A DNA stretch of 64,000 nt from Verrucomicrobiota bacterium. Lineage in GTDB: Bacteria; Verrucomicrobiota; Verrucomicrobiia; Limisphaerales; PALSA-1396. Numbering within the stretch: the first letter of the stretch is position 1; each line of letters opens with the position of its first letter. A program made the translations under genes and the position numbers. The notes below the pieces were generated by a model. The model saw only the letters and a list, made by a program, of their open reading frames with translations. It did not search any database and was not told where the DNA came from. Positions 1 to 64,000 of the stretch are shown here, piece after piece. The DNA is taken from the NCBI GenBank assembly GCA_016200005.1, contig JACQFP010000053.1, forward strand, positions 1-64,000, in the 5' to 3' direction.

Positions 1-2
1 AT

Positions 3-80
3 GAGTTACTGGATCGCGTGATCGCGGGAGTGAAGTTCGTCGATGGTGTCGAACTCAACCCCAAGGCAATAGCAGCGTAA
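3..80 (+). CDS. C-terminal end of an unrecognised protein, cut by the window start
   Basis: An open frame runs in from the window edge and ends at TAA 78-80, leaving 25 residues that end in NPKAIAA. The tail is mixed hydrophobic and charged with no motif I can place. Whether it is the 3' end of an intact gene depends on sequence outside the window. No terminator follows it directly. Confidence 0.35.
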   Translation, partial: ELLDRVIAGVKFVDGVELNPKAIAA

Positions 81-285
81 ACACATTTACCCTTGGGATG
101 CCCTCCACCCCCCGCCATCCACAACTTTTGGAAATTTCTCTAATACGGAGGGAAAGGGGCAATCTTTCAAAAAACCTTCGAAAATCAGCGCATTTTTCGA
201 TAAAGGATTAAATCGACGCATTGGCACGGTTTGAAAACCGACTGTGAAGCCAGGGCGAAGCAGGCTCATTTACAAGGACTTACAG

Positions 286-540
286 AATGGTTTCCGCGAC
301 GCGGGCAGGCGATTCAGCCGCTTTGTGAAACGGATCCAGAGGCTTCTGGAACCCATTCAGGAGCTTCTGAAACGGTTTCAGGAGCTTCCGAAACCGATCC
401 ATAACCTTGTGGAACCATTTCAGGAAGTTGGGAAATTGATTCATAAGCCTCTGGGAACATTTCAGGAGGTTCGGAAACGGATGCACAGTCCTGTGGCGCC
501 GTTCCAGAAGTTTGGGAAACCCGCTCGCAACCTTCCGGAA
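286..540. repeat. Imperfect 21-bp tandem repeat, about 12 units
   Basis: About twelve diverged 21-base units lie head to tail; the clearest ten start at 328. Typical units carry GAAAC or GGAAC followed by a TTTCAGGAG-like or GATCCAT-like core. Read on plus, each unit gives a heptad such as KRFQELP, EPFQEVG or KLIHKPL; read on minus, it gives heptads such as PFQKLLN and RFRKLLK. The units alternate loosely between an F-Q and an I-H type, suggesting an underlying 42-base dimer. It may be a non-coding minisatellite or the relic of a heptad-repeat gene. Confidence 0.75.
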
Positions 541-595
541 TGAATTCGCAAGGTTGCTAACGCCTGGGAAGTTATCCAAATGGACGGACACACTA

Positions 596-630
596 CCAAA
601 AACGCGGCCTCCATTTCCGAAGGCCGCGTT
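596..630 (-). terminator. Rho-independent terminator for the leftward Ig-domain gene
   Basis: On the minus strand a 9-bp stem (AACGCGGCC / GGCCGCGTT) with a short loop is followed by TTTTT. It lies about 95 bases beyond the stop of the leftward secreted-protein gene, so it most likely ends that transcript. Confidence 0.7.
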
Positions 631-723
631 GCGCCAACTATTCACCACTGCTTATTACGGTGTATCGACGGAGACTTGAATTACGCCTGGCATGGGCCGA
701 CGCACCTACTTTGCCTACTTTGA

Positions 724-1455
724 TCAGGGATCGAATCCAGTCAGGGTGATTGGATAGGAATTCGTCGGAACATTGTTGGTAAAATAGATGCTGAACCGAT
801 ATTTTGGACTCAGTGTTGGATCGGGAACAGTGACCGTGGTTTGATTGCAACCCCCATCCCCAAATTTTCCGATATAAACAACTTTCGTATCAGTCCGATT
901 CAAATCAGAAGCGGTATGCACTGTGGTGCCCACGGTAGGCGCCCAGCCCCAGCCCTGCGAAACGGTTTTGATGTAGTTGACGTATCCCGCATAGGGACCG
1001 GGACAGGTGCCGCTGGAACCGCTGCTAACCACGGGAAGACCGAACACGGTGATGGTTCCTCCATCACTCGTGCTGTAAACGTTCAAAGATGCCGAGCGAG
1101 TCGGCACCGGCTCTCCGCCATTGGAAATGTCGGCCGAGTAATAGCCCACATCGTCAATCCCGATGTTCTCCAGAATCAAACTGCTGTTGGTTTGTCCTTC
1201 GATAGGGACTCCATTGCGCAGCCATTGAAAAGCAACAGCGCCATTGACTGCCTGTGCGGTGAAGGTGGCCGTTGAGCCCAAGAGGATGGCCTGATCCACC
1301 GGTTGACGCGTTATCACCGGAAACTCAGGCTGGAGTGACGCATCATTGGCCGGAGTCACGGGTTCCTGTGCTGCAACGCTGCAGCACCCGATCAAACACG
1401 CGGTCAATCTTGTGATTGTCGCGAACGTAATTATTTGTGAGATGTGTTTATTCAT
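724..1455 (-). CDS. Secreted protein with one Ig-like domain
   Basis: 243 residues. An N-terminal signal peptide (hydrophobic stretch about residues 8-28, Ala-X-Ala-like end near 29) is followed by an immunoglobulin I-set-like domain at about 45-130. The domain shows the core Trp (FQWLRNG) and the DVGYYSA strand typical of such domains, with Ala where eukaryotic domains have Cys. The remaining 110 residues are Gly/Ser/Thr/Asn-rich with two Cys (GTCPGPY, GGCNQT) and no recognisable catalytic motif. It is probably exported and may bind glycan or protein. It is divergent from the CHASE2 kinase and has its own terminator. The fold is fairly sure; the function is unknown. Confidence 0.75.
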   Translation of the reverse strand: MNKHISQIITFATITRLTACLIGCCSVAAQEPVTPANDASLQPEFPVITRQPVDQAILLGSTATFTAQAVNGAVAFQWLRNGVPIEGQTNSSLILENIGIDDVGYYSADISNGGEPVPTRSASLNVYSTSDGGTITVFGLPVVSSGSSGTCPGPYAGYVNYIKTVSQGWGWAPTVGTTVHTASDLNRTDTKVVYIGKFGDGGCNQTTVTVPDPTLSPKYRFSIYFTNNVPTNSYPITLTGFDP

Positions 1456-1696
1456 AAACGGTTATTGGTTGTTTTGTCTTTTTCTGGGGATACGCCACAA
1501 GCACCATGCGGCTGCCCATTGTTTTTTTTTGATTTCAGATGCATGTCTTCAATACGGGGCAAATGAGCCAATCTTTCAGAAATATTTGAATGGAGAGAGA
1601 ATCCAGAATGGCCGACACCAGAAGGCGGATGCAAAAAAGCACTGCTTTTTCAAACGGTTGCTTTATGTTCACGGAATTCATTACCCGGCAGAGATT

Positions 1697-3739
1697 GTGA
1701 AGCTCAAAGGCATCAGGAAACATAAGCTGTTCAGTTCCATGTTCGGCGCGGCGCTGACCGTGTTTTGCGGCCTGGTGCTTTGGGCGACGCCTTTGGGCGA
1801 GAGATGGAAGAACGCCAGCTACGACTATCTATTTCGTTTTGGCTCGTCCACAGTCACCAACAAGGTCGTGCTTATCCTGATGGACAATGACGCGTACAAT
1901 CACTTCCCCCAGGAACGCGGGCAGCCTTGGGATCGTGCATTGCACGCGCAGGTGCTGAACAGACTCGCTGATGATGGTTGTGCCCTCGTCGTATTTGATT
2001 CCTTCTTCCGAATCCCGCGCGACCCGGTCAAGGACGAGGCACTGGCCGGGGCAATGCGCCGGCAGCATCGCGTCGTGTTGATGGCCGAGCAGGCGGCGGT
2101 GACCTACCCAACTCTCGCCGGTGCGCATCCAGCGCTGCCGTCCGAACCATTTCTCAGCGCGGCTGGAACGAATTGGGGTGTCGCCTGGCTCGATCCCGAC
2201 CTCGACTCCACCGTGCGACGACACTGGCCATTTCCGGTGCCGGGGCCGTATCCCAGTCTGCCTTGGACCGCCGCACGGCTGTCCGGTGCGCAATTGAGCG
2301 AATCTCCGCACGAGCAATGGCTGCGCTACTACGGCCCAAATGGCGCATGGGCGACCTTGAGTTATCGTTTCGCGCTGACACAACCGACAAATTATTATCG
2401 TGACAAAATCGTTTTCATCGGCACTCAACCACGAACCTCCGTGGCCGGGGATGAGCCGGATGAATTTCGCACACCCTACACGCACTGGACCGGCGAATCG
2501 ATGGGCGGCGTGCAAATCATGGTTACCTCCTTCCTGAACTTGATGAACGGAGATTGGTTGCGGCGGTCGGCGTCATGGATGGAAGCATTGGCGCTCCTGA
2601 CATCAGGAATCTTGCTCGGCGGCATTTTGTGCCGGATGCGACCGCTGATAGCTGGAATTTTCGCAATGGCATTCGCGTTGGTGATCGCGCTTGGATCAGT
2701 TTCCTGGAGTCATTTCACGAATTATTGGTTTCCCTGGCTGGTGATTTCGGCGGGACAGGTGCCTTGCGCTTTGGTGTGGGCACTGGCCACGCAGAAGTCT
2801 CGCGCGCCGAGAACTGCCCTGGAGACGACCGGTTCTGCCGAAGAGATGCCGGACACTCCTGACTACGAATTGTTGCATCCGCCTTTTGGCAAGGGCGCTT
2901 ATGGCAAAGTCTGGCTGGCGCGCAATGCCATCGGACAATGGCAGGCGTTGAAAGTGGTTTACCTGGCAAACTTCGGCGATGATGCCGATCCGTACGAGCG
3001 CGAGTTCAACGGTATCAAGAGATACAAGCCTGTCTCCGATAAACATCCAGGGTTGTTGCGCGTGGATTTTGTCAGTCAGAAGAAGCCGGCGGGATATTTC
3101 TTTTACGTGATGGAACTGGGCGACCCGCTTGAAGTTGATTGGGAACGAAAACCGTCCACGTACAAACCGCGCGATTTGGTCAGTGAACGCCGCCGGGCGC
3201 GAGGACAAAAACTGCCGGTGCGCGAATGCGTGCGCATTGGACTCGCGCTGGCGGACGCGCTGGATTTTCTCCACCGGCAGGGACTTACCCACCGCGACAT
3301 CAAGCCTCAAAATATTATTTTTGTAGATGGCCGCCCCAAGCTCGCGGACATGGGTCTCATCGCCGAAATCCGGCCGCCCGATCAAAAGCACACGTACGTC
3401 GGCACGCCGGGCTACATGCCGCCGCCGCCGGAGTCGCCCGGCACGCCGCAGGCGGACATTTATGCTTTGGGAATGTTACTTTACGTCCTCAGCACCGGCC
3501 GGAATCCAACCTTCTTTCCCGAACTCTCGACAACGCTGGCCGAAAGCAGTGACGTGGCCGACTTCTTTCGATTGAACCCAATCATTCTCAAAGCTTGCCA
3601 CAGCGATTGCGCGCAAAGGTATGCCTCGGCTGCCAAGATGCACAGTGCTTTGCAGGAAGCACACAAAGCGCTCGAAGGGCAAAGCCGCGACAAAGTTCCG
3701 GGCATGGCTCAACGAACACCAAGTAGGTCGAGGACTTAA
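1697..3739 (+). CDS. CHASE2-domain membrane serine/threonine protein kinase
   Basis: About 680 residues from the chosen GTG start. The frame is open further upstream, but starts before 1456 would overlap the divergent Ig gene. GTG 1697 places a basic KLKGIRKHK stretch just before the first membrane segment; ATG 1739 is an alternative. Order: membrane anchor, extracytoplasmic CHASE2 sensor (about 20-270, with VVLILMDNDAY and VVFDSFFR strands), about three membrane helices (290-370), then a cytoplasmic kinase (395-660). Kinase motifs seen: glycine loop GKGAYGKVWLA, Lys419 in ALKVVY, HRDIKPQN with Asp534, and GTPGYMPP. The usual DFG is DMG. The last 25 residues read into repeat-like DNA and may not be native. 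A remnant of a FecR-type barrel gene follows; CHASE2 and FecR genes are often neighbours. Confidence 0.85.
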   Translation: MKLKGIRKHKLFSSMFGAALTVFCGLVLWATPLGERWKNASYDYLFRFGSSTVTNKVVLILMDNDAYNHFPQERGQPWDRALHAQVLNRLADDGCALVVFDSFFRIPRDPVKDEALAGAMRRQHRVVLMAEQAAVTYPTLAGAHPALPSEPFLSAAGTNWGVAWLDPDLDSTVRRHWPFPVPGPYPSLPWTAARLSGAQLSESPHEQWLRYYGPNGAWATLSYRFALTQPTNYYRDKIVFIGTQPRTSVAGDEPDEFRTPYTHWTGESMGGVQIMVTSFLNLMNGDWLRRSASWMEALALLTSGILLGGILCRMRPLIAGIFAMAFALVIALGSVSWSHFTNYWFPWLVISAGQVPCALVWALATQKSRAPRTALETTGSAEEMPDTPDYELLHPPFGKGAYGKVWLARNAIGQWQALKVVYLANFGDDADPYEREFNGIKRYKPVSDKHPGLLRVDFVSQKKPAGYFFYVMELGDPLEVDWERKPSTYKPRDLVSERRRARGQKLPVRECVRIGLALADALDFLHRQGLTHRDIKPQNIIFVDGRPKLADMGLIAEIRPPDQKHTYVGTPGYMPPPPESPGTPQADIYALGMLLYVLSTGRNPTFFPELSTTLAESSDVADFFRLNPIILKACHSDCAQRYASAAKMHSALQEAHKALEGQSRDKVPGMAQRTPSRSRT

Positions 3740-3764
3740 CCGCGTGGAGTCCCAGCGACGCAAG

Positions 3765-3845
3765 CAAGCCATGTCCACGCAAGACCTTGTCGATTTGGTG
3801 GAATACCTTGCTTCGCTTAGGAAAGCGGCAACTAGTGCACCGTAA
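3765..3845 (+). pseudogene. 3'-end fragment of a cytochrome c gene
   Basis: Twenty-six codons ending in TAA encode a tail containing TQDLVDLVEYLASL. This matches the C-terminus of the intact heme protein encoded leftward at 61862-63022 (ATQDLVDLVEYLASLKK there). No heme motif or upstream part of the gene remains; the fragment abuts the end of the CHASE2 kinase. I read it as the surviving 3' end of a deleted paralogue. Confidence 0.7.
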
Positions 3846-3934
3846 ACTTTTGGCGCCGGGCTTCCCTAAGCCAATCCCTCCATCGCTCACCCGCTCGAAA
3901 TGTCGCGCCCTACTTGCGCGAACCCGACTAATCG

Positions 3935-4099
3935 CAATTCAATGCGTTTGCCGGTTACCGTTTTCCGCGCCGGAAAGCCGAGATGGCGGTCGGTTTGCTC
4001 AACATCACCGATCAGGATTACCGTCTCAATCCGCTCAATGTTTACAACGAACTGCCGCGCGAAAGGACGCTCATGGTGCGTCTCCGACTCAATTTTTAG
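3935..4099 (+). pseudogene. 3'-end fragment of a FecR/TPR/beta-barrel gene
   Basis: Fifty-four codons ending in TAG encode GYRFPRRKAE, then LLNITDQDYRLNPLN and finally RLRLNF. This is nearly identical to the last 54 residues of the 1210-residue barrel protein encoded leftward at 55380-59012. Similarity continues past the stop (GCGCTGGTTTTGCG shared), so it is genomic duplication and not convergence. The fragment keeps the last outer-membrane strands and the terminal Phe but no upstream coding sequence, so it cannot make a functional barrel. Confidence 0.85.
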
Positions 4100-4232
4100 A
4101 TTTGGGTTTCTACAAGGATGCCGCACCTACGGCGCTGGTTTTGCGAATGTCCGTCCGGCAAATCCAGTCGCGCGAATTTCAGGGCAACGGAAAACGAGAC
4201 TCCTTCTCCGGCCCGGCTACGCGTTGACTTCT

Positions 4233-4360
4233 TCACCGACTGCGCCAAGCGGGCTGCGATGCTCGATAAACCTCGCGCCACTCCTTTTGCGCCTGCTCCA
4301 AACTAAGCTGCTCCCATCGCTCACCCAAACGACCAGGAATGGTTGACTGACATTGCCCAC
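4233..4360 (-). pseudogene. 3'-half fragment of the small zinc-ribbon gene
   Basis: On the minus strand this stretch repeats the 3' half of the zinc-ribbon gene at 54430-54678, from GTGGGCAATGTCAG through the TGA and a further 30 bases. It encodes GERWEQLSLEQAQKEW and an ending close to the intact copy. The N-terminal CxxC pair is missing, replaced at 4360 by the DruA-like fragment. It is a broken copy and part of the inverted duplication that also carries the barrel fragment. Confidence 0.75.
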
Positions 4361-4590
4361 AACCATCTGCCTTTGGCGTCGGTAACAACGTAGCGAAGTT
4401 GTTCGCCCACGAGGTCGGCGCTCTTGAGGTAATGGTGTTTGCGAACCAGTTGGTTCCAGCGTGGTTTTTGTCGAGGTGAGATCAGTTCCACTTGGAGTTC
4501 TTCCAAAACGGTCTGCTCACTTCGGTCGGGCAATCGTTTCGGCTTTGGCATCCGTCTATCAAAAAACACTCGGAAACAAATGTCCCGCAA
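4321..4590 (-). pseudogene. N-terminal fragment of a DruA/DUF4338-family protein
   Basis: An 89-residue frame carries KPRWNQLVRKHHYLKS and LVGEQLRYVV, the hallmark entry of the DUF4338 family that includes DruA of the Druantia anti-phage system. Family members usually run to about 280-350 residues. Here the homology stops after KGRWL at about 4361, where the frame runs into the zinc-ribbon fragment in the wrong frame and ends. The catalytic body is absent, so this is a broken gene. DUF4338 genes are multi-copy in many Verrucomicrobiota and may be mobile, so defence is not certain even for the intact ancestor. Confidence 0.6.
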
Positions 4591-5057
4591 AATCGTACTC
4601 TATCTCCGCTGCCATTGGCTCAGTTCATCGGCTTGATGCAGCCCTGTCCGACCTGCGGCCACCTTCTCCCCATCCGATGCGGAGAAGGACTTTTCGCCGA
4701 AAGCATTTTGAAGTTTTTCCATGAACACGTTCACGAAGTTCGCCATCCTCAACGGCGTCGTTGCGCACGAGTTCAACTCTTGGAAACAGCCCGCCGCTTG
4801 TAGGAAACAGTCCTGGGCAAATGTCGCTTTCGCGCAATCGGAGCGTCGGCCGTTTCAGCCAGCACGAACATGCCTTGCGAAGTCGTTGCGGGTTTGTGGA
4901 CGTTGCCGTTTCGCGGCGTCGGTTGCGAAACTTGGAAAACGTCGCGCCGTAGGTCGGCGGTTTTGCCGTGAAGAATTGCGTCGTGGGCGGCTTGGAGCCG
5001 CCGTTGACTTTGGCGAACGTTTTGCCGATGTCGTGGCCGATTGGACGTTTCTGGTCA
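4591..5057. other. 467-base stretch with no convincing gene
   Basis: Frames are open on both strands but are Arg/Ser-rich and mutually antisense, with no domain. The stretch contains one decayed copy of a CTCTCCCC...GGGGAGAG-type palindrome (about 4664-4691, CCTTCTCCCCATCC with GGAGAAGG). It separates the decayed duplication from the end of the leftward glycosidase operon. Confidence 0.5.
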
Positions 5058-7235
5058 TCATTTCTCCGGAGCAATCTGGAAGAGGGCCAGTTCGTTGGGG
5101 GCGAGGACGCGGGTGGTTTCCTTCCACGTAGCTTCGCCTTCGACACGCGTCGCTCGGATGCCACCGGACTCGTCGTATGCGGTGATGGTGTAGCGGCCAG
5201 ACGGAGAACTCAACCAGGGTGCCATATCCAAGCTGAATGTGATCGAACGCGGTTGCGTTCCCGTGTTCAGCCCCAGGATGAGAGCTTTGCCGGGAAGCAG
5301 GTAGCCGTTGACTCGCGCCTCGCGACACGGCTCGGACAGGATGTTGTCGCCCACCAAGAGGCCGTCTTCCAGGTAGGTTTGAAATCGTTCATGGAGGTTG
5401 GCGCAGACCTTGAGAGCTTTTGCCAACTCGGGAAAGTCCGTGATGCGGGCCGAGCCGTTGATCCCGTCAGGCTTCGATGGCAGGACATTCAGGAACAGGT
5501 GGTCGGCGAACAGTTGTTTCACCGCGCGCGGCGAGGTGCCGACGTTCACATTGAAGCGAGGCGTGGGATAGGCGTTCACGAGGGCGCGCCAGTCCATCTG
5601 CTCGTCGAACAGCGCCCAGTTCCAGGTGTAGTCCAGCCAACGGCTGTCCAGATCGAGGTTGTTGAGACATTCCCCGGCGAAGGTTGCTTCCGGGTCCTTC
5701 TTGCTGGCGGCAGCGCGCACCTTGGCGAAAAGAGTTTCCAGGTTGGGTGGTGTGGGCTTGTGCATGGCCTGGTCCCAGGTGATCGAAGTCCAGCCGCGCT
5801 CAACCATCTTCAACAGGCTCGCGGTGATGTCCGCCTGCCAGCCCGGATGGTTCGGGTCCGCGAATGAACCACGCGAAGCCTTGCCATAGTAAGGACGCAG
5901 CATCGGGATGAAATCCGTGTGGTATCCCCAGTCCTCCCAGCTGTCGGTCTGGCCGTATTTGGCGGGGATGGGATTGAGCATGGTCATGACGGATACGAAC
6001 AACGACACATTGACGTCTTTGGCGCGGCACTCCGCGATGGCCCGGTTGAATTCCTCGAGCGTGCCCAGTTCGGGCGACGGTTGATTCGGAATCTCCCAAG
6101 GTCCCCAAAGCCAAAGCACCATTTCGTTCAGACCGTGGGCGCGACATTCATCCGCCAGGCCCGGCAGGTCGTGGAACCGCCAGACGACGGTCGGTGCCGC
6201 CGGGTCGGCCGGAGCATATTGCTGGGCCATCCACACGCTGCGGTAACCGATCTTCTTGCGCAGGTGCTTGGGGAGTGGATGCGGCCGCTGGACGTTTTCC
6301 CTCACCCAGCCCCGGAATGGTTCGATGCCCTTGGCCCAGCCGTGCTGATGAGGAGTCAAGACGTATTCGGGGCTGATCCAATTCTCGCCGGGCCGGATCA
6401 ACGCTTTATGTTCGCACATGAGCCGCAGCGTCGGGTCCTTCTGCGAAAGGTGCAGCAGCACGCGATCAGAAGTCGGCTCACCGGATTCCGTTAACGGTCC
6501 CCAGCTCCAGAGTTTCGGAAACAAACTGAACCCGCCCTTCAGACTGCCGAGGTCCAGCCACCGCGCCGCCATGGATTTGTCATAGGCGCCCGATTTCAGC
6601 GTGAGCCAGTTTCGGCGACTGGCGTACCAGCGGCCTTCGTCTTCCGGAAGGGCTAGGTCGCGAAAAGGCTTTTGCACGCCGCCGCAGGTGCGGAGTTCCG
6701 TGTTCTCCAAACCGGCGAAGGGTTGAAGCCCCTCCAAATCCGGGAACAGCACCTGCGGAATGGCCAGCTCGGACCGGTTTTCAATCGCAGCCTTCAGCAT
6801 GATGGAACGCCCATCTGCCGCCGGACGAAATTGCACGGATGCGCGGACAGAGCCCTTCGGTTCAAAAACGCGACTCATTCCCAAAGACTGCCAGGTGATT
6901 GAAATTCCCGCGTCCGCAACTTCCACGCGAGCATCCCGCGAATAGCGCGTGCCCAGCCGCAGCGGTTCGAAGCCGTAGCCGGGGAAGGCTGCATCGAGCA
7001 GCGAAGCGTTTCCGGGAAGCGCCTGCAACATCTTGATGCCGCCGTATTCCAGTTCAAGCAGGCCTCCCGAATTCGAGTCAATGACAATCCGTAAACCATT
7101 AAGGTTGGCCTGAACCGGCTCTCTGGGTTCACCCGCCACGGGTGAACAATTGCCAAGGGCAGCGATGATGGCGATTCCGTTCAGAATGCCCGACGCGAGG
7201 AAACTTCGATCTTTCGTTCGTTCTGAGGCGTTCAT
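5058..7235 (-). CDS. Secreted glycoside-hydrolase-like protein (DUF6259 type)
   Basis: 725 residues starting at an ATG that overlaps the upstream gene's stop (ATGA), so the two are translationally coupled. A longer frame exists upstream but lies inside that gene. Signal peptide about 10-35; beta-sandwich N-terminal domain to about 330; then a probable TIM barrel with VWMAQQYAP, MVLWLWGPW, SVMTMLNPIPAKYGQ, a GWTSITWDQAMH strand and FAGECLNNL; and a small C-terminal beta domain. This resembles DUF6259/GH36-clan-like proteins. Asp in TWDQ and Glu in AGECL are plausible catalytic acids, but I cannot confirm the mechanism. It probably degrades an extracellular glycan together with its operon partner. 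Confidence 0.7.
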   Translation of the reverse strand: MNASERTKDRSFLASGILNGIAIIAALGNCSPVAGEPREPVQANLNGLRIVIDSNSGGLLELEYGGIKMLQALPGNASLLDAAFPGYGFEPLRLGTRYSRDARVEVADAGISITWQSLGMSRVFEPKGSVRASVQFRPAADGRSIMLKAAIENRSELAIPQVLFPDLEGLQPFAGLENTELRTCGGVQKPFRDLALPEDEGRWYASRRNWLTLKSGAYDKSMAARWLDLGSLKGGFSLFPKLWSWGPLTESGEPTSDRVLLHLSQKDPTLRLMCEHKALIRPGENWISPEYVLTPHQHGWAKGIEPFRGWVRENVQRPHPLPKHLRKKIGYRSVWMAQQYAPADPAAPTVVWRFHDLPGLADECRAHGLNEMVLWLWGPWEIPNQPSPELGTLEEFNRAIAECRAKDVNVSLFVSVMTMLNPIPAKYGQTDSWEDWGYHTDFIPMLRPYYGKASRGSFADPNHPGWQADITASLLKMVERGWTSITWDQAMHKPTPPNLETLFAKVRAAASKKDPEATFAGECLNNLDLDSRWLDYTWNWALFDEQMDWRALVNAYPTPRFNVNVGTSPRAVKQLFADHLFLNVLPSKPDGINGSARITDFPELAKALKVCANLHERFQTYLEDGLLVGDNILSEPCREARVNGYLLPGKALILGLNTGTQPRSITFSLDMAPWLSSPSGRYTITAYDESGGIRATRVEGEATWKETTRVLAPNELALFQIAPEK

Positions 7236-8659
7236 TGAGTTCCGGTTCGCAACGCGAAGAGGTCGGCGTCTTTGAGGACAAACCGAAAGCGCACCGGTTT
7301 GCCGATGAGACTCGACAAATCGCTGCCAGATTTCCAACTGACCACGGCGTCCAGATCGTCGCCGAACAACACCGGCATATCGGCGAGCGTCCGTCTTTCG
7401 ATGGGTTTGCCTTGCTCGTCCTGCACTTCAACTTGAATCGCGCCTGCGGCTGAAGTCGCGTAATTCAGAATCAGATTCTTGCCCGTGAACGTCACCGGTC
7501 GCGTCGTGAACTCGCCGCCCCCCGCGCCGGCGTGGACGGACCCAAAGCCATGACGCCGCACTGTGATGCGGCGCAGTCGATTGTCCGGCCACTCGTAATG
7601 TTCGCTGATATACATCGAGAACTCCGCCGGATCGAGTTGGACGATGCCCCACGCCGGCATGTTGCTACGCTGCGTCCAGTTCCGCTCATCGTGACCAGGG
7701 CGCACCCATGCTTCGAGAAACGTGCGATCCCAATTCACACCATCCCGGCTGCTCATGAAGACCGCGTCGGACACTCCCATTTCCTTGTAGTCGGCAAATT
7801 TCTTTCGCTCCGGGACAAAGCGTTTTGGGAACGACAGGTAAATGTGCGGTGCGCCGGGACAAGGCCGCGTGCCGTTGGTGTAGAAATGTTCCTTCGGCGC
7901 GCCTTTGGGGTAACGATTCGGCACCGGATCAGTCCAATGAATGAAATCCGTCGAGGTGCAACTCTGGATGGCGCGCACGCCTTCATCGCCGTAACGGGAG
8001 AAGCAGCGATAACTCTGCGTCCGCTCATCCCAGAAGGAAAGATTAAGCGAATCGAACGCGCCCTTGGTCATGACCGGTTCGGTCTGCAGCTTCTGCCAGT
8101 GGATGCCGTCGGGCGACACGAATGCGTAGAGCTTGCTGAGAATGCCCGCGAGCGCCTTGTAACGCTCCTCGGGTTTCGCGGCAGGATTGTCGTCCCGGAA
8201 CGGCGCGAAGTTGTGCGACTCGACACCGCGATAAATGATATTGTTCTCCTGCGAGCCTTGGAATTCCACCAATCCCAGGTTCGGCCGAGTGAAATGAATT
8301 CCGTCCGTGCTCTCCGCGTAACAAGTCACCTGCCCTTCAGAAGCGTCGTTGCCGGGAACCATGCCGCGATAGTAGAGCCGCACCAGCGGGCCGTCCTGGA
8401 ACACCGTGAAGTAGGCGCTGTCCGGCCCTTCCCACGGTTTGTCGGTGACCAGCACGACTTCGCGCTTCACCGGCGTTTGCAGTTGCAACGCCACGCCGCG
8501 CGAGTGCGACGAATCAATCAGCCAATCATCGACGAACATTTCAACACGCGAACCGATGGCAGCCGTGTCTTTGTCTGACTCCCCGCCCGACAGCGGGCTT
8601 GAGCCGAACCCGGTCGCCAAAACAATGCCGACAACCGGAATAAGAAAACGCCTTGTCAT
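7232..8659 (-). CDS. Secreted five-bladed beta-propeller glycosidase-like protein
   Basis: 475 residues from an ATG preceding a clear signal peptide (TRRFLIPVVGIVLATGFG). The body has the repeated blades seen in GH32/GH43/GH130-like propellers of planctomycete and verrucomicrobial secretomes: VEMFVDDWLID at the start, YAESTDGIHFTRP, AFVSPDGIHWQK and MSSRDGVNWDR as blade motifs, and a C-terminal beta-sandwich. Its product and the DUF6259-like enzyme are encoded in one operon with a 4-base overlap. The substrate cannot be read from the sequence. It is divergent from the concanavalin-like gene at 8847, and the 187 bases between them must hold both promoters. Confidence 0.7.
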   Translation of the reverse strand: MTRRFLIPVVGIVLATGFGSSPLSGGESDKDTAAIGSRVEMFVDDWLIDSSHSRGVALQLQTPVKREVVLVTDKPWEGPDSAYFTVFQDGPLVRLYYRGMVPGNDASEGQVTCYAESTDGIHFTRPNLGLVEFQGSQENNIIYRGVESHNFAPFRDDNPAAKPEERYKALAGILSKLYAFVSPDGIHWQKLQTEPVMTKGAFDSLNLSFWDERTQSYRCFSRYGDEGVRAIQSCTSTDFIHWTDPVPNRYPKGAPKEHFYTNGTRPCPGAPHIYLSFPKRFVPERKKFADYKEMGVSDAVFMSSRDGVNWDRTFLEAWVRPGHDERNWTQRSNMPAWGIVQLDPAEFSMYISEHYEWPDNRLRRITVRRHGFGSVHAGAGGGEFTTRPVTFTGKNLILNYATSAAGAIQVEVQDEQGKPIERRTLADMPVLFGDDLDAVVSWKSGSDLSSLIGKPVRFRFVLKDADLFALRTGTQ

Positions 8660-8846
8660 GTGCTTGCCTGAATCATGACGACTCCGGTTTCGTTTGAGAA
8701 GATTTAACGTGCAATGGCACGGCGCTGCATGGCGCAGCCAAAGGAGCGCGGAATTCACCCTGTTACCGGCCGCGCGCACGAACCTTGAAAAAGAACCAGC
8801 TTGTCATCGGTCGAGACCAGGTGAATTCTTCTGGTGGCCGATTGCT

Positions 8847-9503
8847 ATGAACATTCTTTCTCGAATACTTCTGTCGCTCACGATTCTCGCTGTCGCGGCC
8901 TGTCAGGCGGAGGAAATCCTTTTTCAAGATGACTTCAAAGGCAAGTTGGCCGACGGTTGGTCGTGGTTGCGCGAAGACTCGAAAGGCTGGCGCGTGACGG
9001 AACGCGGTCTCGAAGTGCGCCTCCAACCCGGCAACATGTGGGGACCAGCCAACAACGCTAAGAATGTGCTCGTTCGGGCTGCGCCCGACCCCGTGCGGGA
9101 CACTGTCGAGATTTCCGTGACCGTGACGAACCAGCCCACGGAGCAATACGAACAGGTGGACCTCGTCTGGTATTACGACGACAGCCACATGGTGAAACTT
9201 GGCCAGGAATTGGTGGATGGCAAGTTGAGCATCGTCATGGGCCGCGAGGAGAACGACAAAACGCGGACCATCGCAATCATTCCATTGAAATCTTTCTCCG
9301 TGCGCTTGCGACTCACGGTGAAAGGCAACGAAATCCAAGGCCACTTCCGGACAGCTGATGCCGGCGACTGGCAGAAAGCTGGCGAGCGTGACCTGCCCGT
9401 ACACGGCACGCCGAAAGTGAGTCTGCAATGTTATCAAGGTCCGGCCAACGTCGAGCATTGGGCGCGCATCACCGAGTTCCGCATCCGGCGACTGCGAAAA
9501 TGA
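8847..9503 (+). CDS. Secreted concanavalin-like (DUF1349-type) protein
   Basis: 218 residues. The frame is open further upstream, but the ATG at 8847 places a signal peptide (SRILLSLTILAVAACQA) at the N-terminus; AACQ could even be a lipobox. The mature part fits a DUF1349/beta-xylosidase-C-like jelly roll: FQDDFKGKLADGWSW, QVDLVWYYDDSHMVKLG, VRLRLTVKGNEIQGHF. Such domains bind or act on glycans. Its divergence from the two-gene glycosidase operon suggests a shared substrate. No catalytic residues were assigned. Confidence 0.7.
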   Translation: MNILSRILLSLTILAVAACQAEEILFQDDFKGKLADGWSWLREDSKGWRVTERGLEVRLQPGNMWGPANNAKNVLVRAAPDPVRDTVEISVTVTNQPTEQYEQVDLVWYYDDSHMVKLGQELVDGKLSIVMGREENDKTRTIAIIPLKSFSVRLRLTVKGNEIQGHFRTADAGDWQKAGERDLPVHGTPKVSLQCYQGPANVEHWARITEFRIRRLRK

Positions 9504-9816
9504 AACAATGGCGATATGCATTTGACCCCCCTAATTGAGCTGGAACGTGAGGTCAACGCGGTTTGTCCCTCTCCCTCCCTGCTCGCCCCGTGGAATAGCA
9601 ATCGTAGCTGCCGGAGTTCCCGAAGCGTTTATTCCACGGGGCAAGGGACGAGCGGGGAGAGAGCCGGAGAGAGGGGTTTTCGAGCAAGAGTGCCTCCTCT
9701 CCCCAGCCCTCTCCTCCCGCAGCGGGAGGAGAGGGAGTGTCGCCGCGCACCGAAAGCCCAAGTGGAATCAAGCGCATAGCCTTTTAAAACAATAACATTC
9801 AGACAAGAAGAGAGAC
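9504..9816. repeat. Intergenic palindromes (two families)
   Basis: No gene is seen here. A 13-bp perfect inverted repeat (GCCCCGTGGAATA at 9585-9597, complement at 9630-9642) encloses a 32-base loop. A second near-perfect palindrome (CCCTCTCCTCCCGC at 9707-9720 and its complement at 9722-9735) follows. Related copies occur at 11102-11160 (CCCCGTGGAGTA arms) and 63141-63204 (CTCTCCCC arms). They may act as transcript-end structures but lack a T-run. Confidence 0.75.
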
Positions 9817-10968
9817 ATGTATTTCACCAAAGAACACGACATGCTCCGCCAATCGGTGAGACGATTTGCGGAACGCGAATTAGCCCCCGGCGCCGCTGAC
9901 CGCGATGAACAGGAAAGTTTTGACCCGGCCCTCTTCAAAAAGTTGGGCGACTTGGGTGTGTTGGGCGTAACTGTGGATGAGAAATACGGCGGCGCCGGAA
10001 TGGATACGGTGGCCGCAACAATCGTCATGGAGGAATTCGGCGCGGTTTGCGCGAGCACGGCCTTGACCTACCTGGCGCATTCGATTCTTGCCGTCCACAA
10101 CCTCGCGGGCAACGCCAGCGACAGCCAGAAGAAGAAGTATCTGCCCCGCCTTTGCTCCGGCGAATGGATCGGTGGCATGGCGATGACCGAGCCGGGCGCC
10201 GGGTCGGACGCGGTCGGCATGAAAACCAAGGCCGAGCGCAAGGGTGATCGCTACGTTCTGAATGGAACCAAGTCATTCATCACGAATGGCCCCATTGGAA
10301 ACCTGTTTTGGGTTTATGCGAAGACCGGTCCGGCCCGAAAGGACATCAGCACCTTCATTATTGAAAACGGCTTTGCCGGATTTCGCGTTGGCAAGAAACT
10401 CTCGAAACTCGGGATGCGTGGCAGCCCGACCGGCGAGCTGGTTTTTGAAGACTGCGAAGTTCCAGCGGAAAATCTGGTCGGCGACGAGGGCTCCAGCACG
10501 GCGCACATGATGAGGAACTTGAACATCGAGCGCATCACCATCGCGGGAATCAGTCTGGGATTGGCTCGCGCGGCCCACGAGTTCTCGCTCCGTTACGCGA
10601 CGGAGCGGAAACAATTCGGCAAGCCGATCGGATCATTTCAAATGGTTCAAAAAATGATCGCGGACAATTTTATTGAATACTCCGCCGCGCGCGCCATGAC
10701 GTACGAAGCCGCGGTCACACATTCCAAGGGCGAGGACTCCAACAGCCGGGCCGCAGCGTGCAAGGTCTTTGCCGCCGAGGCAGCCACGCGGATTGGCATG
10801 AACGCCATACAGATCCTTGGCGGCTATGGCTATACCAAGGAGTATCCCGTGGAACGTTTCATGCGCGACGCCAAGCTGATGGAGATTGGCGCGGGCACCA
10901 GTGAAATCATGCGTTCCATCGTCGCCCGGGAACTTCTGTCGAAAATTGATTCAACTCAGAAGTGGTAA
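9817..10968 (+). CDS. Acyl-CoA dehydrogenase, isovaleryl-CoA-dehydrogenase-like
   Basis: 383 residues, full length for the family. It oxidises an acyl-CoA to the 2,3-enoyl-CoA and passes electrons to ETF. Seen: [12 protein letters not shown] flavin-site motif (about 130), [16 protein letters not shown], and the C-terminal [19 protein letters not shown]. The usual medium-chain catalytic Glu position reads GAGTSE, as in isovaleryl- and long-chain-type enzymes; the base in those sits in the G helix, and Glu238 in LNIERI is here. This points to a branched-chain substrate, perhaps leucine catabolism, though no other leucine-pathway gene is adjacent. It stands alone between two repeat-filled spacers. 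Its electrons could go to the EtfAB encoded at 42.3-44.1 kb. Confidence 0.88.
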
Positions 10969-11312
10969 CGCGAAGCGGTAAGCGTCCCCGGCATTCGCGC
11001 TTCGATTCTTCACTTTGATCCGTGACACCGGTTTTGGTTTAACGGAAATCCGAAATCCGAAACTCGAAATCCGAAACAATCCTGAAATCCGAAACAATTC
11101 ACCCCGTGGAGTAACTCGCAGACTACCGCTTGGCACGGCCTCACCCACTACTCCACGGGGTGAAGGCAAATTTCAAAACCAAGGCTTGCGGCGTGTTGAT
11201 GGAGAGCAGTCGTTTTGCTCATTGCCATTTTGGCCATTGGGATTTGTTTCGGATTTCGGATTTCGAGCTTCGGATTTTGCTGCGAACGTTCCGCAAGCGA
11301 AAAACCCATATT
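10969..11312. repeat. Nested inverted repeats with ATCCGAA runs
   Basis: Runs of GAAATCCGAA (11044-11097) are mirrored by TTTCGGATTTCGGATTTCG (about 11247-11265), forming a long imperfect inverted repeat. Inside it lies a second one with CCCCGTGGAGTA arms (11102-11113 and 11149-11160), related to the palindrome at 9585-9642. No gene is visible. Confidence 0.7.
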
Positions 11313-12779
11313 TCACTCCTTCGATGAAGCAACCGCCGCTGGTCGTTCGTCACTCGCAACTCCCGCCATCCTCCGCATCCAGTCCATCAAGTAAACCGAA
11401 ACGTAAGGTCCATAAAACGACATCAAGCGCGGCTCGTAGCCGGGGTAGTGGTAATATTGCAGCGGCACAACGTACCCGATGTAATCGCCGTTGAAGCTGG
11501 TCACCACCGCGTGCAATCCGTGACGCTCCATCATCCCCTTCAAGTCCAAAGCCAGTTCGCCGCTGAAATCGCACGGCGTTGAAAACCAAAGCGTGTCGCC
11601 CAATCGCACCGTCTGAATGAACGTGTGATCGCTCACCGGCATCAACCGCCGTGTGATGGCGGGCCGCAGCCGCCAGCCGTCCGTAAGCCGCACCTGCGCC
11701 TCGGGCAATTGGAGTTCCAAACCAAAAATACCGAGTGATGTATCGGGAAAAACCTTCACGTCCGTGAGCCGTTTCAACACTTCCTCCGCCAACGCCTCGC
11801 CCATTCGCTGCGCGCCTTCAAAGCCGCCGCCTTTGGCGTCCGGCCCGTGGCTGCCGACGCCGCCCGCCAGAAACATAGCCAGGCCGTGCGTTTGCTCCTC
11901 GACCTTGCGCTGCCAGTAACCCGGATAATCCGCGCTGAACTGCATCACGCGGCCCGACAACACCGTGGCGTGCGCGCCAAAAACGCCCATCACCGCCGAA
12001 CCACCATTTGCATTTCGGATCACCGTGAAGACGAATTCGTCGTCCACGCGTCCCTTGTCTCCCACCAGCCGGTTGTGCACAAAACCCGGCGCGTTGAAAC
12101 GACCACTCCCAATGGTTGCGGTGGACAGATTGGTCATCGCCTCATCCACCGCCGCGACGATTTGCTGGGCAAACCACGTGCGCACTCCGGGTTGAAACCC
12201 GCCGACGAACGCTTCGCTTACCACGCCTTCCCCCCAACCGCCCGGCCCACAATGGGTATGCGTCGCGGAAAAATAAATCTGTTCGCGGCGCAGCGAATAT
12301 TTCGACTTGAGTTGTGTCGTCGCGGCTTCCGCGATTTCTCGCGGCATGATCAACGCATCCGCGCTGACGATGACGACGCGTTGCGTGCCGACCTCCAACG
12401 CGACCGCCTTGGCCCACAAATCATCGTGCGTCCCTTCTGCCGGTCGCCCGCTCCGATCACCATATCCCGCCAAAGGCACAGAACGAAACTTCCCCTGCTC
12501 CGGCGCGTCCTGCTGTGCACCGACGCTCGGTGACAGTTTCGCGCGCCCAAACCCGGCGCGGAGCGGTCCCCTCGCAAGCTGGTAACCACGCGCCTGTTCG
12601 GTGAACTTGGAGCGAGTTGATTCGTAGTAGTGCGTTGTGAAGTACGGCGTGTGATCCACCGGTTTGACACTGCAAACCACACCGACGATGATCAGTCCAA
12701 CTCCGACGACAACAACTCGGACACTCCATTTCAACCAGCGTCGGCGCGGGCGCGAACGAACTTCAGGCTTCACTTCCAT
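11313..12779 (-). CDS. Neutral/alkaline ceramidase-like membrane-anchored hydrolase
   Basis: 488 residues from ATG 12779; a frame 12 codons longer exists. A basic RSRPRRRWLKW stretch precedes one membrane helix (about 19-40), so the enzyme is anchored with its body outside. Family marks: RAGFGRAKLSP near the start, VALEVGTQRVVIVSADAL, FSATHTHCGPGGWG (metal-binding His residues), HNRLVGDKGRVDDEF, and MFLAGGVGSHGPDA. This is the neutral/alkaline non-lysosomal ceramidase N-terminal domain, a zinc hydrolase fold. The C-terminal Ig-like half of true ceramidases is not obvious, so the substrate may not be ceramide; such proteins are frequent in Planctomycetota and Verrucomicrobiota. Confidence 0.75.
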   Translation of the reverse strand: MEVKPEVRSRPRRRWLKWSVRVVVVGVGLIIVGVVCSVKPVDHTPYFTTHYYESTRSKFTEQARGYQLARGPLRAGFGRAKLSPSVGAQQDAPEQGKFRSVPLAGYGDRSGRPAEGTHDDLWAKAVALEVGTQRVVIVSADALIMPREIAEAATTQLKSKYSLRREQIYFSATHTHCGPGGWGEGVVSEAFVGGFQPGVRTWFAQQIVAAVDEAMTNLSTATIGSGRFNAPGFVHNRLVGDKGRVDDEFVFTVIRNANGGSAVMGVFGAHATVLSGRVMQFSADYPGYWQRKVEEQTHGLAMFLAGGVGSHGPDAKGGGFEGAQRMGEALAEEVLKRLTDVKVFPDTSLGIFGLELQLPEAQVRLTDGWRLRPAITRRLMPVSDHTFIQTVRLGDTLWFSTPCDFSGELALDLKGMMERHGLHAVVTSFNGDYIGYVVPLQYYHYPGYEPRLMSFYGPYVSVYLMDWMRRMAGVASDERPAAVASSKE

Positions 12780-13109
12780 GATCGCAAGACTAGTTAGCGT
12801 CCGGGCGCAATACAACGATTTAGGTCGTAACCAAGGAGTTGGTAGCGGGTCAAGGCCCGTCAGGAGCGCGGAATTTATTCCGCTTCAACTTGATTACACT
12901 GCATCGTTCCAATTTGCGTCGTGCGTCTGACGCACCTTCTTCAGCAGCCCTTTTGGGTTGACCCAGGTTTTCTTCACCATAGCTTTCAGACATTATGAGT
13001 CACGGAAAGCGTTCCCAGATTGGGCCGCCAATAATCAACCGGCTGGAAATCCTTGCGCATAACTGAATTGATCGATGCACTCCGCGCACTTCGAAATCAA
13101 TAACCGCTT
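12780..13109. other. 330-base divergent intergenic region
   Basis: This must hold the promoters of the leftward ceramidase-like gene and the rightward membrane sensor gene. GGAGCGCGGAATTTATTCCGC (about 12869) shares its first 14 bases with 8742-8755, a small recurrent intergenic motif. No open frame with coding character and no terminator were found. Confidence 0.4.
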
Positions 13110-13667
13110 ATGACCACTCCAGATTCCACGATCCAACCGGAGCCGAGCGTCTCCCGCCGGGTTTTGCTTGCTGCTTTGCGCTGGCGGCCAACCCACTTGA
13201 TTGTCAGTGTCGCCATTCTCCTGCTTGATGTTGTCACCGGTCCGTACATCCAATTCCCCATCACCTTTGTCCTCCCGGTCACGCTGGCGGCTTGGTTTTG
13301 TACCCGACGCTTTGCAGTGTTGCTGGCGGTACTTCTTCCGATTGGGCGTCTCGACATCGCCTTCTACATCGATCAACAGACGCCGCTCCTCTACAGCGTC
13401 ATGAACACTTGCATCCGAATTGTTCTGTTGGTGTTCATCGCCTACCTGGTGAGCCGCACCGCTCGACAGACCCGCGAGCTTGCGAAGGAAGTCCAACTCC
13501 TTGAAGGAATTTTGCCGATCTGTAGCTTCTGCAAGAAAATCCGGGATGCAGATCAACAGTGGCACCCGATCGAAACTTACATCGCGCATCGCTCCGAGGC
13601 GTCGTTCACCCACAGTTTTTGTCCCGAGTGCCTCAAACGACATTATGGCGAGGTGTTTCGTGAATGA
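13110..13667 (+). CDS. Small membrane protein with a C-terminal Cys4 motif
   Basis: 185 residues. About four membrane helices (30-120: THLIVSVAILLLDVV, PITFVLPVTLAAWF, FAVLLAVLLPIG, IRIVLLVFIAYLV) are followed by a short coiled segment (TRELAKEVQLLEG). The cytoplasmic tail has CSFCKKI and, 31 residues later, CPEC. This tail is the LPICSxCKKIRD segment usually found after sensor or receiver modules of two-component proteins, and probably binds a metal. No kinase or output domain is present, so it may be an accessory sensor. The gene overlaps the start of the downstream GH9 gene by 8 bases, suggesting co-expression. Confidence 0.7.
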   Translation: MTTPDSTIQPEPSVSRRVLLAALRWRPTHLIVSVAILLLDVVTGPYIQFPITFVLPVTLAAWFCTRRFAVLLAVLLPIGRLDIAFYIDQQTPLLYSVMNTCIRIVLLVFIAYLVSRTARQTRELAKEVQLLEGILPICSFCKKIRDADQQWHPIETYIAHRSEASFTHSFCPECLKRHYGEVFRE

Positions 13668-15903
13668 TGAAACGACCGACTCGGTTGGCGCTCGCCGTCT
13701 GGTCACTCGCTTTTTGCCAAGGCTTGCAGCCATGTGCGTCGTTGGGATTCACGCTCATTCGGGCCAGACTGTATTGGTATCCGCCGCCGACTATGTTCCC
13801 GCCAACGTCGCGCCCAATCCTTCCTTTGAACTGGAAGCTAAACGGCTTGGTGGCTGGCTGCCGCTCGGCGTAGAACCGACCAACGGTGGGGCGCGTGTCT
13901 TCATCACAAACGCAGTTCATCGTCAAGGTTCTCACTCGCTCTGTGTGCAACCGGGTCCTCAAGGACTCGTCACCGGCAGACGATTTGTGTCCAGCTACAA
14001 TGGCGGCGAGGATGAGCTTCACGCCACCGGCACCAACGGCGTTCGCGGCGCACGCACGATTGCGCTGCGTCTCGATCCGGACATCCGCAGCGTGAACGCC
14101 TCCGTTTGGATTCATGCGCCGGTGACTGCCCGCTTTCAACTTTCGCTCGTCTGGACGGGCCGCGAGGGACGACGGCCAGCCGACGTGCTGCACGTGGACA
14201 AGACCGAAATGCGTAGCCGCGAGGAAAATGGCTGGCGACTTTATCAACTCACCGCGACGCGACCCATCCGCAGCCATCAAGTACAACTCTGGGTCGAAAG
14301 CGATTCCACCGAAACTTTCTACCTCGACGATGTGGAAATCACCATGCAGCGTGCGCCCGGCCTTGAAGTTCTCGTGGACCAACTCGGTTACGAAACTCCA
14401 TCCACCGCGAAAGTCGCCTTGTTGCAATCAGCATCGTCGTTGGAAACTGCTCCCACCGCTCGTGTGATTGACTTGGAGAGTTTTCGCGAAGTTCTTCGCG
14501 GCGACTGGCAGCGATGCGAACCGATCCCCGACTGGGACCGCTTCCATTGGGCCTTCGACTTTTCGGCAATCACGAATCGGGGACGCTACGTGGTCGCCGC
14601 TGGCGAAGGCAAGGCGGCCGCGCTGTCGCCGCCGTTCACCATCGGAGACGACTTGCTCCGCCGACACGCCGCCGAGCCGGGCTACCGTTTCTTCTACTAT
14701 CAACGCTGCGGCACCGCCGTGCCCGGCTTCCACGCTGCCTGTCATCTGGACGACGCCCGGATGCCCGATGGCAAACACCGCGACCTCAGCGGCGGCTGGC
14801 ACGACGCCGGCGACTACAACAAGTATTGTGGTTTTACGCCGGAAAGTTTTTATGCGCTGGCCGTCGCCTATCACCGCCAGTCGAAACTGTTCGACCAATG
14901 GGATCGTGACCGAAATGGTCGCGCCGACATTCTCGACGAAGCGCTCTGGGGCGCGGAGTTTCTGCTCAAGGCCATCGACCGTGACTCGCTCGAACTCGTC
15001 GTCAACACCATCTCCACCGGCTACCGTTACTGGGGCGAGCCGCAAAAGGAGACCGACAACCGGCCCGGCAACAACGACGACCGTCCCGTCACGCAACTCG
15101 GTGGTGATCCGACCTGGTGTGCGGCAGGATTCGCGCTCACGGGCGCGGCGTTGAAGAAGATCGGCGACACTGCCCGCGGCGACGACCTCATTCGTCTCGC
15201 CGTGCGACTGCACGAGAAGATTGGTGGTAACATGGAAACACTCGCGGCCCTTCACGCTGCAATCGGCGACGCGAAATACCGTCAAGCCGCGCAACAACAA
15301 GTCGAAAACATTTTGAAACAGCCGAAGCCGGAAGACAGTTTTCGCGCCCTCGGTGAATTCGCCTCCGCATTTCCCGACGACCCACACGTCGCTCGCATCA
15401 AACCCGTGGCCGCACGGCGCATCGCAGACTTGGAGAAGTTTTGCGCGCTGCCGTTTGAAGTGGCGCGGTATCTCGGCGCGGATGGAGGCTCTGTCTATTT
15501 CCAACCCTACGCCGACGTGAACGATTGGTATGTCGGCAGCATGATGCGGCAACTGGACGTTGCCATCGAGGGCGCGCTGGCGGCGAAGCTGGGCGTCATC
15601 GCCGGGCGTCGGCTCGCGGAGAACCAGGTGCATTGGATTCTCGGACGCAATCCCTTTGGCGTGTCGCTGATGGAAGGCGTCGGCAGCAACTTCGTTCCGA
15701 ACTATCATCACCGTTACAACACCATTCCCGGTAATCCGCGCGGCGCGGTGCCGGGCGCGTTGCTCAACGGCATCATCCGCGCGTGGCCGCACCAGGACCG
15801 TCCGTGGCTGGACCTGACGCCCGAACCGAACGCCGACTACCATTGCAACGAACCCTGGCTCCCCTACAACAACCGTTGGATGATTCTGATTTCGGTGTGG
15901 TGA
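13660..15903 (+). CDS. Glycoside hydrolase family 9 (endoglucanase-like)
   Basis: About 747 residues. GTG 13660 has a GAGG six bases upstream and overlaps the previous stop; ATG 13645 is the alternative. A signal-like segment (RRLVTRFLPRLAAMCVVG) leads to a carbohydrate-binding-like beta domain (about 45-215), an Ig-like CelD N-terminal domain (EVLVDQLGYETPSTAKV, about 225-320) and the GH9 barrel (330-747). Catalytic marks: GGWHDAGDYNKY with Asp382 and Asp385, and Glu731 in the CNEPW stretch near the end. These enzymes invert beta-1,4 glucans or related polymers. It is one of several secreted polysaccharide-active proteins in this region. Confidence 0.85.
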   Translation: MNDETTDSVGARRLVTRFLPRLAAMCVVGIHAHSGQTVLVSAADYVPANVAPNPSFELEAKRLGGWLPLGVEPTNGGARVFITNAVHRQGSHSLCVQPGPQGLVTGRRFVSSYNGGEDELHATGTNGVRGARTIALRLDPDIRSVNASVWIHAPVTARFQLSLVWTGREGRRPADVLHVDKTEMRSREENGWRLYQLTATRPIRSHQVQLWVESDSTETFYLDDVEITMQRAPGLEVLVDQLGYETPSTAKVALLQSASSLETAPTARVIDLESFREVLRGDWQRCEPIPDWDRFHWAFDFSAITNRGRYVVAAGEGKAAALSPPFTIGDDLLRRHAAEPGYRFFYYQRCGTAVPGFHAACHLDDARMPDGKHRDLSGGWHDAGDYNKYCGFTPESFYALAVAYHRQSKLFDQWDRDRNGRADILDEALWGAEFLLKAIDRDSLELVVNTISTGYRYWGEPQKETDNRPGNNDDRPVTQLGGDPTWCAAGFALTGAALKKIGDTARGDDLIRLAVRLHEKIGGNMETLAALHAAIGDAKYRQAAQQQVENILKQPKPEDSFRALGEFASAFPDDPHVARIKPVAARRIADLEKFCALPFEVARYLGADGGSVYFQPYADVNDWYVGSMMRQLDVAIEGALAAKLGVIAGRRLAENQVHWILGRNPFGVSLMEGVGSNFVPNYHHRYNTIPGNPRGAVPGALLNGIIRAWPHQDRPWLDLTPEPNADYHCNEPWLPYNNRWMILISVW

Positions 15904-16157
15904 CAATGAATTGCTTGCTTCGAAAGATCTCTCATTTGCAGCTCGACAGTTTCTGGGTCACGGAGTAGGTACGTCTTCATGTTGTTTGATCTTCGATCTT
16001 TGATCGTCTGGGGCGCAAGTCCCACAACTTGTGGCTCGGCGTTCCGTACTCCGGTTCGCAACCCACGCTTACACCGGAGAGCAGACACCGCTTTCGCAGC
16101 CAGCGAAAGCCATACTGACTAGGCAACGGCAGCGCTTCGATGAGAAAGGGCGCTCAC

Positions 16158-17105
16158 ATGAATCGCCGAAAATGGGTAATCGTCATCCTGCTCAGTTTTG
16201 TCTTACTCTTAGGACTGGGCGTGGTGCTGCTAAATGTCTATTCCGTGGCTAGAGCCAGGGCGGCCCTCACTCCATTTGATACCCATTTTGACAGCAGCCT
16301 GCCCGGAAGAACGATTGCTGAAAACGGGCTCAACGCTGATTTCTTTACCAGCGCCTCGGAGAGGCCGCGAAAAGTGGTCATCATCCTGGGCGGTTCAGAA
16401 GGCGGAAAGCATTGGAGCACCAATCGAGACCACATTCAGAAACTGTTGGATCGTGGGTACTGCGTGCTGGTTCTGGCTTATTTTCATGCTCCCGGCTTGC
16501 CGGAATACTTGAGGGAAATACCGCTTGAGTATTTTGAGAAGGCATTTCAATGGCTCGCCAAGCAGAAGGAAGTGGTTGCCGACGATTATGCGGTCTTTGG
16601 CCACTCGCGTGGCGGCGAACTGGCGTTGTTGCTTGCCAGTCGTTTCCCCCAAATTAAGGCTGTTATCGCTTTGGTGCCCAGTTCGGTCGTCTTTCCGAGT
16701 TCACCCCAAGGCCTGTTCGATGTGCTGGCAGGCCAGCATTCACCCTGGACCTACCAGAGACAGGCTTTGCCTTTTGTTCCGTGGCCCGTTTCGCTGCACA
16801 ATGCGCCGAGCATGCTGACTTACCGGCAGACAGGGATGTTCAAGCAGGCGCTTCAAAACCGTAGCGCCGTCGCCTCGGCCATAATTCCAGTCGAGAACAT
16901 CAAGGGACCCATTCTTTGCATTTCCGCGACCCAGGATGAGGTGTGGCCTTCGACAATGATGTGCAGCCAGATTGTCTCAAGACTCGACGAGAAAGGATTC
17001 TCGTTCTTTCATGACCATATTCGTCACGATCAAACCCACGGTTGGTGTGGACTTGAAACGTGTTGGCCAAAGGTGGTTAAGTTTTTAGATGAACATTTCA
17101 AGTAG
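16158..17105 (+). CDS. Alpha/beta hydrolase, BAAT/acyl-CoA thioesterase C-terminal family
   Basis: 315 residues from ATG 16158 (ATG 16140 adds six). It begins with a membrane anchor or uncleaved signal (WVIVILLSFVLLLGLGVVLL), so the enzyme is likely exported or tethered. The hydrolase fold is clear: VVIILGGSEGG oxyanion region, nucleophile elbow GHSRGG with Ser150, acid Asp in SATQDEVWPS, and base His in QTHGWCG. The order Ser-Asp-His and the GxSRGG elbow fit the BAAT C-terminal/dienelactone-hydrolase-like group. Substrate unknown. No operon partner is evident. Confidence 0.8.
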   Translation: MNRRKWVIVILLSFVLLLGLGVVLLNVYSVARARAALTPFDTHFDSSLPGRTIAENGLNADFFTSASERPRKVVIILGGSEGGKHWSTNRDHIQKLLDRGYCVLVLAYFHAPGLPEYLREIPLEYFEKAFQWLAKQKEVVADDYAVFGHSRGGELALLLASRFPQIKAVIALVPSSVVFPSSPQGLFDVLAGQHSPWTYQRQALPFVPWPVSLHNAPSMLTYRQTGMFKQALQNRSAVASAIIPVENIKGPILCISATQDEVWPSTMMCSQIVSRLDEKGFSFFHDHIRHDQTHGWCGLETCWPKVVKFLDEHFK

Positions 17106-17223
17106 TCGCGCTCCCCCGAGCGCCTTGGCGATATGGTGGTTTACGGCCAGCACACGAATCAACTCGATGGCACGAGTGCTGATACACAGGACGAGTTGAA
17201 TCGAAACAATCATGCACACAGTC

Positions 17224-17320
17224 GGCCCAACAAGATCACTGGAGCGAACGCAGGCGGGCCACGTCAGTTGCCAATGCGGACCCGCAGGGCCGCCCGCGTC
17301 GCTCAGTTCGGTCGTTGGCC
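17224..17320. repeat. Inverted-repeat element resembling an attC-like hairpin
   Basis: Outer arms GGCCCAAC (17224-17231) and GTTGGCC (17314-17320) enclose inner arms GAGCGAACGCAGGCGGGCC and GGGCCGCCCGCGTCGCTC. The layout, about 97 bases, ends 10 bases before a small lipoprotein gene. GCCCAAC fits the integron R'' core RYYYAAC, but GTTGGCC fits GTTRRRY imperfectly. It may be a stray cassette-type site or an unrelated dispersed repeat. Confidence 0.45.
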
Positions 17321-17330
17321 GCATTGCGCC

Positions 17331-17735
17331 ATGCGTTATTTCAGCGTCACTTGCTTGTTAGCGTTGTCACTCGTCGGGTGCAACCATCCGCCCCGCAGCG
17401 GCGTCAGCGCAGCACGGCACGTTTGGCATTCGGCAGATTCTACACTGGAGCAACGCGCACAAGCTGTTTCCAAGCTCATCCCAGTGGGATCAACCAGGGA
17501 GAAGGCTACTATGGTCCTCGGAACGGGCGGAACTTTGTCGCACTTTTACGGCCCAACGGTTGGCGGTTTCCCACCGCGTCAGTTACCAGACCATGATGAA
17601 TGGTGTTTGATTTACAAGTTTCCCGGGGGAGGGGTGAGATTGGATTTCGATCCTCCGATTTCGTGGGGTGGAAGTTTTGTTCGTGCTGTGCCATTCCGTA
17701 CACTGACAAACATAACATTTACAACCAAGCCATGA
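17331..17735 (+). CDS. Small lipoprotein, possible BamE/SmpA-like fold
   Basis: 134 residues. Signal sequence with lipobox LSLVGC (Cys about 17), so it is predicted to be lipidated and membrane-attached. The mature part has LIPVGSTREKATMVLG, which resembles the helix-start motif of SmpA/OmlA (BamE) domains, then Gly/Pro-rich beta segments (FPGGGVRLDFDPP). No enzyme motif. Earlier in-frame starts are rejected because they read through the hairpin element. The fold suggestion is weak; the lipoprotein call is good. Confidence 0.65.
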   Translation: MRYFSVTCLLALSLVGCNHPPRSGVSAARHVWHSADSTLEQRAQAVSKLIPVGSTREKATMVLGTGGTLSHFYGPTVGGFPPRQLPDHDEWCLIYKFPGGGVRLDFDPPISWGGSFVRAVPFRTLTNITFTTKP

Positions 17736-17864
17736 GAATGCTAATCACCAAAGGATGGGAAGGACCGGAGCGCGGAGGGGGGAGACTTTGTCGTGGGTTA
17801 GTCGCGCCCAGCGCAATGGAGTGGAGCGGAGGCGCGCGCTGTCAGCGCCGGATGCTGAACCCGG

Positions 17865-18377
17865 TCAAGTCTCGTACGCCATGTCCACGATCTCCAATTC
17901 CGTCTCACCAGACGGGAGTTTGAATCGGACACGCTGGCCGCGCCGAGCGTTCAGCAGCGCCTTGGCGATGGGCGAAAGCCAGCTCACCCAACCACGGTCA
18001 ATGTCGGTTTCGTCCACGCCCACGATGCGATAACGCGATTCGTTGCCGTTGCGCTCGCGCACAGTCACCGTGGCACCAAACCGAATACGATCCTCTGGCA
18101 CTTCGGGCGGATTCACCACCACCGCTGATTCCAAACTCTGCTGAAGGTGAAGAATCCGTTGATCCAACATTTGAAGCCGACGTTTGGCGTCGGGATCTTC
18201 CGAGGTGGCGGAAATCTGGGGTCGTTCAAGGTTGACCAGACGATCCAGTTCTTCGCGCAAACGCCGCGCGCCATCCGGCGTCAGGTAATTTTTCGCTCCT
18301 GGCGGCAGTGCTGAAACCGAGGGAAGGACACGTTGATCAGGAACGTCATCTGACTCGCGCGTGAACGCCTTGCTCAT
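17865..18377 (-). CDS. greB: GreA/GreB-family transcript cleavage factor
   Basis: 170 residues. Gre factors enter the RNA polymerase secondary channel and stimulate cleavage of backtracked RNA. The start MSKAFTRE matches GreB, followed by a coiled-coil finger (LTPDGARRLREELDRL ... LDQRILHLQQSLE) and the C-terminal FKBP-like domain (FGATVTV, RYRIVGVDETD, SPIAKALLNARRGQ, ELEIVDMAYE). The stretch between residues 10 and 30 is longer than in E. coli GreB. It is the last gene of a three-gene leftward operon, 13 bases behind the CBM48 gene. The family is sure; GreB rather than another Gre paralogue is likely. Confidence 0.85.
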   Translation of the reverse strand: MSKAFTRESDDVPDQRVLPSVSALPPGAKNYLTPDGARRLREELDRLVNLERPQISATSEDPDAKRRLQMLDQRILHLQQSLESAVVVNPPEVPEDRIRFGATVTVRERNGNESRYRIVGVDETDIDRGWVSWLSPIAKALLNARRGQRVRFKLPSGETELEIVDMAYET

Positions 18378-18390
18378 GGCCGTCCGCGAT

Positions 18391-18681
18391 TCAACTGACC
18401 GGTATCAAGGAAACCCGCTCGCCCTTGTCATTGCGCGTAATGCCTTGCGCGTGCGGATCCAGCGTCAAATTACCATCCGCCAGGAAGGCGTAGCGGTGAT
18501 GGCCGTGTTTCAGTTCCACGGTGAGCAACCAGCCGCCGTCGGGCATTCGTTTCATGGGATGTGTCGCCGGGTTCCACTCGTTGAAGTCGCCCACCAAACT
18601 CACCTCTTGAGCCTGCGGCGCGTGGCAGATGAAGTTCACCACGTGCAAAGTCTGTCGGGCACCATATCGGTTCATGCTCAT
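18391..18681 (-). CDS. Stand-alone CBM48 / AMPK-type glycogen-binding protein
   Basis: 96 residues. A single early-set beta domain: HVVNFICHAPQAQEVSLVGDFNEWNP is the signature of CBM48 (isoamylase N-terminal, AMPK-beta). GGWLLTVELKHGHHRYAF and DPHAQGITRNDKGE complete it. In enzymes this module binds alpha-glucan; here nothing else is attached. It lies 17 bases after an uncharacterised gene and 13 bases before greB, so it is co-transcribed with both. It might target a partner to glycogen or have been recruited for protein contacts. Start ATG 18681; a second ATG at 18675 is possible. Confidence 0.85.
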   Translation of the reverse strand: MSMNRYGARQTLHVVNFICHAPQAQEVSLVGDFNEWNPATHPMKRMPDGGWLLTVELKHGHHRYAFLADGNLTLDPHAQGITRNDKGERVSLIPVS

Positions 18682-18698
18682 AATACACCCGAGGTCGG

Positions 18699-19649
18699 TC
18701 AGCCCAAAAGATTCTGTAGAATGATGAGCGCGGTCCGGCGAACTCCTTCCGATTGAGTTTCGAGGATGCGATATTGTTCGATCCAACCGGCCTTGGCCTT
18801 GTTCCGTTCGCGCCAGATTGTTTTGAGAACCCGCTCGGTGCGCTCCACCTGTTGCATGGCCGCGGCGAGGGACTCGTGCCCTTCCGGCAGGTCGGAAATA
18901 CTGCCCACGAAAAACCGGCTGATGTGTTTATCGTTGAACACAGCCTGCAACAACATGACCACGGTCTGCTCATAGGCATACCAACGTTGGCGCAGCGCCT
19001 CGGCCAAAAAACCGTGGCGCAGCGCAAAGAACTCGGAGCGGGGCCGCTCGGTGTACTGACGGATGGCCTGGGCTTCGGTTGGAAACCAGTTGTAGAGCAG
19101 GGCAAAGGTGCCGTAGGTGTCGATCAGTTGCTTGGAGTTGTTGTGGTCGGTCGCGATCTCGCCGATGCACACGTCCTGGTTCAGTTCCAGGATGATCTCT
19201 GGAAGATTGTGCAGCCGCCCGAGGACTTCCTTGCCGACCGCCGTGCCGTAATTGAAGTCGCCCGGGATCAGCCAATACACATCGTTGTCCCCGCCTTTTT
19301 CAAACGCCATGCCCAGCCCCGAGTACCACATCTGGCAGGAATCCACGCACCACTCGTCCAGAATCTTGGAGTGTTTGGCGACCGTGTTTTTCCGGAAATC
19401 GAGGAAGTGTTTGTTGCCTTCATTCGCGTGATAGGTTTTGCGATCCATCACCGTGATGGGCCGCGCGTATCTTTTTCTTTCCGCGGCCAGCCGGGCGATC
19501 AACTGATAAAGTTCTTCCAGGTCGGAGTAATCGCTGGGTTGCCGGAAGGGATAGATCACTACGGGATGAATTTTACCGGTTGGAGAGCCGGTGGTTTTTC
19601 TCGCGGCCGCAGGTTGGGGCGGTTGCGCGCCTGCCGCTGATTTCTTCAT
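18699..19649 (-). CDS. Uncharacterised conserved-looking protein, first gene of the CBM48-greB operon
   Basis: 316 residues, soluble, no signal peptide. A Pro/Ala/Lys-rich leader (1-25) precedes a mixed alpha/beta body: VVIYPFRQPSDYSDLEELYQ, KRYARPITVMDRKTYH, DVYWLIPGDFNYG, IILELNQDVCIGEIATDHNN. A helical C-terminal part (about 190-316) carries ERPRSEFFALRHGF and TERVLKTIWRERN. A GT-A-like fold for the N-terminal half is conceivable, but I see no clear DxD and do not assign it. Tight coupling to a glycogen-binding module suggests a link to alpha-glucan metabolism. Confidence 0.6.
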   Translation of the reverse strand: MKKSAAGAQPPQPAAARKTTGSPTGKIHPVVIYPFRQPSDYSDLEELYQLIARLAAERKRYARPITVMDRKTYHANEGNKHFLDFRKNTVAKHSKILDEWCVDSCQMWYSGLGMAFEKGGDNDVYWLIPGDFNYGTAVGKEVLGRLHNLPEIILELNQDVCIGEIATDHNNSKQLIDTYGTFALLYNWFPTEAQAIRQYTERPRSEFFALRHGFLAEALRQRWYAYEQTVVMLLQAVFNDKHISRFFVGSISDLPEGHESLAAAMQQVERTERVLKTIWRERNKAKAGWIEQYRILETQSEGVRRTALIILQNLLG

Positions 19650-19765
19650 GGGATGATAATGGGTTGTTTCGAATCAAATGCCAAGCCATTTGGCAGCATT
19701 TCAAATCGGTGTGGCTTGGGGAAAAAGATTTGAGTTGGAGCGGTGTTACAGTAGCCTTACCCGAA

Positions 19766-21580
19766 ATGAATAACGTCTTGCAAACCAACACTGACAACTT
19801 GAACCGCTTCTCCTTCAAAACCTGCCACCGCATTTTCCTCCTCGTCCTGGCGGCAGTGCTGCTTCCGAGTCTCCCGACTCGCGCCGTCACGTTCACGGTC
19901 ACGCCAGCCGCCGTGAGCAATACCTACACGGGGGTCATCACCTTGAATGTCGCCGGCGTCACTAATGGCGAGCAGGTCATCGTGCAACGATACCTCGACG
20001 CGAACAGCAACAGTGTCGTGGATGCCGCCGAGCCGCTGATTGACGCCTTCCGCATCTCCGACGGCGGGGTCAGCACCATCGGCGGCGTCACGAACATCAA
20101 CGTGCCGTTCGACAGCAACTCGGCCACCGACGCGATCACCACCACGCTGAGTTTTGCGCTGCCTATCGAAAGCACCGTGGCGCAATCCATTTTCCGCCTC
20201 GTCAGTCCCACCGGGAATTTTGCGGCAACGAGCGCCACGTTTAACGTCACGAACGCCGCTCTGGCTCAATCGCTCAGCGGCAGCGTGTATGCGAACAGCA
20301 CGCCGTTGCCGAACGCGATCGTCGTGGCGCTGCTGCTGCCGTCGCAGAATTTTGTTGGCGCGGCGGTCACTGATAACACAGGGCACTACTTCCTGAAAGT
20401 TCCACCCGGCACTTACGTGCTGCTGCCCACGCTCTTGAATTATTTTACGGACCAATCGATGCTGCCGGTCGTGACCTTGACCAACGGCATGGCGGCGACC
20501 AACAATCTTTTCCTGACCAACGGCACCGTGACGATTTCCGGCCGCGTTTATGACGCGGCGAACAGCAACACCCTGGGCGGCGTGTTCCTCCAATTGCAGT
20601 CGGGTAACCTGTTTGCCATTTCATTCACCGATACCAACGGCAACTACAGCGCCGCTGTCACGCCGGATAACTGGGACCTCAAGGTCGAGGGCAACCGGCT
20701 GGTTCGCCGTGCTTACATGGAGCCCGGCGGGCAGCAGGTCAACACCAGCACCGGCAGCGTGGCCAATGTTGACTTTGCTCTGCGCAAAGCGAACGCGCTT
20801 TTTTACGGCCGCATTGCGGATGCGTCCAACGCGCCCCTCGCCAACATTGATTTTTTCGCCGGAGATAATTTTAATCAATTCAAAGCCGACGGCTTCAGCG
20901 ATGCCAACGGCAATTACGCCGTCGCCGTCCTGTCCACCAACAACCCCTGGAACTGCCAACCCTCCAGTGATAATCCCGCCCTGAACGGCTACATCGTGAC
21001 CAGCGGCATTTCGACGAACATCTCCGCCGGCCAGGCCGTGCTGCTGAACTTCACCGTTCAACCGGCGACCGCGCAAATCTCCGGACACTTGCAAGATAAT
21101 CTGGGCAATCCCGTCTCGGGCATAGGCGTCGGCGCGTATGCGACCATTGGTGGTAGCAGCTACAACACGGCGCAAGTGGATACTGACGGTGCGGGCAATT
21201 ACTCGTTCGCGGCCGCCGCGGGAGTTTGGAATGTGTATGCCAATTGCTGCGGCAACAACGGATTGGACAGCCAGAATCTTTATGATCCCCTCATGCACAC
21301 GGTGAACATCCCGCCCACGAATGTGGTGCTCAACATCACGGTTTATACCATCGGCGTGCCGTTCTTGAGCCAGCCGTCGAAGTTTTCGTCCACGCAGTTC
21401 GGTTTCAACCTCAGTGGGGCTTCCGGCAGCAACTACACCATTCAGGCTTCCACCAACCTGTCGTCAACCAATTGGTTCACCGTGTCGGTGGTGAGCAACC
21501 TGCCGGGGAATTTATTCTTCATTCAGGACAACGAGGCCACGAACAAACAGCGCTTCTATCGCGCGTTGCTCGGACCGTAA
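19766..21580 (+). CDS. Large secreted protein with carboxypeptidase-regulatory-like repeats
   Basis: 604 residues from ATG 19766, which sits before a signal peptide (IFLLVLAAVLLPSLPTRA). The body is beta-rich. At least four repeats of the carboxypeptidase-regulatory (peptidase-associated) type are recognisable from ISGRVYD or LSGSVYAN starts and DTNGNYS, DNTGHYF, DANGNYA, DGAGNYSF turns. The last 80 residues (YTIQASTNLSSTNWFTV ... RFYRALLGP) are a C-terminal module recurrent in Verrucomicrobiota secreted proteins. Two Cys (NCCGNN) are adjacent. Probably a cell-surface or matrix protein; no catalytic site. It is divergent from the CBM48-greB operon, from which it is 116 bases away. Confidence 0.72.
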   Translation: MNNVLQTNTDNLNRFSFKTCHRIFLLVLAAVLLPSLPTRAVTFTVTPAAVSNTYTGVITLNVAGVTNGEQVIVQRYLDANSNSVVDAAEPLIDAFRISDGGVSTIGGVTNINVPFDSNSATDAITTTLSFALPIESTVAQSIFRLVSPTGNFAATSATFNVTNAALAQSLSGSVYANSTPLPNAIVVALLLPSQNFVGAAVTDNTGHYFLKVPPGTYVLLPTLLNYFTDQSMLPVVTLTNGMAATNNLFLTNGTVTISGRVYDAANSNTLGGVFLQLQSGNLFAISFTDTNGNYSAAVTPDNWDLKVEGNRLVRRAYMEPGGQQVNTSTGSVANVDFALRKANALFYGRIADASNAPLANIDFFAGDNFNQFKADGFSDANGNYAVAVLSTNNPWNCQPSSDNPALNGYIVTSGISTNISAGQAVLLNFTVQPATAQISGHLQDNLGNPVSGIGVGAYATIGGSSYNTAQVDTDGAGNYSFAAAAGVWNVYANCCGNNGLDSQNLYDPLMHTVNIPPTNVVLNITVYTIGVPFLSQPSKFSSTQFGFNLSGASGSNYTIQASTNLSSTNWFTVSVVSNLPGNLFFIQDNEATNKQRFYRALLGP

Positions 21581-21705
21581 CCAATTGTTCGCATCAGATG
21601 GCTGAGGTTAAGTCACAATTGTAAATCGTCCGCGGGAATCTCAACGGAAAGCCTGGATGTCTCGTGCCCTTGAGTTCACGTCAAACTTCCGATAATCTTC
21701 GCGCC

Positions 21706-22968
21706 ATGATTTTCTCAAAACAACTTTTGCTCACGGAGCTGGTTCTTTGTGCAATCACCGCCCTGGCGTTGTCGGTGCGCGGCCAGGCGACGAACTCGTT
21801 GCCGGCCATCGAACTTCGCGTCGCATTTCCCAATCTCAAAGTGAACCGTCCCCTCTGGCTGGAGGAAGCGCCGGATGGGTCCAAGCGATTGTTCCTCATC
21901 GAACAAGCCGGGCGAATTTTGATTGTTCCGAAGGACCGCAACGGCAAGGAGACGAAAGTTTTCCTCGACATCGTCAATCGAAAACCTTTTGTGAAGAACG
22001 AAGAAGGGTTGCTCGCCATGGCCTTTCATCCGCAGTTCAAATCAAACGGTAAATTCTACGTTTATTACTCCCGGCATGAGCCGAAACGCAATCGGCTCAG
22101 CGAATTCCGCGCCGCGCGTGGCAATCGCAACAAGGCTGATCTGGCCTCGGAGCGTGTCCTCATGGAAACCACGCAACCTTATTGGAACCACGACGGCGCC
22201 ACGCTGCTGTTTGGTCCGGACGGTTTTCTCTACCTCAGTCTAGGTGACGGCGGCCTCGCCAATGACCCGCACAACGTCGGCCAGAGCCTCCACTTCGTGC
22301 TCGGCAAAATCCTCCGCCTCGACGTTGACGCGCGCACTGGCGATTTGCCCTACGCCATTCCCAAGGACAATCCGTTTGTCGCCCGCGAAAAGGACGGTTC
22401 GCTCAAGGCGAATCCTTTCGATACCCAGGACGATGGCGTGCGTCCCGAGATCTGGGCCTATGGGCTGCGCAACGTCTGGCGGATGAGTTTTGATCGCGAG
22501 ACCGGCGCGTTGTGGGCCGGCGACGTCGGCCAGGACAAGTGGGAGGAGGTTGATCTGATTGTCAAAGGCGGCAACTACGGCTGGAACGTTCGCGAAGGAT
22601 TTCATCCGTTCAAGGAATCAACGCAAAAGTCAAAGTTCATTGATCCGGTCATCGAATATCCACACAACCCGACGCTGGCAAAGGAATCCAAATTCCCCGA
22701 ACACAGTCACGGCACGAGCATCACCGGCGGTTATGTCTATCGCGGGAAAAAAATGCCGCGACTTCGCGGAGTCTATCTCTATGCGGACTTCACGTTGGGG
22801 ACGATCTGGGGATTGCGATATGAAAATGGTCAGGTGACGGCAAGCGGAACTTTGGCAAAGTCAAATCCCTCCCGGCAAATCGCAAGCTTTGCGGAAGATC
22901 GCGATGGCGAGATTTACGTCCTGGCGTTCGATGGAAAAATTTACGAACTGGCGGAAGCCCGTGAGTAG
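21706..22968 (+). CDS. PQQ-dependent sugar dehydrogenase (soluble GDH/Hhip-like propeller)
   Basis: 420 residues from ATG 21706. Signal peptide (LLLTELVLCAITALALSVRG) followed by a six-bladed propeller of the glucose/sorbosone dehydrogenase family. Seen: VNRPLWLEEAPDGSKRLF, EGLLAMAFHPQFKSN, NHDGATLLFGPDGFLYLSLGDGG (the family hallmark with the base-His region), GLRNVWRMSFD, LWAGDVGQDKWEEVD, and GNYGWNVREG. It should oxidise aldose sugars in the periplasm with PQQ as cofactor and pass electrons to a cytochrome; no PQQ-synthesis genes are in the window. Many family members in this phylum have unknown substrates. Confidence 0.85.
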   Translation: MIFSKQLLLTELVLCAITALALSVRGQATNSLPAIELRVAFPNLKVNRPLWLEEAPDGSKRLFLIEQAGRILIVPKDRNGKETKVFLDIVNRKPFVKNEEGLLAMAFHPQFKSNGKFYVYYSRHEPKRNRLSEFRAARGNRNKADLASERVLMETTQPYWNHDGATLLFGPDGFLYLSLGDGGLANDPHNVGQSLHFVLGKILRLDVDARTGDLPYAIPKDNPFVAREKDGSLKANPFDTQDDGVRPEIWAYGLRNVWRMSFDRETGALWAGDVGQDKWEEVDLIVKGGNYGWNVREGFHPFKESTQKSKFIDPVIEYPHNPTLAKESKFPEHSHGTSITGGYVYRGKKMPRLRGVYLYADFTLGTIWGLRYENGQVTASGTLAKSNPSRQIASFAEDRDGEIYVLAFDGKIYELAEARE

Positions 22969-22989
22969 CGGGCCGTTTTGCGATTCACT

Positions 22990-24408
22990 TCAACGCGCAA
23001 ACAACGCCACCGGCTCCGGTAGTTCACGCACGATGGCGTCCAGGTGATATCCGAAACCCGGACCGTTGATCGTTGAAAGGTCCACTTTCCCCTCGCGCCG
23101 TCGATACAAACCGGGATGAACTTTCCCCTCGGCGATCGACGCTTCGGGATAGAACTGCATCGCGTTGGTTTCCACGCCCATGATCGTGCCAACGTGCGCC
23201 GCCAACAGCAGATGCGGAATCTGCGCGAGCATGGGGTTGGTCAGGTCTTGCACCATCAACGCCATGCCGTACGCCCTGGCCCAGCAACAACTCAGGAGCG
23301 CCCCGGTTTGCGTCTTACAGGTTTTCAGTGCCACGCCCGACCAGCCCAATTCGCGGCCCCGCTTCACCAACGCCCAATCATGTGCGCTCTCGTCGAGGAA
23401 CAGCGGTTTGCGCGCCGACACGCTGTGAACGTCGATCGGGTGGTGTTCCAGATCGTAAGGAAACGGTTGCTCCACGTAGAGAATCATTCCGTAAATGCGC
23501 GGCTGCTCGTCGCGCAAACGATCCAGGATGGTGTTGACGTAATCGGGATCGGTCACGGTGCAATTGAAATCCGCCGACAACCAGTCCACGCCATTCTCAA
23601 CGGCCACTCTGCCCACCTTGACCGTTCGTTGAAAATCCCATTCCGCGTCGTTGCCGCGTAATTTGGCTTTCAGACACTTCAATCCGTCGCGCTTGATCCA
23701 ATCCTCCAGCAGAACCGGGTAGCCATCGCTTGGCTCAGTGCCGTTCAGTTCCGATTTATCCAACGGGTCCACGCCGCCCACCAGGTGCCACGCGCAAAGT
23801 TGATTCGGGCGTTTGGTCAGCAGAAAATCCCGTGGAAATTTTCCTTTGAACGAAACTTTGGCATGTTCATCCGGCGTCAGAAATTCATCCAGGTCGCGAA
23901 TCAGGAAGGGCGGCCCGTAGGTTTCATACACGGAACGATTGTGCAAATTCCCGTAAGCGTCGTGCACGGCAATGTCGAACGCCGCGCAACAGACCAGCGC
24001 CGCCAGCCAGGGCATCGGTTCGCTCGCGTGGCCGGAATGGACATTTTTTTTCTTCAGCAACGCCGGCAGAATGAATTTCTGGAATTCGTGGCCGATCTCG
24101 ATGGGATGCCCCTTGCCGTCGAACCCGACCCAAGCTTCCGCGAGCAGGATGCAAAATTGTTGGAGCGTGTCCAGGCGCGTTTCATACGGCAGGTTCGCCG
24201 GCCAGACCCATTGCGCGCTCAACGGCGTCTCACCCCAACCTTCCGCCGTCCGCCCGGTCTCATCCGCCACCTTGACACAGACGCGCGCGCAAGTGACCTC
24301 TGTTACCGTTTCCGTTCCAAACTTCAAAGGTACGCGCGCCTTGACCGGCAAGAAATACAATGACGCGGCAATGATTTGAATGTCGGTGGGTTGCGCCATT
24401 GCGCGCAT
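22990..24408 (-). CDS. Enolase-superfamily enzyme (mandelate racemase/muconate-lactonizing type)
   Basis: 472 residues from ATG 24408 (ATG 24399 is three codons shorter); upstream codons run into a repeat. N-terminal capping domain to about 200, then the barrel with CLKAKLRGND (KxK-type catalytic lysines), WLSADFNCTV (first metal Asp), LYVEQPFPYD (Glu), LFLDESAHD (third acid ligand) and VALKTCKTQTG (second-side Lys). These residues define a Mg-dependent abstraction of a proton alpha to a carboxylate. The enzyme is somewhat longer than typical MLE proteins, with insertions at 60-130 and 150-200. Likely a sugar-acid dehydratase or epimerase; the substrate cannot be read. It is convergent with the sugar dehydrogenase gene. 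Confidence 0.78.
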   Translation of the reverse strand: MRAMAQPTDIQIIAASLYFLPVKARVPLKFGTETVTEVTCARVCVKVADETGRTAEGWGETPLSAQWVWPANLPYETRLDTLQQFCILLAEAWVGFDGKGHPIEIGHEFQKFILPALLKKKNVHSGHASEPMPWLAALVCCAAFDIAVHDAYGNLHNRSVYETYGPPFLIRDLDEFLTPDEHAKVSFKGKFPRDFLLTKRPNQLCAWHLVGGVDPLDKSELNGTEPSDGYPVLLEDWIKRDGLKCLKAKLRGNDAEWDFQRTVKVGRVAVENGVDWLSADFNCTVTDPDYVNTILDRLRDEQPRIYGMILYVEQPFPYDLEHHPIDVHSVSARKPLFLDESAHDWALVKRGRELGWSGVALKTCKTQTGALLSCCWARAYGMALMVQDLTNPMLAQIPHLLLAAHVGTIMGVETNAMQFYPEASIAEGKVHPGLYRRREGKVDLSTINGPGFGYHLDAIVRELPEPVALFAR

Positions 24409-24482
24409 TAAGCCGCAAGCAATCTGGAGAAACAAGCTGCATTTGAATTGGTGAGGAACATCAGGCGGATCTGGACACTGTC

Positions 24483-24609
24483 TCGGAGCGCGGTTGTGTC
24501 GAAGACCAGCCGCAGCAGCTTCGCAACGAATGGCCGTAGGAATAGACCTGATGCCTCTGGGCGTTTGGATATGCTGCGGCTGGTCGAGGACGACACAGCC
24601 GCGCTCCGA
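24483..24609. repeat. Long palindromic repeat (GGAGCGCGG...CCGCGCTCC)
   Basis: Left arm TCGGAGCGCGGTTGTGTCG plus GACCAGCCGCAGCA (24483-24517) is mirrored at 24572-24609 with a few mismatches, around a 50-base loop. It lies just upstream of the enolase-superfamily gene and downstream-facing of nothing. Such arms recur in intergenic DNA of this phylum; this is recollection, not a search. No coding content. Confidence 0.75.
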
Positions 24610-24714
24610 TTCGGTTGCGGTCGGGTGCGCCCAAAGGCATTGATGCACTTTGCCTTACACTTCCCCACAAAGGCGGAAATTTGACACCCACGTCCATCAG
24701 GCCGAAATTATACC

Positions 24715-25050
24715 ATGAAAACATTAATCAAGTTGTTCATCATATCGCTGCTGTCAGTCGCCAGCGCCCGGGCAGAGGACCCGCTGGGCGGCAGCGCCAA
24801 AGACACTCGAGTGACTGCGCCCGACAAGCAAAAGGCGCAACTCCTCATCAACAAAGCAGCGCCCAACGAAATCAGGGGTAGGAAATTCACATTCCGCGGC
24901 GCCTTGATTCAAATAATTAAATCCGGCAACCCGCTCCAACTCATCAATCCGTTTGCGCCGGCGGAGTACGGCTCCGGTTTCGACAACGTCGTGCGCGATC
25001 CCATCGACGGCAAAGCCACGGGCATCTCAGTGCTGACGATCGAGCACTAG
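24715..25050 (+). CDS. Small secreted protein of unknown function
   Basis: 111 residues. A clear signal peptide (KTLIKLFIISLLSVASARA, cleavage about residue 20) is followed by 90 residues with RGRKFTFRGALIQIIKSG, INPFAPAEYGSG and a short acidic-basic tail ending VLTIEH. No Cys, no known domain. It follows a long palindrome and stands alone. The signal peptide and sensible composition support a real gene. Confidence 0.6.
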   Translation: MKTLIKLFIISLLSVASARAEDPLGGSAKDTRVTAPDKQKAQLLINKAAPNEIRGRKFTFRGALIQIIKSGNPLQLINPFAPAEYGSGFDNVVRDPIDGKATGISVLTIEH

Positions 25051-25234
25051 CTGACGGAATAACGCGGGCCGACGGAACCCCGAAAGGGAAGATTGACCCC
25101 GACCACTCATCGGTGTAGCCTGACTTCATGGCCGGAATATATCATGGAACTCGGCTTCCTTGTTACCCATCCAATACCGGATATCAAGGAAATCTTTCCC
25201 TCTACATAAATTGTTAGGCCGACTACGACGCGCC

Positions 25235-25564
25235 ATGACTCCTTTCATTATCGTCCTCGCCACCATCACAGCGATAGTGATGCTGGCCGCCAAAAGCGTT
25301 GAGTTTGTATCCGCCATCATCAAGTATCGCAAAGACAATCCTACGCCGACAGTTCCGAGTGCGACTTCCAATGATAGCCAGAAGATTTCTCTGAGGCTGC
25401 TTTGGCGCGCAGTTGGTGATTTGATGACTTCATTTTTTGCGATTGGCATGGTTGTAGGTCTGATGTTTTTCTCCGGCCCAGCCACCAAAGTAGATGTTGG
25501 CTTGGCGGGCCTTGCGATTATTATTTATGTTTCGACATTACGATCAAAACCGTCGGCCTCGTAA
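25235..25564 (+). CDS. Small two- or three-helix membrane protein
   Basis: 109 residues from ATG 25235. Helix one TPFIIVLATITAIVMLAA, a polar linker with PTPTVPSATSND, helix two TSFFAIGMVVGLMFF and helix three VGLAGLAIIIYV. No charged membrane residues or catalytic motif. It may be a small inner-membrane accessory protein. The ATG is preceded by GTTAGGCCGAC, a weak integron-core look-alike considered and rejected. Confidence 0.5.
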   Translation: MTPFIIVLATITAIVMLAAKSVEFVSAIIKYRKDNPTPTVPSATSNDSQKISLRLLWRAVGDLMTSFFAIGMVVGLMFFSGPATKVDVGLAGLAIIIYVSTLRSKPSAS

Positions 25565-25773
25565 GTAACAAGAATTGAGACATTGATTTCCAATGAATTA
25601 CAAAGCCTTGTTATTTTCGTCGTTGCTCCAACCCAGGGGTGGTTGGTTTGCTAACCATGCGCTGGATTTATTCAGAGGGCTTGGGGAAGTCCGGAGATTG
25701 GAAGCAATCGCAGCACCTCGCGTTAATTCCAGGGTTTGACAATTCACGCGATCAAGGTAATTTTTCGCCCACT

Positions 25774-26319
25774 ATGAAAACACTCGTAATCATCGTTGCC
25801 TTATTTCTTATGCAAACTGTGGCCGTCCGTGCGGAATCGCTTTACCAGATTCCGGTCAAAGACATCGACGGCAAGGACACTTCGTTGAACGCCTACAAGG
25901 GAAAGGTGCTCCTCGTGGTGAACGTCGCCTCCAAATGCGGTCTCACCCCGCAGTATTCCGCGCTCGAAGCCACTCACGAAAAATACAAGGACAAGGGTTT
26001 CACTGTGCTTGGCTTTCCCTGCAACCAGTTCCTCAGCCAGGAACCCGGCACCAACGAGGAGATCAAGCAGTTTTGTTCGAGCAAATACAACGTTACCTTC
26101 CCGCTTTTTGATAAACTCGCCGTGAATGGGCCAAAGCGTCATCCGCTTTATGTCGCGCTTGCCGGCCCAACCTCTCCGTTCCCCGGAGACATCAAGTGGA
26201 ACTTCGGCAAGTTCCTCATCGGCCGCGACGGCAAGATCATCAAACGCTTCGAGCCAAAGACCACCCCGGACGCGCCCGAAGTGACGGCGGCCATCGAAGC
26301 TGCTCTCGCTGCGAAATAA
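25774..26319 (+). CDS. Exported glutathione peroxidase (Cys type)
   Basis: 181 residues. A signal peptide (KTLVIIVALFLMQTVAVRA) is followed by a complete thioredoxin-fold peroxidase of usual length. Catalytic tetrad visible: Cys55 in ASKCGLTPQY (cysteine, not selenocysteine), Gln in GFPCNQF, Trp in KWNFGKFL with its Asn. It reduces hydroperoxides outside the cytoplasm, most likely with thioredoxin-like donors and not glutathione, as for most bacterial homologues. An in-frame upstream extension is ignored because it would bury the signal. A strong terminator follows at 26346. Confidence 0.88.
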   Translation: MKTLVIIVALFLMQTVAVRAESLYQIPVKDIDGKDTSLNAYKGKVLLVVNVASKCGLTPQYSALEATHEKYKDKGFTVLGFPCNQFLSQEPGTNEEIKQFCSSKYNVTFPLFDKLAVNGPKRHPLYVALAGPTSPFPGDIKWNFGKFLIGRDGKIIKRFEPKTTPDAPEVTAAIEAALAAK

Positions 26320-26345
26320 CCAGCTTAGTTTTTCAAGTAAACTGT

Positions 26346-26373
26346 AGCGGCGGTCTATGACCGCCGCTTTTAT
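26346..26373 (+). terminator. Rho-independent terminator after the peroxidase gene
   Basis: Perfect 10-bp stem AGCGGCGGTC / GACCGCCGCT with a three-base loop followed by TTTTA, 27 bases beyond the glutathione peroxidase stop. The T-run faces plus, so it ends that transcript and isolates the mscS gene. Confidence 0.85.
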
Positions 26374-26520
26374 GTCCATCGTCGATTTCCGCGTCGCCGG
26401 AGGAGTCTCGCTTAAGCAGCAATTCTGGAGGGAGATTTATTTGAACGGGCGACGGACGGATAAGTGTCGAAGAGTCGGAACGCTGGCGAAGCATTCGAGC
26501 GGAAAGGATGGTGAGCGAAA

Positions 26521-27111
26521 ATGACCAACACAATGACCAACACGACAAACCTTGTGACCCACCCGATTTCGGACCATTTGTTAGAGCATGCCGCGATCTT
26601 CAGCGAAAAACTCGGGGTCAGCCTGCTGATTTTTTTCGGCTTCTATCTCGGCAGCCTCGTGGCCATGAGAATCATCGGCCAGGTTGGAGGAACTTCCGAT
26701 CAAGGCAGGCGGGACATTCTGAATCTGATCGGCCAGATCGCAAAGATCAGCTTGCTGGTCTTCGGCGCGGTCACGGCGTTGGGAACTCTGGGCGTGAATG
26801 TTTCCGCGCTGGTCGCCGGACTGGGCTTGACGGGTTTCGCGCTGGGTTTCGCTTTCCGCGACGCGCTTTCAAATCTGCTGGCCGGAATACTCATCCTATT
26901 CTATCGCCCATTTCGCCGCGGAGATTTTATTGCGGTCGCGGGTTTTGAAGGCACGGTGGTGTGTATCGATCTCCGCTACACGACGCTGGAAGGCCAGGGC
27001 AAGATATTCCTGATCCCGAATTCCACGTTGTTCACCAATTGCATCGCTTTGACAAAAACCACGGCGATCGCGCCGGGCGCACCGGAAAGTTCTCCGCTCA
27101 AAATGGGGTGA
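26521..27111 (+). CDS. Small MscS-family mechanosensitive channel
   Basis: 196 residues, a short MscS-like channel. Three membrane segments (about 28-48, 70-92, 97-122). The pore-lining helix is Gly/Ala-rich: VNVSALVAGLGLTGFALGFAFRDALSNLLAG, here cited in parts VSALVAGLG and FALGFAFRD. The beta domain follows with RGDFIAVAGFEGTVVCID and IFLIPNSTLF. It relieves osmotic downshock in the inner membrane. The C-terminal alpha/beta vestibule is shorter than in E. coli MscS (286 residues), and the last 20 residues are atypical. Confidence 0.82.
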   Translation: MTNTMTNTTNLVTHPISDHLLEHAAIFSEKLGVSLLIFFGFYLGSLVAMRIIGQVGGTSDQGRRDILNLIGQIAKISLLVFGAVTALGTLGVNVSALVAGLGLTGFALGFAFRDALSNLLAGILILFYRPFRRGDFIAVAGFEGTVVCIDLRYTTLEGQGKIFLIPNSTLFTNCIALTKTTAIAPGAPESSPLKMG

Positions 27112-27119
27112 CACATTAA

Positions 27120-27290
27120 CGACGGCGTGTCCGGGCAGTGCGCTGTAGCGCAGGCGTCCCGGCCTGCGGGTTCTGGCCCCGACAACGGCGTGTCGGGGCC
27201 AAGCCCGGTCCACGGGGCGCGGACGCCCCGCGAACCCGCAGCCGAGGACGGCTGCGATACGCGCCCGGGGGCGATGTCAGGATACGCAAT
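27120..27290. repeat. GC-rich palindromic intergenic repeats
   Basis: A run of short inverted repeats: GGCCCCGACA / TGTCGGGGCC (27175-27200), GCGGGTTC / GAACCCGC, and CGCAGCC with GGCTGCG around GAGGAC. CTGTAGCGCAGGCGTCCCGGCC is the kind of spacer text repeated through this phylum. An open frame crosses it but its coding sense begins only at the TAT signal at 27355. Confidence 0.65.
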
Positions 27291-27354
27291 TCACAAACGG
27301 CAGCCGAATTTTTCTGCTGGCCTGCTATCGTTGGATTGGGCACACTTATTTCCT

Positions 27355-28761
27355 ATGAAACCAACGTCCAAAATTTCTCGTCGCCAGTTCATTGCCACAA
27401 CTGCGGCTGCGGTTGCGGCGCCAACCTTTATCCCGGCCAGTGCATTGGGAGCAGAAGACCGCCCGGCGGCTTCGGAACGCGTCACCCTCGGCGTCGTGGG
27501 CTGGGGCATGCAAGGGCCCGGAAATACCGCCGCGTTTCTGCGCCAGAAGAATTGCCAGGTGGTCGCCGCCTGCGACATTGACAAGAACCATCTGGCCGCC
27601 GCGGTCAACACCATCAACAAGCATTACGGCAACACGGACTGCAAAGCGTATCACGACTACCGCGAGTTGATGGCGCGAAAGGATATTGACGCCGTGATGC
27701 TCGCCGTGCCGGACAACTGGCATGCGCTCGTCGCCACCGAGGCGGCCAACCACAAGAAGGATATCTACGGCGAGAAACCGCTGGCCCGCACCATCGCCGA
27801 ACAGCAGGCCATCGTTCGCGCCGTCCAGAAAAACAAACGCATCTGGCAGACGGGTTCGTGGCAGCGGTCGGAAAGACATTTTCGTTATGCCTGCGAGATC
27901 GTTCGCAACGGTCTCATCGGAAAGGTCACTCATGTCGAGGTTGGCTTGCCTGAAGGTCATCACGATTTTGCCGGGACCGCGCCGGCGTTGCTTCAAAAAT
28001 TGGCGAAGCTTTCGACCGACGGAAAACCGTTGAACCCGGCGCAGGTAGTTCCCGGAACGCCCGCGTGGGATCTGGCCGTCACGCCACCGCCCACCGAACT
28101 GGATTACGAGACGTGGATCGGTCCGGCGAAGATGGAGCCGTACATCGAAGCGCGCGTTCACAAGAACTGGCGTTGGAACTACAACGTCGGCGGCGGCCAG
28201 TTGCTCGACTGGATCGGACATCACTGCGACATCGCCCATTGGGGACTCGGCTTCGACAACGACGGCCCTTCCGAGATCGAGGGGCACGGCGAGTTTCCTC
28301 CAGCGAACGCCATTTGGAACACCTGCACCAAGTATCGCATTGAGCTGAAGTATCCGCAGAATATCACCATGACGATTGCCGGCGGCTACCCGGAGATCAA
28401 GAGCGGCACCAAATGGATCGGCACCGACGGCTGGGTCTGGGTGGATCGCAGTAACAGGTTGGCAGCTTCCAATGAAAAATGGGAAGAGGCGCGGAGTCTC
28501 CCGGAAGAGCAACGGAAAGTAAAACTCTACGAATCAAGAGATCATTGGGGCAATTTCATTGATTGCGTGAAATCGCGTCAGCCAACAATCACGCCAGTCG
28601 AAACCGCGCACCACTCCGCGCTCCCCGGTCATCTCGGCCTTATCTCGATGCTCATGGGCCGCAGGATCAAGTGGGATGTGAAGAAGGAACACATCATCGG
28701 CGACGAGGCCGCGACCAAACTGCTCACGCGCGATTATCGGAATCCTTGGAAGTTGAGTTGA
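27355..28761 (+). CDS. TAT-exported Gfo/Idh/MocA-family oxidoreductase
   Basis: 468 residues. Start ATG 27355 gives a twin-arginine signal (SRRQFIATTAAAVAAP) cleaved near ALGA, so the enzyme folds with cofactor before export. Rossmann domain: LGVVGWGMQG dinucleotide loop, VVAACDID, AVMLAVPDNWHA, and the family hallmark YGEKPLARTI (Lys contacts nicotinamide). The C-terminal alpha/beta domain has WRWNYNVGGGQLLDWIGHHCDIAHWG, here recognised from GGGQLLDWIGHH, and ends HSALPGHLGLISM. It probably oxidises or epimerises a sugar with tightly bound NAD(P). Exported members of this family are greatly expanded in Planctomycetota and Verrucomicrobiota. Confidence 0.88.
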   Translation: MKPTSKISRRQFIATTAAAVAAPTFIPASALGAEDRPAASERVTLGVVGWGMQGPGNTAAFLRQKNCQVVAACDIDKNHLAAAVNTINKHYGNTDCKAYHDYRELMARKDIDAVMLAVPDNWHALVATEAANHKKDIYGEKPLARTIAEQQAIVRAVQKNKRIWQTGSWQRSERHFRYACEIVRNGLIGKVTHVEVGLPEGHHDFAGTAPALLQKLAKLSTDGKPLNPAQVVPGTPAWDLAVTPPPTELDYETWIGPAKMEPYIEARVHKNWRWNYNVGGGQLLDWIGHHCDIAHWGLGFDNDGPSEIEGHGEFPPANAIWNTCTKYRIELKYPQNITMTIAGGYPEIKSGTKWIGTDGWVWVDRSNRLAASNEKWEEARSLPEEQRKVKLYESRDHWGNFIDCVKSRQPTITPVETAHHSALPGHLGLISMLMGRRIKWDVKKEHIIGDEAATKLLTRDYRNPWKLS

Positions 28762-28774
28762 GCGGTGCGACGAG

Positions 28775-28845
28775 GTGGGAGTTCAAGCTACAGCTTGCCG
28801 AACATTGCACGACACCTCCTGACACGCTAAAGCGTGAACTCCAAC
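28775..28845. repeat. Palindrome of the GGAGTTCAAGC family, imperfect copy
   Basis: GTGGGAGTTCAAGCTACAGCTTG is followed, 25 bases later, by CACGCTAAAGCGTGAACTCCAAC, an imperfect mirror. A perfect member of the same family lies at 48097-48168. The element sits between the oxidoreductase stop and the rpmH promoter region. Confidence 0.75.
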
Positions 28846-29009
28846 ATTTTGTCTGACTCGCATTTCGAACCCGCGCCGGCGCGGGTCGGGAGCTTGACAC
28901 TCGTTGCTTCGCTGTTAGTCTCTCGCGTTCCGTGAAGAACACGGAGTGCTCCCTGAACAATGTTTCATCCGGGCACAGTGGCGATTGCCACAGAAAAGTT
29001 TACTGATTT

Positions 29010-29147
29010 ATGAAACGTCAATATCAACCGTCGAAGATCCGGCGCAAACGGCAGCACGGATTTTTGAATCGCAGTTCCACCAAGAGCGGACGGGCCACGC
29101 TGGCCAATCGGCGTCGCGAGGGCCGCAAGCGTTTGACGCCGGTTTAA
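29010..29147 (+). CDS. rpmH: 50S ribosomal protein L34
   Basis: 45 residues, standard length: MKRQYQPSK start, then [17 protein letters not shown] and [15 protein letters not shown]34 binds 23S rRNA early in assembly. It is the first gene of the rpmH-rnpA-yidD-yidC-khpB cluster, 15 bases before rnpA. In many bacteria dnaA and oriC lie just upstream; here a Gfo/Idh/MocA gene does, and no TTATCCACA-type box was seen nearby. Confidence 0.95.
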
Positions 29148-29162
29148 GCGAAGGCTGGCGCC

Positions 29163-29540
29163 ATGGCCGAGGAGCCTTCAGCCCGTCTCCCATTCGGACG
29201 CAAAATGCGTCTCAAGCAGCCGCGTGAATTTTCGCGTGTCCGGCTCGAAGGCCGGCGGCTGGCGCTCGGTTGTCTGATCGCCAACTGGCGACCGCTGCCG
29301 CCGGAGTCGCCGACGCGACTGGGCGTGATCACGGGGAAGAAAATCGGCAACGCCGTGGCGCGCAATCGCGCCCGCCGGTTGTTGCGGGAAACGTTCCGTC
29401 TGCACCAACATGAGTTGCGGCAGCCGCTCGAACTGGTCTTGGTGGCGCGGGATTCGATTGCGGCGAAAAAATTTGCGGACGTGGAAAGGGATTATCTGGC
29501 CACGTTGCGGAAAGCGGGACTGCTGAAGGAAACAGAGTGA
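29163..29540 (+). CDS. rnpA: Ribonuclease P protein component
   Basis: 125 residues. It binds RNase P RNA and helps recognise the 5' leader of pre-tRNA. The RNR signature is complete: [19 protein letters not shown] at about 59-77; upstream [16 protein letters not shown] is the usual FxxVxxxGRR region. The N-terminus has about ten extra residues. The stop overlaps the yidD start (GTGA), so the two are coupled. Confidence 0.93.
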
Positions 29541-29833
29541 ATCCGGCTCAACACATTTTGGTTTTCATCCTGCGCATCTATCGATGCGTGTTTTCGCCCA
29601 TGATCAAGGCCGTGTTTGGTCCGGCGGGGGGATGTCGCTTCACTCCGACGTGTTCGCAATATGCTATGCAGGCCGTTCAGATTCACGGCGCGCTGCGCGG
29701 CAGCGCATTGGCCGGGCTGCGCTTGTGCCGATGTCATCCGTGGGGCGGCAGTGGGCACGATCCGGTGCCGGAAAAGGATTTCACTTCTCACTGGCACGGT
29801 CGCGAAAGACGTGTGTTAAAACTCAAATCTTGA
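29537..29833 (+). CDS. yidD: Membrane protein insertion efficiency factor
   Basis: 98 residues, GTG start overlapping the rnpA stop. The family pattern is clear: [35 protein letters not shown] and [16 protein letters not shown]. It is a peripheral membrane protein that assists YidC-dependent insertion. Placed between rnpA and yidC as in most bacteria, four bases before yidC. Confidence 0.93.
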
Positions 29834-29837
29834 AGGC

Positions 29838-31640
29838 ATGGATCGCACGTCAATTCTCGTTGTGGTTGTCTGTCTTGCCTTGATGCTGCTTTGGATTTTC
29901 GTACTCGTACCGCGGCTCGCTCCAACTGAACCAATGCCGACCGTGGTGACGAACGCTGTGGTTGCTGGGCAAACGCCCGTCACAACCAACGCAACCCAGA
30001 CAGCGACCTCTGCTTCGCCAGCGACAAACGTTACCGCTCAAATTTTTGTCCGCCCAGACGCGCCCGAGGAATTGCTGGTGGTGACGAATGACAACGCCCG
30101 CTACACGTTCACTTCGCACGGCGGCGGACTGAAACTGGTGGAACTGGTTCACTACCCGGAGACGGTGAGTTGTTACCGGAAACAGGCTTCGACGACGAAC
30201 AAGCTGGCGACCTTGAACACCGCGGCACCCGTGCCGGTTTTGACGCTGCTCGGCGATGCCGCCCTGTACGGCGACGGTGTCTTCACGTTGACGACAAACG
30301 CGATGGGAGTTCGCGCGGAAAAAAAATTACCCAACGGACTAAGCTTGGTGAAGGAATTCCAACTCAGCAGCAACTACCTGATAACCGCTTTTGTTCGGCT
30401 GGAAAACCAGTCAGCCCGGCCGCTTTCTGTGCCGTTGCAAGAGTGGGTCGTCGGCACGGCCACGCCGATGGGGCCGCTGGATAATGGCCAGGTCGTGGGC
30501 GTTGATTGGTATAATGGCACAAAGTCCGAGTCGGTGACCGAAGGCTGGTTTGCCAACCGCACGCTCGGTTGTTTTCCTGGCACGCCGCGCACGGAATATC
30601 GTGGTGGTGCCAGCAATGTTGTTTGGGCAGCCGTCCACAACCAATTTTTCACGCTGGCGGTCATGACCTCCACCAACGAACCGGCCAGCGAGGTGATCGT
30701 GCGCCGGATTGATTTACCGCGCCCGAGCAAAGAGGAAGTCGCCGCCAATTCCAAGACGGTCGCCGAGCCGCATGGTTATCAAACTTCATGGCTTTTACCG
30801 GCGATGACTTTGTCGGCCAATCAAAAGATCGAACGCCAGTTCACCCTGTACGTCGGGCCGAAGGAATATCGCACGCTGGCGCGGATCGCCGCGAAGTTTG
30901 ATAACAACCTCGACCTCGTCATGGGCTTCGGCGTCTTCTTCGGGTTTTTTGCCAAAGCGCTCTTGCTGGCGATGAACTGGCTGCATCACGGACTCGGTCT
31001 GGCCTACGGAGCGGCCATCATCGCCATCACCGTCATCATCAAAGTGGTTTTCTGGCCGTTGACCAAGGCCAGCACGCGGTCAATGAAAAGGATGCAGGCG
31101 TTGCAACCGCAGATGAAAGCGCTCCAGGACAAATACAAGGACGAGCCCGCCAAGATGCAACAGAAGCTGATGGCGTTCATGAAAGAGAACAAGGTCAGTC
31201 CGCTGGGCGGTTGCCTGCCGATGGTGCTGCAGATTCCGGTGTTCTTCGGATTTTACACGATGATCCGCAGCGCGATCGAGTTGCGCGGGGCGCACTTTCT
31301 CTGGGCCTGCGATCTGTCCAAACCGGATACGGTCTTCATGATTCCGGGTTTCAATTTTCCATTGAATCCGTTGCCGCTCATCATGGGGGCAACCATGCTT
31401 TGGCAGACCAGTCTCACGCCGGTTTCGCCGGGCATGGACCCCGCCCAACAAAAGATCATGAAATACATGCCGCTGATGATGGTGGTTTTTTTGTATAATT
31501 TTTCCGCTGGATTGGCGCTTTACTGGACGGTGCAAAATCTGTTAACCATTGCGCAAATGAAACTGACCAAAACCAGCGACCCGACGCCTGCCACGGTCAA
31601 ACCGCCCGCGCCGGTCGCGCCTCAGAAAAAGAAAAAATAA
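29838..31640 (+). CDS. yidC: Membrane protein insertase YidC/Oxa1
   Basis: 600 residues. N-terminal membrane helix (5-25), Thr/Ala-rich linker, a large periplasmic beta-supersandwich domain (about 70-350, LTFTSHGGGLKLVEL-type start seen as RYTFTSHGGGLKL), then the conserved five-helix insertase core (365-580). Core motifs: VVFWPLTKASTRSMKRMQALQP (shown in parts FWPLTKAST, SMKRMQALQP), PLGGCLPMVLQIPVFFGFY, and FSAGLALYWTVQNLLTI. The tail is Lys-rich (QKKKK), as in forms that contact the ribosome. It inserts and folds inner-membrane proteins with or without SecYEG. Confidence 0.95.
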   Translation: MDRTSILVVVVCLALMLLWIFVLVPRLAPTEPMPTVVTNAVVAGQTPVTTNATQTATSASPATNVTAQIFVRPDAPEELLVVTNDNARYTFTSHGGGLKLVELVHYPETVSCYRKQASTTNKLATLNTAAPVPVLTLLGDAALYGDGVFTLTTNAMGVRAEKKLPNGLSLVKEFQLSSNYLITAFVRLENQSARPLSVPLQEWVVGTATPMGPLDNGQVVGVDWYNGTKSESVTEGWFANRTLGCFPGTPRTEYRGGASNVVWAAVHNQFFTLAVMTSTNEPASEVIVRRIDLPRPSKEEVAANSKTVAEPHGYQTSWLLPAMTLSANQKIERQFTLYVGPKEYRTLARIAAKFDNNLDLVMGFGVFFGFFAKALLLAMNWLHHGLGLAYGAAIIAITVIIKVVFWPLTKASTRSMKRMQALQPQMKALQDKYKDEPAKMQQKLMAFMKENKVSPLGGCLPMVLQIPVFFGFYTMIRSAIELRGAHFLWACDLSKPDTVFMIPGFNFPLNPLPLIMGATMLWQTSLTPVSPGMDPAQQKIMKYMPLMMVVFLYNFSAGLALYWTVQNLLTIAQMKLTKTSDPTPATVKPPAPVAPQKKKK

Positions 31641-31679
31641 TTAACTTTTAACTTTCAACTCTCAACCCTCAACCAACCG

Positions 31680-32129
31680 ATGCCTGTTCAATCCAAAGCC
31701 ATCCTCGAAAAATTACTGGCGCTGCTCGGCTTCGACGCGACGGTGGAAGAGCATCCGCTGGAAGACGGCCCATTGCTCGACGTGAAAACGGAGGATTCGG
31801 GTCGGCTCATTGGTCGCCAGGGCCAGACGCTTGCCGACCTCCAATACATTACAAATCGTTTGTTGTTTCAGCAGGACCCGAGTTCGCCCAAAGTGATGGT
31901 GGACGTAGGTGGTTACCGCACACAGGCGCGCGAGGCGTTGGTCAAGAAAGCTCTCGAAGCCGCCGAGAAAGTCCGCCGTTGGGGTGATGTAGTGGAATTG
32001 GAACCGTTGAGTGCGTTCGACCGCCGCATCGTCCACAACGCCATCAAGAACGATCCCACCATCGAAACTCACAGCGTGGAAGTGGAAGGCACGACGAAGA
32101 AAGTCGTGCTGTTGCGGCCCAAACATTAA
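31680..32129 (+). CDS. khpB: RNA-binding protein KhpB (Jag), KH-R3H form
   Basis: 149 residues: a KH type II domain (about 35-85, with the GRLIGRQGQTLADLQY loop, a GxxG-type RNA contact) and an R3H domain (90-147, LSAFDRRIVHNAIKN). The N-terminal Jag_N domain of the longer Firmicutes proteins is absent; only about 30 residues precede the KH domain. It partners KhpA to regulate RNA in many bacteria. It closes the rpmH cluster, 39 bases after yidC. Confidence 0.9.
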   Translation: MPVQSKAILEKLLALLGFDATVEEHPLEDGPLLDVKTEDSGRLIGRQGQTLADLQYITNRLLFQQDPSSPKVMVDVGGYRTQAREALVKKALEAAEKVRRWGDVVELEPLSAFDRRIVHNAIKNDPTIETHSVEVEGTTKKVVLLRPKH

Positions 32130-32369
32130 GACCGTTTTCCCCAGTCACAGCCCCGGCTCCCGGCAACGGGGTTGCGTCTTCAACTCTCGTTCGCGACCTT
32201 CTTCTTTTCATAAAACCAGACTTGCATGTATCCAGGTTTGCTGTGAGAGTGGGGTTACCTCAGCAAGCAATCTACTGATCGAAAGCGAACCAACGCCAGG
32301 ATTGGAAGTAAACAAAACGGTTGAATGCAGCGACTGCAAATCATCACTAGATTGAAAAAGGAGCGCGAA

Positions 32370-34436
32370 ATGAAAGCAGAACGAAAAGTTCGGGAAAACA
32401 AATTGTTCAAGGCTGCATCTGCTGCTATAATGCCTCCATCCATGCGAATGATAAAATCGTTTACCGTTGCCGTACTGAGCATGATCCTTGGCGGATTGGG
32501 CCAGGCCCAGCCAACCGTGGTGGGCATCGACCGCAACGCCGGCCTCTCCCGCATCACCGTCCAAGGCGAGGCCAATCGCGATTACACGATCCTCGCCAGC
32601 GACCTGTCACCTACCAATTGGAATTTCCTGGCCACCTTGACTCTGACCAACTCTTCCCAATCCTGGTTTGACTCCGCCTCGGCCACGATGCCAGGACGTT
32701 TTTATCGGGCGATGAAACTGGACACACCGGTGATTCCGGAATTCGCGGATGATTTCCGGCTGATCGATCACCAAGGAGTTTCCCGTGCACTTTATTATTT
32801 CGAGAACGACTCCACCGTCAAAGCCGTGGTGCTGATCTTCACCGGCAACGGGTGCACCAACGTGCAGCAAATGATTTCCTCCATCAAATCCTTGCGCGCC
32901 CAGTTCACCCCGCAAGGCGTCGTTTTCTGGATGGTTGATGCCAACTCCGCGGACAACCGCTCCAACATTGTGGTTGAAGCCAACGCGCAGGGCATTGATC
33001 TCCCGATTCTCCACGACCGGGCGCAACTCGTCGCCAACGCCTTGCACGCCACGACCACGCCGGAAGCGGTGGCCATCGACAAGGTGGGCTGGGTGGTCTT
33101 CTATCGCGGCGCCATCGATGATCGAATTGGCGGCAGCACCAACGTCACGACGCAATATTATCTGAAGAACGCGTTGACCGATTTTCTGGCGGGTCGGACG
33201 GTATCCCCGCGTGCGACCCAACCGAAGGGCTGCGCCATCACGCTGAACTCGATCCCGACGCCTTCCTATTCCACGGACATCGCGCCGCTGCTGCAGTCCA
33301 AATGTGTCCGCTGCCACAGTGTGGGGAACTTTGCACCGTTCCCAATGACCAATTACGACATCGTGCAATTTGAGGCGCAGCAAATGCGGGTTGAAGTTTT
33401 GGCGGGCCGCATGCCGCCCTGGCACGCCGACCCTTACTACCAAAGTTTTACCAACGACATTTCGTTGACGACCAACGAAGCCGCCATGCTGGTGAAGTGG
33501 GTTGATGACGGCGCACCACGCGGAGGCGGCCCAGATCCGCTTACCAGTGCGCCTCCTCCTCCCGATTACCCATTCGATTGGCCCACCTCCTTGGGCACCC
33601 CGGACATTATCATCCCGGTTGGAAACCAGATGATCACCAACTCTGGAACCATCCCTTATCGCACTGTGAACTACACGGTCAACCTAGGTTCCAATATATG
33701 GCTGCGCGCGGCGGTTGTTCGGCCTGGCACTGTTCCGGTGGTGCATCATATTCTGGCGTATCAAAAAGGAGTGGATAATACGCTGTACAGTTTTCTGACT
33801 GGTTATGCTCCCGGTTCCTACTTGGGGGCGTTTCCCGCGGGCACTGGAAAACTACTCACTAATGGCACGGCGCTTCAGTTTCAATTGCACTATACTCCAA
33901 CTCCCGCATACCCCATTGGACTCGTAACAAACGATAATAGTTACTTGGGACTTTACACCATGGCGGCCCCACCCACTTATCCTCTGATTCAATCTTCAGC
34001 GCCCGGATTGTTTTCGGTACCTCCCAACACAACCGACTATCAGGCCGTTACTGAATCGTCAGCATTTGGGACGAACGTCAGGTTGTATGAGTTCAGTCCG
34101 CACCTGCACTCCCGGGGTTTACGTTTCAAGTACGAAGCCATTTACCCTGGGGGACATGTTCCAGCCAGCGAAGTGCTGCTTTCGGTTCCTTTCTATGTTT
34201 TTCATTGGCAAACGGCTTACCGTCTGGCGCAACCGAAGGATTTGCCCGCCGGCACCAAGATTCGTTGCACCGCCGGCTGGGACAACTCCGTCCAAAATAA
34301 AGAATTGATGGAGCTCTTCACGGACCCCGACAATCCCAATAATTTTCAGTATGATCCGAATCGGACGGTGGGTTGGGGTGACCAGACTTGGGATGAGATG
34401 TTCATCGGTTACTTCAACTACGTGGTCTTGCCATGA
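32370..34436 (+). CDS. Secreted redoxin / cytochrome c / copper-monooxygenase-like fusion, copy 1
   Basis: 688 residues. ATG 32370 has AAGGAG six bases upstream; ATG 32442 directly before the hydrophobic signal is the alternative. Order: signal, a small beta domain ending FYRA (to about 110), a thioredoxin/redoxin domain (about 115-285) whose active site reads GNGCTN, with one Cys and no CxxC; a heme site CVRCH at 312-316 with Met in GRMPPWH; then a PHM-like copper type II monooxygenase region (about 430-688) with VVHHIL, FQLHYT and PHLHSRG ligand motifs and FHWQTAYR. Related proteins are called ascorbate-type monooxygenases or redoxin-domain proteins. Predicted to be periplasmic; substrate unknown. 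A paralogue follows directly. Confidence 0.75.
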   Translation: MKAERKVRENKLFKAASAAIMPPSMRMIKSFTVAVLSMILGGLGQAQPTVVGIDRNAGLSRITVQGEANRDYTILASDLSPTNWNFLATLTLTNSSQSWFDSASATMPGRFYRAMKLDTPVIPEFADDFRLIDHQGVSRALYYFENDSTVKAVVLIFTGNGCTNVQQMISSIKSLRAQFTPQGVVFWMVDANSADNRSNIVVEANAQGIDLPILHDRAQLVANALHATTTPEAVAIDKVGWVVFYRGAIDDRIGGSTNVTTQYYLKNALTDFLAGRTVSPRATQPKGCAITLNSIPTPSYSTDIAPLLQSKCVRCHSVGNFAPFPMTNYDIVQFEAQQMRVEVLAGRMPPWHADPYYQSFTNDISLTTNEAAMLVKWVDDGAPRGGGPDPLTSAPPPPDYPFDWPTSLGTPDIIIPVGNQMITNSGTIPYRTVNYTVNLGSNIWLRAAVVRPGTVPVVHHILAYQKGVDNTLYSFLTGYAPGSYLGAFPAGTGKLLTNGTALQFQLHYTPTPAYPIGLVTNDNSYLGLYTMAAPPTYPLIQSSAPGLFSVPPNTTDYQAVTESSAFGTNVRLYEFSPHLHSRGLRFKYEAIYPGGHVPASEVLLSVPFYVFHWQTAYRLAQPKDLPAGTKIRCTAGWDNSVQNKELMELFTDPDNPNNFQYDPNRTVGWGDQTWDEMFIGYFNYVVLP

Positions 34437-34581
34437 GGTGAAGGAGTTGCAGGCAACCAAACACTTTCCACCGGCGAGTTCACCCTCATCGAGACCGTAG
34501 CGAACAAAGGTCGGCATTCAACAAGAATGCTGGGAAAAGAGGTTGTTCAAAAGCACCTTTGCACATATCGTCTGGCCACTC

Positions 34582-36570
34582 ATGCACGTGAAAAAATTTA
34601 TTGCCCTCGCATTCGGAGGCATGATCCTCACTGGATTGTGCCAGGCACAACCGACTCAATTGGGCATCGACCGCAATGCCGGCATTTCCCGGATCACCGT
34701 CCAAGGTGAGCCGAACCGCGATTACACACTCCTTGGAAGCGACATGTCCCCCACCAACTGGACCTTTCTGTCCACGCTCTCCTTCACCAACAACTCCTCG
34801 CAATCCTGGTTTGACTCCGCCTCGGCATCCATGCCCGCTCGTTTTTATCGCGCCCTCCAATTAAACCCCAACACCTTGCCCGAATACGCGGATGATTTTC
34901 GGCTAATCGACCATCAAGGGGTATCGCGTTCGCTTTACTACTACGACTACACGATCTCCACCAACGTTAAGGCCATCGTGCTCATCTTCACGGGCAACGG
35001 GTGCTCCAACGTGGCGCAAATGGTTTCCACCATCAAATCGTTGCGCGACCAGTTCACACCTCAAGGCGTCCTGTTCTGGATGATCGATGCCAACTCGGCG
35101 GACAATCGGTCGAACATCGTGACTGAAGCCAACGCGCTTGGAATTACGAACATCCCGATCCTCCATGACCGGGCGCAACTGGTCGCCAACTCTTTTCACG
35201 CGACCACCACACCGGAAGTCGTTTGCGTCAACACATTAGATTGGTCCATTTTTTATCGTGGCACCATTGATGACCGCATGGGCAGCAACCCGGTGTCCAC
35301 CACCCAATATTACCTGTCGAATGCCTTGACCAGTTTTCTGGCAGGTGGAACGGTGACACCTCGGCAGACGCAGACGAGAGGATGCGACATCACCCTGACG
35401 TCGATACCCACGCCTTCCTATTCCGCCGACATCGCGCCGCTGCTGCTGGATAAATGCGTGCGCTGCCATAGCCCGGGCAACATCGCGCCCTTCGCGATGA
35501 CCAATTACGCGGCCGTTTCAAATAAGGCGACACAGATGCGGATCGAAACCCTGGCCGGCCGCATGCCGCCGTGGCACGCGGATCCTTTTTACCAGAGTTT
35601 TACGAATGATATTTCTCTGAAAACAAATGAGTCTGCCATGTTGGTTAAATGGCTCGATGCCGGCGCGCCGCGCGGAGGCGGCATTGACCCCCTCACCAAT
35701 GCTCCGCCGCAGACCAACTATCCCTTTGTCTGGCCCGCCGAGTTAGGCACCCCGGACGTCATCATCCCGATCGGAACCCAAGATGTTCCCGCGAGCGGCC
35801 AGATCGATTATGTCAACGTGGCCTTCACTTACAATGGACCTACCCTTCCGCTGCGTGCGGCGGTGATTCTACCTGGCACAGTATCGGTCGTGCATCACAT
35901 CGCGGCTGGCAACGCACTTGCGGATAATGTCATAAATAGTTTCATGACCCTTTACGTTCCGGGCGTCTATATCGGGGCGTTTCCTTCCAACACCTACAAG
36001 CTCTTAACCAACGGAACTTATTTAGGCTTTCAACTCCATTATACCGCCAATGGGACGCACACGAACGACTCCAGTCTGCTCGGCCTTTATACCAATGCGA
36101 CCGTTTCCGGATCTCCGTTGATACAGACTTCGGTTGCCGACTCGTCAAGCAGTTGGACTATTCCTGCGAACACGAACGAATATCAGTGGATACGGAGTAA
36201 TGCCGCCTTTAGCACCAACGTCTGGCTGTATGAAGTTTATCCCCACATGCATACCCGCGGTTTGCGCGCCAAATACGAAGCAATCTATACGAACGGAACA
36301 AGCGAAGTGTTGCTTTCCGTCCCGCACTACGAATTTCACTGGCAGACGGTATATCGCTTCGCACAACCCAAATACCTGCCCAAAGGTAGCTACATCCGAT
36401 ACACGTGCGCATGGGATAATTCGGTTATGAACAAGGAACTGATGGATGTCTTCACCGACCCGGACAATCCCAACAATTATCGGTACAGTCCCACTAATTC
36501 TGTGAAGTGGGGCTTGCAAACCTGGGAGGAAATGTTCATCGGCTATTACAATTACAGTGTGGCGCCGTAA
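34582..36570 (+). CDS. Secreted redoxin / cytochrome c / copper-monooxygenase-like fusion, copy 2
   Basis: 662 residues, the same architecture and clearly homologous along its whole length to the previous gene (shared LGIDRNAG/VGIDRNAG start, DDFRLIDHQGVSR, KCVRCHSPGN, GRMPPWHADP, FTDPDNPNN). The heme Cys are 292 and 295. The redoxin site again has a single Cys (GNGCSN). Copper motifs: VVHHIAAG, FQLHYTANG and PHMHTRGLR, where copy 1 has HLHSRG. Similarity also reaches upstream of the ATG, so the duplication took the 5' region. The copies diverge most in the copper half (420-520), suggesting different substrates. The 145-base gap has no terminator, so they may be one operon. Confidence 0.75.
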   Translation: MHVKKFIALAFGGMILTGLCQAQPTQLGIDRNAGISRITVQGEPNRDYTLLGSDMSPTNWTFLSTLSFTNNSSQSWFDSASASMPARFYRALQLNPNTLPEYADDFRLIDHQGVSRSLYYYDYTISTNVKAIVLIFTGNGCSNVAQMVSTIKSLRDQFTPQGVLFWMIDANSADNRSNIVTEANALGITNIPILHDRAQLVANSFHATTTPEVVCVNTLDWSIFYRGTIDDRMGSNPVSTTQYYLSNALTSFLAGGTVTPRQTQTRGCDITLTSIPTPSYSADIAPLLLDKCVRCHSPGNIAPFAMTNYAAVSNKATQMRIETLAGRMPPWHADPFYQSFTNDISLKTNESAMLVKWLDAGAPRGGGIDPLTNAPPQTNYPFVWPAELGTPDVIIPIGTQDVPASGQIDYVNVAFTYNGPTLPLRAAVILPGTVSVVHHIAAGNALADNVINSFMTLYVPGVYIGAFPSNTYKLLTNGTYLGFQLHYTANGTHTNDSSLLGLYTNATVSGSPLIQTSVADSSSSWTIPANTNEYQWIRSNAAFSTNVWLYEVYPHMHTRGLRAKYEAIYTNGTSEVLLSVPHYEFHWQTVYRFAQPKYLPKGSYIRYTCAWDNSVMNKELMDVFTDPDNPNNYRYSPTNSVKWGLQTWEEMFIGYYNYSVAP

Positions 36571-36827
36571 ATCACCTTCCAAACAACATCAGTGGCGCTT
36601 CACGAATCGCAAGCGCTATTCTTTCTGCCACGTCAAACCGCTCTCCTCGTTGTCGTGACTAAGCGCAGGGATTTCTGTTAAGATTTTCAAAATAGAAGTG
36701 CAGCTTCGTTTTCTATTGCAAAACGAGGTTGGCTGCCTTAGAAATCACAAACATTGCCATTGAATTGGTGGAGTTCACGAGCGCCTGTGGATGTGGGGAT
36801 AATTGATGACTGGTTTAAGAGGTATCT

Positions 36828-38573
36828 ATGAAAGAAGTGTTGTTGGGAAACGAGCTTGCCAACGTTGAAACGCCAAGTCTAACTCTTGCCGACCTCCATG
36901 GCCTTCCGGGAGTTGAACCACCGGCGCGGCGTAATTTGGTGGTAAATGCCGGAGTTCACATGACTTATCCAAAAAATAATTTGTCGCAAATGCTCGAGCA
37001 GACGGTCGCCAAGTCTGCGCGGGAAACGGCACTGATTTATTTTGGCGCCCGCATCAGTTACGGCGACCTGCTCGACCAGGTGAACCGCGCCGCCGCCGGT
37101 CTGCAAGCGCTGGGGATCAAGAAGGGCGACCGCGTGGCGATGATGATGCCCAACTGTCCGCAGTTTGTGATTGGCTATTTCAGCGCATTGAAGGCCGGCG
37201 CGATCATCACGGCCACCAGTCCCATCTATACGCCTCGCGAAGCCGGCCATCAGTGGAAGGACGCGGGCGCGTCCGTCATCATCGTGGACCAGCGCCTCCT
37301 CCACATCGTCAAGGCCGTGCGCCCGGAACTCCCGGAGCTGAAACACGTCGCCGTCATCGGCATGAGGGATTATTATCCCCAGAACTACAAGTCGCTTTGC
37401 CGCAAGCTCCACGCCAAAGGCGGGAGAAAAAGGTCTTCCGCTTTCGCGCAAAGAACCTCCCCTATTACGTGGCCGGAACTCTTGAGAATTTCCAAGACCC
37501 CGCGTCCTGTCTCCATCAAGCAGGCTGACATCGCTTGCCTGCAATACACCGGCGGCACGACGGGTTCCTCCAAAGGCGCAATGTTGACACACGGCAACCT
37601 GGTCATCAACGCCAACCAAACCCGGCAATGGCTTTCCGCCGGGCGTACCGCCGACCCGGACGTCATGGTGGCCGCGCTGCCGCTGTTCCACATTTACGCG
37701 ATGACCTGCATCATGATTTGTTCCGTGATGACGGGCGGCACCGTCGTGCTGCTGCCACGCTTTGAACTCAAAGCGGCCCTCAACATCATCCGCAAATATC
37801 ATCCGAGCTTTTTTCACGGCGTGCCGACGATGTATGTGGCATTCAACAACACGCCCAATGTTGAACGTTATGGATTCAAATCGCTGCGCGTTTGCATGAG
37901 CGGCGGCGCGCCATTGCCGATTGAAGTGCGCCAGAAATTCGAGGAGTTGACCGGCGGAAAACTGGTGGAGGGTTATGGCCTCACGGAATCCTCACCCGTC
38001 ACACACACGAACCCGCCAGATGGCGTGCCCAAAATCGGCAGCATCGGTCTGCCAATCCCCGACACCGAGGTGCGGATCGTGGACATCGAAACCGGCACGC
38101 GCGACCTGCCCGTGGGTGAAGCCGGTGAAATCATCATTCGCGGCCCGCAGGTGATGAAGGGCTACTGGAACAAGCCGGAGGAGACGGCCAAAGTATTGCG
38201 CGACGGTTGGCTCCACACCGGCGATATCGCGAAGAAGGACGAGGAGGGTTATTACTACATCGTTGATCGCAAGAAGGATTTGATCATCGCCGGCGGTTAC
38301 AACATTTACCCGCGTGAAGTCGAGGAAGTCCTGTTCGAGCATCCCAAGATCAAAGAGGCCGTCGCCGTGGGCGTCCCCGACCAATACCGCGGCGAAACCG
38401 TCAAAGCCTTCATCGTCTTGCACGAGGGCCAGACCACCACGCCCGAAGAAATCCAGGCGTTCTGTCGCGAGCGACTCGCCGCTTACAAAGTCCCGCGCAT
38501 GGTTGTCTTCCGCGATTCGCTGCCCAAATCCGGTGTCGGAAAATATCTCCGCCGCGAGTTGCGCAACATGTGA
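36828..38573 (+). CDS. fadD: Long-chain fatty acid-CoA ligase
   Basis: 581 residues. ATG 36828 has GAGG seven bases upstream. The enzyme activates fatty acids by ATP to acyl-AMP and then acyl-CoA. Motifs: P-loop YTGGTTGSSKGAMLTH (about 240), HIYAMTC, GYGLTESSPV (about 385), WLHTGDIAKKDEEGYYYIVDR, GGYNIYPREVEE, and catalytic Lys in GVGKYLRRELR near the end. The N-terminal 40 residues are not part of the usual fold. It opens the beta-oxidation cluster; a 155-base repeat-containing spacer separates it from the next gene. Confidence 0.9.
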   Translation: MKEVLLGNELANVETPSLTLADLHGLPGVEPPARRNLVVNAGVHMTYPKNNLSQMLEQTVAKSARETALIYFGARISYGDLLDQVNRAAAGLQALGIKKGDRVAMMMPNCPQFVIGYFSALKAGAIITATSPIYTPREAGHQWKDAGASVIIVDQRLLHIVKAVRPELPELKHVAVIGMRDYYPQNYKSLCRKLHAKGGRKRSSAFAQRTSPITWPELLRISKTPRPVSIKQADIACLQYTGGTTGSSKGAMLTHGNLVINANQTRQWLSAGRTADPDVMVAALPLFHIYAMTCIMICSVMTGGTVVLLPRFELKAALNIIRKYHPSFFHGVPTMYVAFNNTPNVERYGFKSLRVCMSGGAPLPIEVRQKFEELTGGKLVEGYGLTESSPVTHTNPPDGVPKIGSIGLPIPDTEVRIVDIETGTRDLPVGEAGEIIIRGPQVMKGYWNKPEETAKVLRDGWLHTGDIAKKDEEGYYYIVDRKKDLIIAGGYNIYPREVEEVLFEHPKIKEAVAVGVPDQYRGETVKAFIVLHEGQTTTPEEIQAFCRERLAAYKVPRMVVFRDSLPKSGVGKYLRRELRNM

Positions 38574-38578
38574 GATGA

Positions 38579-38679
38579 AAATACTCAAATACTCAAATAC
38601 TCAAATACCCAAGATTACAGCCCCAAGCGTGTTTCATCGGCTAATTGGGTCTTGGGTACTTGGGTGCTTGGGTACTTCG
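38579..38679. repeat. 8-bp tandem repeats in complementary blocks
   Basis: Four AAATACTC-type units (38579-38610, the last AAATACCC) are followed by a block of GGGTACTT / GGGTGCTT / GGGTCTT units (about 38646-38677). The two blocks are partly complementary and could pair as a long slippery hairpin between fadD and the bifunctional enzyme gene. Confidence 0.75.
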
Positions 38680-38728
38680 ATTCCTAACCCCCTCGTAAAC
38701 TTTCCGCTTTTTAACTGACCAACCAATC

Positions 38729-41137
38729 ATGCTGACGATCAAAAAAGCCGCCGTCATCGGCGCAGGAAACATGGGCGCTCAAATCGCCGCGCATCTGGCT
38801 AATGTCGGAATCCCTTCAATCTTGATGGACGTGGTGCCGACCGAGCTGACGCCGGAAGAACAAAAACGCGGGCTGACCTTGCAGGACCGGGAGGTGCGCA
38901 ACCGCGTCACCAAGACCTTGTTCGAGCGTGCCAAGAAACTTTCGCCGACTCCTTTCTTCGTTCCAGAGAACACCAAACTCATCACCATTGGCAATATTGA
39001 AGATGACCTTCCCAAAATCGCCGACGCCGATTGGGTAATCGAAGCAGTGCTGGAGAAGATGGATCTAAAGCGCAGCTTGCACGCCAAAATCGCGAAGCAC
39101 GCTCGCGTCGATGCCATCGTCACCTCCAACACTTCCGGCCTTTCCATCAACGGCATGTTGGAAGGATGTTCCAAGAAATATCGCAAGCGATTTTTCGGCA
39201 CGCACTTTTTCAATCCGCCGCGCTACATGCGGTTGTTGGAAATCATCCCCAACACCGAAACCACGCCCCGGCTGCTCAAGCAATTCACGGAGTTCGGCGA
39301 AAATGTTTTGGGCAAAGGGATTGTGCCTTGCAAGGACACGCCCGGCTTCGTCGCCAACCGCATCGGCTGTTTCGCCATGCAGCACGTGCATTGGCTCACG
39401 GTGCAGGAAGGTCTGGGACTTGACGAAGTGGATGCGATCTCCGGCCGCGCGCTGGGCCGCCCGGCCAGCGCCACCTATCGGCTCGGCGACATCGTCGGCA
39501 TCGATCTCATGGTGCAAGTCGGTCTGAACTTTTCCGAGCAACTGAAGAATGACGATCAAATCGCCAAGTATCCACTGCCCGATTACATCGTGGAAATGGT
39601 CAAGCGCGGTTGGTGGGGCGAGAAGAAGGGCCAGGGTTTTTACAAACGGGTCAAGACCGAGAAGGGCCGGGAAATCCTGACGCTCGATTACAAGACTCTC
39701 GATTATCGCCCGCGCCAACGCGCTCAGTTTCCCTCTCTCGAAACGGTCGGCAAGGCCGCCGATCCCGCCGAACGTCTCCGGGGTCTGTGTGCGGCGACCG
39801 ACAAGGCTGGCGACTTCGCTTGGAAGCATCTCAGCGCCACCATTTGTTATTCCGCCGACCGGCTTACGGAAATTGCCGATGACGTGGTCACGGTCGATAA
39901 CGCCATGCGCTGGGGCTTCAACTGGGAGCTTGGCCCGTTTGAAATCTGGGACGCGCTCGGGGTCCGCGAAACGGTCGCGCGTTTGGAAAAGGAAGGACGC
40001 GCTGTGCCGACCGTAGTTCGCGACCTGCTCGCCGCGGGCAAGACTTCCTTTTACGAAACTCAGAACGCGCGGCGATTCTTCTTCGATCTTGCCAAGCGGG
40101 ATTATGTTCCGGTGCCAGTTTCGGAGAAAGCCATCAGCCTGCCGATGTTGCGCAAGGACAACAAAGTCATTCGCAGCAATGCTGGCGCGAGTTTGATCGA
40201 CCTCGGCGACGACGTCGCGTGCCTGGAATTTCACGTCAAGATGAACGTCATCGGCGGCGAGCAACTCACAATGTTGAAGCAATCACTCGAAGAGGTGCGG
40301 AAGAATTTCGCCGGACTGGTCATCGGCAATCAGGGCGACCATTTTTCGGCGGGCGCGAACTTGTTGCTCGTCACCACGCAAATCCAAAATCAGGAGTGGG
40401 ACGACATCAACGCGAGCATCCACACCTTCCAGCAGGCCACGACCACGCTGCGCCAGTTTGAGAAGCCCGTGGTCTCGGCTTGTCACGGCTACACATTGGG
40501 CGGCGGCTGCGAAATCACGATGGGCTCGGACCACGTGGTCATCGCGGCGGAAACTTACATGGGCCTGCCGGAAGTCGGCGTCGGTCTGATTCCCGCCGCG
40601 GGCGGCACCAAGGAAATGTTGATTCGTTGCACGGAACATCTGCCGCGCACGCCGGACACGGATTATTTCCCCGGCTTGCAGCATGCCTGGGAAACGATCG
40701 GCATGGCGAAGGTTTCGACGAGCGCGCACGAGGCGGCCAAGTTGAAATATTTGCGGATGAGCGATGCGACTGTCGTGCTCAATCGCGATTGGCTCATCGG
40801 CGAAGCCAAGGCCAAAGTGCTCCAAATGTCGGCGCAAGGTTACAAGCCCAAGGCGCAACGGGACGACCTCCCGGCTGTTGGCGAGAGCGGTCTGGCGATG
40901 TTCAAAATGATTCTCTACCAAATGCGCATGGCCGGACAGATCAGCGAGCACGATCACAAGATCGGCAGCAAACTCGCCTACGTGCTGTGCGGCGGCGATT
41001 TGACCTCGTTGCATTTTGTCTCCGAGCAATACATTTTGGACCTGGAACGCGAGGCCTTCCTGAGTCTTTGCGGCGAGGCCAAGACGATGGAACGCATCAA
41101 GCACACGTTGAAAACCGGAAAACCATTAAGGAATTAA
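38729..41137 (+). CDS. fadN: Bifunctional 3-hydroxyacyl-CoA dehydrogenase / enoyl-CoA hydratase (FadN type)
   Basis: 802 residues. Domain order is dehydrogenase first, hydratase last, as in Bacillus FadN and unlike E. coli FadB. Rossmann start [18 protein letters not shown] (11-28), TSNTSGLSI and the [16 protein letters not shown] signature (about 155-175) mark the dehydrogenase; [11 protein letters not shown] its second half. The crotonase part (about 480-700) has an [12 protein letters not shown] oxyanion segment, [11 protein letters not shown] and [18 protein letters not shown] with the catalytic Glu region. It hydrates 2-enoyl-CoA and oxidises the 3-hydroxyacyl-CoA with NAD. The stop is one base before the thiolase ATG. 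Confidence 0.9.
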
Positions 41138-41138
41138 T

Positions 41139-42320
41139 ATGAAAGAAGTTTTTATTGTGTCGGCGGCGCGCACGCCGGTGGGTAAAGCCCCGAATGGCCG
41201 CCTCAAAACCGTTCGTCCGGATGATCTCGGTGCCATCGTCATCAAGGAAGTGCTCAAACGCGCACCGCAAATTTCTCCCGAACAGGTCGAAGACGTCATC
41301 ATCGGCTGCGCGATGCCCGAGGGCGCGCAAGGCATGAACATGGCGCGCATTTCATGTCAACGCGCCGGACTGCCCGACACCGTTCCCGGCGTGACCATCA
41401 ATCGCTTTTGCGCCTCCGGGTTGGAGGCGATTGCCATGGGCGCGCAACGAATCATGAGCGGCATGGCTGACATCGTGATCGCCGGCGGCGCCGAAAGCAT
41501 GAGCCAGGTGCCCATGGGTGGATTCAAAATGGCGCCCAATCCCTGTCTCGTGGAACAGATGCCGGACGCCTACCTCGCGATGGGGTTGACCGCCGAAACT
41601 GTGGCCAGCAAATTTCAAGTCTCGCGCGAAGACCAGGACGCCTTCGCTTACGAAAGTCATCAGAAGGCCATTGCCGCCATCGACGCCGGGCGATTCAAGG
41701 AAGAATCGGTTTCCGTCAGCGGGCGCGAAGTCACCTTGGACGAAAAAAGCAAACGAAAGGTCACGGAGTTTGTTTTCGAGGTCGATGAAGGTCCTCGTCG
41801 CGACACAACACCGGAAAAACTCGCCGCGTTGCGCCCGGCGTTTAATCCCAAAGGTTCGGTGACGGCCGGAAACGCTTCTCAGCGCAGCGATGGTGCTGCC
41901 GCTGTCATCTTGATGTCAGGCGAAAAGATGAAGGAACTCGGCCTAAAACCGCTGGCGCGGTTCGTTACGTATGCCGTTGGCGGAGTGCCGCCCGGCATCA
42001 TGGGCATCGGTCCGGTGGCCGCGATTCCCAAGGCTTTGAAAAATGCCGGCTTGAAAATTGCGGACATCGATTTGATCGAATTGAACGAAGCCTTTGCCAG
42101 CCAGGCGCTCTCCGTCATCCGGCAATGCGAGTTGCCGCGCGACCGCGTCAACGTCAACGGTGGTGCCATCGCGCTCGGCCATGCGCTCGGCGCGACGGGC
42201 GCGAAGCTGACCGTCAGCATCATCAACGAACTCAAGCGGCGCAACGGTCGTTACGGTCTCATCACAATGTGCATTGGCGGCGGGATGGGCGGCGCGGGCA
42301 TTGTGGAACTAGCGGCGTAA
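41139..42320 (+). CDS. fadA: Acetyl-CoA acyltransferase (thiolase)
   Basis: 393 residues, full length. It cleaves 3-ketoacyl-CoA to acetyl-CoA and a shortened acyl-CoA. Nucleophile Cys91 in [11 protein letters not shown]; His in the NEAFASQAL and [16 protein letters not shown] segments; second Cys in [12 protein letters not shown]. The N-terminus [14 protein letters not shown] is canonical. One base after the bifunctional gene, so the pair forms the usual thiolase/multifunctional-enzyme complex. gene_symbol by role; other thiolase names (fadI, thlA) could apply. Confidence 0.92.
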
Positions 42321-42322
42321 GT

Positions 42323-42337
42323 GAAGGAGATTCTTTG
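42323..42337 (+). promoter_or_regulatory. Shine-Dalgarno that fixes a TTG start for etfB
   Basis: AAGGAGA ends five bases before TTG 42335-42337. No ATG or GTG lies at the expected N-terminus (KILVPLKRVPD follows immediately), so the TTG is the start. Confidence 0.8.
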
Positions 42338-43090
42338 AAAATATTGGTGCCGCTGAAGCGCGTCCCCGACCCGGACACAAAAATTCGCCTGAAAACAGAT
42401 GGCTCGTCCGTCGATTGGGACGGAGTTAAGTTTGCCATCAATCCCTTCGACGCCATTGCGCTGGAGGAGGCGTTGCGCATCGAGGAAAGCCAGGGCGAAA
42501 TCGACATCGTCGTCGTCAGCATCGGCGGCGATGAGTGCACGGAGCAATTGCGCGCCGGACTGGCGATGGCCGCAGACCGCGCGTTGCTGATTCGCGCCGA
42601 ACCCGACCTCGACCCGCTGGCCATCGCCAAAATATTCGTCGCCGTTTACAAATTGGAAAAGCCCGACTTCGTCCTCATGGGCAAGCAGGCCATCGACGAC
42701 GACTCCAATCAAGTCGGCCAGATGCTCGCCGCGTTGCTTGGTATTGGCCAGGCGACCTTTGTTTCCAAATTGGAGTTGCTGGACAACAACACCCGGGCGT
42801 GCTGTGGACGCGAGACCGACGCGGGCATCGAAACCGTCGTGGTCAAACTGCCGGCCATCATTACCACCGATTTGCGCCTGAATGAACCGCGCTACGTTTC
42901 GCTGCCCGGCATCATGAAGGCCAAGAAAAAGCCGCTGGAGGAAATCACGGTGGCTGATCTCGGTGTGACTGTCGCTTCGCGCACCAAGGTTCTCGCCCTC
43001 GAACCGCCGCCCAAGCGCAAGGCCGGCGTGCGCGTCAAGACCGTCGATGAACTCGTGGACAAACTGAAAAACGAAGCCAAGGTCATTTGA
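42335..43090 (+). CDS. etfB: Electron transfer flavoprotein beta subunit
   Basis: 251 residues from TTG 42335; the frame is open further upstream inside the thiolase gene, but family length and the ribosome site favour this start. Typical opening LKILVPLKRVPDPDTKIR, then AINPFDAIALEEALRI, GGDECTEQLRAGLAMAADRALL (in parts), PDFVLMGKQAIDDDSNQVGQMLA and LPAIITTDLRLNEPRY. With EtfA it binds FAD and AMP and collects electrons from acyl-CoA dehydrogenases. One base separates it from etfA. Confidence 0.92.
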   Translation: MKILVPLKRVPDPDTKIRLKTDGSSVDWDGVKFAINPFDAIALEEALRIEESQGEIDIVVVSIGGDECTEQLRAGLAMAADRALLIRAEPDLDPLAIAKIFVAVYKLEKPDFVLMGKQAIDDDSNQVGQMLAALLGIGQATFVSKLELLDNNTRACCGRETDAGIETVVVKLPAIITTDLRLNEPRYVSLPGIMKAKKKPLEEITVADLGVTVASRTKVLALEPPPKRKAGVRVKTVDELVDKLKNEAKVI

Positions 43091-43091
43091 T

Positions 43092-44063
43092 ATGGCAAAG
43101 ATTCTCGTCCTAGCGGAACACGATGAGGGCCAGCTCAAGCTCGCCACGCTTTCGGCCATGGGCTTCGCGCACGAAGTTTGCGCCGATGCGGGCGGCTCGT
43201 ACGACGTCTTGATTTTAGGTGAAGGCATCTCCGCCGCCGTGGAATTGCTGCGGGGTTACGGCGCAGCTTCCGTGCTGGTTGCCGACCACGCCGCCCTTAA
43301 AGACCCGCTGGCCGACAAATACGCCCGCGTCATTGACGAAGTGGCGCGCGTGCAAAACGCCACGATGGTCGTGGGCGCAGCTTCGACGTTCAGCAAGGAC
43401 GTACTGCCGCGCGCGGCCGCGTTGTTGGATGCCGGCATGATCAGCGACGTAAATGACGTGCGCTCGGACGGCAACGATTTTATTTTCAAACGCATCATGT
43501 TCGCGGGCAACGTCATCGCCACCGTGAAACTGGACGGCGCTTTGAAGTTTTTGACCGTTCGCTCGGCGGCCTTCGCGCCGCCGCCCAAAGTAGCCGGGAC
43601 TTCGCCAATCACGTCAGTAGCCGTGGACGCCGGCAAACTGCCATCGCAAATCGAATATGTCGGACGCGAGGCAAAAGTCGCCGGTCGGCCCGATTCAACC
43701 GAAGCGCGGGTGGTCGTATCCGGCGGACGCGCAATCAAGAACGCCGAAGATTTCGAGCAACTGATCGGCGGCCTGGCCGACGTGCTCGGCGGCGCGGTGG
43801 GTTCATCCCGCGCACTCGTGGATTCCGGCATCACTCCGAATTCGTTGCAAGTCGGGCAAACGGGCAAGATCGTCGCCCCCGATTTATACATCGCCGTCGG
43901 CATCTCCGGCGCGATTCAACACATGGCGGGCATGAAGGACACCAAGGTCATTGTTGCCATCAATAAGGACGCGGAAGCGCCGATTTTCGAGATCGCTGAT
44001 TACGGTCTGGTCGGCGACGTGTATCAAATCGTGCCGGAGTTGATGGAGAAATTGAAAAAATAG
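43092..44063 (+). CDS. etfA: Electron transfer flavoprotein alpha subunit
   Basis: 323 residues. N-terminal domain (ILVLAEHDEGQLK, VVGAASTFSKDVLPR) and the FAD-binding C-terminal domain with GGAVGSSRALVDSG, VGQTGKIVAPDLYIAVGISGAIQH and VIVAINKDAEAPIFEIADYG, all canonical. It carries the redox-active FAD of the ETF dimer. Placed between etfB and the membrane Fe-S oxidoreductase, which is its probable electron acceptor. Confidence 0.94.
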   Translation: MAKILVLAEHDEGQLKLATLSAMGFAHEVCADAGGSYDVLILGEGISAAVELLRGYGAASVLVADHAALKDPLADKYARVIDEVARVQNATMVVGAASTFSKDVLPRAAALLDAGMISDVNDVRSDGNDFIFKRIMFAGNVIATVKLDGALKFLTVRSAAFAPPPKVAGTSPITSVAVDAGKLPSQIEYVGREAKVAGRPDSTEARVVVSGGRAIKNAEDFEQLIGGLADVLGGAVGSSRALVDSGITPNSLQVGQTGKIVAPDLYIAVGISGAIQHMAGMKDTKVIVAINKDAEAPIFEIADYGLVGDVYQIVPELMEKLKK

Positions 44064-44087
44064 TTTTATCCGGCTGGTTTCAAATCA

Positions 44088-46151
44088 ATGCAACCCACCC
44101 GCGAAACCTTCGGCAACATCCCGCATTCGTCGCAGATCATTTTCTATTGCCTGACGGTGGTGACGATGGCGGTGTTCGCCTTTGGAATCTGGCGGCGATT
44201 CAAGTTGTGGCGTCAGGGCACACCCATCGGCGTCAAAGAGCTGATCGTCGGCAACCTCAAACAAGTCTGGGCCAAAGTGCAGCCAGGAGTGCGGCGTTTA
44301 ATGGTGGAAGGGTTGGGACAAAAACGGGTGCGCGGTCGCGGCCTAGCAAGCTGGGCGCATATCATGCTCTTTGCCGGCTTTATGATGTTGTTTCTCGGCA
44401 CGACAATGCTGGAGATCGACCACCTGTCTTCGGGAATTTCGGAGGCACTGCATTTTCACAAGGGAACTTATTACGTCATTTATGAGTTCACCTTGGATGT
44501 CTTCGGTCTTTTGTTCCTGATCGGCTGCAGTTTGTTTTTGTGGCGGCGGACGCGGCGACCGTCGAGCGTCGGCCACAAGGCGACTGACTGGTATGTGCTC
44601 GGTTCGTTCATCGCCATTGGCGTCACCGGCTATCTGCTGGAAGGATTGCGCATGACCTGGCAGCACCCGACTGGCATTGCCGCGCAATGTTCACCGGTGG
44701 GACTGTTGATCGCGCAGTGGTTCTCCGGTCTGAGCGACAGCGCAGCGCGTTCGGCACACTTCACAGTCTGGTGGCTTCACGCTTTTCTCGTGTTCGGCTT
44801 CATCGCATCGATTCCCTACACGCGGCTGATGCATTTCATCACCGGTCCGATGAATCTTTTCCTCGCTCAACCCATGCTCGGCAAGCTCGTGCCGGTATCC
44901 ATGGAGGAAGTGGAGAAGACCGAACGCGTCGGCGTCAGCGCGGTTACCCACTTCAATCAACAACAACTCCTGAGTCTTGATGCCTGCATGGAATGTGGTC
45001 GTTGCGAAGATGCTTGTCCCGCCTTCGCCACGGACAAACCGCTGTCCCCGAAAAAGGTCGTTCAAGATTTGAAAGCGTTGATGACCCTGAATCTCACGCC
45101 TCACGCATCACCCACCACGCAGATTCAGCGCGCATTGCACGGCGACACCATTCAAGCCGAAACACTCTGGTCGTGCACGGCCTGCAGCGCGTGCGTGAAC
45201 GTCTGCCCGGTGCGGATCGATCCGCTCACGTTGATCACGGACATGCGCCGCAATCGCGTCGGCGAAGGCACGTTGAGCGGCACGGCGGCGACGGCGTTGC
45301 GCCGGATGCAATCCAGTTCCAATCCTTGGGGCTTGCCCGCCGCCGACCGCCCGAACTGGTCGGAGGGTTTGGGCGCGCCCACGGTCAAGGAGAATCCAAA
45401 TTTCGAAGTGCTATATTGGATCGGCTGCGCCGGGTCGTATGATCGCCGGGCGCAACGCGTCGCGCGCGCCGTGGTGAAACTGTTGAAGCACGCGAACCTC
45501 AACTTCGCCATCCTTGGCCGCGAAGAAAAATGCACCGGCGAATCCGCGCGCCGCCTCGGCGACGAGTTTTTGTTTCAGGAACTGGCCCAGGCCAACATCG
45601 CCACGCTGGCCAAATACAATGTTCGTAAAATCCTCGCGCACTGTCCACATTGCCTGAACAGCCTGCTCAAGGATTACTCGCAGTTCGGCGGACAATACGA
45701 GGTGATTCATCACACCCAGTTCATCTCCCAACTGATCAAGGATGGGCGATTGAAAATCCCCAGCCCCGCCGGTCAAAGCGACACCGGCGCGGTGACGTAT
45801 CACGACCCGTGCTATCTCGCCCGCGTCAACGGCATTCACGAGGCGCCACGCGAGGTTCTGAGGACGGCCTTGGGCGCGTCCTCCTCACCGCCTGACTTTC
45901 GCGAAATGCTGCGTAATCGGGAAAAGACCTTTTGCTGCGGCGCGGGTGGCGGGCGCATGTGGATGGAGGAAGACCCGAAGCAACGCATCTCCACGGTGCG
46001 CGCCAAGGAAGCCCTGGTCACCGGCGCCAAGACGGTTGCGGTCGGTTGTCCATTCTGCCTGACGATGGTCACCGACGGTGTGGCGGCTCAGGACAGTTCC
46101 GCGCGCGTGCTGGACGTGGCGGAAATTCTCGCGGAGAAACTGGGCGTCTGA
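44088..46151 (+). CDS. Membrane Fe-S ETF:quinone oxidoreductase (FadF/EMO type)
   Basis: 687 residues. N-terminal NarI-like cytochrome b membrane domain with about five to six helices (18-260, His residues in SWAHIMLFAG, DHLS, WWLHAF). Then two 4Fe-4S clusters: CMECGRCEDACPAF (Cys300, 303, 306, 310) and CTACSACVNVCPV. The C-terminal part has two CCG-type domains, marked by CAGSYDRRAQ, HCPHCLNSL, HDPCYLARVN and FCCGAGGGRMWMEE. This is the architecture of FadF/EMO proteins that move electrons from ETF to the menaquinone pool, in place of classical EtfD. The gene position directly after etfBA supports that role. Confidence 0.85.
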   Translation: MQPTRETFGNIPHSSQIIFYCLTVVTMAVFAFGIWRRFKLWRQGTPIGVKELIVGNLKQVWAKVQPGVRRLMVEGLGQKRVRGRGLASWAHIMLFAGFMMLFLGTTMLEIDHLSSGISEALHFHKGTYYVIYEFTLDVFGLLFLIGCSLFLWRRTRRPSSVGHKATDWYVLGSFIAIGVTGYLLEGLRMTWQHPTGIAAQCSPVGLLIAQWFSGLSDSAARSAHFTVWWLHAFLVFGFIASIPYTRLMHFITGPMNLFLAQPMLGKLVPVSMEEVEKTERVGVSAVTHFNQQQLLSLDACMECGRCEDACPAFATDKPLSPKKVVQDLKALMTLNLTPHASPTTQIQRALHGDTIQAETLWSCTACSACVNVCPVRIDPLTLITDMRRNRVGEGTLSGTAATALRRMQSSSNPWGLPAADRPNWSEGLGAPTVKENPNFEVLYWIGCAGSYDRRAQRVARAVVKLLKHANLNFAILGREEKCTGESARRLGDEFLFQELAQANIATLAKYNVRKILAHCPHCLNSLLKDYSQFGGQYEVIHHTQFISQLIKDGRLKIPSPAGQSDTGAVTYHDPCYLARVNGIHEAPREVLRTALGASSSPPDFREMLRNREKTFCCGAGGGRMWMEEDPKQRISTVRAKEALVTGAKTVAVGCPFCLTMVTDGVAAQDSSARVLDVAEILAEKLGV

Positions 46152-46224
46152 CGTTCCCACCGCTTGCATGAACTTTTGAATTCTGTTTCACTTAACCAAC
46201 ACTAAAACAAAACAAGAAAACATT

Positions 46225-48018
46225 ATGTCAGAACTAAAGAAATTGCCTCCTCACCTCATCGGCGGAAACTTTTTACTCACGGAAACCGACCCCAGCCTGG
46301 TTTTCACCCCGGAGGAATTGACGTCCGACCAACGCATGATGGCGCAGACAGCCGAGAAGTTTGTCGAAAAGGAGGTCATGCCGAACGTCGAAGCCCTGGA
46401 ACATCAACAGGACGGGATCGGCCCGGCGCTGTTCCGCAAGGCTTGCAAGCTCGGTTTGATCGGGATGGAAACCCCTGCCGAATTTGGCGGCCTCGGCCTC
46501 AATAAAGTCACCGGCATCGGCGTCTCGGAGCAACTCACGCGCCTCGGCGGGTTCGGCGTCACCTGCGGCGCGCACAGCGGCATCGGCACGCAACCACTCA
46601 TTTATTTTGGCAACGAAGCGCAAAAGAAAAAATATCTGCCCAAGCTCGCCAGCGGCGAATGGATCGCCGCCTACGCGCTTAGCGAAACCGGCTCCGGTTC
46701 GGACGCGCTCGGTATGAGGACCAAAGCCACGCTCACGCCCGACGGAAAACATTACGTCCTCAACGGCACCAAAATGTGGATCTCCAACGCCGGCTGGGCG
46801 GACTTGATCACGGTCTTCGCCAAGGTGGACGGCAAACTCGTCACGGCGTTCCTGGTGGAACGGACTTTCCCCGGCGTTTCCACCGGCAAGGAAGAACACA
46901 AACTCGGCATCAAGTCTTCCTCCACGCGCCGCGTCATTCTCGAAGACGTCAAAGTGCCGGTCGAAAATGTCTTGGGCGAGATCGGCAAGGGCGCCTACAT
47001 CGCGTTCAACATATTGAACCTTGGCCGCTTCGGCTTGGGCGCGGGTTGCATCGGCGGCTCCAAAGATTTGTTGAAGGTCGCTACCAAGTACGCTCTCGAA
47101 CGCCAACAGTTCGGTCGGCCCATCGCGTCGTTTGGTTTGATTCAACACAAGCTGGCGGAAATGGCCGTGCGGATTTTTGCCGGCGAAAGCACGACGTATC
47201 GCACCGCCGCCATGATCGACGCCGTGATGGCCACCGGCGAGATGATGGACTCCCCGGCCTTCGCGCGCGCGCTGGACGAGTTCGCGCTAGAATGCTCCAT
47301 CATCAAGATCGTATGCAGCGAGATTCTCGGCTACGCAGCGGATGAAACCCTGCAGGTTCACGGCGGTTACGGTTTCACCGAGGAATTTCCTGCCGCGCGC
47401 GGCTATCGCGACTCGCGTATCAACCGCATTTTCGAAGGCACGAACGAAATCAACCGGCTGTTCATCCCCGGCAACCTCATGCGCCGCGCGCAAAAGGGAC
47501 GCTTCCCGCTGATGGAAGCCGTCAAGAAAGTCAGCAAGGAAGTTCTCGACCTTTCGCCGTCACTCGATGCCGACGGCGACGAACTGGCCGCTGCGCAATC
47601 GCTCCTTGCCAACGCGAAGAAACTTGTGCTTCTGCTCGCCGGCATCGCCTACCAGAAATTCGGCGACAAGCTTATCGAAGAACAGGAAGTGCTGGCATGT
47701 CTCAGCGACATCATCAGCGACATTTACCTGGCCGAAAGCGCCCGACTGCGGACGTTGAAGGTGCGCAAGTCAAACGTCCGCCAGTCGATCATGGCCGACC
47801 TGACGCTCGTGTTCGTCAACGACGCCGTCGGGCGGATGGAAGCCTTGGCGCGTACGGCATTGACCGCCACGTCGGAAGGCGATGAATTGCGCGCGCAACT
47901 GGGAATCGCGAAACGACTGTTGCGCTGGCAACCACTCAACACCGTGGCGATGCGCCGCCGCATTGCCAAACGCTTGTGCGAAGTTGGCAATTATTCGGCG
48001 TTGGTTGCGGAGAAGTAA
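46225..48018 (+). CDS. fadE: Acyl-CoA dehydrogenase, long (VLCAD/ACAD9-like) form
   Basis: 597 residues: a core acyl-CoA dehydrogenase (about 30-430) plus a 160-residue helical C-terminal extension as in VLCAD/ACAD9-type enzymes. YALSETGSGSDALGM and GTKMWISNAG bind flavin and substrate; ALERQQFGRPIASFGLIQ; HGGYGFTEEFPAARGYRDSR; catalytic Glu404 in RIFEGTNEINR. It performs the first oxidation of beta-oxidation and hands electrons to the EtfAB encoded upstream. It closes the cluster. fadE is given by role, not by close identity with the E. coli gene. Confidence 0.88.
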   Translation: MSELKKLPPHLIGGNFLLTETDPSLVFTPEELTSDQRMMAQTAEKFVEKEVMPNVEALEHQQDGIGPALFRKACKLGLIGMETPAEFGGLGLNKVTGIGVSEQLTRLGGFGVTCGAHSGIGTQPLIYFGNEAQKKKYLPKLASGEWIAAYALSETGSGSDALGMRTKATLTPDGKHYVLNGTKMWISNAGWADLITVFAKVDGKLVTAFLVERTFPGVSTGKEEHKLGIKSSSTRRVILEDVKVPVENVLGEIGKGAYIAFNILNLGRFGLGAGCIGGSKDLLKVATKYALERQQFGRPIASFGLIQHKLAEMAVRIFAGESTTYRTAAMIDAVMATGEMMDSPAFARALDEFALECSIIKIVCSEILGYAADETLQVHGGYGFTEEFPAARGYRDSRINRIFEGTNEINRLFIPGNLMRRAQKGRFPLMEAVKKVSKEVLDLSPSLDADGDELAAAQSLLANAKKLVLLLAGIAYQKFGDKLIEEQEVLACLSDIISDIYLAESARLRTLKVRKSNVRQSIMADLTLVFVNDAVGRMEALARTALTATSEGDELRAQLGIAKRLLRWQPLNTVAMRRRIAKRLCEVGNYSALVAEK

Positions 48019-48409
48019 GTTGGGTAGGGACGCCGCGCTGCGGCGTCCAGTCGGCCTCAGAGCGATTACGGTATTGGTTTTAGCGACTCAGCCGAGGTTG
48101 GAGTTCAAGCTTCAGCTTGGCCGCACGCTAGTTCTTTAATCGGAGCAAGCTGAAGCTTGAACTCCAACGCCAAAGTCCTCGCAGCCGGACGGGATGCTGG
48201 CGGATAACAGCGCCACGCCTTCGCGGCTCGCGTGCTAATGCCCATCTTCCGCCCTCCGCCTTCTAACTTATGGCTTCTGTTTTGTGCTTCTCAGCCTTCT
48301 CCCTTTCCTCTCCGCCTCGACTGGGGAGAGGATAAAGGTGAGGTGTCGAAATCCCACGCGCCCTAAAAGTTCTTCCCAGTTTTCGCGCCCTGCGCTATCG
48401 TCGCCCGCG
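48019..48409. other. 391-base spacer with palindromes, junction to the accessory island
   Basis: The spacer holds the perfect 23-bp inverted repeat at 48097-48168 and a decayed CTCTCCCC-type element near 48297-48345 (CCTTCTCCCTTTCC ... GGGGAGAGGATAAAGG). No gene is visible. It separates the metabolic cluster from the DNA-modification island and could contain the island's promoter. Confidence 0.5.
48097..48168. repeat. Perfect 23-bp inverted repeat
   Basis: GTTGGAGTTCAAGCTTCAGCTTG (cited in parts: GTTGGAGTTCAAGC, TTCAGCTTG) at 48097-48119 is exactly mirrored at 48146-48168 around a 26-base loop. The arms are themselves semi-palindromic (AAGCTT). Same family as 28775-28845. Confidence 0.9.
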
Positions 48410-49225
48410 ATGGCATCCACGTCTTACCAGGAAATCAGAGATTCGTTGCGGCAACTTTACCTGGACGACCCACGCCCTTGGCTGGTCGGCTTCAGCGGCG
48501 GCAAGGACAGCACGATGGTTGCCTCAGTCATCGTCGAAACCATTGCGGGCATCCCCGACGGTCAGCGGAAGAAGCCGGTCGCCATTCTTTGCACCGACAC
48601 GCGCGTCGAGATTCCTGCCATCGCAGAGACGATCGAGAGCACACTTGCCAGGATCAACAAGTTCTCCCAGCAAGCTGCCCTCAATATCGAAGTCAACCTT
48701 CTCAAACCGCCCGCCGAACAATCCTTTTGGGTGAACATCATCGGGCGCGGGTACCCGCCGCCCAACCGAGTCTTTCGCTGGTGCACGCAGCGCCTCAAGA
48801 TTGATCCCGTCACCGTGTTTGTAAACCAGCGCATTGGGCACTGGGGCGAAGCCATCCTGCATCTCGGCGCGCGCCGCGCCGAAAGCTCCACCCGCGCACA
48901 GACGATGGCAAACCGCGACACGCGCGACGGCTTGAACCGTCACCCCGATCTCCCGCGCGTCTGGGTTTCCAACCCCATCGAATTCCTTACCACCGAGGAA
49001 GTCTGGGCTTATCTCCTCCAAAAACCGAACCCGTGGGGCGGCGACAACCGCCCGCTCTACAAACTCTACGCCAGCGCCTCCAACGGCGAATGTCCCATCC
49101 AGATTGACACCAGCACGCCCAGTTGCGGCAACTCCCGCTTCGGCTGCTGGACCTGCACCGTTGTCGAACGCGACAAAGCCGGCGAAGGCCTGCTGGCCCT
49201 TCGGAGTGAAACCATCTGGAACTAA
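48410..49225 (+). CDS. dndC: DndC-like DNA sulfurtransferase (PAPS-reductase fold), C-terminally short
   Basis: 271 residues; DndC proteins usually have about 450-550. The match is close where present: WLVGFSGGKDST (ATP-pyrophosphatase loop, 29-35), LCTDTRVEIPAI, EQSFWVNIIGRGYPPPN, FRWCTQRLKIDP, HWGEAILHLGARRAES, and STPSCGNSRFGCWTCTVV. DndC activates the DNA backbone and, with its Fe-S cluster Cys, helps place sulfur in phosphorothioate DNA. All four Cys expected for the cluster (one in WCTQR, three in CGNSRFGCWTC) remain. The frame ends 20 residues after the last, so the C-terminal half is missing. No dndB, dndD, dndE or cysteine desulfurase gene is adjacent. It could be a decayed gene or a compact variant; the next gene is four bases away. 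Confidence 0.75.
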   Translation: MASTSYQEIRDSLRQLYLDDPRPWLVGFSGGKDSTMVASVIVETIAGIPDGQRKKPVAILCTDTRVEIPAIAETIESTLARINKFSQQAALNIEVNLLKPPAEQSFWVNIIGRGYPPPNRVFRWCTQRLKIDPVTVFVNQRIGHWGEAILHLGARRAESSTRAQTMANRDTRDGLNRHPDLPRVWVSNPIEFLTTEEVWAYLLQKPNPWGGDNRPLYKLYASASNGECPIQIDTSTPSCGNSRFGCWTCTVVERDKAGEGLLALRSETIWN

Positions 49226-49229
49226 AGCG

Positions 49230-50381
49230 ATGAACTACTGGCTCGATTTGTTTACCGGCGCAACTTGGGACGAGTTTCAGAAAGCTGGTGCGAATGTCTC
49301 AGGTTTTCGCCCGCGCATGCGAAACGCCGCAAAGAATGTTAAGCCGGGAGACATTCTTCTCTGCTACCTCACCGGAGTAATGCGCTGGGTCGGAGCATTG
49401 GAGGTTGTCGGGTTAAGCAGGGACGACCGTCCGATCTGGAAGGACGTTGATTTCCCGGTACGGTTCGATGTTAAGCCGCTGGTCGTTCTACAGCCGGAGA
49501 ATGGCATCCCGATGAGCGAACTCGAAGGCCGGGTCAATTTTTACCGAAGCGCGAAAGACCGTGGCAAGTTCAGAGGTTTCGTCCGGATGAGTCCAAATCG
49601 TTTTGGAGTGGAAAAGGACGGAGCATTGGTCTTGGATCTTCTGAGGCAGGCGCAATCTTCACCGATTGCGCGTCCCGTTGACCCGAAAAAACTGGCCTAC
49701 CGGCCCAAGTTGTTCAAGGCCGAGCAACGGAAAGGTAAGCGGACAGTTTCCGTTGTTGTCAGCGTTCCCGAGCCAGAAGAGACACAACTTGAGATTCCCG
49801 ATGAACAAGTGTCGGAGTCTCAAGAAATTTCCGCCGTCAGCAAGCACACCGAGATTCAATACAACCTTTTGAGTCTCGGTGCTGACATGGGCAACGACGT
49901 TTGGGTGGCGCGCAACGACCGCTCCAGACAATGGCAAGATCAGGTGCTCGGCGAAATGCCTCGAATGGTGGCAGAGCTTCCGACACAATTCAACGAAGTC
50001 ACGAACAAGACAATCGAGTTGATTGATGTTCTGTGGCTGAAGGGGAACTCCATTGTGGCTGCGTTCGAGGTCGAAAGCACTACGAAGATTTACTCTGGCC
50101 TGCTGCGAATGAGCGACTTGTTGGCCTTGCAGCCCAATCTGGAAATCAATCTCTTCCTCGTTGCGCCAGATGAGCGGCGTGACAAGGTCGAGCAAGAAAT
50201 TTTGCGCCCCACTTTCGCGTTGCGGGAAAAACCTTTGGCCAAGGTCTGCGGTTTCATCGCCTTCTCGACGTTGCTGGATAAACTTCAGGGCATCAGACGG
50301 CTGAATCTCGCAGCCTCGCTAAAGCCGGATTTCCTTCAGAAGATCGCAGAGTATTTTGAGACGGACGAAGCTGCTGTATGA
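49230..50381 (+). CDS. EVE-domain protein fused to a PD-(D/E)xK-like nuclease
   Basis: 383 residues from ATG 49230, four bases after the DndC-like stop. An N-terminal EVE domain (about 1-105: YWLDLFTG, NVKPGDILLCYLTGV, WVGALEV) belongs to the PUA superfamily that reads modified bases. A charged linker (150-205) leads to a nuclease-like domain (about 225-345) with VWVARNDRSRQW, LIDVLWLKG and AAFEVESTTKIYSGLLRM. Asp266 with Glu280 and Glu282 fits a D-ExE variant of the restriction fold. Architecture suggests a modification-dependent nuclease. The DNA looks less GC-rich than the upstream gene, hinting at transfer. Confidence 0.7.
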   Translation: MNYWLDLFTGATWDEFQKAGANVSGFRPRMRNAAKNVKPGDILLCYLTGVMRWVGALEVVGLSRDDRPIWKDVDFPVRFDVKPLVVLQPENGIPMSELEGRVNFYRSAKDRGKFRGFVRMSPNRFGVEKDGALVLDLLRQAQSSPIARPVDPKKLAYRPKLFKAEQRKGKRTVSVVVSVPEPEETQLEIPDEQVSESQEISAVSKHTEIQYNLLSLGADMGNDVWVARNDRSRQWQDQVLGEMPRMVAELPTQFNEVTNKTIELIDVLWLKGNSIVAAFEVESTTKIYSGLLRMSDLLALQPNLEINLFLVAPDERRDKVEQEILRPTFALREKPLAKVCGFIAFSTLLDKLQGIRRLNLAASLKPDFLQKIAEYFETDEAAV

Positions 50382-50445
50382 ACGCGCTGACGCAATTCGA
50401 CGAGCAGGCAGTCAAGCGTTGAACCGTGTTTACAGTTTGAGCGAT

Positions 50446-51612
50446 ATGAGCAAATCAACTAAAACTTCAGACGTGAAAAAGAAATTGGGCAAGCCGAGCC
50501 TCAAGCCTCGCGAGGTGACCGAGAAACCAGTGGGCAAGTTGGTATTCGACACCCTCAATCCACGGTTGCCGTCGTATCTGAATAAGGGAAGCGAGACTGA
50601 TGTGATTCAGTGGATGCTCGACGAAGCGAATATCGTCGAGTTGATGGGAGCGATTGGAGAGCAGGGGTATTTCGAGGGAGAGCCACTCATCGTCGTCGAG
50701 ACCAAAGCAAACAAAGGCGTGTTCGAGGTTGTGGAGGGCAACCGACGCCTAGCAGCTGTGAAACTCCTCAGTCATCCTGAACTCGCCCCAACACACAAGA
50801 ACGCCGTCGCGACTGCAAGTGCCCAAGCGAAGCACAAACCAACCGATATTCCTGTACTGGTTTTCGATGAACGCAGTGAAGTATTGCGTTACTTGGCGTA
50901 CCGGCACATCACAGGCGTTGAACAGTGGAATCCTCTTCAGAAAGCGCGCTATCTGAAGCAGCTTGCGAATGAGCCTGACTTCAAGAAGCTTGGCAAGGAT
51001 GAGTTGCGCCAGCGGTTGGCGAAAGAGATCGGAAGCAACGCCAACTACGTCGCACGGTTGTTGGCTGGCCTTGCGGTCTATGCCAAAATTGCTGATCAGG
51101 GATTCTTCAAGATTCCGGGACTCGATGAGCGAACGATCTCATACTCGGTGCTCACGACGGCTTTGACGTATTCGAGTCTGGCCCGACACATCGGGTTGGA
51201 CAGCCCTACGGATGACGATGCCGCGAAGATTAAGTTAAAGGGGCTGGAGGAGCTTGCCAAATGGGTCTTTGAGGAAAACACGGAAGGGTTTACCCGTGTC
51301 GGCGAATCACGCGGGCTCAAAAAACTTGCGCGCATTGTCGAAACGGACAAGGCGCTGCAGAAGTTCCGGGATGGACGCAGTCTTGACGAGGCTTTCGCCT
51401 TTACCACCGGCCCGGCCGAAGCATTTCGCGATGCTCTTCGCCAGGGCAAGTCGCAGTTGGAAATCGCTCGCGACACCGTGCATCTCATCGACAATCACCA
51501 ACAGGAAGACGCAGACCTTCTTAAGGAAATCCAGCGAATTACCAGACTCGTCTCAGGTCACGTCGAGGACAGCTTGGCGAATTCTACGAAGAAGAGCACC
51601 GACGCCAAGTAG
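50446..51612 (+). CDS. ParB/sulfiredoxin-fold protein in a DNA-modification island
   Basis: 388 residues from ATG 50446, 64 bases after the nuclease gene. A basic leader (KSTKTSDVKKKLGKPSLKP) precedes a ParB-like nuclease domain (about 20-140) with the hallmark VEGNRRLAAVKLL (Glu97-Arg101), the phosphate/nucleotide motif of the ParB/Srx fold. A helical middle (150-250) resembles the ParB helix-turn-helix region (KEIGSNANYVARLLAG), and a long helical tail follows. It is not a chromosome-partition ParB: no parA is adjacent. ParB/Srx proteins occur in DNA-modification conflict systems as CTP/ATP-binding switches. The exact activity is unknown. Confidence 0.7.
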   Translation: MSKSTKTSDVKKKLGKPSLKPREVTEKPVGKLVFDTLNPRLPSYLNKGSETDVIQWMLDEANIVELMGAIGEQGYFEGEPLIVVETKANKGVFEVVEGNRRLAAVKLLSHPELAPTHKNAVATASAQAKHKPTDIPVLVFDERSEVLRYLAYRHITGVEQWNPLQKARYLKQLANEPDFKKLGKDELRQRLAKEIGSNANYVARLLAGLAVYAKIADQGFFKIPGLDERTISYSVLTTALTYSSLARHIGLDSPTDDDAAKIKLKGLEELAKWVFEENTEGFTRVGESRGLKKLARIVETDKALQKFRDGRSLDEAFAFTTGPAEAFRDALRQGKSQLEIARDTVHLIDNHQQEDADLLKEIQRITRLVSGHVEDSLANSTKKSTDAK

Positions 51613-51618
51613 CCCGCC

Positions 51619-52590
51619 ATGACATACTCCCTGCCGAAGCATACCGCGTTTGACCAGCACCATTGGGCTGATTGGGTCGAACTATTGTGCCTTGCTGACC
51701 CCGATGGCGAAATGTCAGCTAGTCGCGTTATCCAACAAGCAGGGCAGCGCAACAAGGATTTGGGGGAGGCGCAGGAGGTCGATGATCTTGACGACGTTTC
51801 CGACGCGGAATTGGACAAGGCGGAGCTTGGCGACAAGTGGCGGGAACGGGTTGACGAGTGGTTCGGTCACTTGCATTTCCGTGCAAAGCATTTCGGCGAT
51901 AGTTATCCTTTTGAAGTGAAGGGCGGCCCTTCCTTGCTGAAAAAGCGGGCGGAGCTGACCGAACGCCACAAGCTCTACGTGGCCTTGCTCATGGCATCGA
52001 ATCTAGGCTACTTCAACGCCTACCAATCTGACCTGACCGCCAGTTTTGAGTTGCTATGTTTGGAGGTATTCAGATCGTGGTTGCCCGAACGCGCCCAAGT
52101 ACATTTGTTTGGGAGCAATAAGCTGAACGAAGGAATTTTCTCAGGCCATCTCTTGGCGAAGATTGGCAAACTCGCTGAACACTTGAACGAACACATTCAC
52201 CCGGATATCAGCGAAGACTCGTTTGCGCCAGAGGACGCTGGCGACAATGGACTTGACCTCGCGGCATGGATACCGGTGGGTGACTCTTCGCCGGGCACGG
52301 TGATTTTCTTTGGCCAATGCGCCTGCACCACAGAATGGGTTCGGAAACAGGATTCGTCAGCTTACGAGGCATGGAGCAGCGTGATCACGCTTGCGTCCCG
52401 TCCACTGAATGTCGTGTTCATCCCGTTTTGCCTCAGGTCGGCTTCCGGTTCGTGGCATTCGCCTCAGGATCAACACCGACATGTTCTTATGGATCGCTCA
52501 CGCGTCATGCACTTCTTGGAGGACAAGGTTAAAGACCTGCTTGGCTTGCCGGCTTTCAAGGCAGTGGACGAATGCTTGGCCAATGGATGA
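51619..52590 (+). CDS. Putative restriction-endonuclease-like island protein
   Basis: 323 residues, six bases after the ParB-like gene. No signal. The N-terminal part is acidic and helical (HHWADWVELLCLADPDG, EAQEVDDLDDVSDAELDK). The C-terminal half has NEGIFSGHLLAKIGKLAEHL and GDNGLDLAAWIPVGDSSPG, followed by VIFFGQCACTTEW. Asp213 in GLDLAAW and Gln233 in FFGQCA fit motif II and the (E/Q)x(K) strand of a PD-(D/E)xK fold, as in LFGQCK-type proteins, but the Lys position is Ala235. It may be inactive, use another Lys, or be a sensor. I do not recognise a named family. Confidence 0.55.
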   Translation: MTYSLPKHTAFDQHHWADWVELLCLADPDGEMSASRVIQQAGQRNKDLGEAQEVDDLDDVSDAELDKAELGDKWRERVDEWFGHLHFRAKHFGDSYPFEVKGGPSLLKKRAELTERHKLYVALLMASNLGYFNAYQSDLTASFELLCLEVFRSWLPERAQVHLFGSNKLNEGIFSGHLLAKIGKLAEHLNEHIHPDISEDSFAPEDAGDNGLDLAAWIPVGDSSPGTVIFFGQCACTTEWVRKQDSSAYEAWSSVITLASRPLNVVFIPFCLRSASGSWHSPQDQHRHVLMDRSRVMHFLEDKVKDLLGLPAFKAVDECLANG

Positions 52591-52602
52591 TCTTGATTGC
52601 GT

Positions 52603-53583
52603 ATGAAAGTCCAACTCACAGCGGTGTCATTGTTCTCGGGCTGCGGAGGATTCGATTACGGTGCAGTCCAAGCCGGGGTGAGGATCATTTGGGCGAATGA
52701 CAACGATCCCTACGCCGCCTCAGCTTACAAGTCCATCTTGCCGGATATTCCATTCACGCAAGGCGACATACGGGACATCGAGGATTTCCCGAGAGCTGAC
52801 ATTCTAATCGGCTGCTACCCTTGCACCGGTTTCAGCGAGGCTGCTCGCCGCCGTCCGAAGGACTTCAGCAAGCGCGATCTCCGCGCGAATCCGGGCAATT
52901 ACCTTTACCGAGAGTTCCTTCGCGCATTGAGGCAAGTCAAACCGAAGTTCTTGTTTGTGGAAAACGTGAAGGGCATGCTGACAGCTGAGCAGGGATGGTT
53001 TTTCGAGAGACAGTTGGATGGATTTCGGCGACACGGCTTTCGCGTTCAGTTCAAACTCCTGAATGCTGCCCATTACGGCGTCGCTCAGGAGCGACGGCGA
53101 ATTTTCATCGTTGGGGTACATGAGGACGTCACGAACTTTGAGTACGAATTCCCCAAACCTACCCACGGGCCTGATACGAGTACTCCATTCACGGTACTGC
53201 GTGACGCCATCGGCGATTTGGTTGCGAAACCAGATGACGACCATTGCCGGAAGAAATTTCACGGACACTACCTGACGAGAAACCGAAAACGAAATTGGGA
53301 TGAGCTTAGTTACACGGTCGTTGCCCATGCCGGCCATGTGCCGCTGCATCCCGATGGGCGGCCGATGAAACGAACCGGCAAAGACCGTTACGTGCTCCAA
53401 GGCAAAACCAACCGCAGGCTCAGTTGGCGGCAATGTGCTGCGATCCAAGGCCTGCCGGATCAGATCGCTGTTGATGGCGGAATCTTCGCCAAGTACCGGG
53501 TGGTGGGCAATGCCGTTCCGCCACCTTTGGCGAGAGCGTTGTTGATGCCGGTCGTCAAAGGCTGGCAGAAGTTAAAACGGTAG
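52603..53583 (+). CDS. dcm: DNA (cytosine-5) methyltransferase
   Basis: 326 residues from ATG 52603; TTG 52597 is possible. It transfers methyl from SAM to C5 of cytosine in a specific duplex. All main motifs are present: SLFSGCGGFDYGAVQAG (I), GCYPCTGFSEAARR with nucleophile Cys74 (IV; PCT where most have PCQ or PCP), FLFVENVKGM (VI), QERRRIFIVGVH (VIII), WRQCAAIQGLPD (IX) and VVGNAVPPPLARAL (X). The target-recognition region between VIII and IX is short. It lies 12 bases after the nuclease-like gene and converges with vsr, overlapping its stop region by 12 bases. The pairing with Vsr argues for true 5-methylcytosine production. Confidence 0.92.
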   Translation: MKVQLTAVSLFSGCGGFDYGAVQAGVRIIWANDNDPYAASAYKSILPDIPFTQGDIRDIEDFPRADILIGCYPCTGFSEAARRRPKDFSKRDLRANPGNYLYREFLRALRQVKPKFLFVENVKGMLTAEQGWFFERQLDGFRRHGFRVQFKLLNAAHYGVAQERRRIFIVGVHEDVTNFEYEFPKPTHGPDTSTPFTVLRDAIGDLVAKPDDDHCRKKFHGHYLTRNRKRNWDELSYTVVAHAGHVPLHPDGRPMKRTGKDRYVLQGKTNRRLSWRQCAAIQGLPDQIAVDGGIFAKYRVVGNAVPPPLARALLMPVVKGWQKLKR

Positions 53584-53997
53584 CCTTGCCGTTTTCAGCA
53601 AGGCTCTCTTGACCCGACTGAGTACCTGCTGTGGCTGACTTAACTCATGTGCCCAGACACGAACCACACGCCAGCCAGAGGTTCTCAGGCTTCGGTTGAT
53701 TTGTCGGTCGCGTAGGCGGTTGCGGGCCAACTTCGCCATCCAATACCTGCGATTGGTCTTCGGCTGATGTCCATGCGTCGGACACCCATGCCAAAAACAT
53801 CCGTCAACAAAAACTGCAAGGCGCCGTTCCCGGAATACGAAATCAGGCTTGCCGGTAACCTTGACATGCCTCCGCCAACCTCTGATGCCGTGCTTTCGGA
53901 ATAACGCAGCCAGTTTGATTTCCGTGTCCTTGTTGCCGGTCGCGCGAATAGCCGCCATGATCTGCGACCTTTTACGTTTGGAGAAAGCGTCAGCCAC
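53572..53997 (-). CDS. vsr: Very-short-patch mismatch endonuclease Vsr
   Basis: 141 residues from GTG 53997 (ADAFSKRKRSQIMAAIRATGNKDTE), typical Vsr length. It nicks 5' of T in T:G mismatches that arise when 5-methylcytosine deaminates. Motifs: GKPDFVF with the catalytic Asp, FVDGCFWHGCP with zinc Cys/His and the catalytic His pair, and GWRVVRVWAHEL. It is encoded opposite to dcm and overlaps its 3' end by 12 bases. The longer upstream frame is rejected because it lacks family similarity. Confidence 0.92.
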   Translation of the reverse strand: MADAFSKRKRSQIMAAIRATGNKDTEIKLAALFRKHGIRGWRRHVKVTGKPDFVFRERRLAVFVDGCFWHGCPTHGHQPKTNRRYWMAKLARNRLRDRQINRSLRTSGWRVVRVWAHELSQPQQVLSRVKRALLKTARLPF

Positions 53998-54069
53998 GAT
54001 CCCAGCATAATGCAAAGAGCTCGTGACAGCGATGCACGCGTTTCCAATTCGACGCCGTGACCTGAACAA

Positions 54070-54316
54070 TCAGAAAGCGGCGGGCGGAATCCTGCTCACG
54101 CTGGAAAAGCCCACCAAACCCATGCGCGACGAAGCCGTGGACGCGGGCGGTTACGAGTCGAAGCTCTGGCACGACAAGGATTATCCAAAAATCCAACTGC
54201 TTACGATTGAGGGTTTGTTGAGCGGCACCGAGCGCGTGGACGCGCCGCCGCAAATGAATCCCTTTGCCAAAGCGCAACGCGAAGCCAAGCCGGAGAAGCA
54301 GACGGAGTTGATTTAG
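54070..54316 (+). pseudogene. 3' remnant of a site-specific DNA methylase gene
   Basis: About 80 codons ending in TAG carry GGILLTLEKPTKPMRDEAVDAG, DKDYPKIQLLTIEGLL and NPFAKAQREA, which is the C-terminal tail of N4/N6-type site-specific DNA methylases (short motifs quoted: LLTLEKPTKPM, IQLLTIEGLL). Catalytic motifs (DPPY/SPPY, FxGxG) are gone; upstream sequence turns into the vsr 5' region. It is the leftover of a truncated methylase gene, perhaps cut when the dcm-vsr block arrived. Confidence 0.65.
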
Positions 54317-54724
54317 AAATAGGTGAAAATGCGGCTTGTCAAATCTGACGATTCTGGCATGGATTACTCTGCGATCACAGGCCGCTGGGATCGCCCTCGG
54401 CAAGACCCTGACCGAAGGAATTCCGCAAAATGGAACCAAACGCATTCATCTGCCCCGAATGTGGCTCTCCGCAGCGGGGCGAAACAGTGTTGTTGGCAAC
54501 GGATTTGAAAGAACCGAATCTGTGGTGGAGCGTTCTAAGGCGGATTCAGTGTGGGCAATGTCAGTCAACCATTCCTGGTCGTTTGGGTGAGCGATGGGAG
54601 CAGCTTAGTTTGGAGCAGGCGCAAAAGGAGTGGCGCGAGGTTTATCGAGCATCGCAGCCTGCCTGGCGCGACCGGTGAAGTAATTCAACGCGTAGCCTGG
54701 CCGGAGAAGCAGACGGAGTTGATT
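54290..54724. repeat. 24-bp exact direct repeats flanking the zinc-ribbon gene
   Basis: The same 24 bases (CCGGAGAAGCAGACGG followed by AGTTGATT) occur at 54290-54313, inside the methylase tail, and at 54701-54724. The 387 bases between them hold the zinc-ribbon gene. The second copy lies where the methylase reading frame would have continued, so the enclosed segment looks inserted or duplicated with its target. Confidence 0.9.
54430..54678 (+). CDS. Small zinc-ribbon protein
   Basis: 82 residues. Two CxxC pairs, CPECG (9-13) and CGQCQ (42-46), about 30 residues apart make a zinc ribbon; the rest is helical with GERWEQLSLEQAQKEWREVY. No catalytic residues. A broken copy of its 3' half exists at 4233-4360, so the gene has been copied within the genome. 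It may be a DNA- or protein-binding adaptor. It sits between exact 24-bp direct repeats. Confidence 0.65.
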   Translation: MEPNAFICPECGSPQRGETVLLATDLKEPNLWWSVLRRIQCGQCQSTIPGRLGERWEQLSLEQAQKEWREVYRASQPAWRDR

Positions 54725-54886
54725 GAGGATGGAGTCGTTGGCAACCATCCAAGGTCACTTATCATCGGTTGTGCCAGTGGCCGGCAAAATAGCCGGCTCG
54801 GCCGCGAATTGGCGAGAAATGGATTCCTCAAAAATCAGCAATCAGGTCATGCGGAATTATCAGCCGGCAAAAGTTGACTCGGCGGT

Positions 54887-55255
54887 TCATAGGTGTGACC
54901 GCATTGCCTTCTTCACCATGGCCAATAGTTCATCGGCCTGAAACGGCTTTGCCAAAGTGTCAACAGCTCCCAAGTGTTTGGCCAGGCGGAGCACATGGAA
55001 TGCTCCCGGCCTGCCACAGATGGCTATGATCGGAACTTCTGGAAAATCCTTGCGAAATTCCGCGATGGTTTCCATTCCCTCCTGCGTTGGCATGAAGAGG
55101 TCGGTAATGACCAGATCTGCGGGGCTGGCACGGTGTGCCTCTACCCCTTCCCGCCCATCCGAAGCCGAAACGACGTCGTAGCCTTCCAACCTGAGAGTTT
55201 GCTCCAGCATCTCCCTCATCCCGGCATCGTCGTCTATGACAAGGATTCGTGGCAT
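54887..55255 (-). CDS. Single-domain response regulator (CheY-like receiver)
   Basis: 122 residues, receiver only. RILVIDDDAGMRE gives the acidic pocket, Asp52 in LVITDLFMP is the phosphoacceptor, and LAKPF holds the conserved Lys. It has no output domain. The nearest kinase is the hybrid encoded at 60235; a broken receiver gene with a similar N-terminus (ILVIDDSAEMRETLEQTL against ILVIDDDAGMREMLEQTL) follows that kinase. In the decayed inverted copy at 4.1-4.2 kb this gene is missing while flanking DNA is kept. Confidence 0.88.
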   Translation of the reverse strand: MPRILVIDDDAGMREMLEQTLRLEGYDVVSASDGREGVEAHRASPADLVITDLFMPTQEGMETIAEFRKDFPEVPIIAICGRPGAFHVLRLAKHLGAVDTLAKPFQADELLAMVKKAMRSHL

Positions 55256-55379
55256 TCCGCCTCGATTTCAGACAGAGATCGTACTCCGTCTCATTCAAAA
55301 TTCCGACAATGAATTTGGCGGACGGTCATCCGCAAAACCAGCGCCCTAGGTGCTGGCGGAATGTCACGTCTTTGAGTCC

Positions 55380-58300
55380 CTAAAAATTCAGCCGGAGACG
55401 CACCATGAGCGTTCGTTCGCGCGGCAGTTCGTTGTAAACGTTGAGCGGATTGAGACGGTAATCCTGATCGGTGATGTTGAGCAAACCGAGCGCCACCTCG
55501 GCTTTCCGACGCGGAAAGCGATAACCAGCAAATGCGTTGAATTGCCAGAAGTCATCGCCCGGCTCTTTCGGCGTGTAGCCCTGGTTCTCCTGGGTATACC
55601 AGCGGGCTTCGCCTTCACCGAAGAATCCGCAGGGATGATTGAAGATCGCGAACAAACTTAAGTGGTGCATAACGCCCTCCAGGCGTTGTCTTGGCTGGAA
55701 ATTGCCAAAGATAAGACCGTCGGGCACGTCCACGAAGTTGTCCCTAAGAACCGCCTGACTGATGCGATAACGCGCGCCGAACGACCATTCCGCATCCACC
55801 AATTGGTTGGCCGTAAACAGCAGTGATTGCTCCTGATAATCCAAGTGCTCGCGAAGGCCGGAGGGAATGGCGAAATCCAACTGATCCGGAAGCACGTCGA
55901 AAGTCCCGACCGCTCGACGGACTTCGGAATTCAGCAGTTCACCGGAAACGCCCAGGTAAGTTCCGGTGGAGAATTTCTGCTCTAGCGAAATCCCGTAGGT
56001 TTCAAATCTCGCGCCGACATTGGCTCCCGCCACAGATTCAGGAATGATGCTCCGGAACGATTGGACAAAACCCGCCACCTGCGAAGGCTCGAGTTGGTAG
56101 CTCTGATCCAGGCTGGCGCCCGCCAGGGATCGCGCATAAGCAAAACGCGCGACCGTGTTTGGCACGGGTCTCCAAATCAGGCCAGCCTTGGGCGAAACCT
56201 GATCACTGGTTTTTTCACCCGCCGAAATGGGCGCAGTCCGAAAATTTTCAGGGAAGGTCATTCGGTCGTAGGTCAATCCCCCAATCATTTCCAACCAGTC
56301 GGTGATCTCCCACTGATGATAGCCGTAAAAACTGATGCGCCGGAAGAGCGAAGTAATGTCCTGTTGCGCTGCCGGAGCCGGAGGATCTGGAAAAAGAGCG
56401 CCGTAAGTGGAGGGCAGGTTTTGGAGATTGGCCGTTTCAAAATGACCATACTGAACGCGCGCGCCGAAAATGGTATTATGTGAGGGCTGCTGCCAGATTT
56501 GTTGCAGCTCTGCCGAATAAATCTCCAGCTTGTTGACAAGATTCTCATGCATCGTGATGCCCTGCACGCCGGTCAATGCTGTGACGCCGGGCGCAACGTC
56601 CGGCCTAAACGCAACGAGGGTCGGCTGTGCCTGGTTGGTAAACGAATCAGTATCGTCGAGGCGGGTTGCGAAGAAAAAGGTGTGAACACCGGGACTCCAT
56701 TCGTGGTGATAGCCAAGGGCAACAATCGGCTCGTGTGTTTCATTATAGCGGAAGGTAGGACTCGCCATAGTGGGACGATAGTACTGGGCCAGGTCCCCGC
56801 CTTCTGCCTCAAAGTGTTCAGCCCGCAAATAAACACTGTCCTGTGGCGAGAGTTCTTGCTTCATCGTCAAAGCGAGTTGCCGCTCGATGATGTCATTATT
56901 CAGCCGCTGGCCGGGGTCGGAACGATAGAATGCTTCCAGACTGTAGTTCAAGTTCTCGAAAGTTCCGTACTGTGCGCCGGATTGCCTCCACGCGCCTCGA
57001 CTTAGGTATTCCGTGCTTGAAACGACCCCGAAACGATCCCGTTCAAACAACCGGGAATATTCATGCTGCGAGATAGCAGGTGTAAGCGCGCCCGCGCTCA
57101 CCGGGGCGAGCAAATCGGCCAGCAGATATTCGTTCAAAGCGGCAGTCTCATAACGAAGGTTGACCAAGTTCGGATCGCGAACAGCGTTGTAGCTGTTGGC
57201 CAAAAAAAGGTGCGCGGAATAGTTTCCATAATCATGGTTCACCGCGCGGGATGCTTCGCGCACGGCGACATCGGACATGCCGGCGTCGTGATACATTGCC
57301 GCAAGATTGGCGCCGCGCACGGCCTGGTCCTGGTCCAGCAAAAGTTGCGAGCGATAGACGCTGCGGTTGTCGTTCAATTCCGCCGACTTTTCCAGGTCAC
57401 GAATCGCTTCGTTGATCCGGTTGTTCTGCTGATTGAGCAGGGCCGAATAAAGCCACGCAGTTGGGTCGTTCGGGTCCAGGTGTTTCGCGAGTTCAAGTTC
57501 CTTTGTGGCGCGAGGGGAATCGCCCGCGTTGGCGTAAGCCTTGCTTAAATAACTTCGCAACACAGCACGCTGGGGCTCGAGCGCCGCCGCCACCAACAAA
57601 TCTTCGCGTCCGCCCGCTGCGTCGCCAAGACGGATACGGCACAGCCCCCGGCCGAGCCAGGCATTGCCGAGAGCGCCATCCACGGCGAGTGCGCGATCGA
57701 ACCAGAAGATAGCCTCGCGAGTCTTGTTTTGCGCCGCGAGCAGGAAGCCCTTCAAAGCGAGTGCTTCGGCGTTACGGGGCGTGAGTCCGAGGCTTTTGTT
57801 CAAGGCGTCCAGCGCGCTTTCCGTGTGGCCGAAACTAAACTCCAGTTCCGCGACGCGTTCCCAAGCGAAGCCAAAATCTGGCGAGATGGTCACGGCCTGT
57901 TTTGCCAGATTCAACGCGCGTTCCAGCGAAATTTCGCGCACAGCGCGGGATTGTTCATGGTAGGAATTCGCAAGGAATTCCGTGGCCAGTTCCGGATTGA
58001 CGATGGAGGGACTCGTCTGACGCTTCACCGCGGCGATGAGTTGGCGCAAAGCGGTGGCGAGCCGCTGAGGGCGCGCAGAGGCATCGACAACAGACAGCGA
58101 AGACAGCGCCGCTTCAGCGTCCTCGACTTGTCCGACACCAAGGAGCAGCGCCGCGTAATAGACACGTTCGGCGTCGGAGTCAGGCTGGCGCGTGGCCGGA
58201 TATTTCGCCAGCGCCGCCAATAAATCACCCGCACGATATGCATCAATGGATTCGGCAAGGATTCTTTGCTCGTCGGACGTGAGTGGCAGTTCCGCCAGAT

Positions 58301-59012
58301 CGAGCACCGCAGGATAGTAAAAGCACCATTGAAGGACGTTGTTGGCGATAAAACCCGCTGTACGAGCTGGCGCTTGGCCCAATTCCGCAACAGCCTGCTG
58401 GCCATTTGTGAGGACGAGTGTGGCCGGCTCGTTGCCAAACTGAATTCTGCCATCGATCACGGACAAAGTTGTAAATTCCGTGGCATTCGTGGCAGTGATC
58501 GCCATGACGAACTCGGTGCCCTCCACGCCCGCAACCGCGCCGCGCGTAATCACGCGGATGCGCCCCGGCGTGTCGCGATGGAAAAAGGAAATAATCCCCC
58601 GGACCAGGTGCAGGCCGAATTGTGCCTCGCGCGAGTGCGGCGGGAGAATTTCGAGTTCCGTCGAAGCGCCGAAAGGCAGGATACTTTGATCCGACCAACG
58701 AAGTGCGCCCCGGCTGTTCACCCCGGAGCGCAATCGGTCGAATGGGTGCAATACTTGGTTGGTTTGCGTGAGCACCCAGGTCGTGGCACCGGCGGGGGAG
58801 ATTTCCACCGCTCCCTGGAGTTCCGCGATTCGGATTTCATTTTTGACCGCACGGACTGTTGCGGACTGCGCGCAGGACATCTCGGCCCAAGTTGCAAGAC
58901 ATCCCAAAATTGCAGCCAAGACAATCTTCCGACCGCCTGTGGGAAATGGGTTCAATCGTTGTTTCGTAGCGCGTGTTGCACCATGTTTAGGTGAAAAGTT
59001 GTCGCCGATCAA
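55380..59012 (-). CDS. FecR-TPR-outer-membrane beta-barrel fusion protein
   Basis: 1210 residues. The start is TTG 59012, because an in-frame stop lies just upstream and no ATG precedes the signal peptide (VLAAILGCLATWAEMSCA). Order: FecR domain (about 55-215: GALRWSDQSILPFG, IISFFHRDTPGRIRVIT, GAVAGVEGTEFV); about ten TPR-like helical pairs (250-620: FAWERVAELEFSFGHTESAL, AWLGRGLCRIRLGDA, AWLYSALLNQQNN); then a TonB-receptor-like barrel (650-1210) with alternating aromatic strands and terminal Phe (MVRLRLNF). No plug domain is evident. FecR normally links outer-membrane receptors to ECF sigma factors; here receptor and FecR lie in one chain, divergent from an ECF sigma gene 105 bases away. 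Confidence 0.78.
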   Translation of the reverse strand: MIGDNFSPKHGATRATKQRLNPFPTGGRKIVLAAILGCLATWAEMSCAQSATVRAVKNEIRIAELQGAVEISPAGATTWVLTQTNQVLHPFDRLRSGVNSRGALRWSDQSILPFGASTELEILPPHSREAQFGLHLVRGIISFFHRDTPGRIRVITRGAVAGVEGTEFVMAITATNATEFTTLSVIDGRIQFGNEPATLVLTNGQQAVAELGQAPARTAGFIANNVLQWCFYYPAVLDLAELPLTSDEQRILAESIDAYRAGDLLAALAKYPATRQPDSDAERVYYAALLLGVGQVEDAEAALSSLSVVDASARPQRLATALRQLIAAVKRQTSPSIVNPELATEFLANSYHEQSRAVREISLERALNLAKQAVTISPDFGFAWERVAELEFSFGHTESALDALNKSLGLTPRNAEALALKGFLLAAQNKTREAIFWFDRALAVDGALGNAWLGRGLCRIRLGDAAGGREDLLVAAALEPQRAVLRSYLSKAYANAGDSPRATKELELAKHLDPNDPTAWLYSALLNQQNNRINEAIRDLEKSAELNDNRSVYRSQLLLDQDQAVRGANLAAMYHDAGMSDVAVREASRAVNHDYGNYSAHLFLANSYNAVRDPNLVNLRYETAALNEYLLADLLAPVSAGALTPAISQHEYSRLFERDRFGVVSSTEYLSRGAWRQSGAQYGTFENLNYSLEAFYRSDPGQRLNNDIIERQLALTMKQELSPQDSVYLRAEHFEAEGGDLAQYYRPTMASPTFRYNETHEPIVALGYHHEWSPGVHTFFFATRLDDTDSFTNQAQPTLVAFRPDVAPGVTALTGVQGITMHENLVNKLEIYSAELQQIWQQPSHNTIFGARVQYGHFETANLQNLPSTYGALFPDPPAPAAQQDITSLFRRISFYGYHQWEITDWLEMIGGLTYDRMTFPENFRTAPISAGEKTSDQVSPKAGLIWRPVPNTVARFAYARSLAGASLDQSYQLEPSQVAGFVQSFRSIIPESVAGANVGARFETYGISLEQKFSTGTYLGVSGELLNSEVRRAVGTFDVLPDQLDFAIPSGLREHLDYQEQSLLFTANQLVDAEWSFGARYRISQAVLRDNFVDVPDGLIFGNFQPRQRLEGVMHHLSLFAIFNHPCGFFGEGEARWYTQENQGYTPKEPGDDFWQFNAFAGYRFPRRKAEVALGLLNITDQDYRLNPLNVYNELPRERTLMVRLRLNF

Positions 59013-59117
59013 GTGATTCGTATGCTACCAGATTCGCTGTTCCCCTGTCCTCAACTCCGCTTCCATTTGATTTGTCGGCGATTGGGCCAAACAATACACT
59101 GGTGCGAGACACACTAT

Positions 59118-59735
59118 ATGGACGAGTTGATTCCAACGCGCGCGACTCTGATCCAGCGACTCAAGAACTGGCAGGACCAGTCAAGCTGGCAGGACTTCTT
59201 TGATACTTACTGGAAGCTCATCTACCACGTTGCCCTTAAAGCTGGTTTGCGAGAGGCCGAAGCGCAGGATGTGGTACAGGAAACAATGATTTCTGTCGCC
59301 AAGCACATGCCCAGTTTCAAGTATGACCCGGCGATTGGCTCCTTCAAGGCGTGGCTCTTAAATATGACGCGTTGGCGCATCAGCGACCAACTCCGCAAGC
59401 GCGAAATTGCCGCCGAGCACCGTGCATTTTCAAATGACACTGCCACAGGCACCCGCACGGTGGACAAAGTGGTCGATCCGAGGAGTCAGGAATTAGACGC
59501 CGTGTGGGAGGCCGAATGGAAAAAGAATCTGTACGATGCCGCAATTGCGAAGGTGAAGCGTCGTTTTGATCCGCAGAAGTATCAGATCTTCGACCTTTAC
59601 GTAAATAAGGAATGGGCACCCGCCCGAGTGGCCACTGCCTTCGGGGTGTCTATTGACCAGGTTTATTTGGCCAAACATCGCGTGACGGAGATGATTACGG
59701 AAGAAGTCCAACGACTGGAAATGCAAATGACATGA
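59118..59735 (+). CDS. ECF-type RNA polymerase sigma factor
   Basis: 205 residues from ATG 59118; the longer frame has no family similarity. Region 2 spans about 20-95 (FFDTYWKLIYHVALKAG, AEAQDVVQETMISVAKHMP, GSFKAWLLNMTRWRISDQ), and region 4 about 140-200 (DPQKYQIFDLYVNKEWAPARVATAFGVSIDQVYLAKHRV quoted as VATAFGVSIDQVYLAKHR). It directs polymerase to a dedicated promoter set, probably including the divergent FecR-barrel gene. No separate anti-sigma gene is adjacent; the FecR domain of the barrel protein is the candidate regulator. Confidence 0.88.
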   Translation: MDELIPTRATLIQRLKNWQDQSSWQDFFDTYWKLIYHVALKAGLREAEAQDVVQETMISVAKHMPSFKYDPAIGSFKAWLLNMTRWRISDQLRKREIAAEHRAFSNDTATGTRTVDKVVDPRSQELDAVWEAEWKKNLYDAAIAKVKRRFDPQKYQIFDLYVNKEWAPARVATAFGVSIDQVYLAKHRVTEMITEEVQRLEMQMT

Positions 59736-60234
59736 AGTCTGATTCTGTGGTCGCGGATACTGTGGGTAAATGCGATTGAAAAGCATCTTTTCCTTATTCT
59801 CGAGCAGGTAACGTTTCTCGATCAAGGAATTGCAAAGCAGCTCGTCGGTCATCCCGCATCTCCTGGCAACCACAGGGGAAAATCAGATGGAAGTGCCTGC
59901 CTCGCTGCTGAACGAGCGCTTTCCAATAGCTCACGATGACCGGTGATAAGTCCGCCTGCTGCAACGGCTTTATTCACTCAATTCGTGCTGAATCCGCTTT
60001 GGTCGGCTCCCAAATGATTTTTTTTGAAAGATTTCCGCATTCCTTCCGTATTGATCTTGGGAAGAGCTATTTGGGTTGCGATAGAAACGGGCAAGAAAGG
60101 TTTAGGGGGCGTGTAAAGCCCGAGGCGGGGAAGCTGTTGCATGGCTTTCCCTGCAACAGCTTTTTTGAAGGTTGGAGTCTGGCAAGAGATCAAGTGGCAA
60201 TGACAAATAAATACATTTTGGCAAAGCAAATATC
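59736..60234. other. 499-base non-coding region with a strong internal terminator
   Basis: No coding frame with family likeness on either strand. The region is more AT-rich than its neighbours. It contains a perfect 11-bp terminator hairpin at 60131-60166, 69 bases before the hybrid kinase start. The stretch could hold the sigma gene's 3' untranslated end, a small RNA ending at that hairpin, or a leader that attenuates the kinase gene. Confidence 0.5.
60131..60166 (+). terminator. Strong rho-independent terminator or attenuator
   Basis: AAGCTGTTGCA (60131-60141) and TGCAACAGCTT (60152-60162) form a perfect 11-bp stem with a 10-base loop, followed by T to 60166. It faces plus, nearly 400 bases after the sigma gene and just before the hybrid kinase gene. 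Confidence 0.88.
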
Positions 60235-61791
60235 ATGTCCGCCGCACGGATTTTACTTTTAGAGGACAACCCTCACGACCGGGAACTGTTGGAACGAACG
60301 CTGAGGGTTAATGGCGTGACGTGCGAAATCGTTCACGTCGAATCGGAACAAGCGTTTCAAACGGTACTCGAAAAAGCCAAGGCCGATTTGATTATCTCGG
60401 ATTTCTCGCTTCCGTCCTATGACGGCATGGCTGCACTGGCTCTGGTCCAGAAACTTCAACCAGAAACTCCGTTCATTTTCGTATCCGGGACCATCGGCGA
60501 GGATCGGGCTGTGGAAAGTCTCAAATCCGGTGCTACGGATTATATCCTCAAAAACCGTCTTGAGCGGCTGGTGCCAGCGGTACGGCGCGCGCTGCGCGAA
60601 GCTCAGGAGCGCACGGAACGCCGGCAAATCGAGCAACAGTTGCGCCAGGCGCAGAAAATGGAGACCATCGGCCAACTCGTCGGGGGCGTGGCACACGACT
60701 TCAACAACCTGCTCGTGGTCATCCGTGGCAATGCCGAGCTTGTGCTGATGGATGTTGAGCAGCTCAGCGAAGATGCCAGAGAGTCCCTCAAACAGATCGT
60801 TGCTGCCTCGGAACGCGCTGCTAACTTGATCCGTCAGTTGCTTGCCTTAGGGCGCCAACAAGTCATGCGGCTTCAACCATTGAACCTCAATGAAGTTGTC
60901 GAGGATCTGACTCGAATGCTCGACCGCATTATCGGCGAGAAAATCCATCTGCACTGCAGTTACACCATGCCCCTCCCTCTCTGCAAGGCCGACGTAGGCA
61001 TGATGGAGCAGGTTCTCGTTAATTTGATCGTCAATGCTCGTGACGCAATGCCCCACGGCGGCCAGCTAACCATCGCAACAGAGAAAACCAACCTAGATGA
61101 AGCGCATGCAGCCGTTCATCCTGAGACTCGCGCTGGTGAGTTTGTTTGCCTGACGGTGAGCGACACTGGGACCGGTATTGCATCGGAACATTTGCCGCGA
61201 ATTTTCGAGCCGATGTTCACAACGAAAGAACAGGGTAAGGGAACTGGTCTCGGATTGGCCACGGTCTATGGCATTGTAAAACAGCATCAAGGTTGGATCG
61301 AGGTATCGAGTCGGGTGGGCGTTGGTAGCAGCTTTAAGATTTTCATACCAGCTATCGCATCCCCTGCGACAACCGCGACTAGACCAGAAGCGGAAGCAAA
61401 CTTACCGGGTGGCAATGAAGGAGTTCTCCTGGTGGAAGACGACGTTGGAGTTCGTATCATGACGCGGCGTGTCTTGGAGACCGTTGGTTATCGCATTTGG
61501 GAAGCCGCCACCAGTCGGGAAGCTTTGGACATCTGGAAAACTCGCGCGCCGGCAATCGATTTACTGTTTACGGATATCATCCTGCCCGACGGCCTCACCG
61601 GCCGCGAATTGGCAGAACAATTATGGGCGCAAAGACCGGCGTTGAAAGTCATTTTCACGAGTGGCTACAGCGCCGATGTGGCAGGCAAAGATACAGAGTT
61701 CCTCCGACGAACAAAGAGTTACTTCTTACAGAAACCGTGCCCCGCACCTACGCTCATAATGATGGTGCGCCGTTGCTTGGATGGGGAATAG
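60235..61791 (+). CDS. Hybrid histidine kinase: receiver-HisKA-HATPase-receiver
   Basis: 518 residues, soluble. Receiver one (4-120) with EDN acidic pair and Asp56 in IISDFSLPS; a coiled linker (RREAQERTERRQIEQQL-like); HisKA with His154 in GGVAHDFNNLL; ATPase domain with NLIVNARDAMP (N box), VSDTGTGI (G1) and GKGTGLGLATVYGI (G2); receiver two (about 400-518) with VEDDVGVR, Asp447 in FTDIILPDG, and QKPC. No sensory domain or membrane segment, so the input is probably phosphotransfer through receiver one. The G2-type kinase core with DFNN is of the HPK4 group. A truncated receiver gene follows 22 bases later. Confidence 0.92.
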   Translation: MSAARILLLEDNPHDRELLERTLRVNGVTCEIVHVESEQAFQTVLEKAKADLIISDFSLPSYDGMAALALVQKLQPETPFIFVSGTIGEDRAVESLKSGATDYILKNRLERLVPAVRRALREAQERTERRQIEQQLRQAQKMETIGQLVGGVAHDFNNLLVVIRGNAELVLMDVEQLSEDARESLKQIVAASERAANLIRQLLALGRQQVMRLQPLNLNEVVEDLTRMLDRIIGEKIHLHCSYTMPLPLCKADVGMMEQVLVNLIVNARDAMPHGGQLTIATEKTNLDEAHAAVHPETRAGEFVCLTVSDTGTGIASEHLPRIFEPMFTTKEQGKGTGLGLATVYGIVKQHQGWIEVSSRVGVGSSFKIFIPAIASPATTATRPEAEANLPGGNEGVLLVEDDVGVRIMTRRVLETVGYRIWEAATSREALDIWKTRAPAIDLLFTDIILPDGLTGRELAEQLWAQRPALKVIFTSGYSADVAGKDTEFLRRTKSYFLQKPCPAPTLIMMVRRCLDGE

Positions 61792-61813
61792 GGAATAACT
61801 CGACTCCTAAGAA

Positions 61814-61921
61814 ATGGCACAAATCCTTGTTATAGATGATTCCGCCGAAATGAGGGAGACGCTAGAGCAGACGCTCAGGACGGCTGGCCGTTTTCTTCAG
61901 CGACGCAAGATATTCGACTAA
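61814..61921 (+). pseudogene. 5' fragment of a response regulator gene
   Basis: ATG 61814 opens with QILVIDDSAEMRETLEQTL, a receiver N-terminus very like the intact regulator at 54887-55255. Homology ends at about 61888, where the 3' end of the leftward cytochrome c gene begins; the frame stops at 61921 after 35 residues. The phosphoacceptor Asp is lost. It was probably the partner of the kinase 22 bases upstream before the rearrangement. Confidence 0.75.
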
Positions 61922-63022
61922 ATCCACGAGGTCTTGTGTGGCCATGGCTTGTTGCAAACCGGTTGGCATGAGCGAAGCCTTCATCTGTTGGCGTTTCACA
62001 ATGTCGGTTTTCTGATAACGGCTCACGATGCCGGTCTGGGCCTTGATCGTCAGCTCATCCGCGCTCTCGCTTACGATCAGGCCGAACGCTTCGTCGCCGT
62101 TTCTCAGATCGATTTGCCACGCCTCGTAACCGGAGGAAATGCCGGCGTTCGGATCGAGGATGGCCTCGTAAAGCGCATCCTTGCCCAGTTTGCTGCCGAT
62201 TTCGGAGAGGTTTGGGCCTACCTCCGCGCCGTGGCCGTTCACCTGATGGCACTTGATACAGCCGACGGTTTCGCGGGCGAACACTTCAGCCCCACGCACG
62301 GGATCGCCTTTCATTCTTAACAATACAGCGATGGGCGGCAATGGCTCGGCGTTCCGGCCCTGTGGCAAGGGTAATAGCTTAGCGGCCTCGGTTTTGATCT
62401 CGGTCCAACGAACGTTATTGAGTTCGGTGCTCGCCGTGAATTTTAAATCGTCAGACAGTTTTTCTTCTCTGGCCAATGTTAGTATCGCCGCCGCGCCGTC
62501 CTGAATCCTGGCCATTGAGCGCACGACTTGCTTTCGCCAGTTCACTTCGCGATTCGTATCCGTCACCAGCGGCGCGAGGAACGGCACGATTTGTTTCTCG
62601 CCGGTGTTGCCCAGCGCTTCGATGACTTTGATTGCGTTGGTGCCGGTGAGCGAATTTGTCAGCAACGCGAAATCCTGATTGGCGAGTATCAACCGCATCG
62701 CTTCGACCCCGCTGCTGTCGTTTGGATGTTGAATGGCGAATGCCAACAAGGCCGGGCTTTGGTCTTTGATTTTGAAGTCACGGACGAGGTCGACGAATTG
62801 CGGAGTGCCGCGGACTTGGTCGAGTATTTTCAACACGGCGGTCTTTACCGCGGGATTGGTTTCGAGGTCGATTCCTTGTAGGCGGCTCAAAGCTTCGATG
62901 GCGATGGCCGTGCGTTCTGGAGGTTTGACGGTCTCGGGTTCAGCGGCAAAAACTGTGTGCAGATGAACCGTGAGGAGGATTGTGCAACAAACCAGTCTGA
63001 TGAACGGCAAAGGAGGATTCAT
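61862..63022 (-). CDS. Secreted HEAT-like protein with a Pirellula/Verrucomicrobium-type heme domain
   Basis: 386 residues from ATG 63022. Signal peptide (FIRLVCCTILLTVHLHTVFA), then about 200 residues of helical repeats (HEAT-like: VEALGNTGEKQIVPFLAPLV quoted as IEALGNTGEKQ), then a c-type cytochrome domain with CIKCH (Cys255, Cys258, His259), GPNLSEIG and the MPTGLQQAM axial Met region. This heme domain usually ends proteins of about 1000 residues that begin with a dehydrogenase-like propeller; here that part is absent. Periplasmic electron carrier. Its 3' end overlaps the broken receiver gene, and a copy of its last 26 codons lies at 3765-3845, marking it as a rearrangement site. Confidence 0.82.
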   Translation of the reverse strand: MNPPLPFIRLVCCTILLTVHLHTVFAAEPETVKPPERTAIAIEALSRLQGIDLETNPAVKTAVLKILDQVRGTPQFVDLVRDFKIKDQSPALLAFAIQHPNDSSGVEAMRLILANQDFALLTNSLTGTNAIKVIEALGNTGEKQIVPFLAPLVTDTNREVNWRKQVVRSMARIQDGAAAILTLAREEKLSDDLKFTASTELNNVRWTEIKTEAAKLLPLPQGRNAEPLPPIAVLLRMKGDPVRGAEVFARETVGCIKCHQVNGHGAEVGPNLSEIGSKLGKDALYEAILDPNAGISSGYEAWQIDLRNGDEAFGLIVSESADELTIKAQTGIVSRYQKTDIVKRQQMKASLMPTGLQQAMATQDLVDLVEYLASLKKTASRPERLL

Positions 63023-63140
63023 TCGAGAACGTGCTGAACCGGTTGCAAAAATAAATTGTCGAAAGAAACCCACCCCTGACCCCTCCCAGGAGGGGAGCTA
63101 GACCGGTCGCCAGAATATATGTCCTGATAAGAATGCGCAA

Positions 63141-63204
63141 ACCCCTCACCCGGCCTTTGGTCACCCTCTCCCCATTCAATGGGGAGAGGGAAGGGGTGAG
63201 GGGC
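63141..63204. repeat. CTCTCCCC...GGGGAGAG palindrome
   Basis: CCCTCTCCCC (63164-63173) and GGGGAGAGGG (63181-63190) flank a seven-base loop; outer arms ACCCCTCACCC and GGGGTGAGGGG extend the stem. No T-run. Related copies are near 4664, 9707 and 48297. Confidence 0.85.
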
Positions 63205-63252
63205 GATCCGGAAATTCATTTTGGCAGTCAGTCTGGCGAGCGGGCCGACCCG

Positions 63253-64000
63253 TCACCAATGCAGCACAATTTTCCCGACCGCTTTGCGCGAAGCCAGGAA
63301 TTCCATCGCCTCGGCGACTTTCTCCATCGAATAGCGACCGCCGATCACCGGCTTGATTTTTCCCGCTTCATAGAGCGCGAAGAGATCCTTCCACGCTGCT
63401 GCGATCTTGGCCGGATTTTGTTGGCGATAAAGTCCCCAGTGGAGTCCCACGACGCTGTAGTTTTTGATCAGGATATGATTGGCGGCGAAGCTGGGAAACT
63501 TGCCGCTGGTAAAACCGATGAGCACAATCCGGCCCTCGAACGCGACGCACTTGACACTGCGCTCCCCAACCTCGCCGCCGACGGGATCGAAAATCACGTC
63601 GGCACCGCGTCCTTGCGTCTCGCGTTTGACGACCTCGACAAAATCCTCCGTCTGATAATTGAGAGCGATGTCCGCGCCGCATTCGCGAATGAGGTTTAGT
63701 TTTTCGTTCGAGCCGGCAGTGCCGATGATTTTGCCGGCTCCAAGCGCGCGCGCGATTTGCACCGCCGCAAGACCCACGCCGCCAGCGGCGGAATGAACCA
63801 ACACCGTCTCGCCTTTTTTCAACTGCCCCCGATGCGTCAGCGCGAAGTACGAAGTCTGATAAACCAGTTGGAACGCCGCTCCCTCCGCTTCGCTCATGGA
63901 ATCGGGCAGCGGCTGGACGGCGCTCACCGGCGCGACGGCATACTCAGCAAAGCCGCCCATGTCCACCTGCGCGATCACCCGCTGGCCGGATTTGAATCCA
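63253..64000 (-). CDS. Zinc-independent quinone oxidoreductase / NADPH:quinone reductase family, 5' end outside window
   Basis: 249 residues are visible; the frame runs on through the window edge (GFKSGQRVIAQ precedes VDMGGFAEYA). The catalytic-domain tail and whole Rossmann domain are present: LVYQTSYFALTHRG, LVHSAAGGVGLAAVQIARALGA (AAGGVG nucleotide loop), FDPVGGEV, and GGRYSMEKVAEAMEFLASRKAVGKIVL at the C-terminus (quoted in part). These medium-chain dehydrogenases reduce quinones or enoyl substrates with NADPH. No Cys/His structural-zinc loop is seen. It is the upstream neighbour of the heme protein gene on the same strand, 230 bases away. Confidence 0.88.
   Translation of the reverse strand, partial: GFKSGQRVIAQVDMGGFAEYAVAPVSAVQPLPDSMSEAEGAAFQLVYQTSYFALTHRGQLKKGETVLVHSAAGGVGLAAVQIARALGAGKIIGTAGSNEKLNLIRECGADIALNYQTEDFVEVVKRETQGRGADVIFDPVGGEVGERSVKCVAFEGRIVLIGFTSGKFPSFAANHILIKNYSVVGLHWGLYRQQNPAKIAAAWKDLFALYEAGKIKPVIGGRYSMEKVAEAMEFLASRKAVGKIVLHW

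What the first reader, a model, noticed from the sequence alone, without database searches (positions are those of the whole stretch)
48410..53997. Compact five-gene island pairing a DndC-like sulfurtransferase with ParB/Srx, EVE-nuclease and Dcm, plus Vsr
Seen: five co-directional genes with gaps of 4, 64, 6 and 12 bases encode a DndC-like protein, an EVE/PD-(D/E)xK-like protein, a ParB/sulfiredoxin-fold protein, a nuclease-like protein and a C5 methyltransferase, followed by convergent vsr. Known: DndC acts in phosphorothioate DNA modification, EVE domains read modified bases, and ParB/Srx proteins occur in modification systems. Inference: one modification-sensing/restriction unit combining sulfur chemistry and cytosine methylation, without dndB/D/E. 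I know of no described system with this set, but I could not search.
Basis: partly seen in the sequence, partly recalled or inferred. Interest (0 to 1): 0.78.

Follow-up and report, generated by a model that had tools for sequence, protein, structure and literature searches.

The report
Restriction-like cassette beside broken dndC
The block is an uncharacterised bacterial defence-like cassette, a DNA methylase plus a ParB-like protein and a nuclease-like partner that also occurs in many viral contigs and some temperate phages, and it sits next to a broken leftover of a sulfur-modification gene instead of forming one system with it.

Summary
The one-system reading fails. DndC is a 5' stump: homology stops near codon 265, while 30 of 34 close relatives read to 426-443 aa; no dndD match in the genome. 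The EVE-nuclease has no homolog in any other cassette locus examined. ParB-P4-Dcm is real: P4 directly follows ParB in 16 of 16 assessable cellular/plasmid loci and 78 of 80 viral-contig loci (two end at ParB); 73 of the 80 also carry a Dcm like the window's, one with convergent Vsr. Coliphage Wphi has the cassette. ParB and P4 distances correlate at 0.95, Dcm with either at about 0.35: a fixed pair with an exchangeable methylase (Dcm or D12; twice beside dndBCDE). P4 has no Pfam, NCBIfam or PADLOC match; its model is a winged helix plus an MspJI/Mrr-like nuclease fold (modest scores) with an apparently migrated lysine. Best reading: a two-subunit, NTP-gated restriction unit blocked by its methylase, with Vsr and an added EVE-nuclease, lying between a dndC stump and a methylase stump. 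New variant of a known kind; testable in E. coli W.

The parts
48410..49225 (+). 3'-truncated dndC (271 aa; intact relatives 426-443), keeps PP-loop and Cys motif; stump, judged not part of the cassette
49230..50381 (+). EVE-like domain fused to a type II REase-like C-terminal domain; probably an added nuclease gene
50446..51612 (+). ParB-like protein (phrog_3694) with EGNRR box
51619..52590 (+). P4: winged helix + MspJI/Mrr-like nuclease-fold protein (phrog_3984)
52603..53583 (+). C5 cytosine methylase, partner of the ParB-P4 pair
53572..53997 (-). vsr, very-short-patch mismatch endonuclease, GTG start
   Evidence: same arrangement in viral contig L188
54032..54316 (+). 3' stump of a 543-aa N6/N4 methylase

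Best explanation
The functional unit is ParB (50446-51612) + P4 (51619-52590) + Dcm (52603-53583), with Vsr as repair partner. Proposed mechanism: Dcm marks host DNA with 5-methylcytosine at its sites; the ParB-like protein binds NTP and DNA through its EGNRR fold and acts as a gate or clamp; it recruits or licenses P4, a winged-helix plus Mrr/MspJI-type nuclease, which cuts DNA lacking the mark; Vsr repairs T:G mismatches left by 5mC deamination. Shown here: conserved pairing and order, co-inheritance of ParB and P4, exchangeable methylase, nuclease-like fold and active-site-like residues of P4. Inferred: NTP gating, cleavage, methylation block, anti-phage activity. The dndC stump is debris at the insertion point; the EVE-nuclease is an extra gene that probably came along.
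For: P4 directly after ParB in 16 of 16 assessable cellular/plasmid loci and 78 of 80 viral-contig loci, the other two contigs ending at ParB. A P0005-like Dcm lies next to the pair in 73 of 80; L188 repeats ParB-P4-Dcm with convergent Vsr. Mantel ParB-P4 r 0.95, ParB-Dcm 0.34, P4-Dcm 0.35, 0 of 2000 permutations as high, n=55. P4 model pLDDT 90.6; best PDB match MspJI (Foldseek E 6e-4; Z 8.4 over 139 aa). D213 in 67 of 67; lysine in QCK (6) or at W+3 (56), none with both. In a P2-like phage the cassette is next to the portal gene, where PMC9519451 places a defence hotspot (passages). Against DndC membership.
Against: No activity is shown for any member in anything I saw. The MspJI match is modest (TM about 0.3; Z 8.4 where unmatched models typically reach 7-8). 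Five of 67 P4 proteins have neither lysine by the strict rule (L146, L159, L188, L211, L234; in three of them a K follows another residue at the like place, by eye); L188 and L146 may be inactive. Position 144 is E in only 51 of 67. Viral loci were chosen by ParB motifs, and only the best 80 of 137 were kept, so that set is not an unbiased sample. The window's co-directional Dcm is the minority layout (4 of 73). Two cellular cassettes show no methylase nearby (L107, L144). The MspJI group is modification-dependent (PMC3874153 passages), which would argue for the opposite polarity.
Confidence: 0.55

Rival explanations
1. R-M plus abortive infection: ParB-P4 is a suicide effector held off by intact methylation, as suggested for PD-lambda-5, and as in operons of a methylase, a ParB nuclease and a HEPN protein, with P4 in the place of HEPN.
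For: ParB N-domain matches PD-Lambda-5_A at 8e-25 and the methylase of locus L096 matches PD-Lambda-5_B at 6e-107; PMC9519451 says PD-lambda-5 appears to be a compacted prophage version of an RM+Abi system (passage); PMC3710099 lists a HEPN family in operon with a ParB nuclease and DNA methylase (passage).
Against: P4 resembles a DNA nuclease and not HEPN; the ParB match covers only about the first third of PD-Lambda-5_A.
Confidence: 0.22
2. The EVE-nuclease, not ParB-P4, is the restriction partner of this Dcm and Vsr, and ParB-P4 does something else.
For: Relatives of its C-terminal domain lie directly beside a C5 methylase in L256 and L257 (one genome), within 2 kb of a C5 methylase and a Vsr in L255, and beside a type I methylase in L252; its GC3 agrees with the rest of the island.
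Against: None of the 73 viral and 5 cellular ParB-P4-Dcm cassettes has it; L253, L254 and 4 plasmid relatives show no methylase beside it (the plasmid gene table is incomplete).
Confidence: 0.1
3. One sulfur-plus-methyl system, with DndC, EVE-nuclease, ParB, P4 and Dcm acting together.
For: Gap of 4 bases between dndC and the EVE gene; the DndC core shows no clear relaxation (dN 0.10, dS 1.16 against L018; 1 unusual change in 144 invariant columns); two ParB-P4 pairs lie beside dndBCDE.
Against: C-terminal third missing; no dndD match in the genome; no co-occurrence elsewhere; GC3 0.761 for dndC against 0.60-0.64 for the other five island genes.
Confidence: 0.04
4. Methylase and Vsr are an orphan pair and ParB-P4 is an unrelated phage function, for example partition or anti-restriction.
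For: Dcm distances follow ParB/P4 only weakly (r about 0.35); two cellular loci without a methylase.
Against: A Dcm beside the pair in 73 of 80 viral loci and modification genes beside 13 of 16 cellular/plasmid pairs; P4 nuclease-like fold.
Confidence: 0.07

Closest known systems
PADLOC candidate PDC-M38A (715-aa model)
   Same: The ParB protein matches it almost end to end (L188 residues 2-366 to positions 2-360, E 1e-20; window 60-381 to 58-371, E 5e-15).
   Different: The model is twice as long; its second half matched none of the P4 proteins scanned. No paper with the name was found.
PD-lambda-5 (PMC9519451; PADLOC PD-Lambda-5_A/_B)
   Same: Methylase next to a protein with the same N-terminal ParB-like domain; described there as prophage-borne; L096 has a methylase of the _B family.
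   Different: Window methylase is C5 and not D12; ParB matches only positions ~9-159 of the 440-aa _A profile; the nuclease-like partner is a separate gene that no PADLOC model matches.
Methylase-ParB-HEPN (MAE_28990) operons (PMC3710099, table row seen)
   Same: DNA methylase and ParB nuclease genes beside a third effector gene.
   Different: Third protein is winged-helix MspJI/Mrr-like here and not HEPN; relation of the two ParB families not tested.
MspJI/Mrr-type nucleases (PMC3874153, passages)
   Same: Nuclease-domain fold; the QCK form fits (D/E)..(D/E/Q)XK; N-terminal winged helix as proposed for Mrr.
   Different: No SRA-like domain seen in the model matches, constant ParB partner, carried with a methylase; lysine moved in most members.
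Dnd phosphorothioation (PMC10853773, passages)
   Same: dndC stump; two other ParB-P4 pairs border dndBCDE.
   Different: No dndD match in this genome, DndC truncated.
Type II R-M with Vsr (recalled)
   Same: Dcm with Vsr; restriction-like partner.
   Different: Two-subunit ParB-P4 in place of one cognate REase.

Membership tests
PD-lambda-5 | D12-type adenine methylase (_B) | tested here: not met
   Window methylase is C5; a _B match was found only in relatives such as L096
PD-lambda-5 | Full-length _A protein | tested here: not met
   P0003 aligns over ~150 positions of the 440-position best profile
PDC-M38A candidate | 715-aa protein matched over its whole length | tested here: not met
   ParB matches the first half only; P4 has no match
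Dnd phosphorothioation | Full-length DndC | tested here: not met
   Stops at 271 aa; profile position 266 of 447
Dnd phosphorothioation | DndD in the genome | tested here: not met
   TIGR03185: no match in the 96% complete genome; sub-cut-off matches rang in 9 of 14 controls, none above cut-off
Dnd phosphorothioation | DndE in the genome | tested here: inconclusive
   No match, but no control genome rang
Restriction-modification | DNA methylase | tested here: met
   Pfam DNA_methylase 8e-61, near full length
Restriction-modification | Endonuclease component linked to the methylase | tested here: inconclusive
   Fold, motif and linkage support it; activity untested
Restriction-modification | Cleavage blocked by the cognate modification | not testable with these tools
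   needs experiment
MspJI/Mrr-type nuclease | Nuclease-domain fold | tested here: inconclusive
   MspJI ranks first of 500 chains aligned, Z 8.4 over 139 aa, AspBHI 7.1, but scores are close to the usual background
MspJI/Mrr-type nuclease | (D/E)..(D/E/Q)XK with K on the strand | tested here: not met
   Window reads QCA with K243 at W+3; 6 of 67 members read QCK
ParB/Srx NTPase fold | Conserved Box II-type arginine motif | tested here: met
   E97 G98 N99 R100 R101 L102 invariant in 17 of 17 (one viral member, L157, reads EGNCRL); NTP binding untested
Type IV EVE-nuclease | EVE domain fused to a PD-(D/E)XK domain | tested here: inconclusive
   EVE below Pfam cut-off, PRK00809 3.5e-7; C-terminus REase_II 1e-14

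The most novel reading that the evidence does not exclude
A new restriction architecture in which a ParB-type NTP-switch clamp, in place of a helicase or translocase, delivers an Mrr/MspJI-like nuclease to unmarked DNA, and the same ParB-nuclease pair is plugged onto different marks: 5mC, adenine methylation and, in two dnd-linked loci, phosphorothioate.
Probability: 0.28. Interest if true: 0.78.

Novelty: new variant of a known kind. Interest (0 to 1): 0.52.

Why it matters
ParB-like proteins occur beside modification systems without a clear job. Here is a compact, recurrent pair (ParB + nuclease-fold P4) whose methylase is swapped while the pair stays fixed. A version is in coliphage Wphi and has a DNA match in 139 of 5426 complete E. 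coli genomes (at least 80% of the cassette in 103). That makes the question whether a ParB clamp can run a restriction enzyme directly testable in a laboratory strain. It would also give a function to two families now listed as unknown (phrog_3694, phrog_3984), and it removes a false lead, a sulfur-plus-methyl hybrid.

Tried and rejected
DndC as a selected mini-sulfurtransferase: not excluded. The window copy and its sister L018 (97/88 support) are both 3'-truncated and look constrained, but breakpoints and following genes differ; L018 has an N6/N4 methylase and a second ORF between the stump and an HNH gene, and a homolog of that HNH gene directly follows dndC in 12 of 31 relatives whose dndC 3' end is intact, which favours separate insertions. 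EVE-nuclease as cognate REase of the Dcm: kept as a rival; on recheck its C-terminal relatives were found nearer to methylases than I first wrote (adjacent C5 in L256 and L257, C5 and Vsr within 2 kb in L255, type I in L252; none seen in L253, L254), so I moved some confidence to it. No other of the 11 phylum genomes with a hit (387 searched, own included) matched the window's EVE half; all matches start at residue 170 or later. L254's N-terminus looks EVE-like by eye, but Pfam gave nothing. Viral-contig scans with P4 alignment A1 and with P0002 found no relatives. P4 against PDB sequences: best E 0.35; P0002 and P0001: nothing at E 0.1 and 0.001. The first P4 model, from 2 sequences, was poor (pLDDT 45.9) and not used. 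BFVD gave nothing at E 0.001 (best 2.9e-3, a phage 'restriction endonuclease').

Rows dropped: one of five P4 matches (G179; no P4 ORF there; absent); two of 11 matches (L150, L151: no P4 ORF); L141 (contig starts at P4, so the upstream gene cannot be seen). L147 has P4 in two ORFs; it was counted as paired but left out of the P4 alignment A3.

Literature: ten searches (CC-licensed PMC papers only, no preprints); I saw the listings, and passages of eight papers: PMC10853773, PMC9519451, PMC12839542, PMC12704722, PMC3710099, PMC7641849, PMC3091744, PMC3874153. None of what I saw describes ParB + P4 + methylase. Most listed papers were not opened. From recall: what Vsr does, PP-loop and ParB clamp biology.
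Full report
Observation. The window block 48410-53997 holds the five co-directional ORFs and convergent vsr as described, with gaps of 4, 64, 6 and 12 bases. It lies on a 204-kb contig of a 6.5-Mb, 96% complete genome.

The DndC-like gene is a stump. P0001 matches DndC models strongly but only to position 266 of 447 (TIGR03183) or 279 of 505 (NF005316). Of 34 relatives at 60% identity or more, 30 read through to 426-443 aa, one starts at a contig edge with an intact 3' end (L049), and three are broken (L018, L038, L045). Window homology ends at 'EGLLA', followed by eight unrelated residues and a stop. P0001 has one match in the genome, itself, and no dndD match was found; the DndE search was negative but its control was silent. 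Among 80 DndC loci, 62 have a dndD match, 1 has the ParB-P4 pair, none has the EVE-nuclease, this Dcm or this Vsr (tblastn E 1e-5). The stump still looks constrained: dN 0.10 and dS 1.16 against L018, and one change in 144 columns invariant in 11 intact relatives, where single intact relatives show 1 to 6. The truncation is therefore young, or the short form still does something. L018 is its sister (97/88) and is also cut near the same codon; there an N6/N4 methylase and a second ORF lie between the stump and an HNH gene. A homolog of that HNH gene directly follows dndC in 12 of 31 relatives with an intact 3' end, so in L018 foreign genes seem to have replaced the 3' part of dndC.

Surroundings. 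The same-genus genome G001 is collinear with the window from 39238 to 48019 and then departs; the right flank 55362-59001 lies on another contig of G001. Between vsr and the right flank, 54032-54316 is the 3' end of a 543-aa methylase intact in G001. So the island lies between a 5' stump and a 3' stump. GC3 is 0.761 in dndC and 0.756 in the left-flank gene, 0.60-0.64 in the EVE-nuclease, ParB, P4, Dcm and vsr, and 0.716 in the methylase stump; a right-flank gene at 0.637 shows that this is only moderate evidence.

The real unit. A profile of P4 found it in 4 of 387 genomes of the window's phylum, window included, in 3 of 369 of the class of L058, L058's own genome included, and in 9 of 395 of another phylum (11 matches, 2 decayed). 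Two plasmid records of 72,556 have a match. In 16 of 16 assessable cellular or plasmid loci a ParB-like gene lies directly upstream. Modification genes beside the 16 pairs: Dcm in L129, L146, L147, L148, L149; D12 methylase in L096, L128, L142, L143, L145; other methylases in L099; dndBCDE in L058 and L097 (the latter also with PbeA and PbeC); L108 has a Z1/DUF4420 set with a cytosine methylase several kb away; none seen in L107 and L144. A scan of viral contigs (IMG/VR) with the ParB alignment gave 137 relatives, of which the best 80 were kept. Of these 80, 78 have P4 next (the other two contigs end at ParB), 73 have a Dcm homologous to the window's (69 convergent, 4 co-directional as in the window), 2 have a D12 methylase, 3 show the pair alone (two of these contigs end near P4), none has DndC or the EVE-nuclease, and L188 has ParB-P4-Dcm with convergent Vsr like the window. 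Coliphage Wphi (gp98, gp96, mth), vB_EcoM-12474III and vB_PaeM-D14A carry it. The Wphi cassette has a match in 139 of 5426 complete E. coli genomes, over 80% or more of its length in 103. In 12474III it lies beside the portal gene; PMC9519451 describes a P2 defence hotspot adjacent to the portal gene (passages).

Fixed pair, exchangeable methylase. Over 55 cassettes (78 dereplicated) the ParB and P4 distance matrices correlate at 0.95, ParB-Dcm at 0.34 and P4-Dcm at 0.35, 0 of 2000 permutations reaching these. Part of this reflects common descent of the carriers, which the permutation does not remove.

P4. No Pfam, NCBIfam or PADLOC match; it matches phrog_3984, function unknown, as ParB matches phrog_3694. 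With 52 sequences the model reaches pLDDT 90.6 and pTM 0.91. Foldseek ranks MspJI first (E 6e-4, TM 0.30); VIA-align gives MspJI Z 8.4 over 139 residues of the C-terminal part, AspBHI 7.1, BspD6I and FokI 7.8-6.2; residues ~5-125 align with winged-helix proteins. These scores are modest. D213 is invariant in 67 of 67 and an acid stands at 209 in all; 144 is E in 51. Six members read QCK; none of these has lysine at W+3. Of 61 others, 56 have lysine at W+3; none has both; five have neither by the strict rule. The QCK members whose partner is visible go with D12 methylases (L096, L128, L142, L233, L235; L141 is cut), though L143 and L145 have D12 and no QCK. I read this as a catalytic lysine that has migrated within a PD-(D/E)XK-type site; that is inference.

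EVE-nuclease. Its relatives (174 plasmid records; 11 of 387 phylum genomes, own included) match mainly the C-terminal domain. Of six genome loci examined, L256 and L257 (one genome) have it beside a C5 methylase, L255 within 2 kb of a C5 methylase and a Vsr, L252 beside a type I methylase; L253 and L254 show none. Four plasmid loci show none in an incomplete gene table. EVE-PD(D/E)XK fusions are discussed as putative type IV enzymes in PMC7641849 (passage). I take it as an extra gene that arrived with the island, but it could be a second restriction partner of the Dcm.

How it probably works. Dcm marks, Vsr repairs the cost of 5mC, ParB gates, P4 cuts. Polarity (cutting unmarked DNA) is inferred from linkage to a methylase: an enzyme that cut the mark would be suicidal. 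An Abi-like suicide role is the main rival.

Novelty. The pieces are known folds; the fixed ParB + winged-helix/MspJI-like pair with swappable modification was not described in the listings and passages I saw. It resembles, but does not meet the definition of, PD-lambda-5; the PADLOC candidate PDC-M38A matches the ParB protein nearly end to end, so a relative may already be on a candidate list without a description that I could find.

Noticed in passing
L058:269-7414; L097:3887-15854: ParB-P4 pairs lie convergent to dndBCDE (with a HerA-domain 1599-aa protein in L058 and PbeA/PbeC in L097), a possible phosphorothioate-linked version.
   Followed up: partly
L018:206-3915: Sister dndC is also 3'-truncated and followed by an N6/N4 methylase and another ORF, then the HNH gene native to this clade; the 3' part of dndC may be a repeated landing point for R-M genes.
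   Followed up: partly
L019, L020, L022, L023, L024, L026, L030, L033, L034, L039, L048, L049: In these 12 of 31 relatives dndC is directly followed by a homolog of the L018 HNH protein.
   Followed up: partly
window 48281-48350; L038:10735-10779: A short G+C-rich repeat-like sequence upstream of the window dndC recurs inside the decayed dndC of L038.
   Followed up: partly
G001 contigs C273, C225, C281, C211, C278, C14: The methylase 3' end seen at 54032-54316 recurs at several places in the same-genus genome, mostly as short fragments.
   Followed up: partly
L169:9047-11188: A viral-contig P4 gene is split in two pieces about 900 bases apart.
   Followed up: no
L007:1501-1602 (G001:C475): A much reduced dndC relic (first ~34 codons match) in the same-genus genome.
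   Followed up: partly
L142:9420-12039: A second ParB-like protein and a gene with a weak match to phosphorothioated-DNA restriction endonucleases (below cut-off) lie next to the cassette.
   Followed up: no
window 52603-53583: Best PADLOC match of the Dcm is the Druantia-type DruM2 methylase family (1e-89).
   Followed up: no
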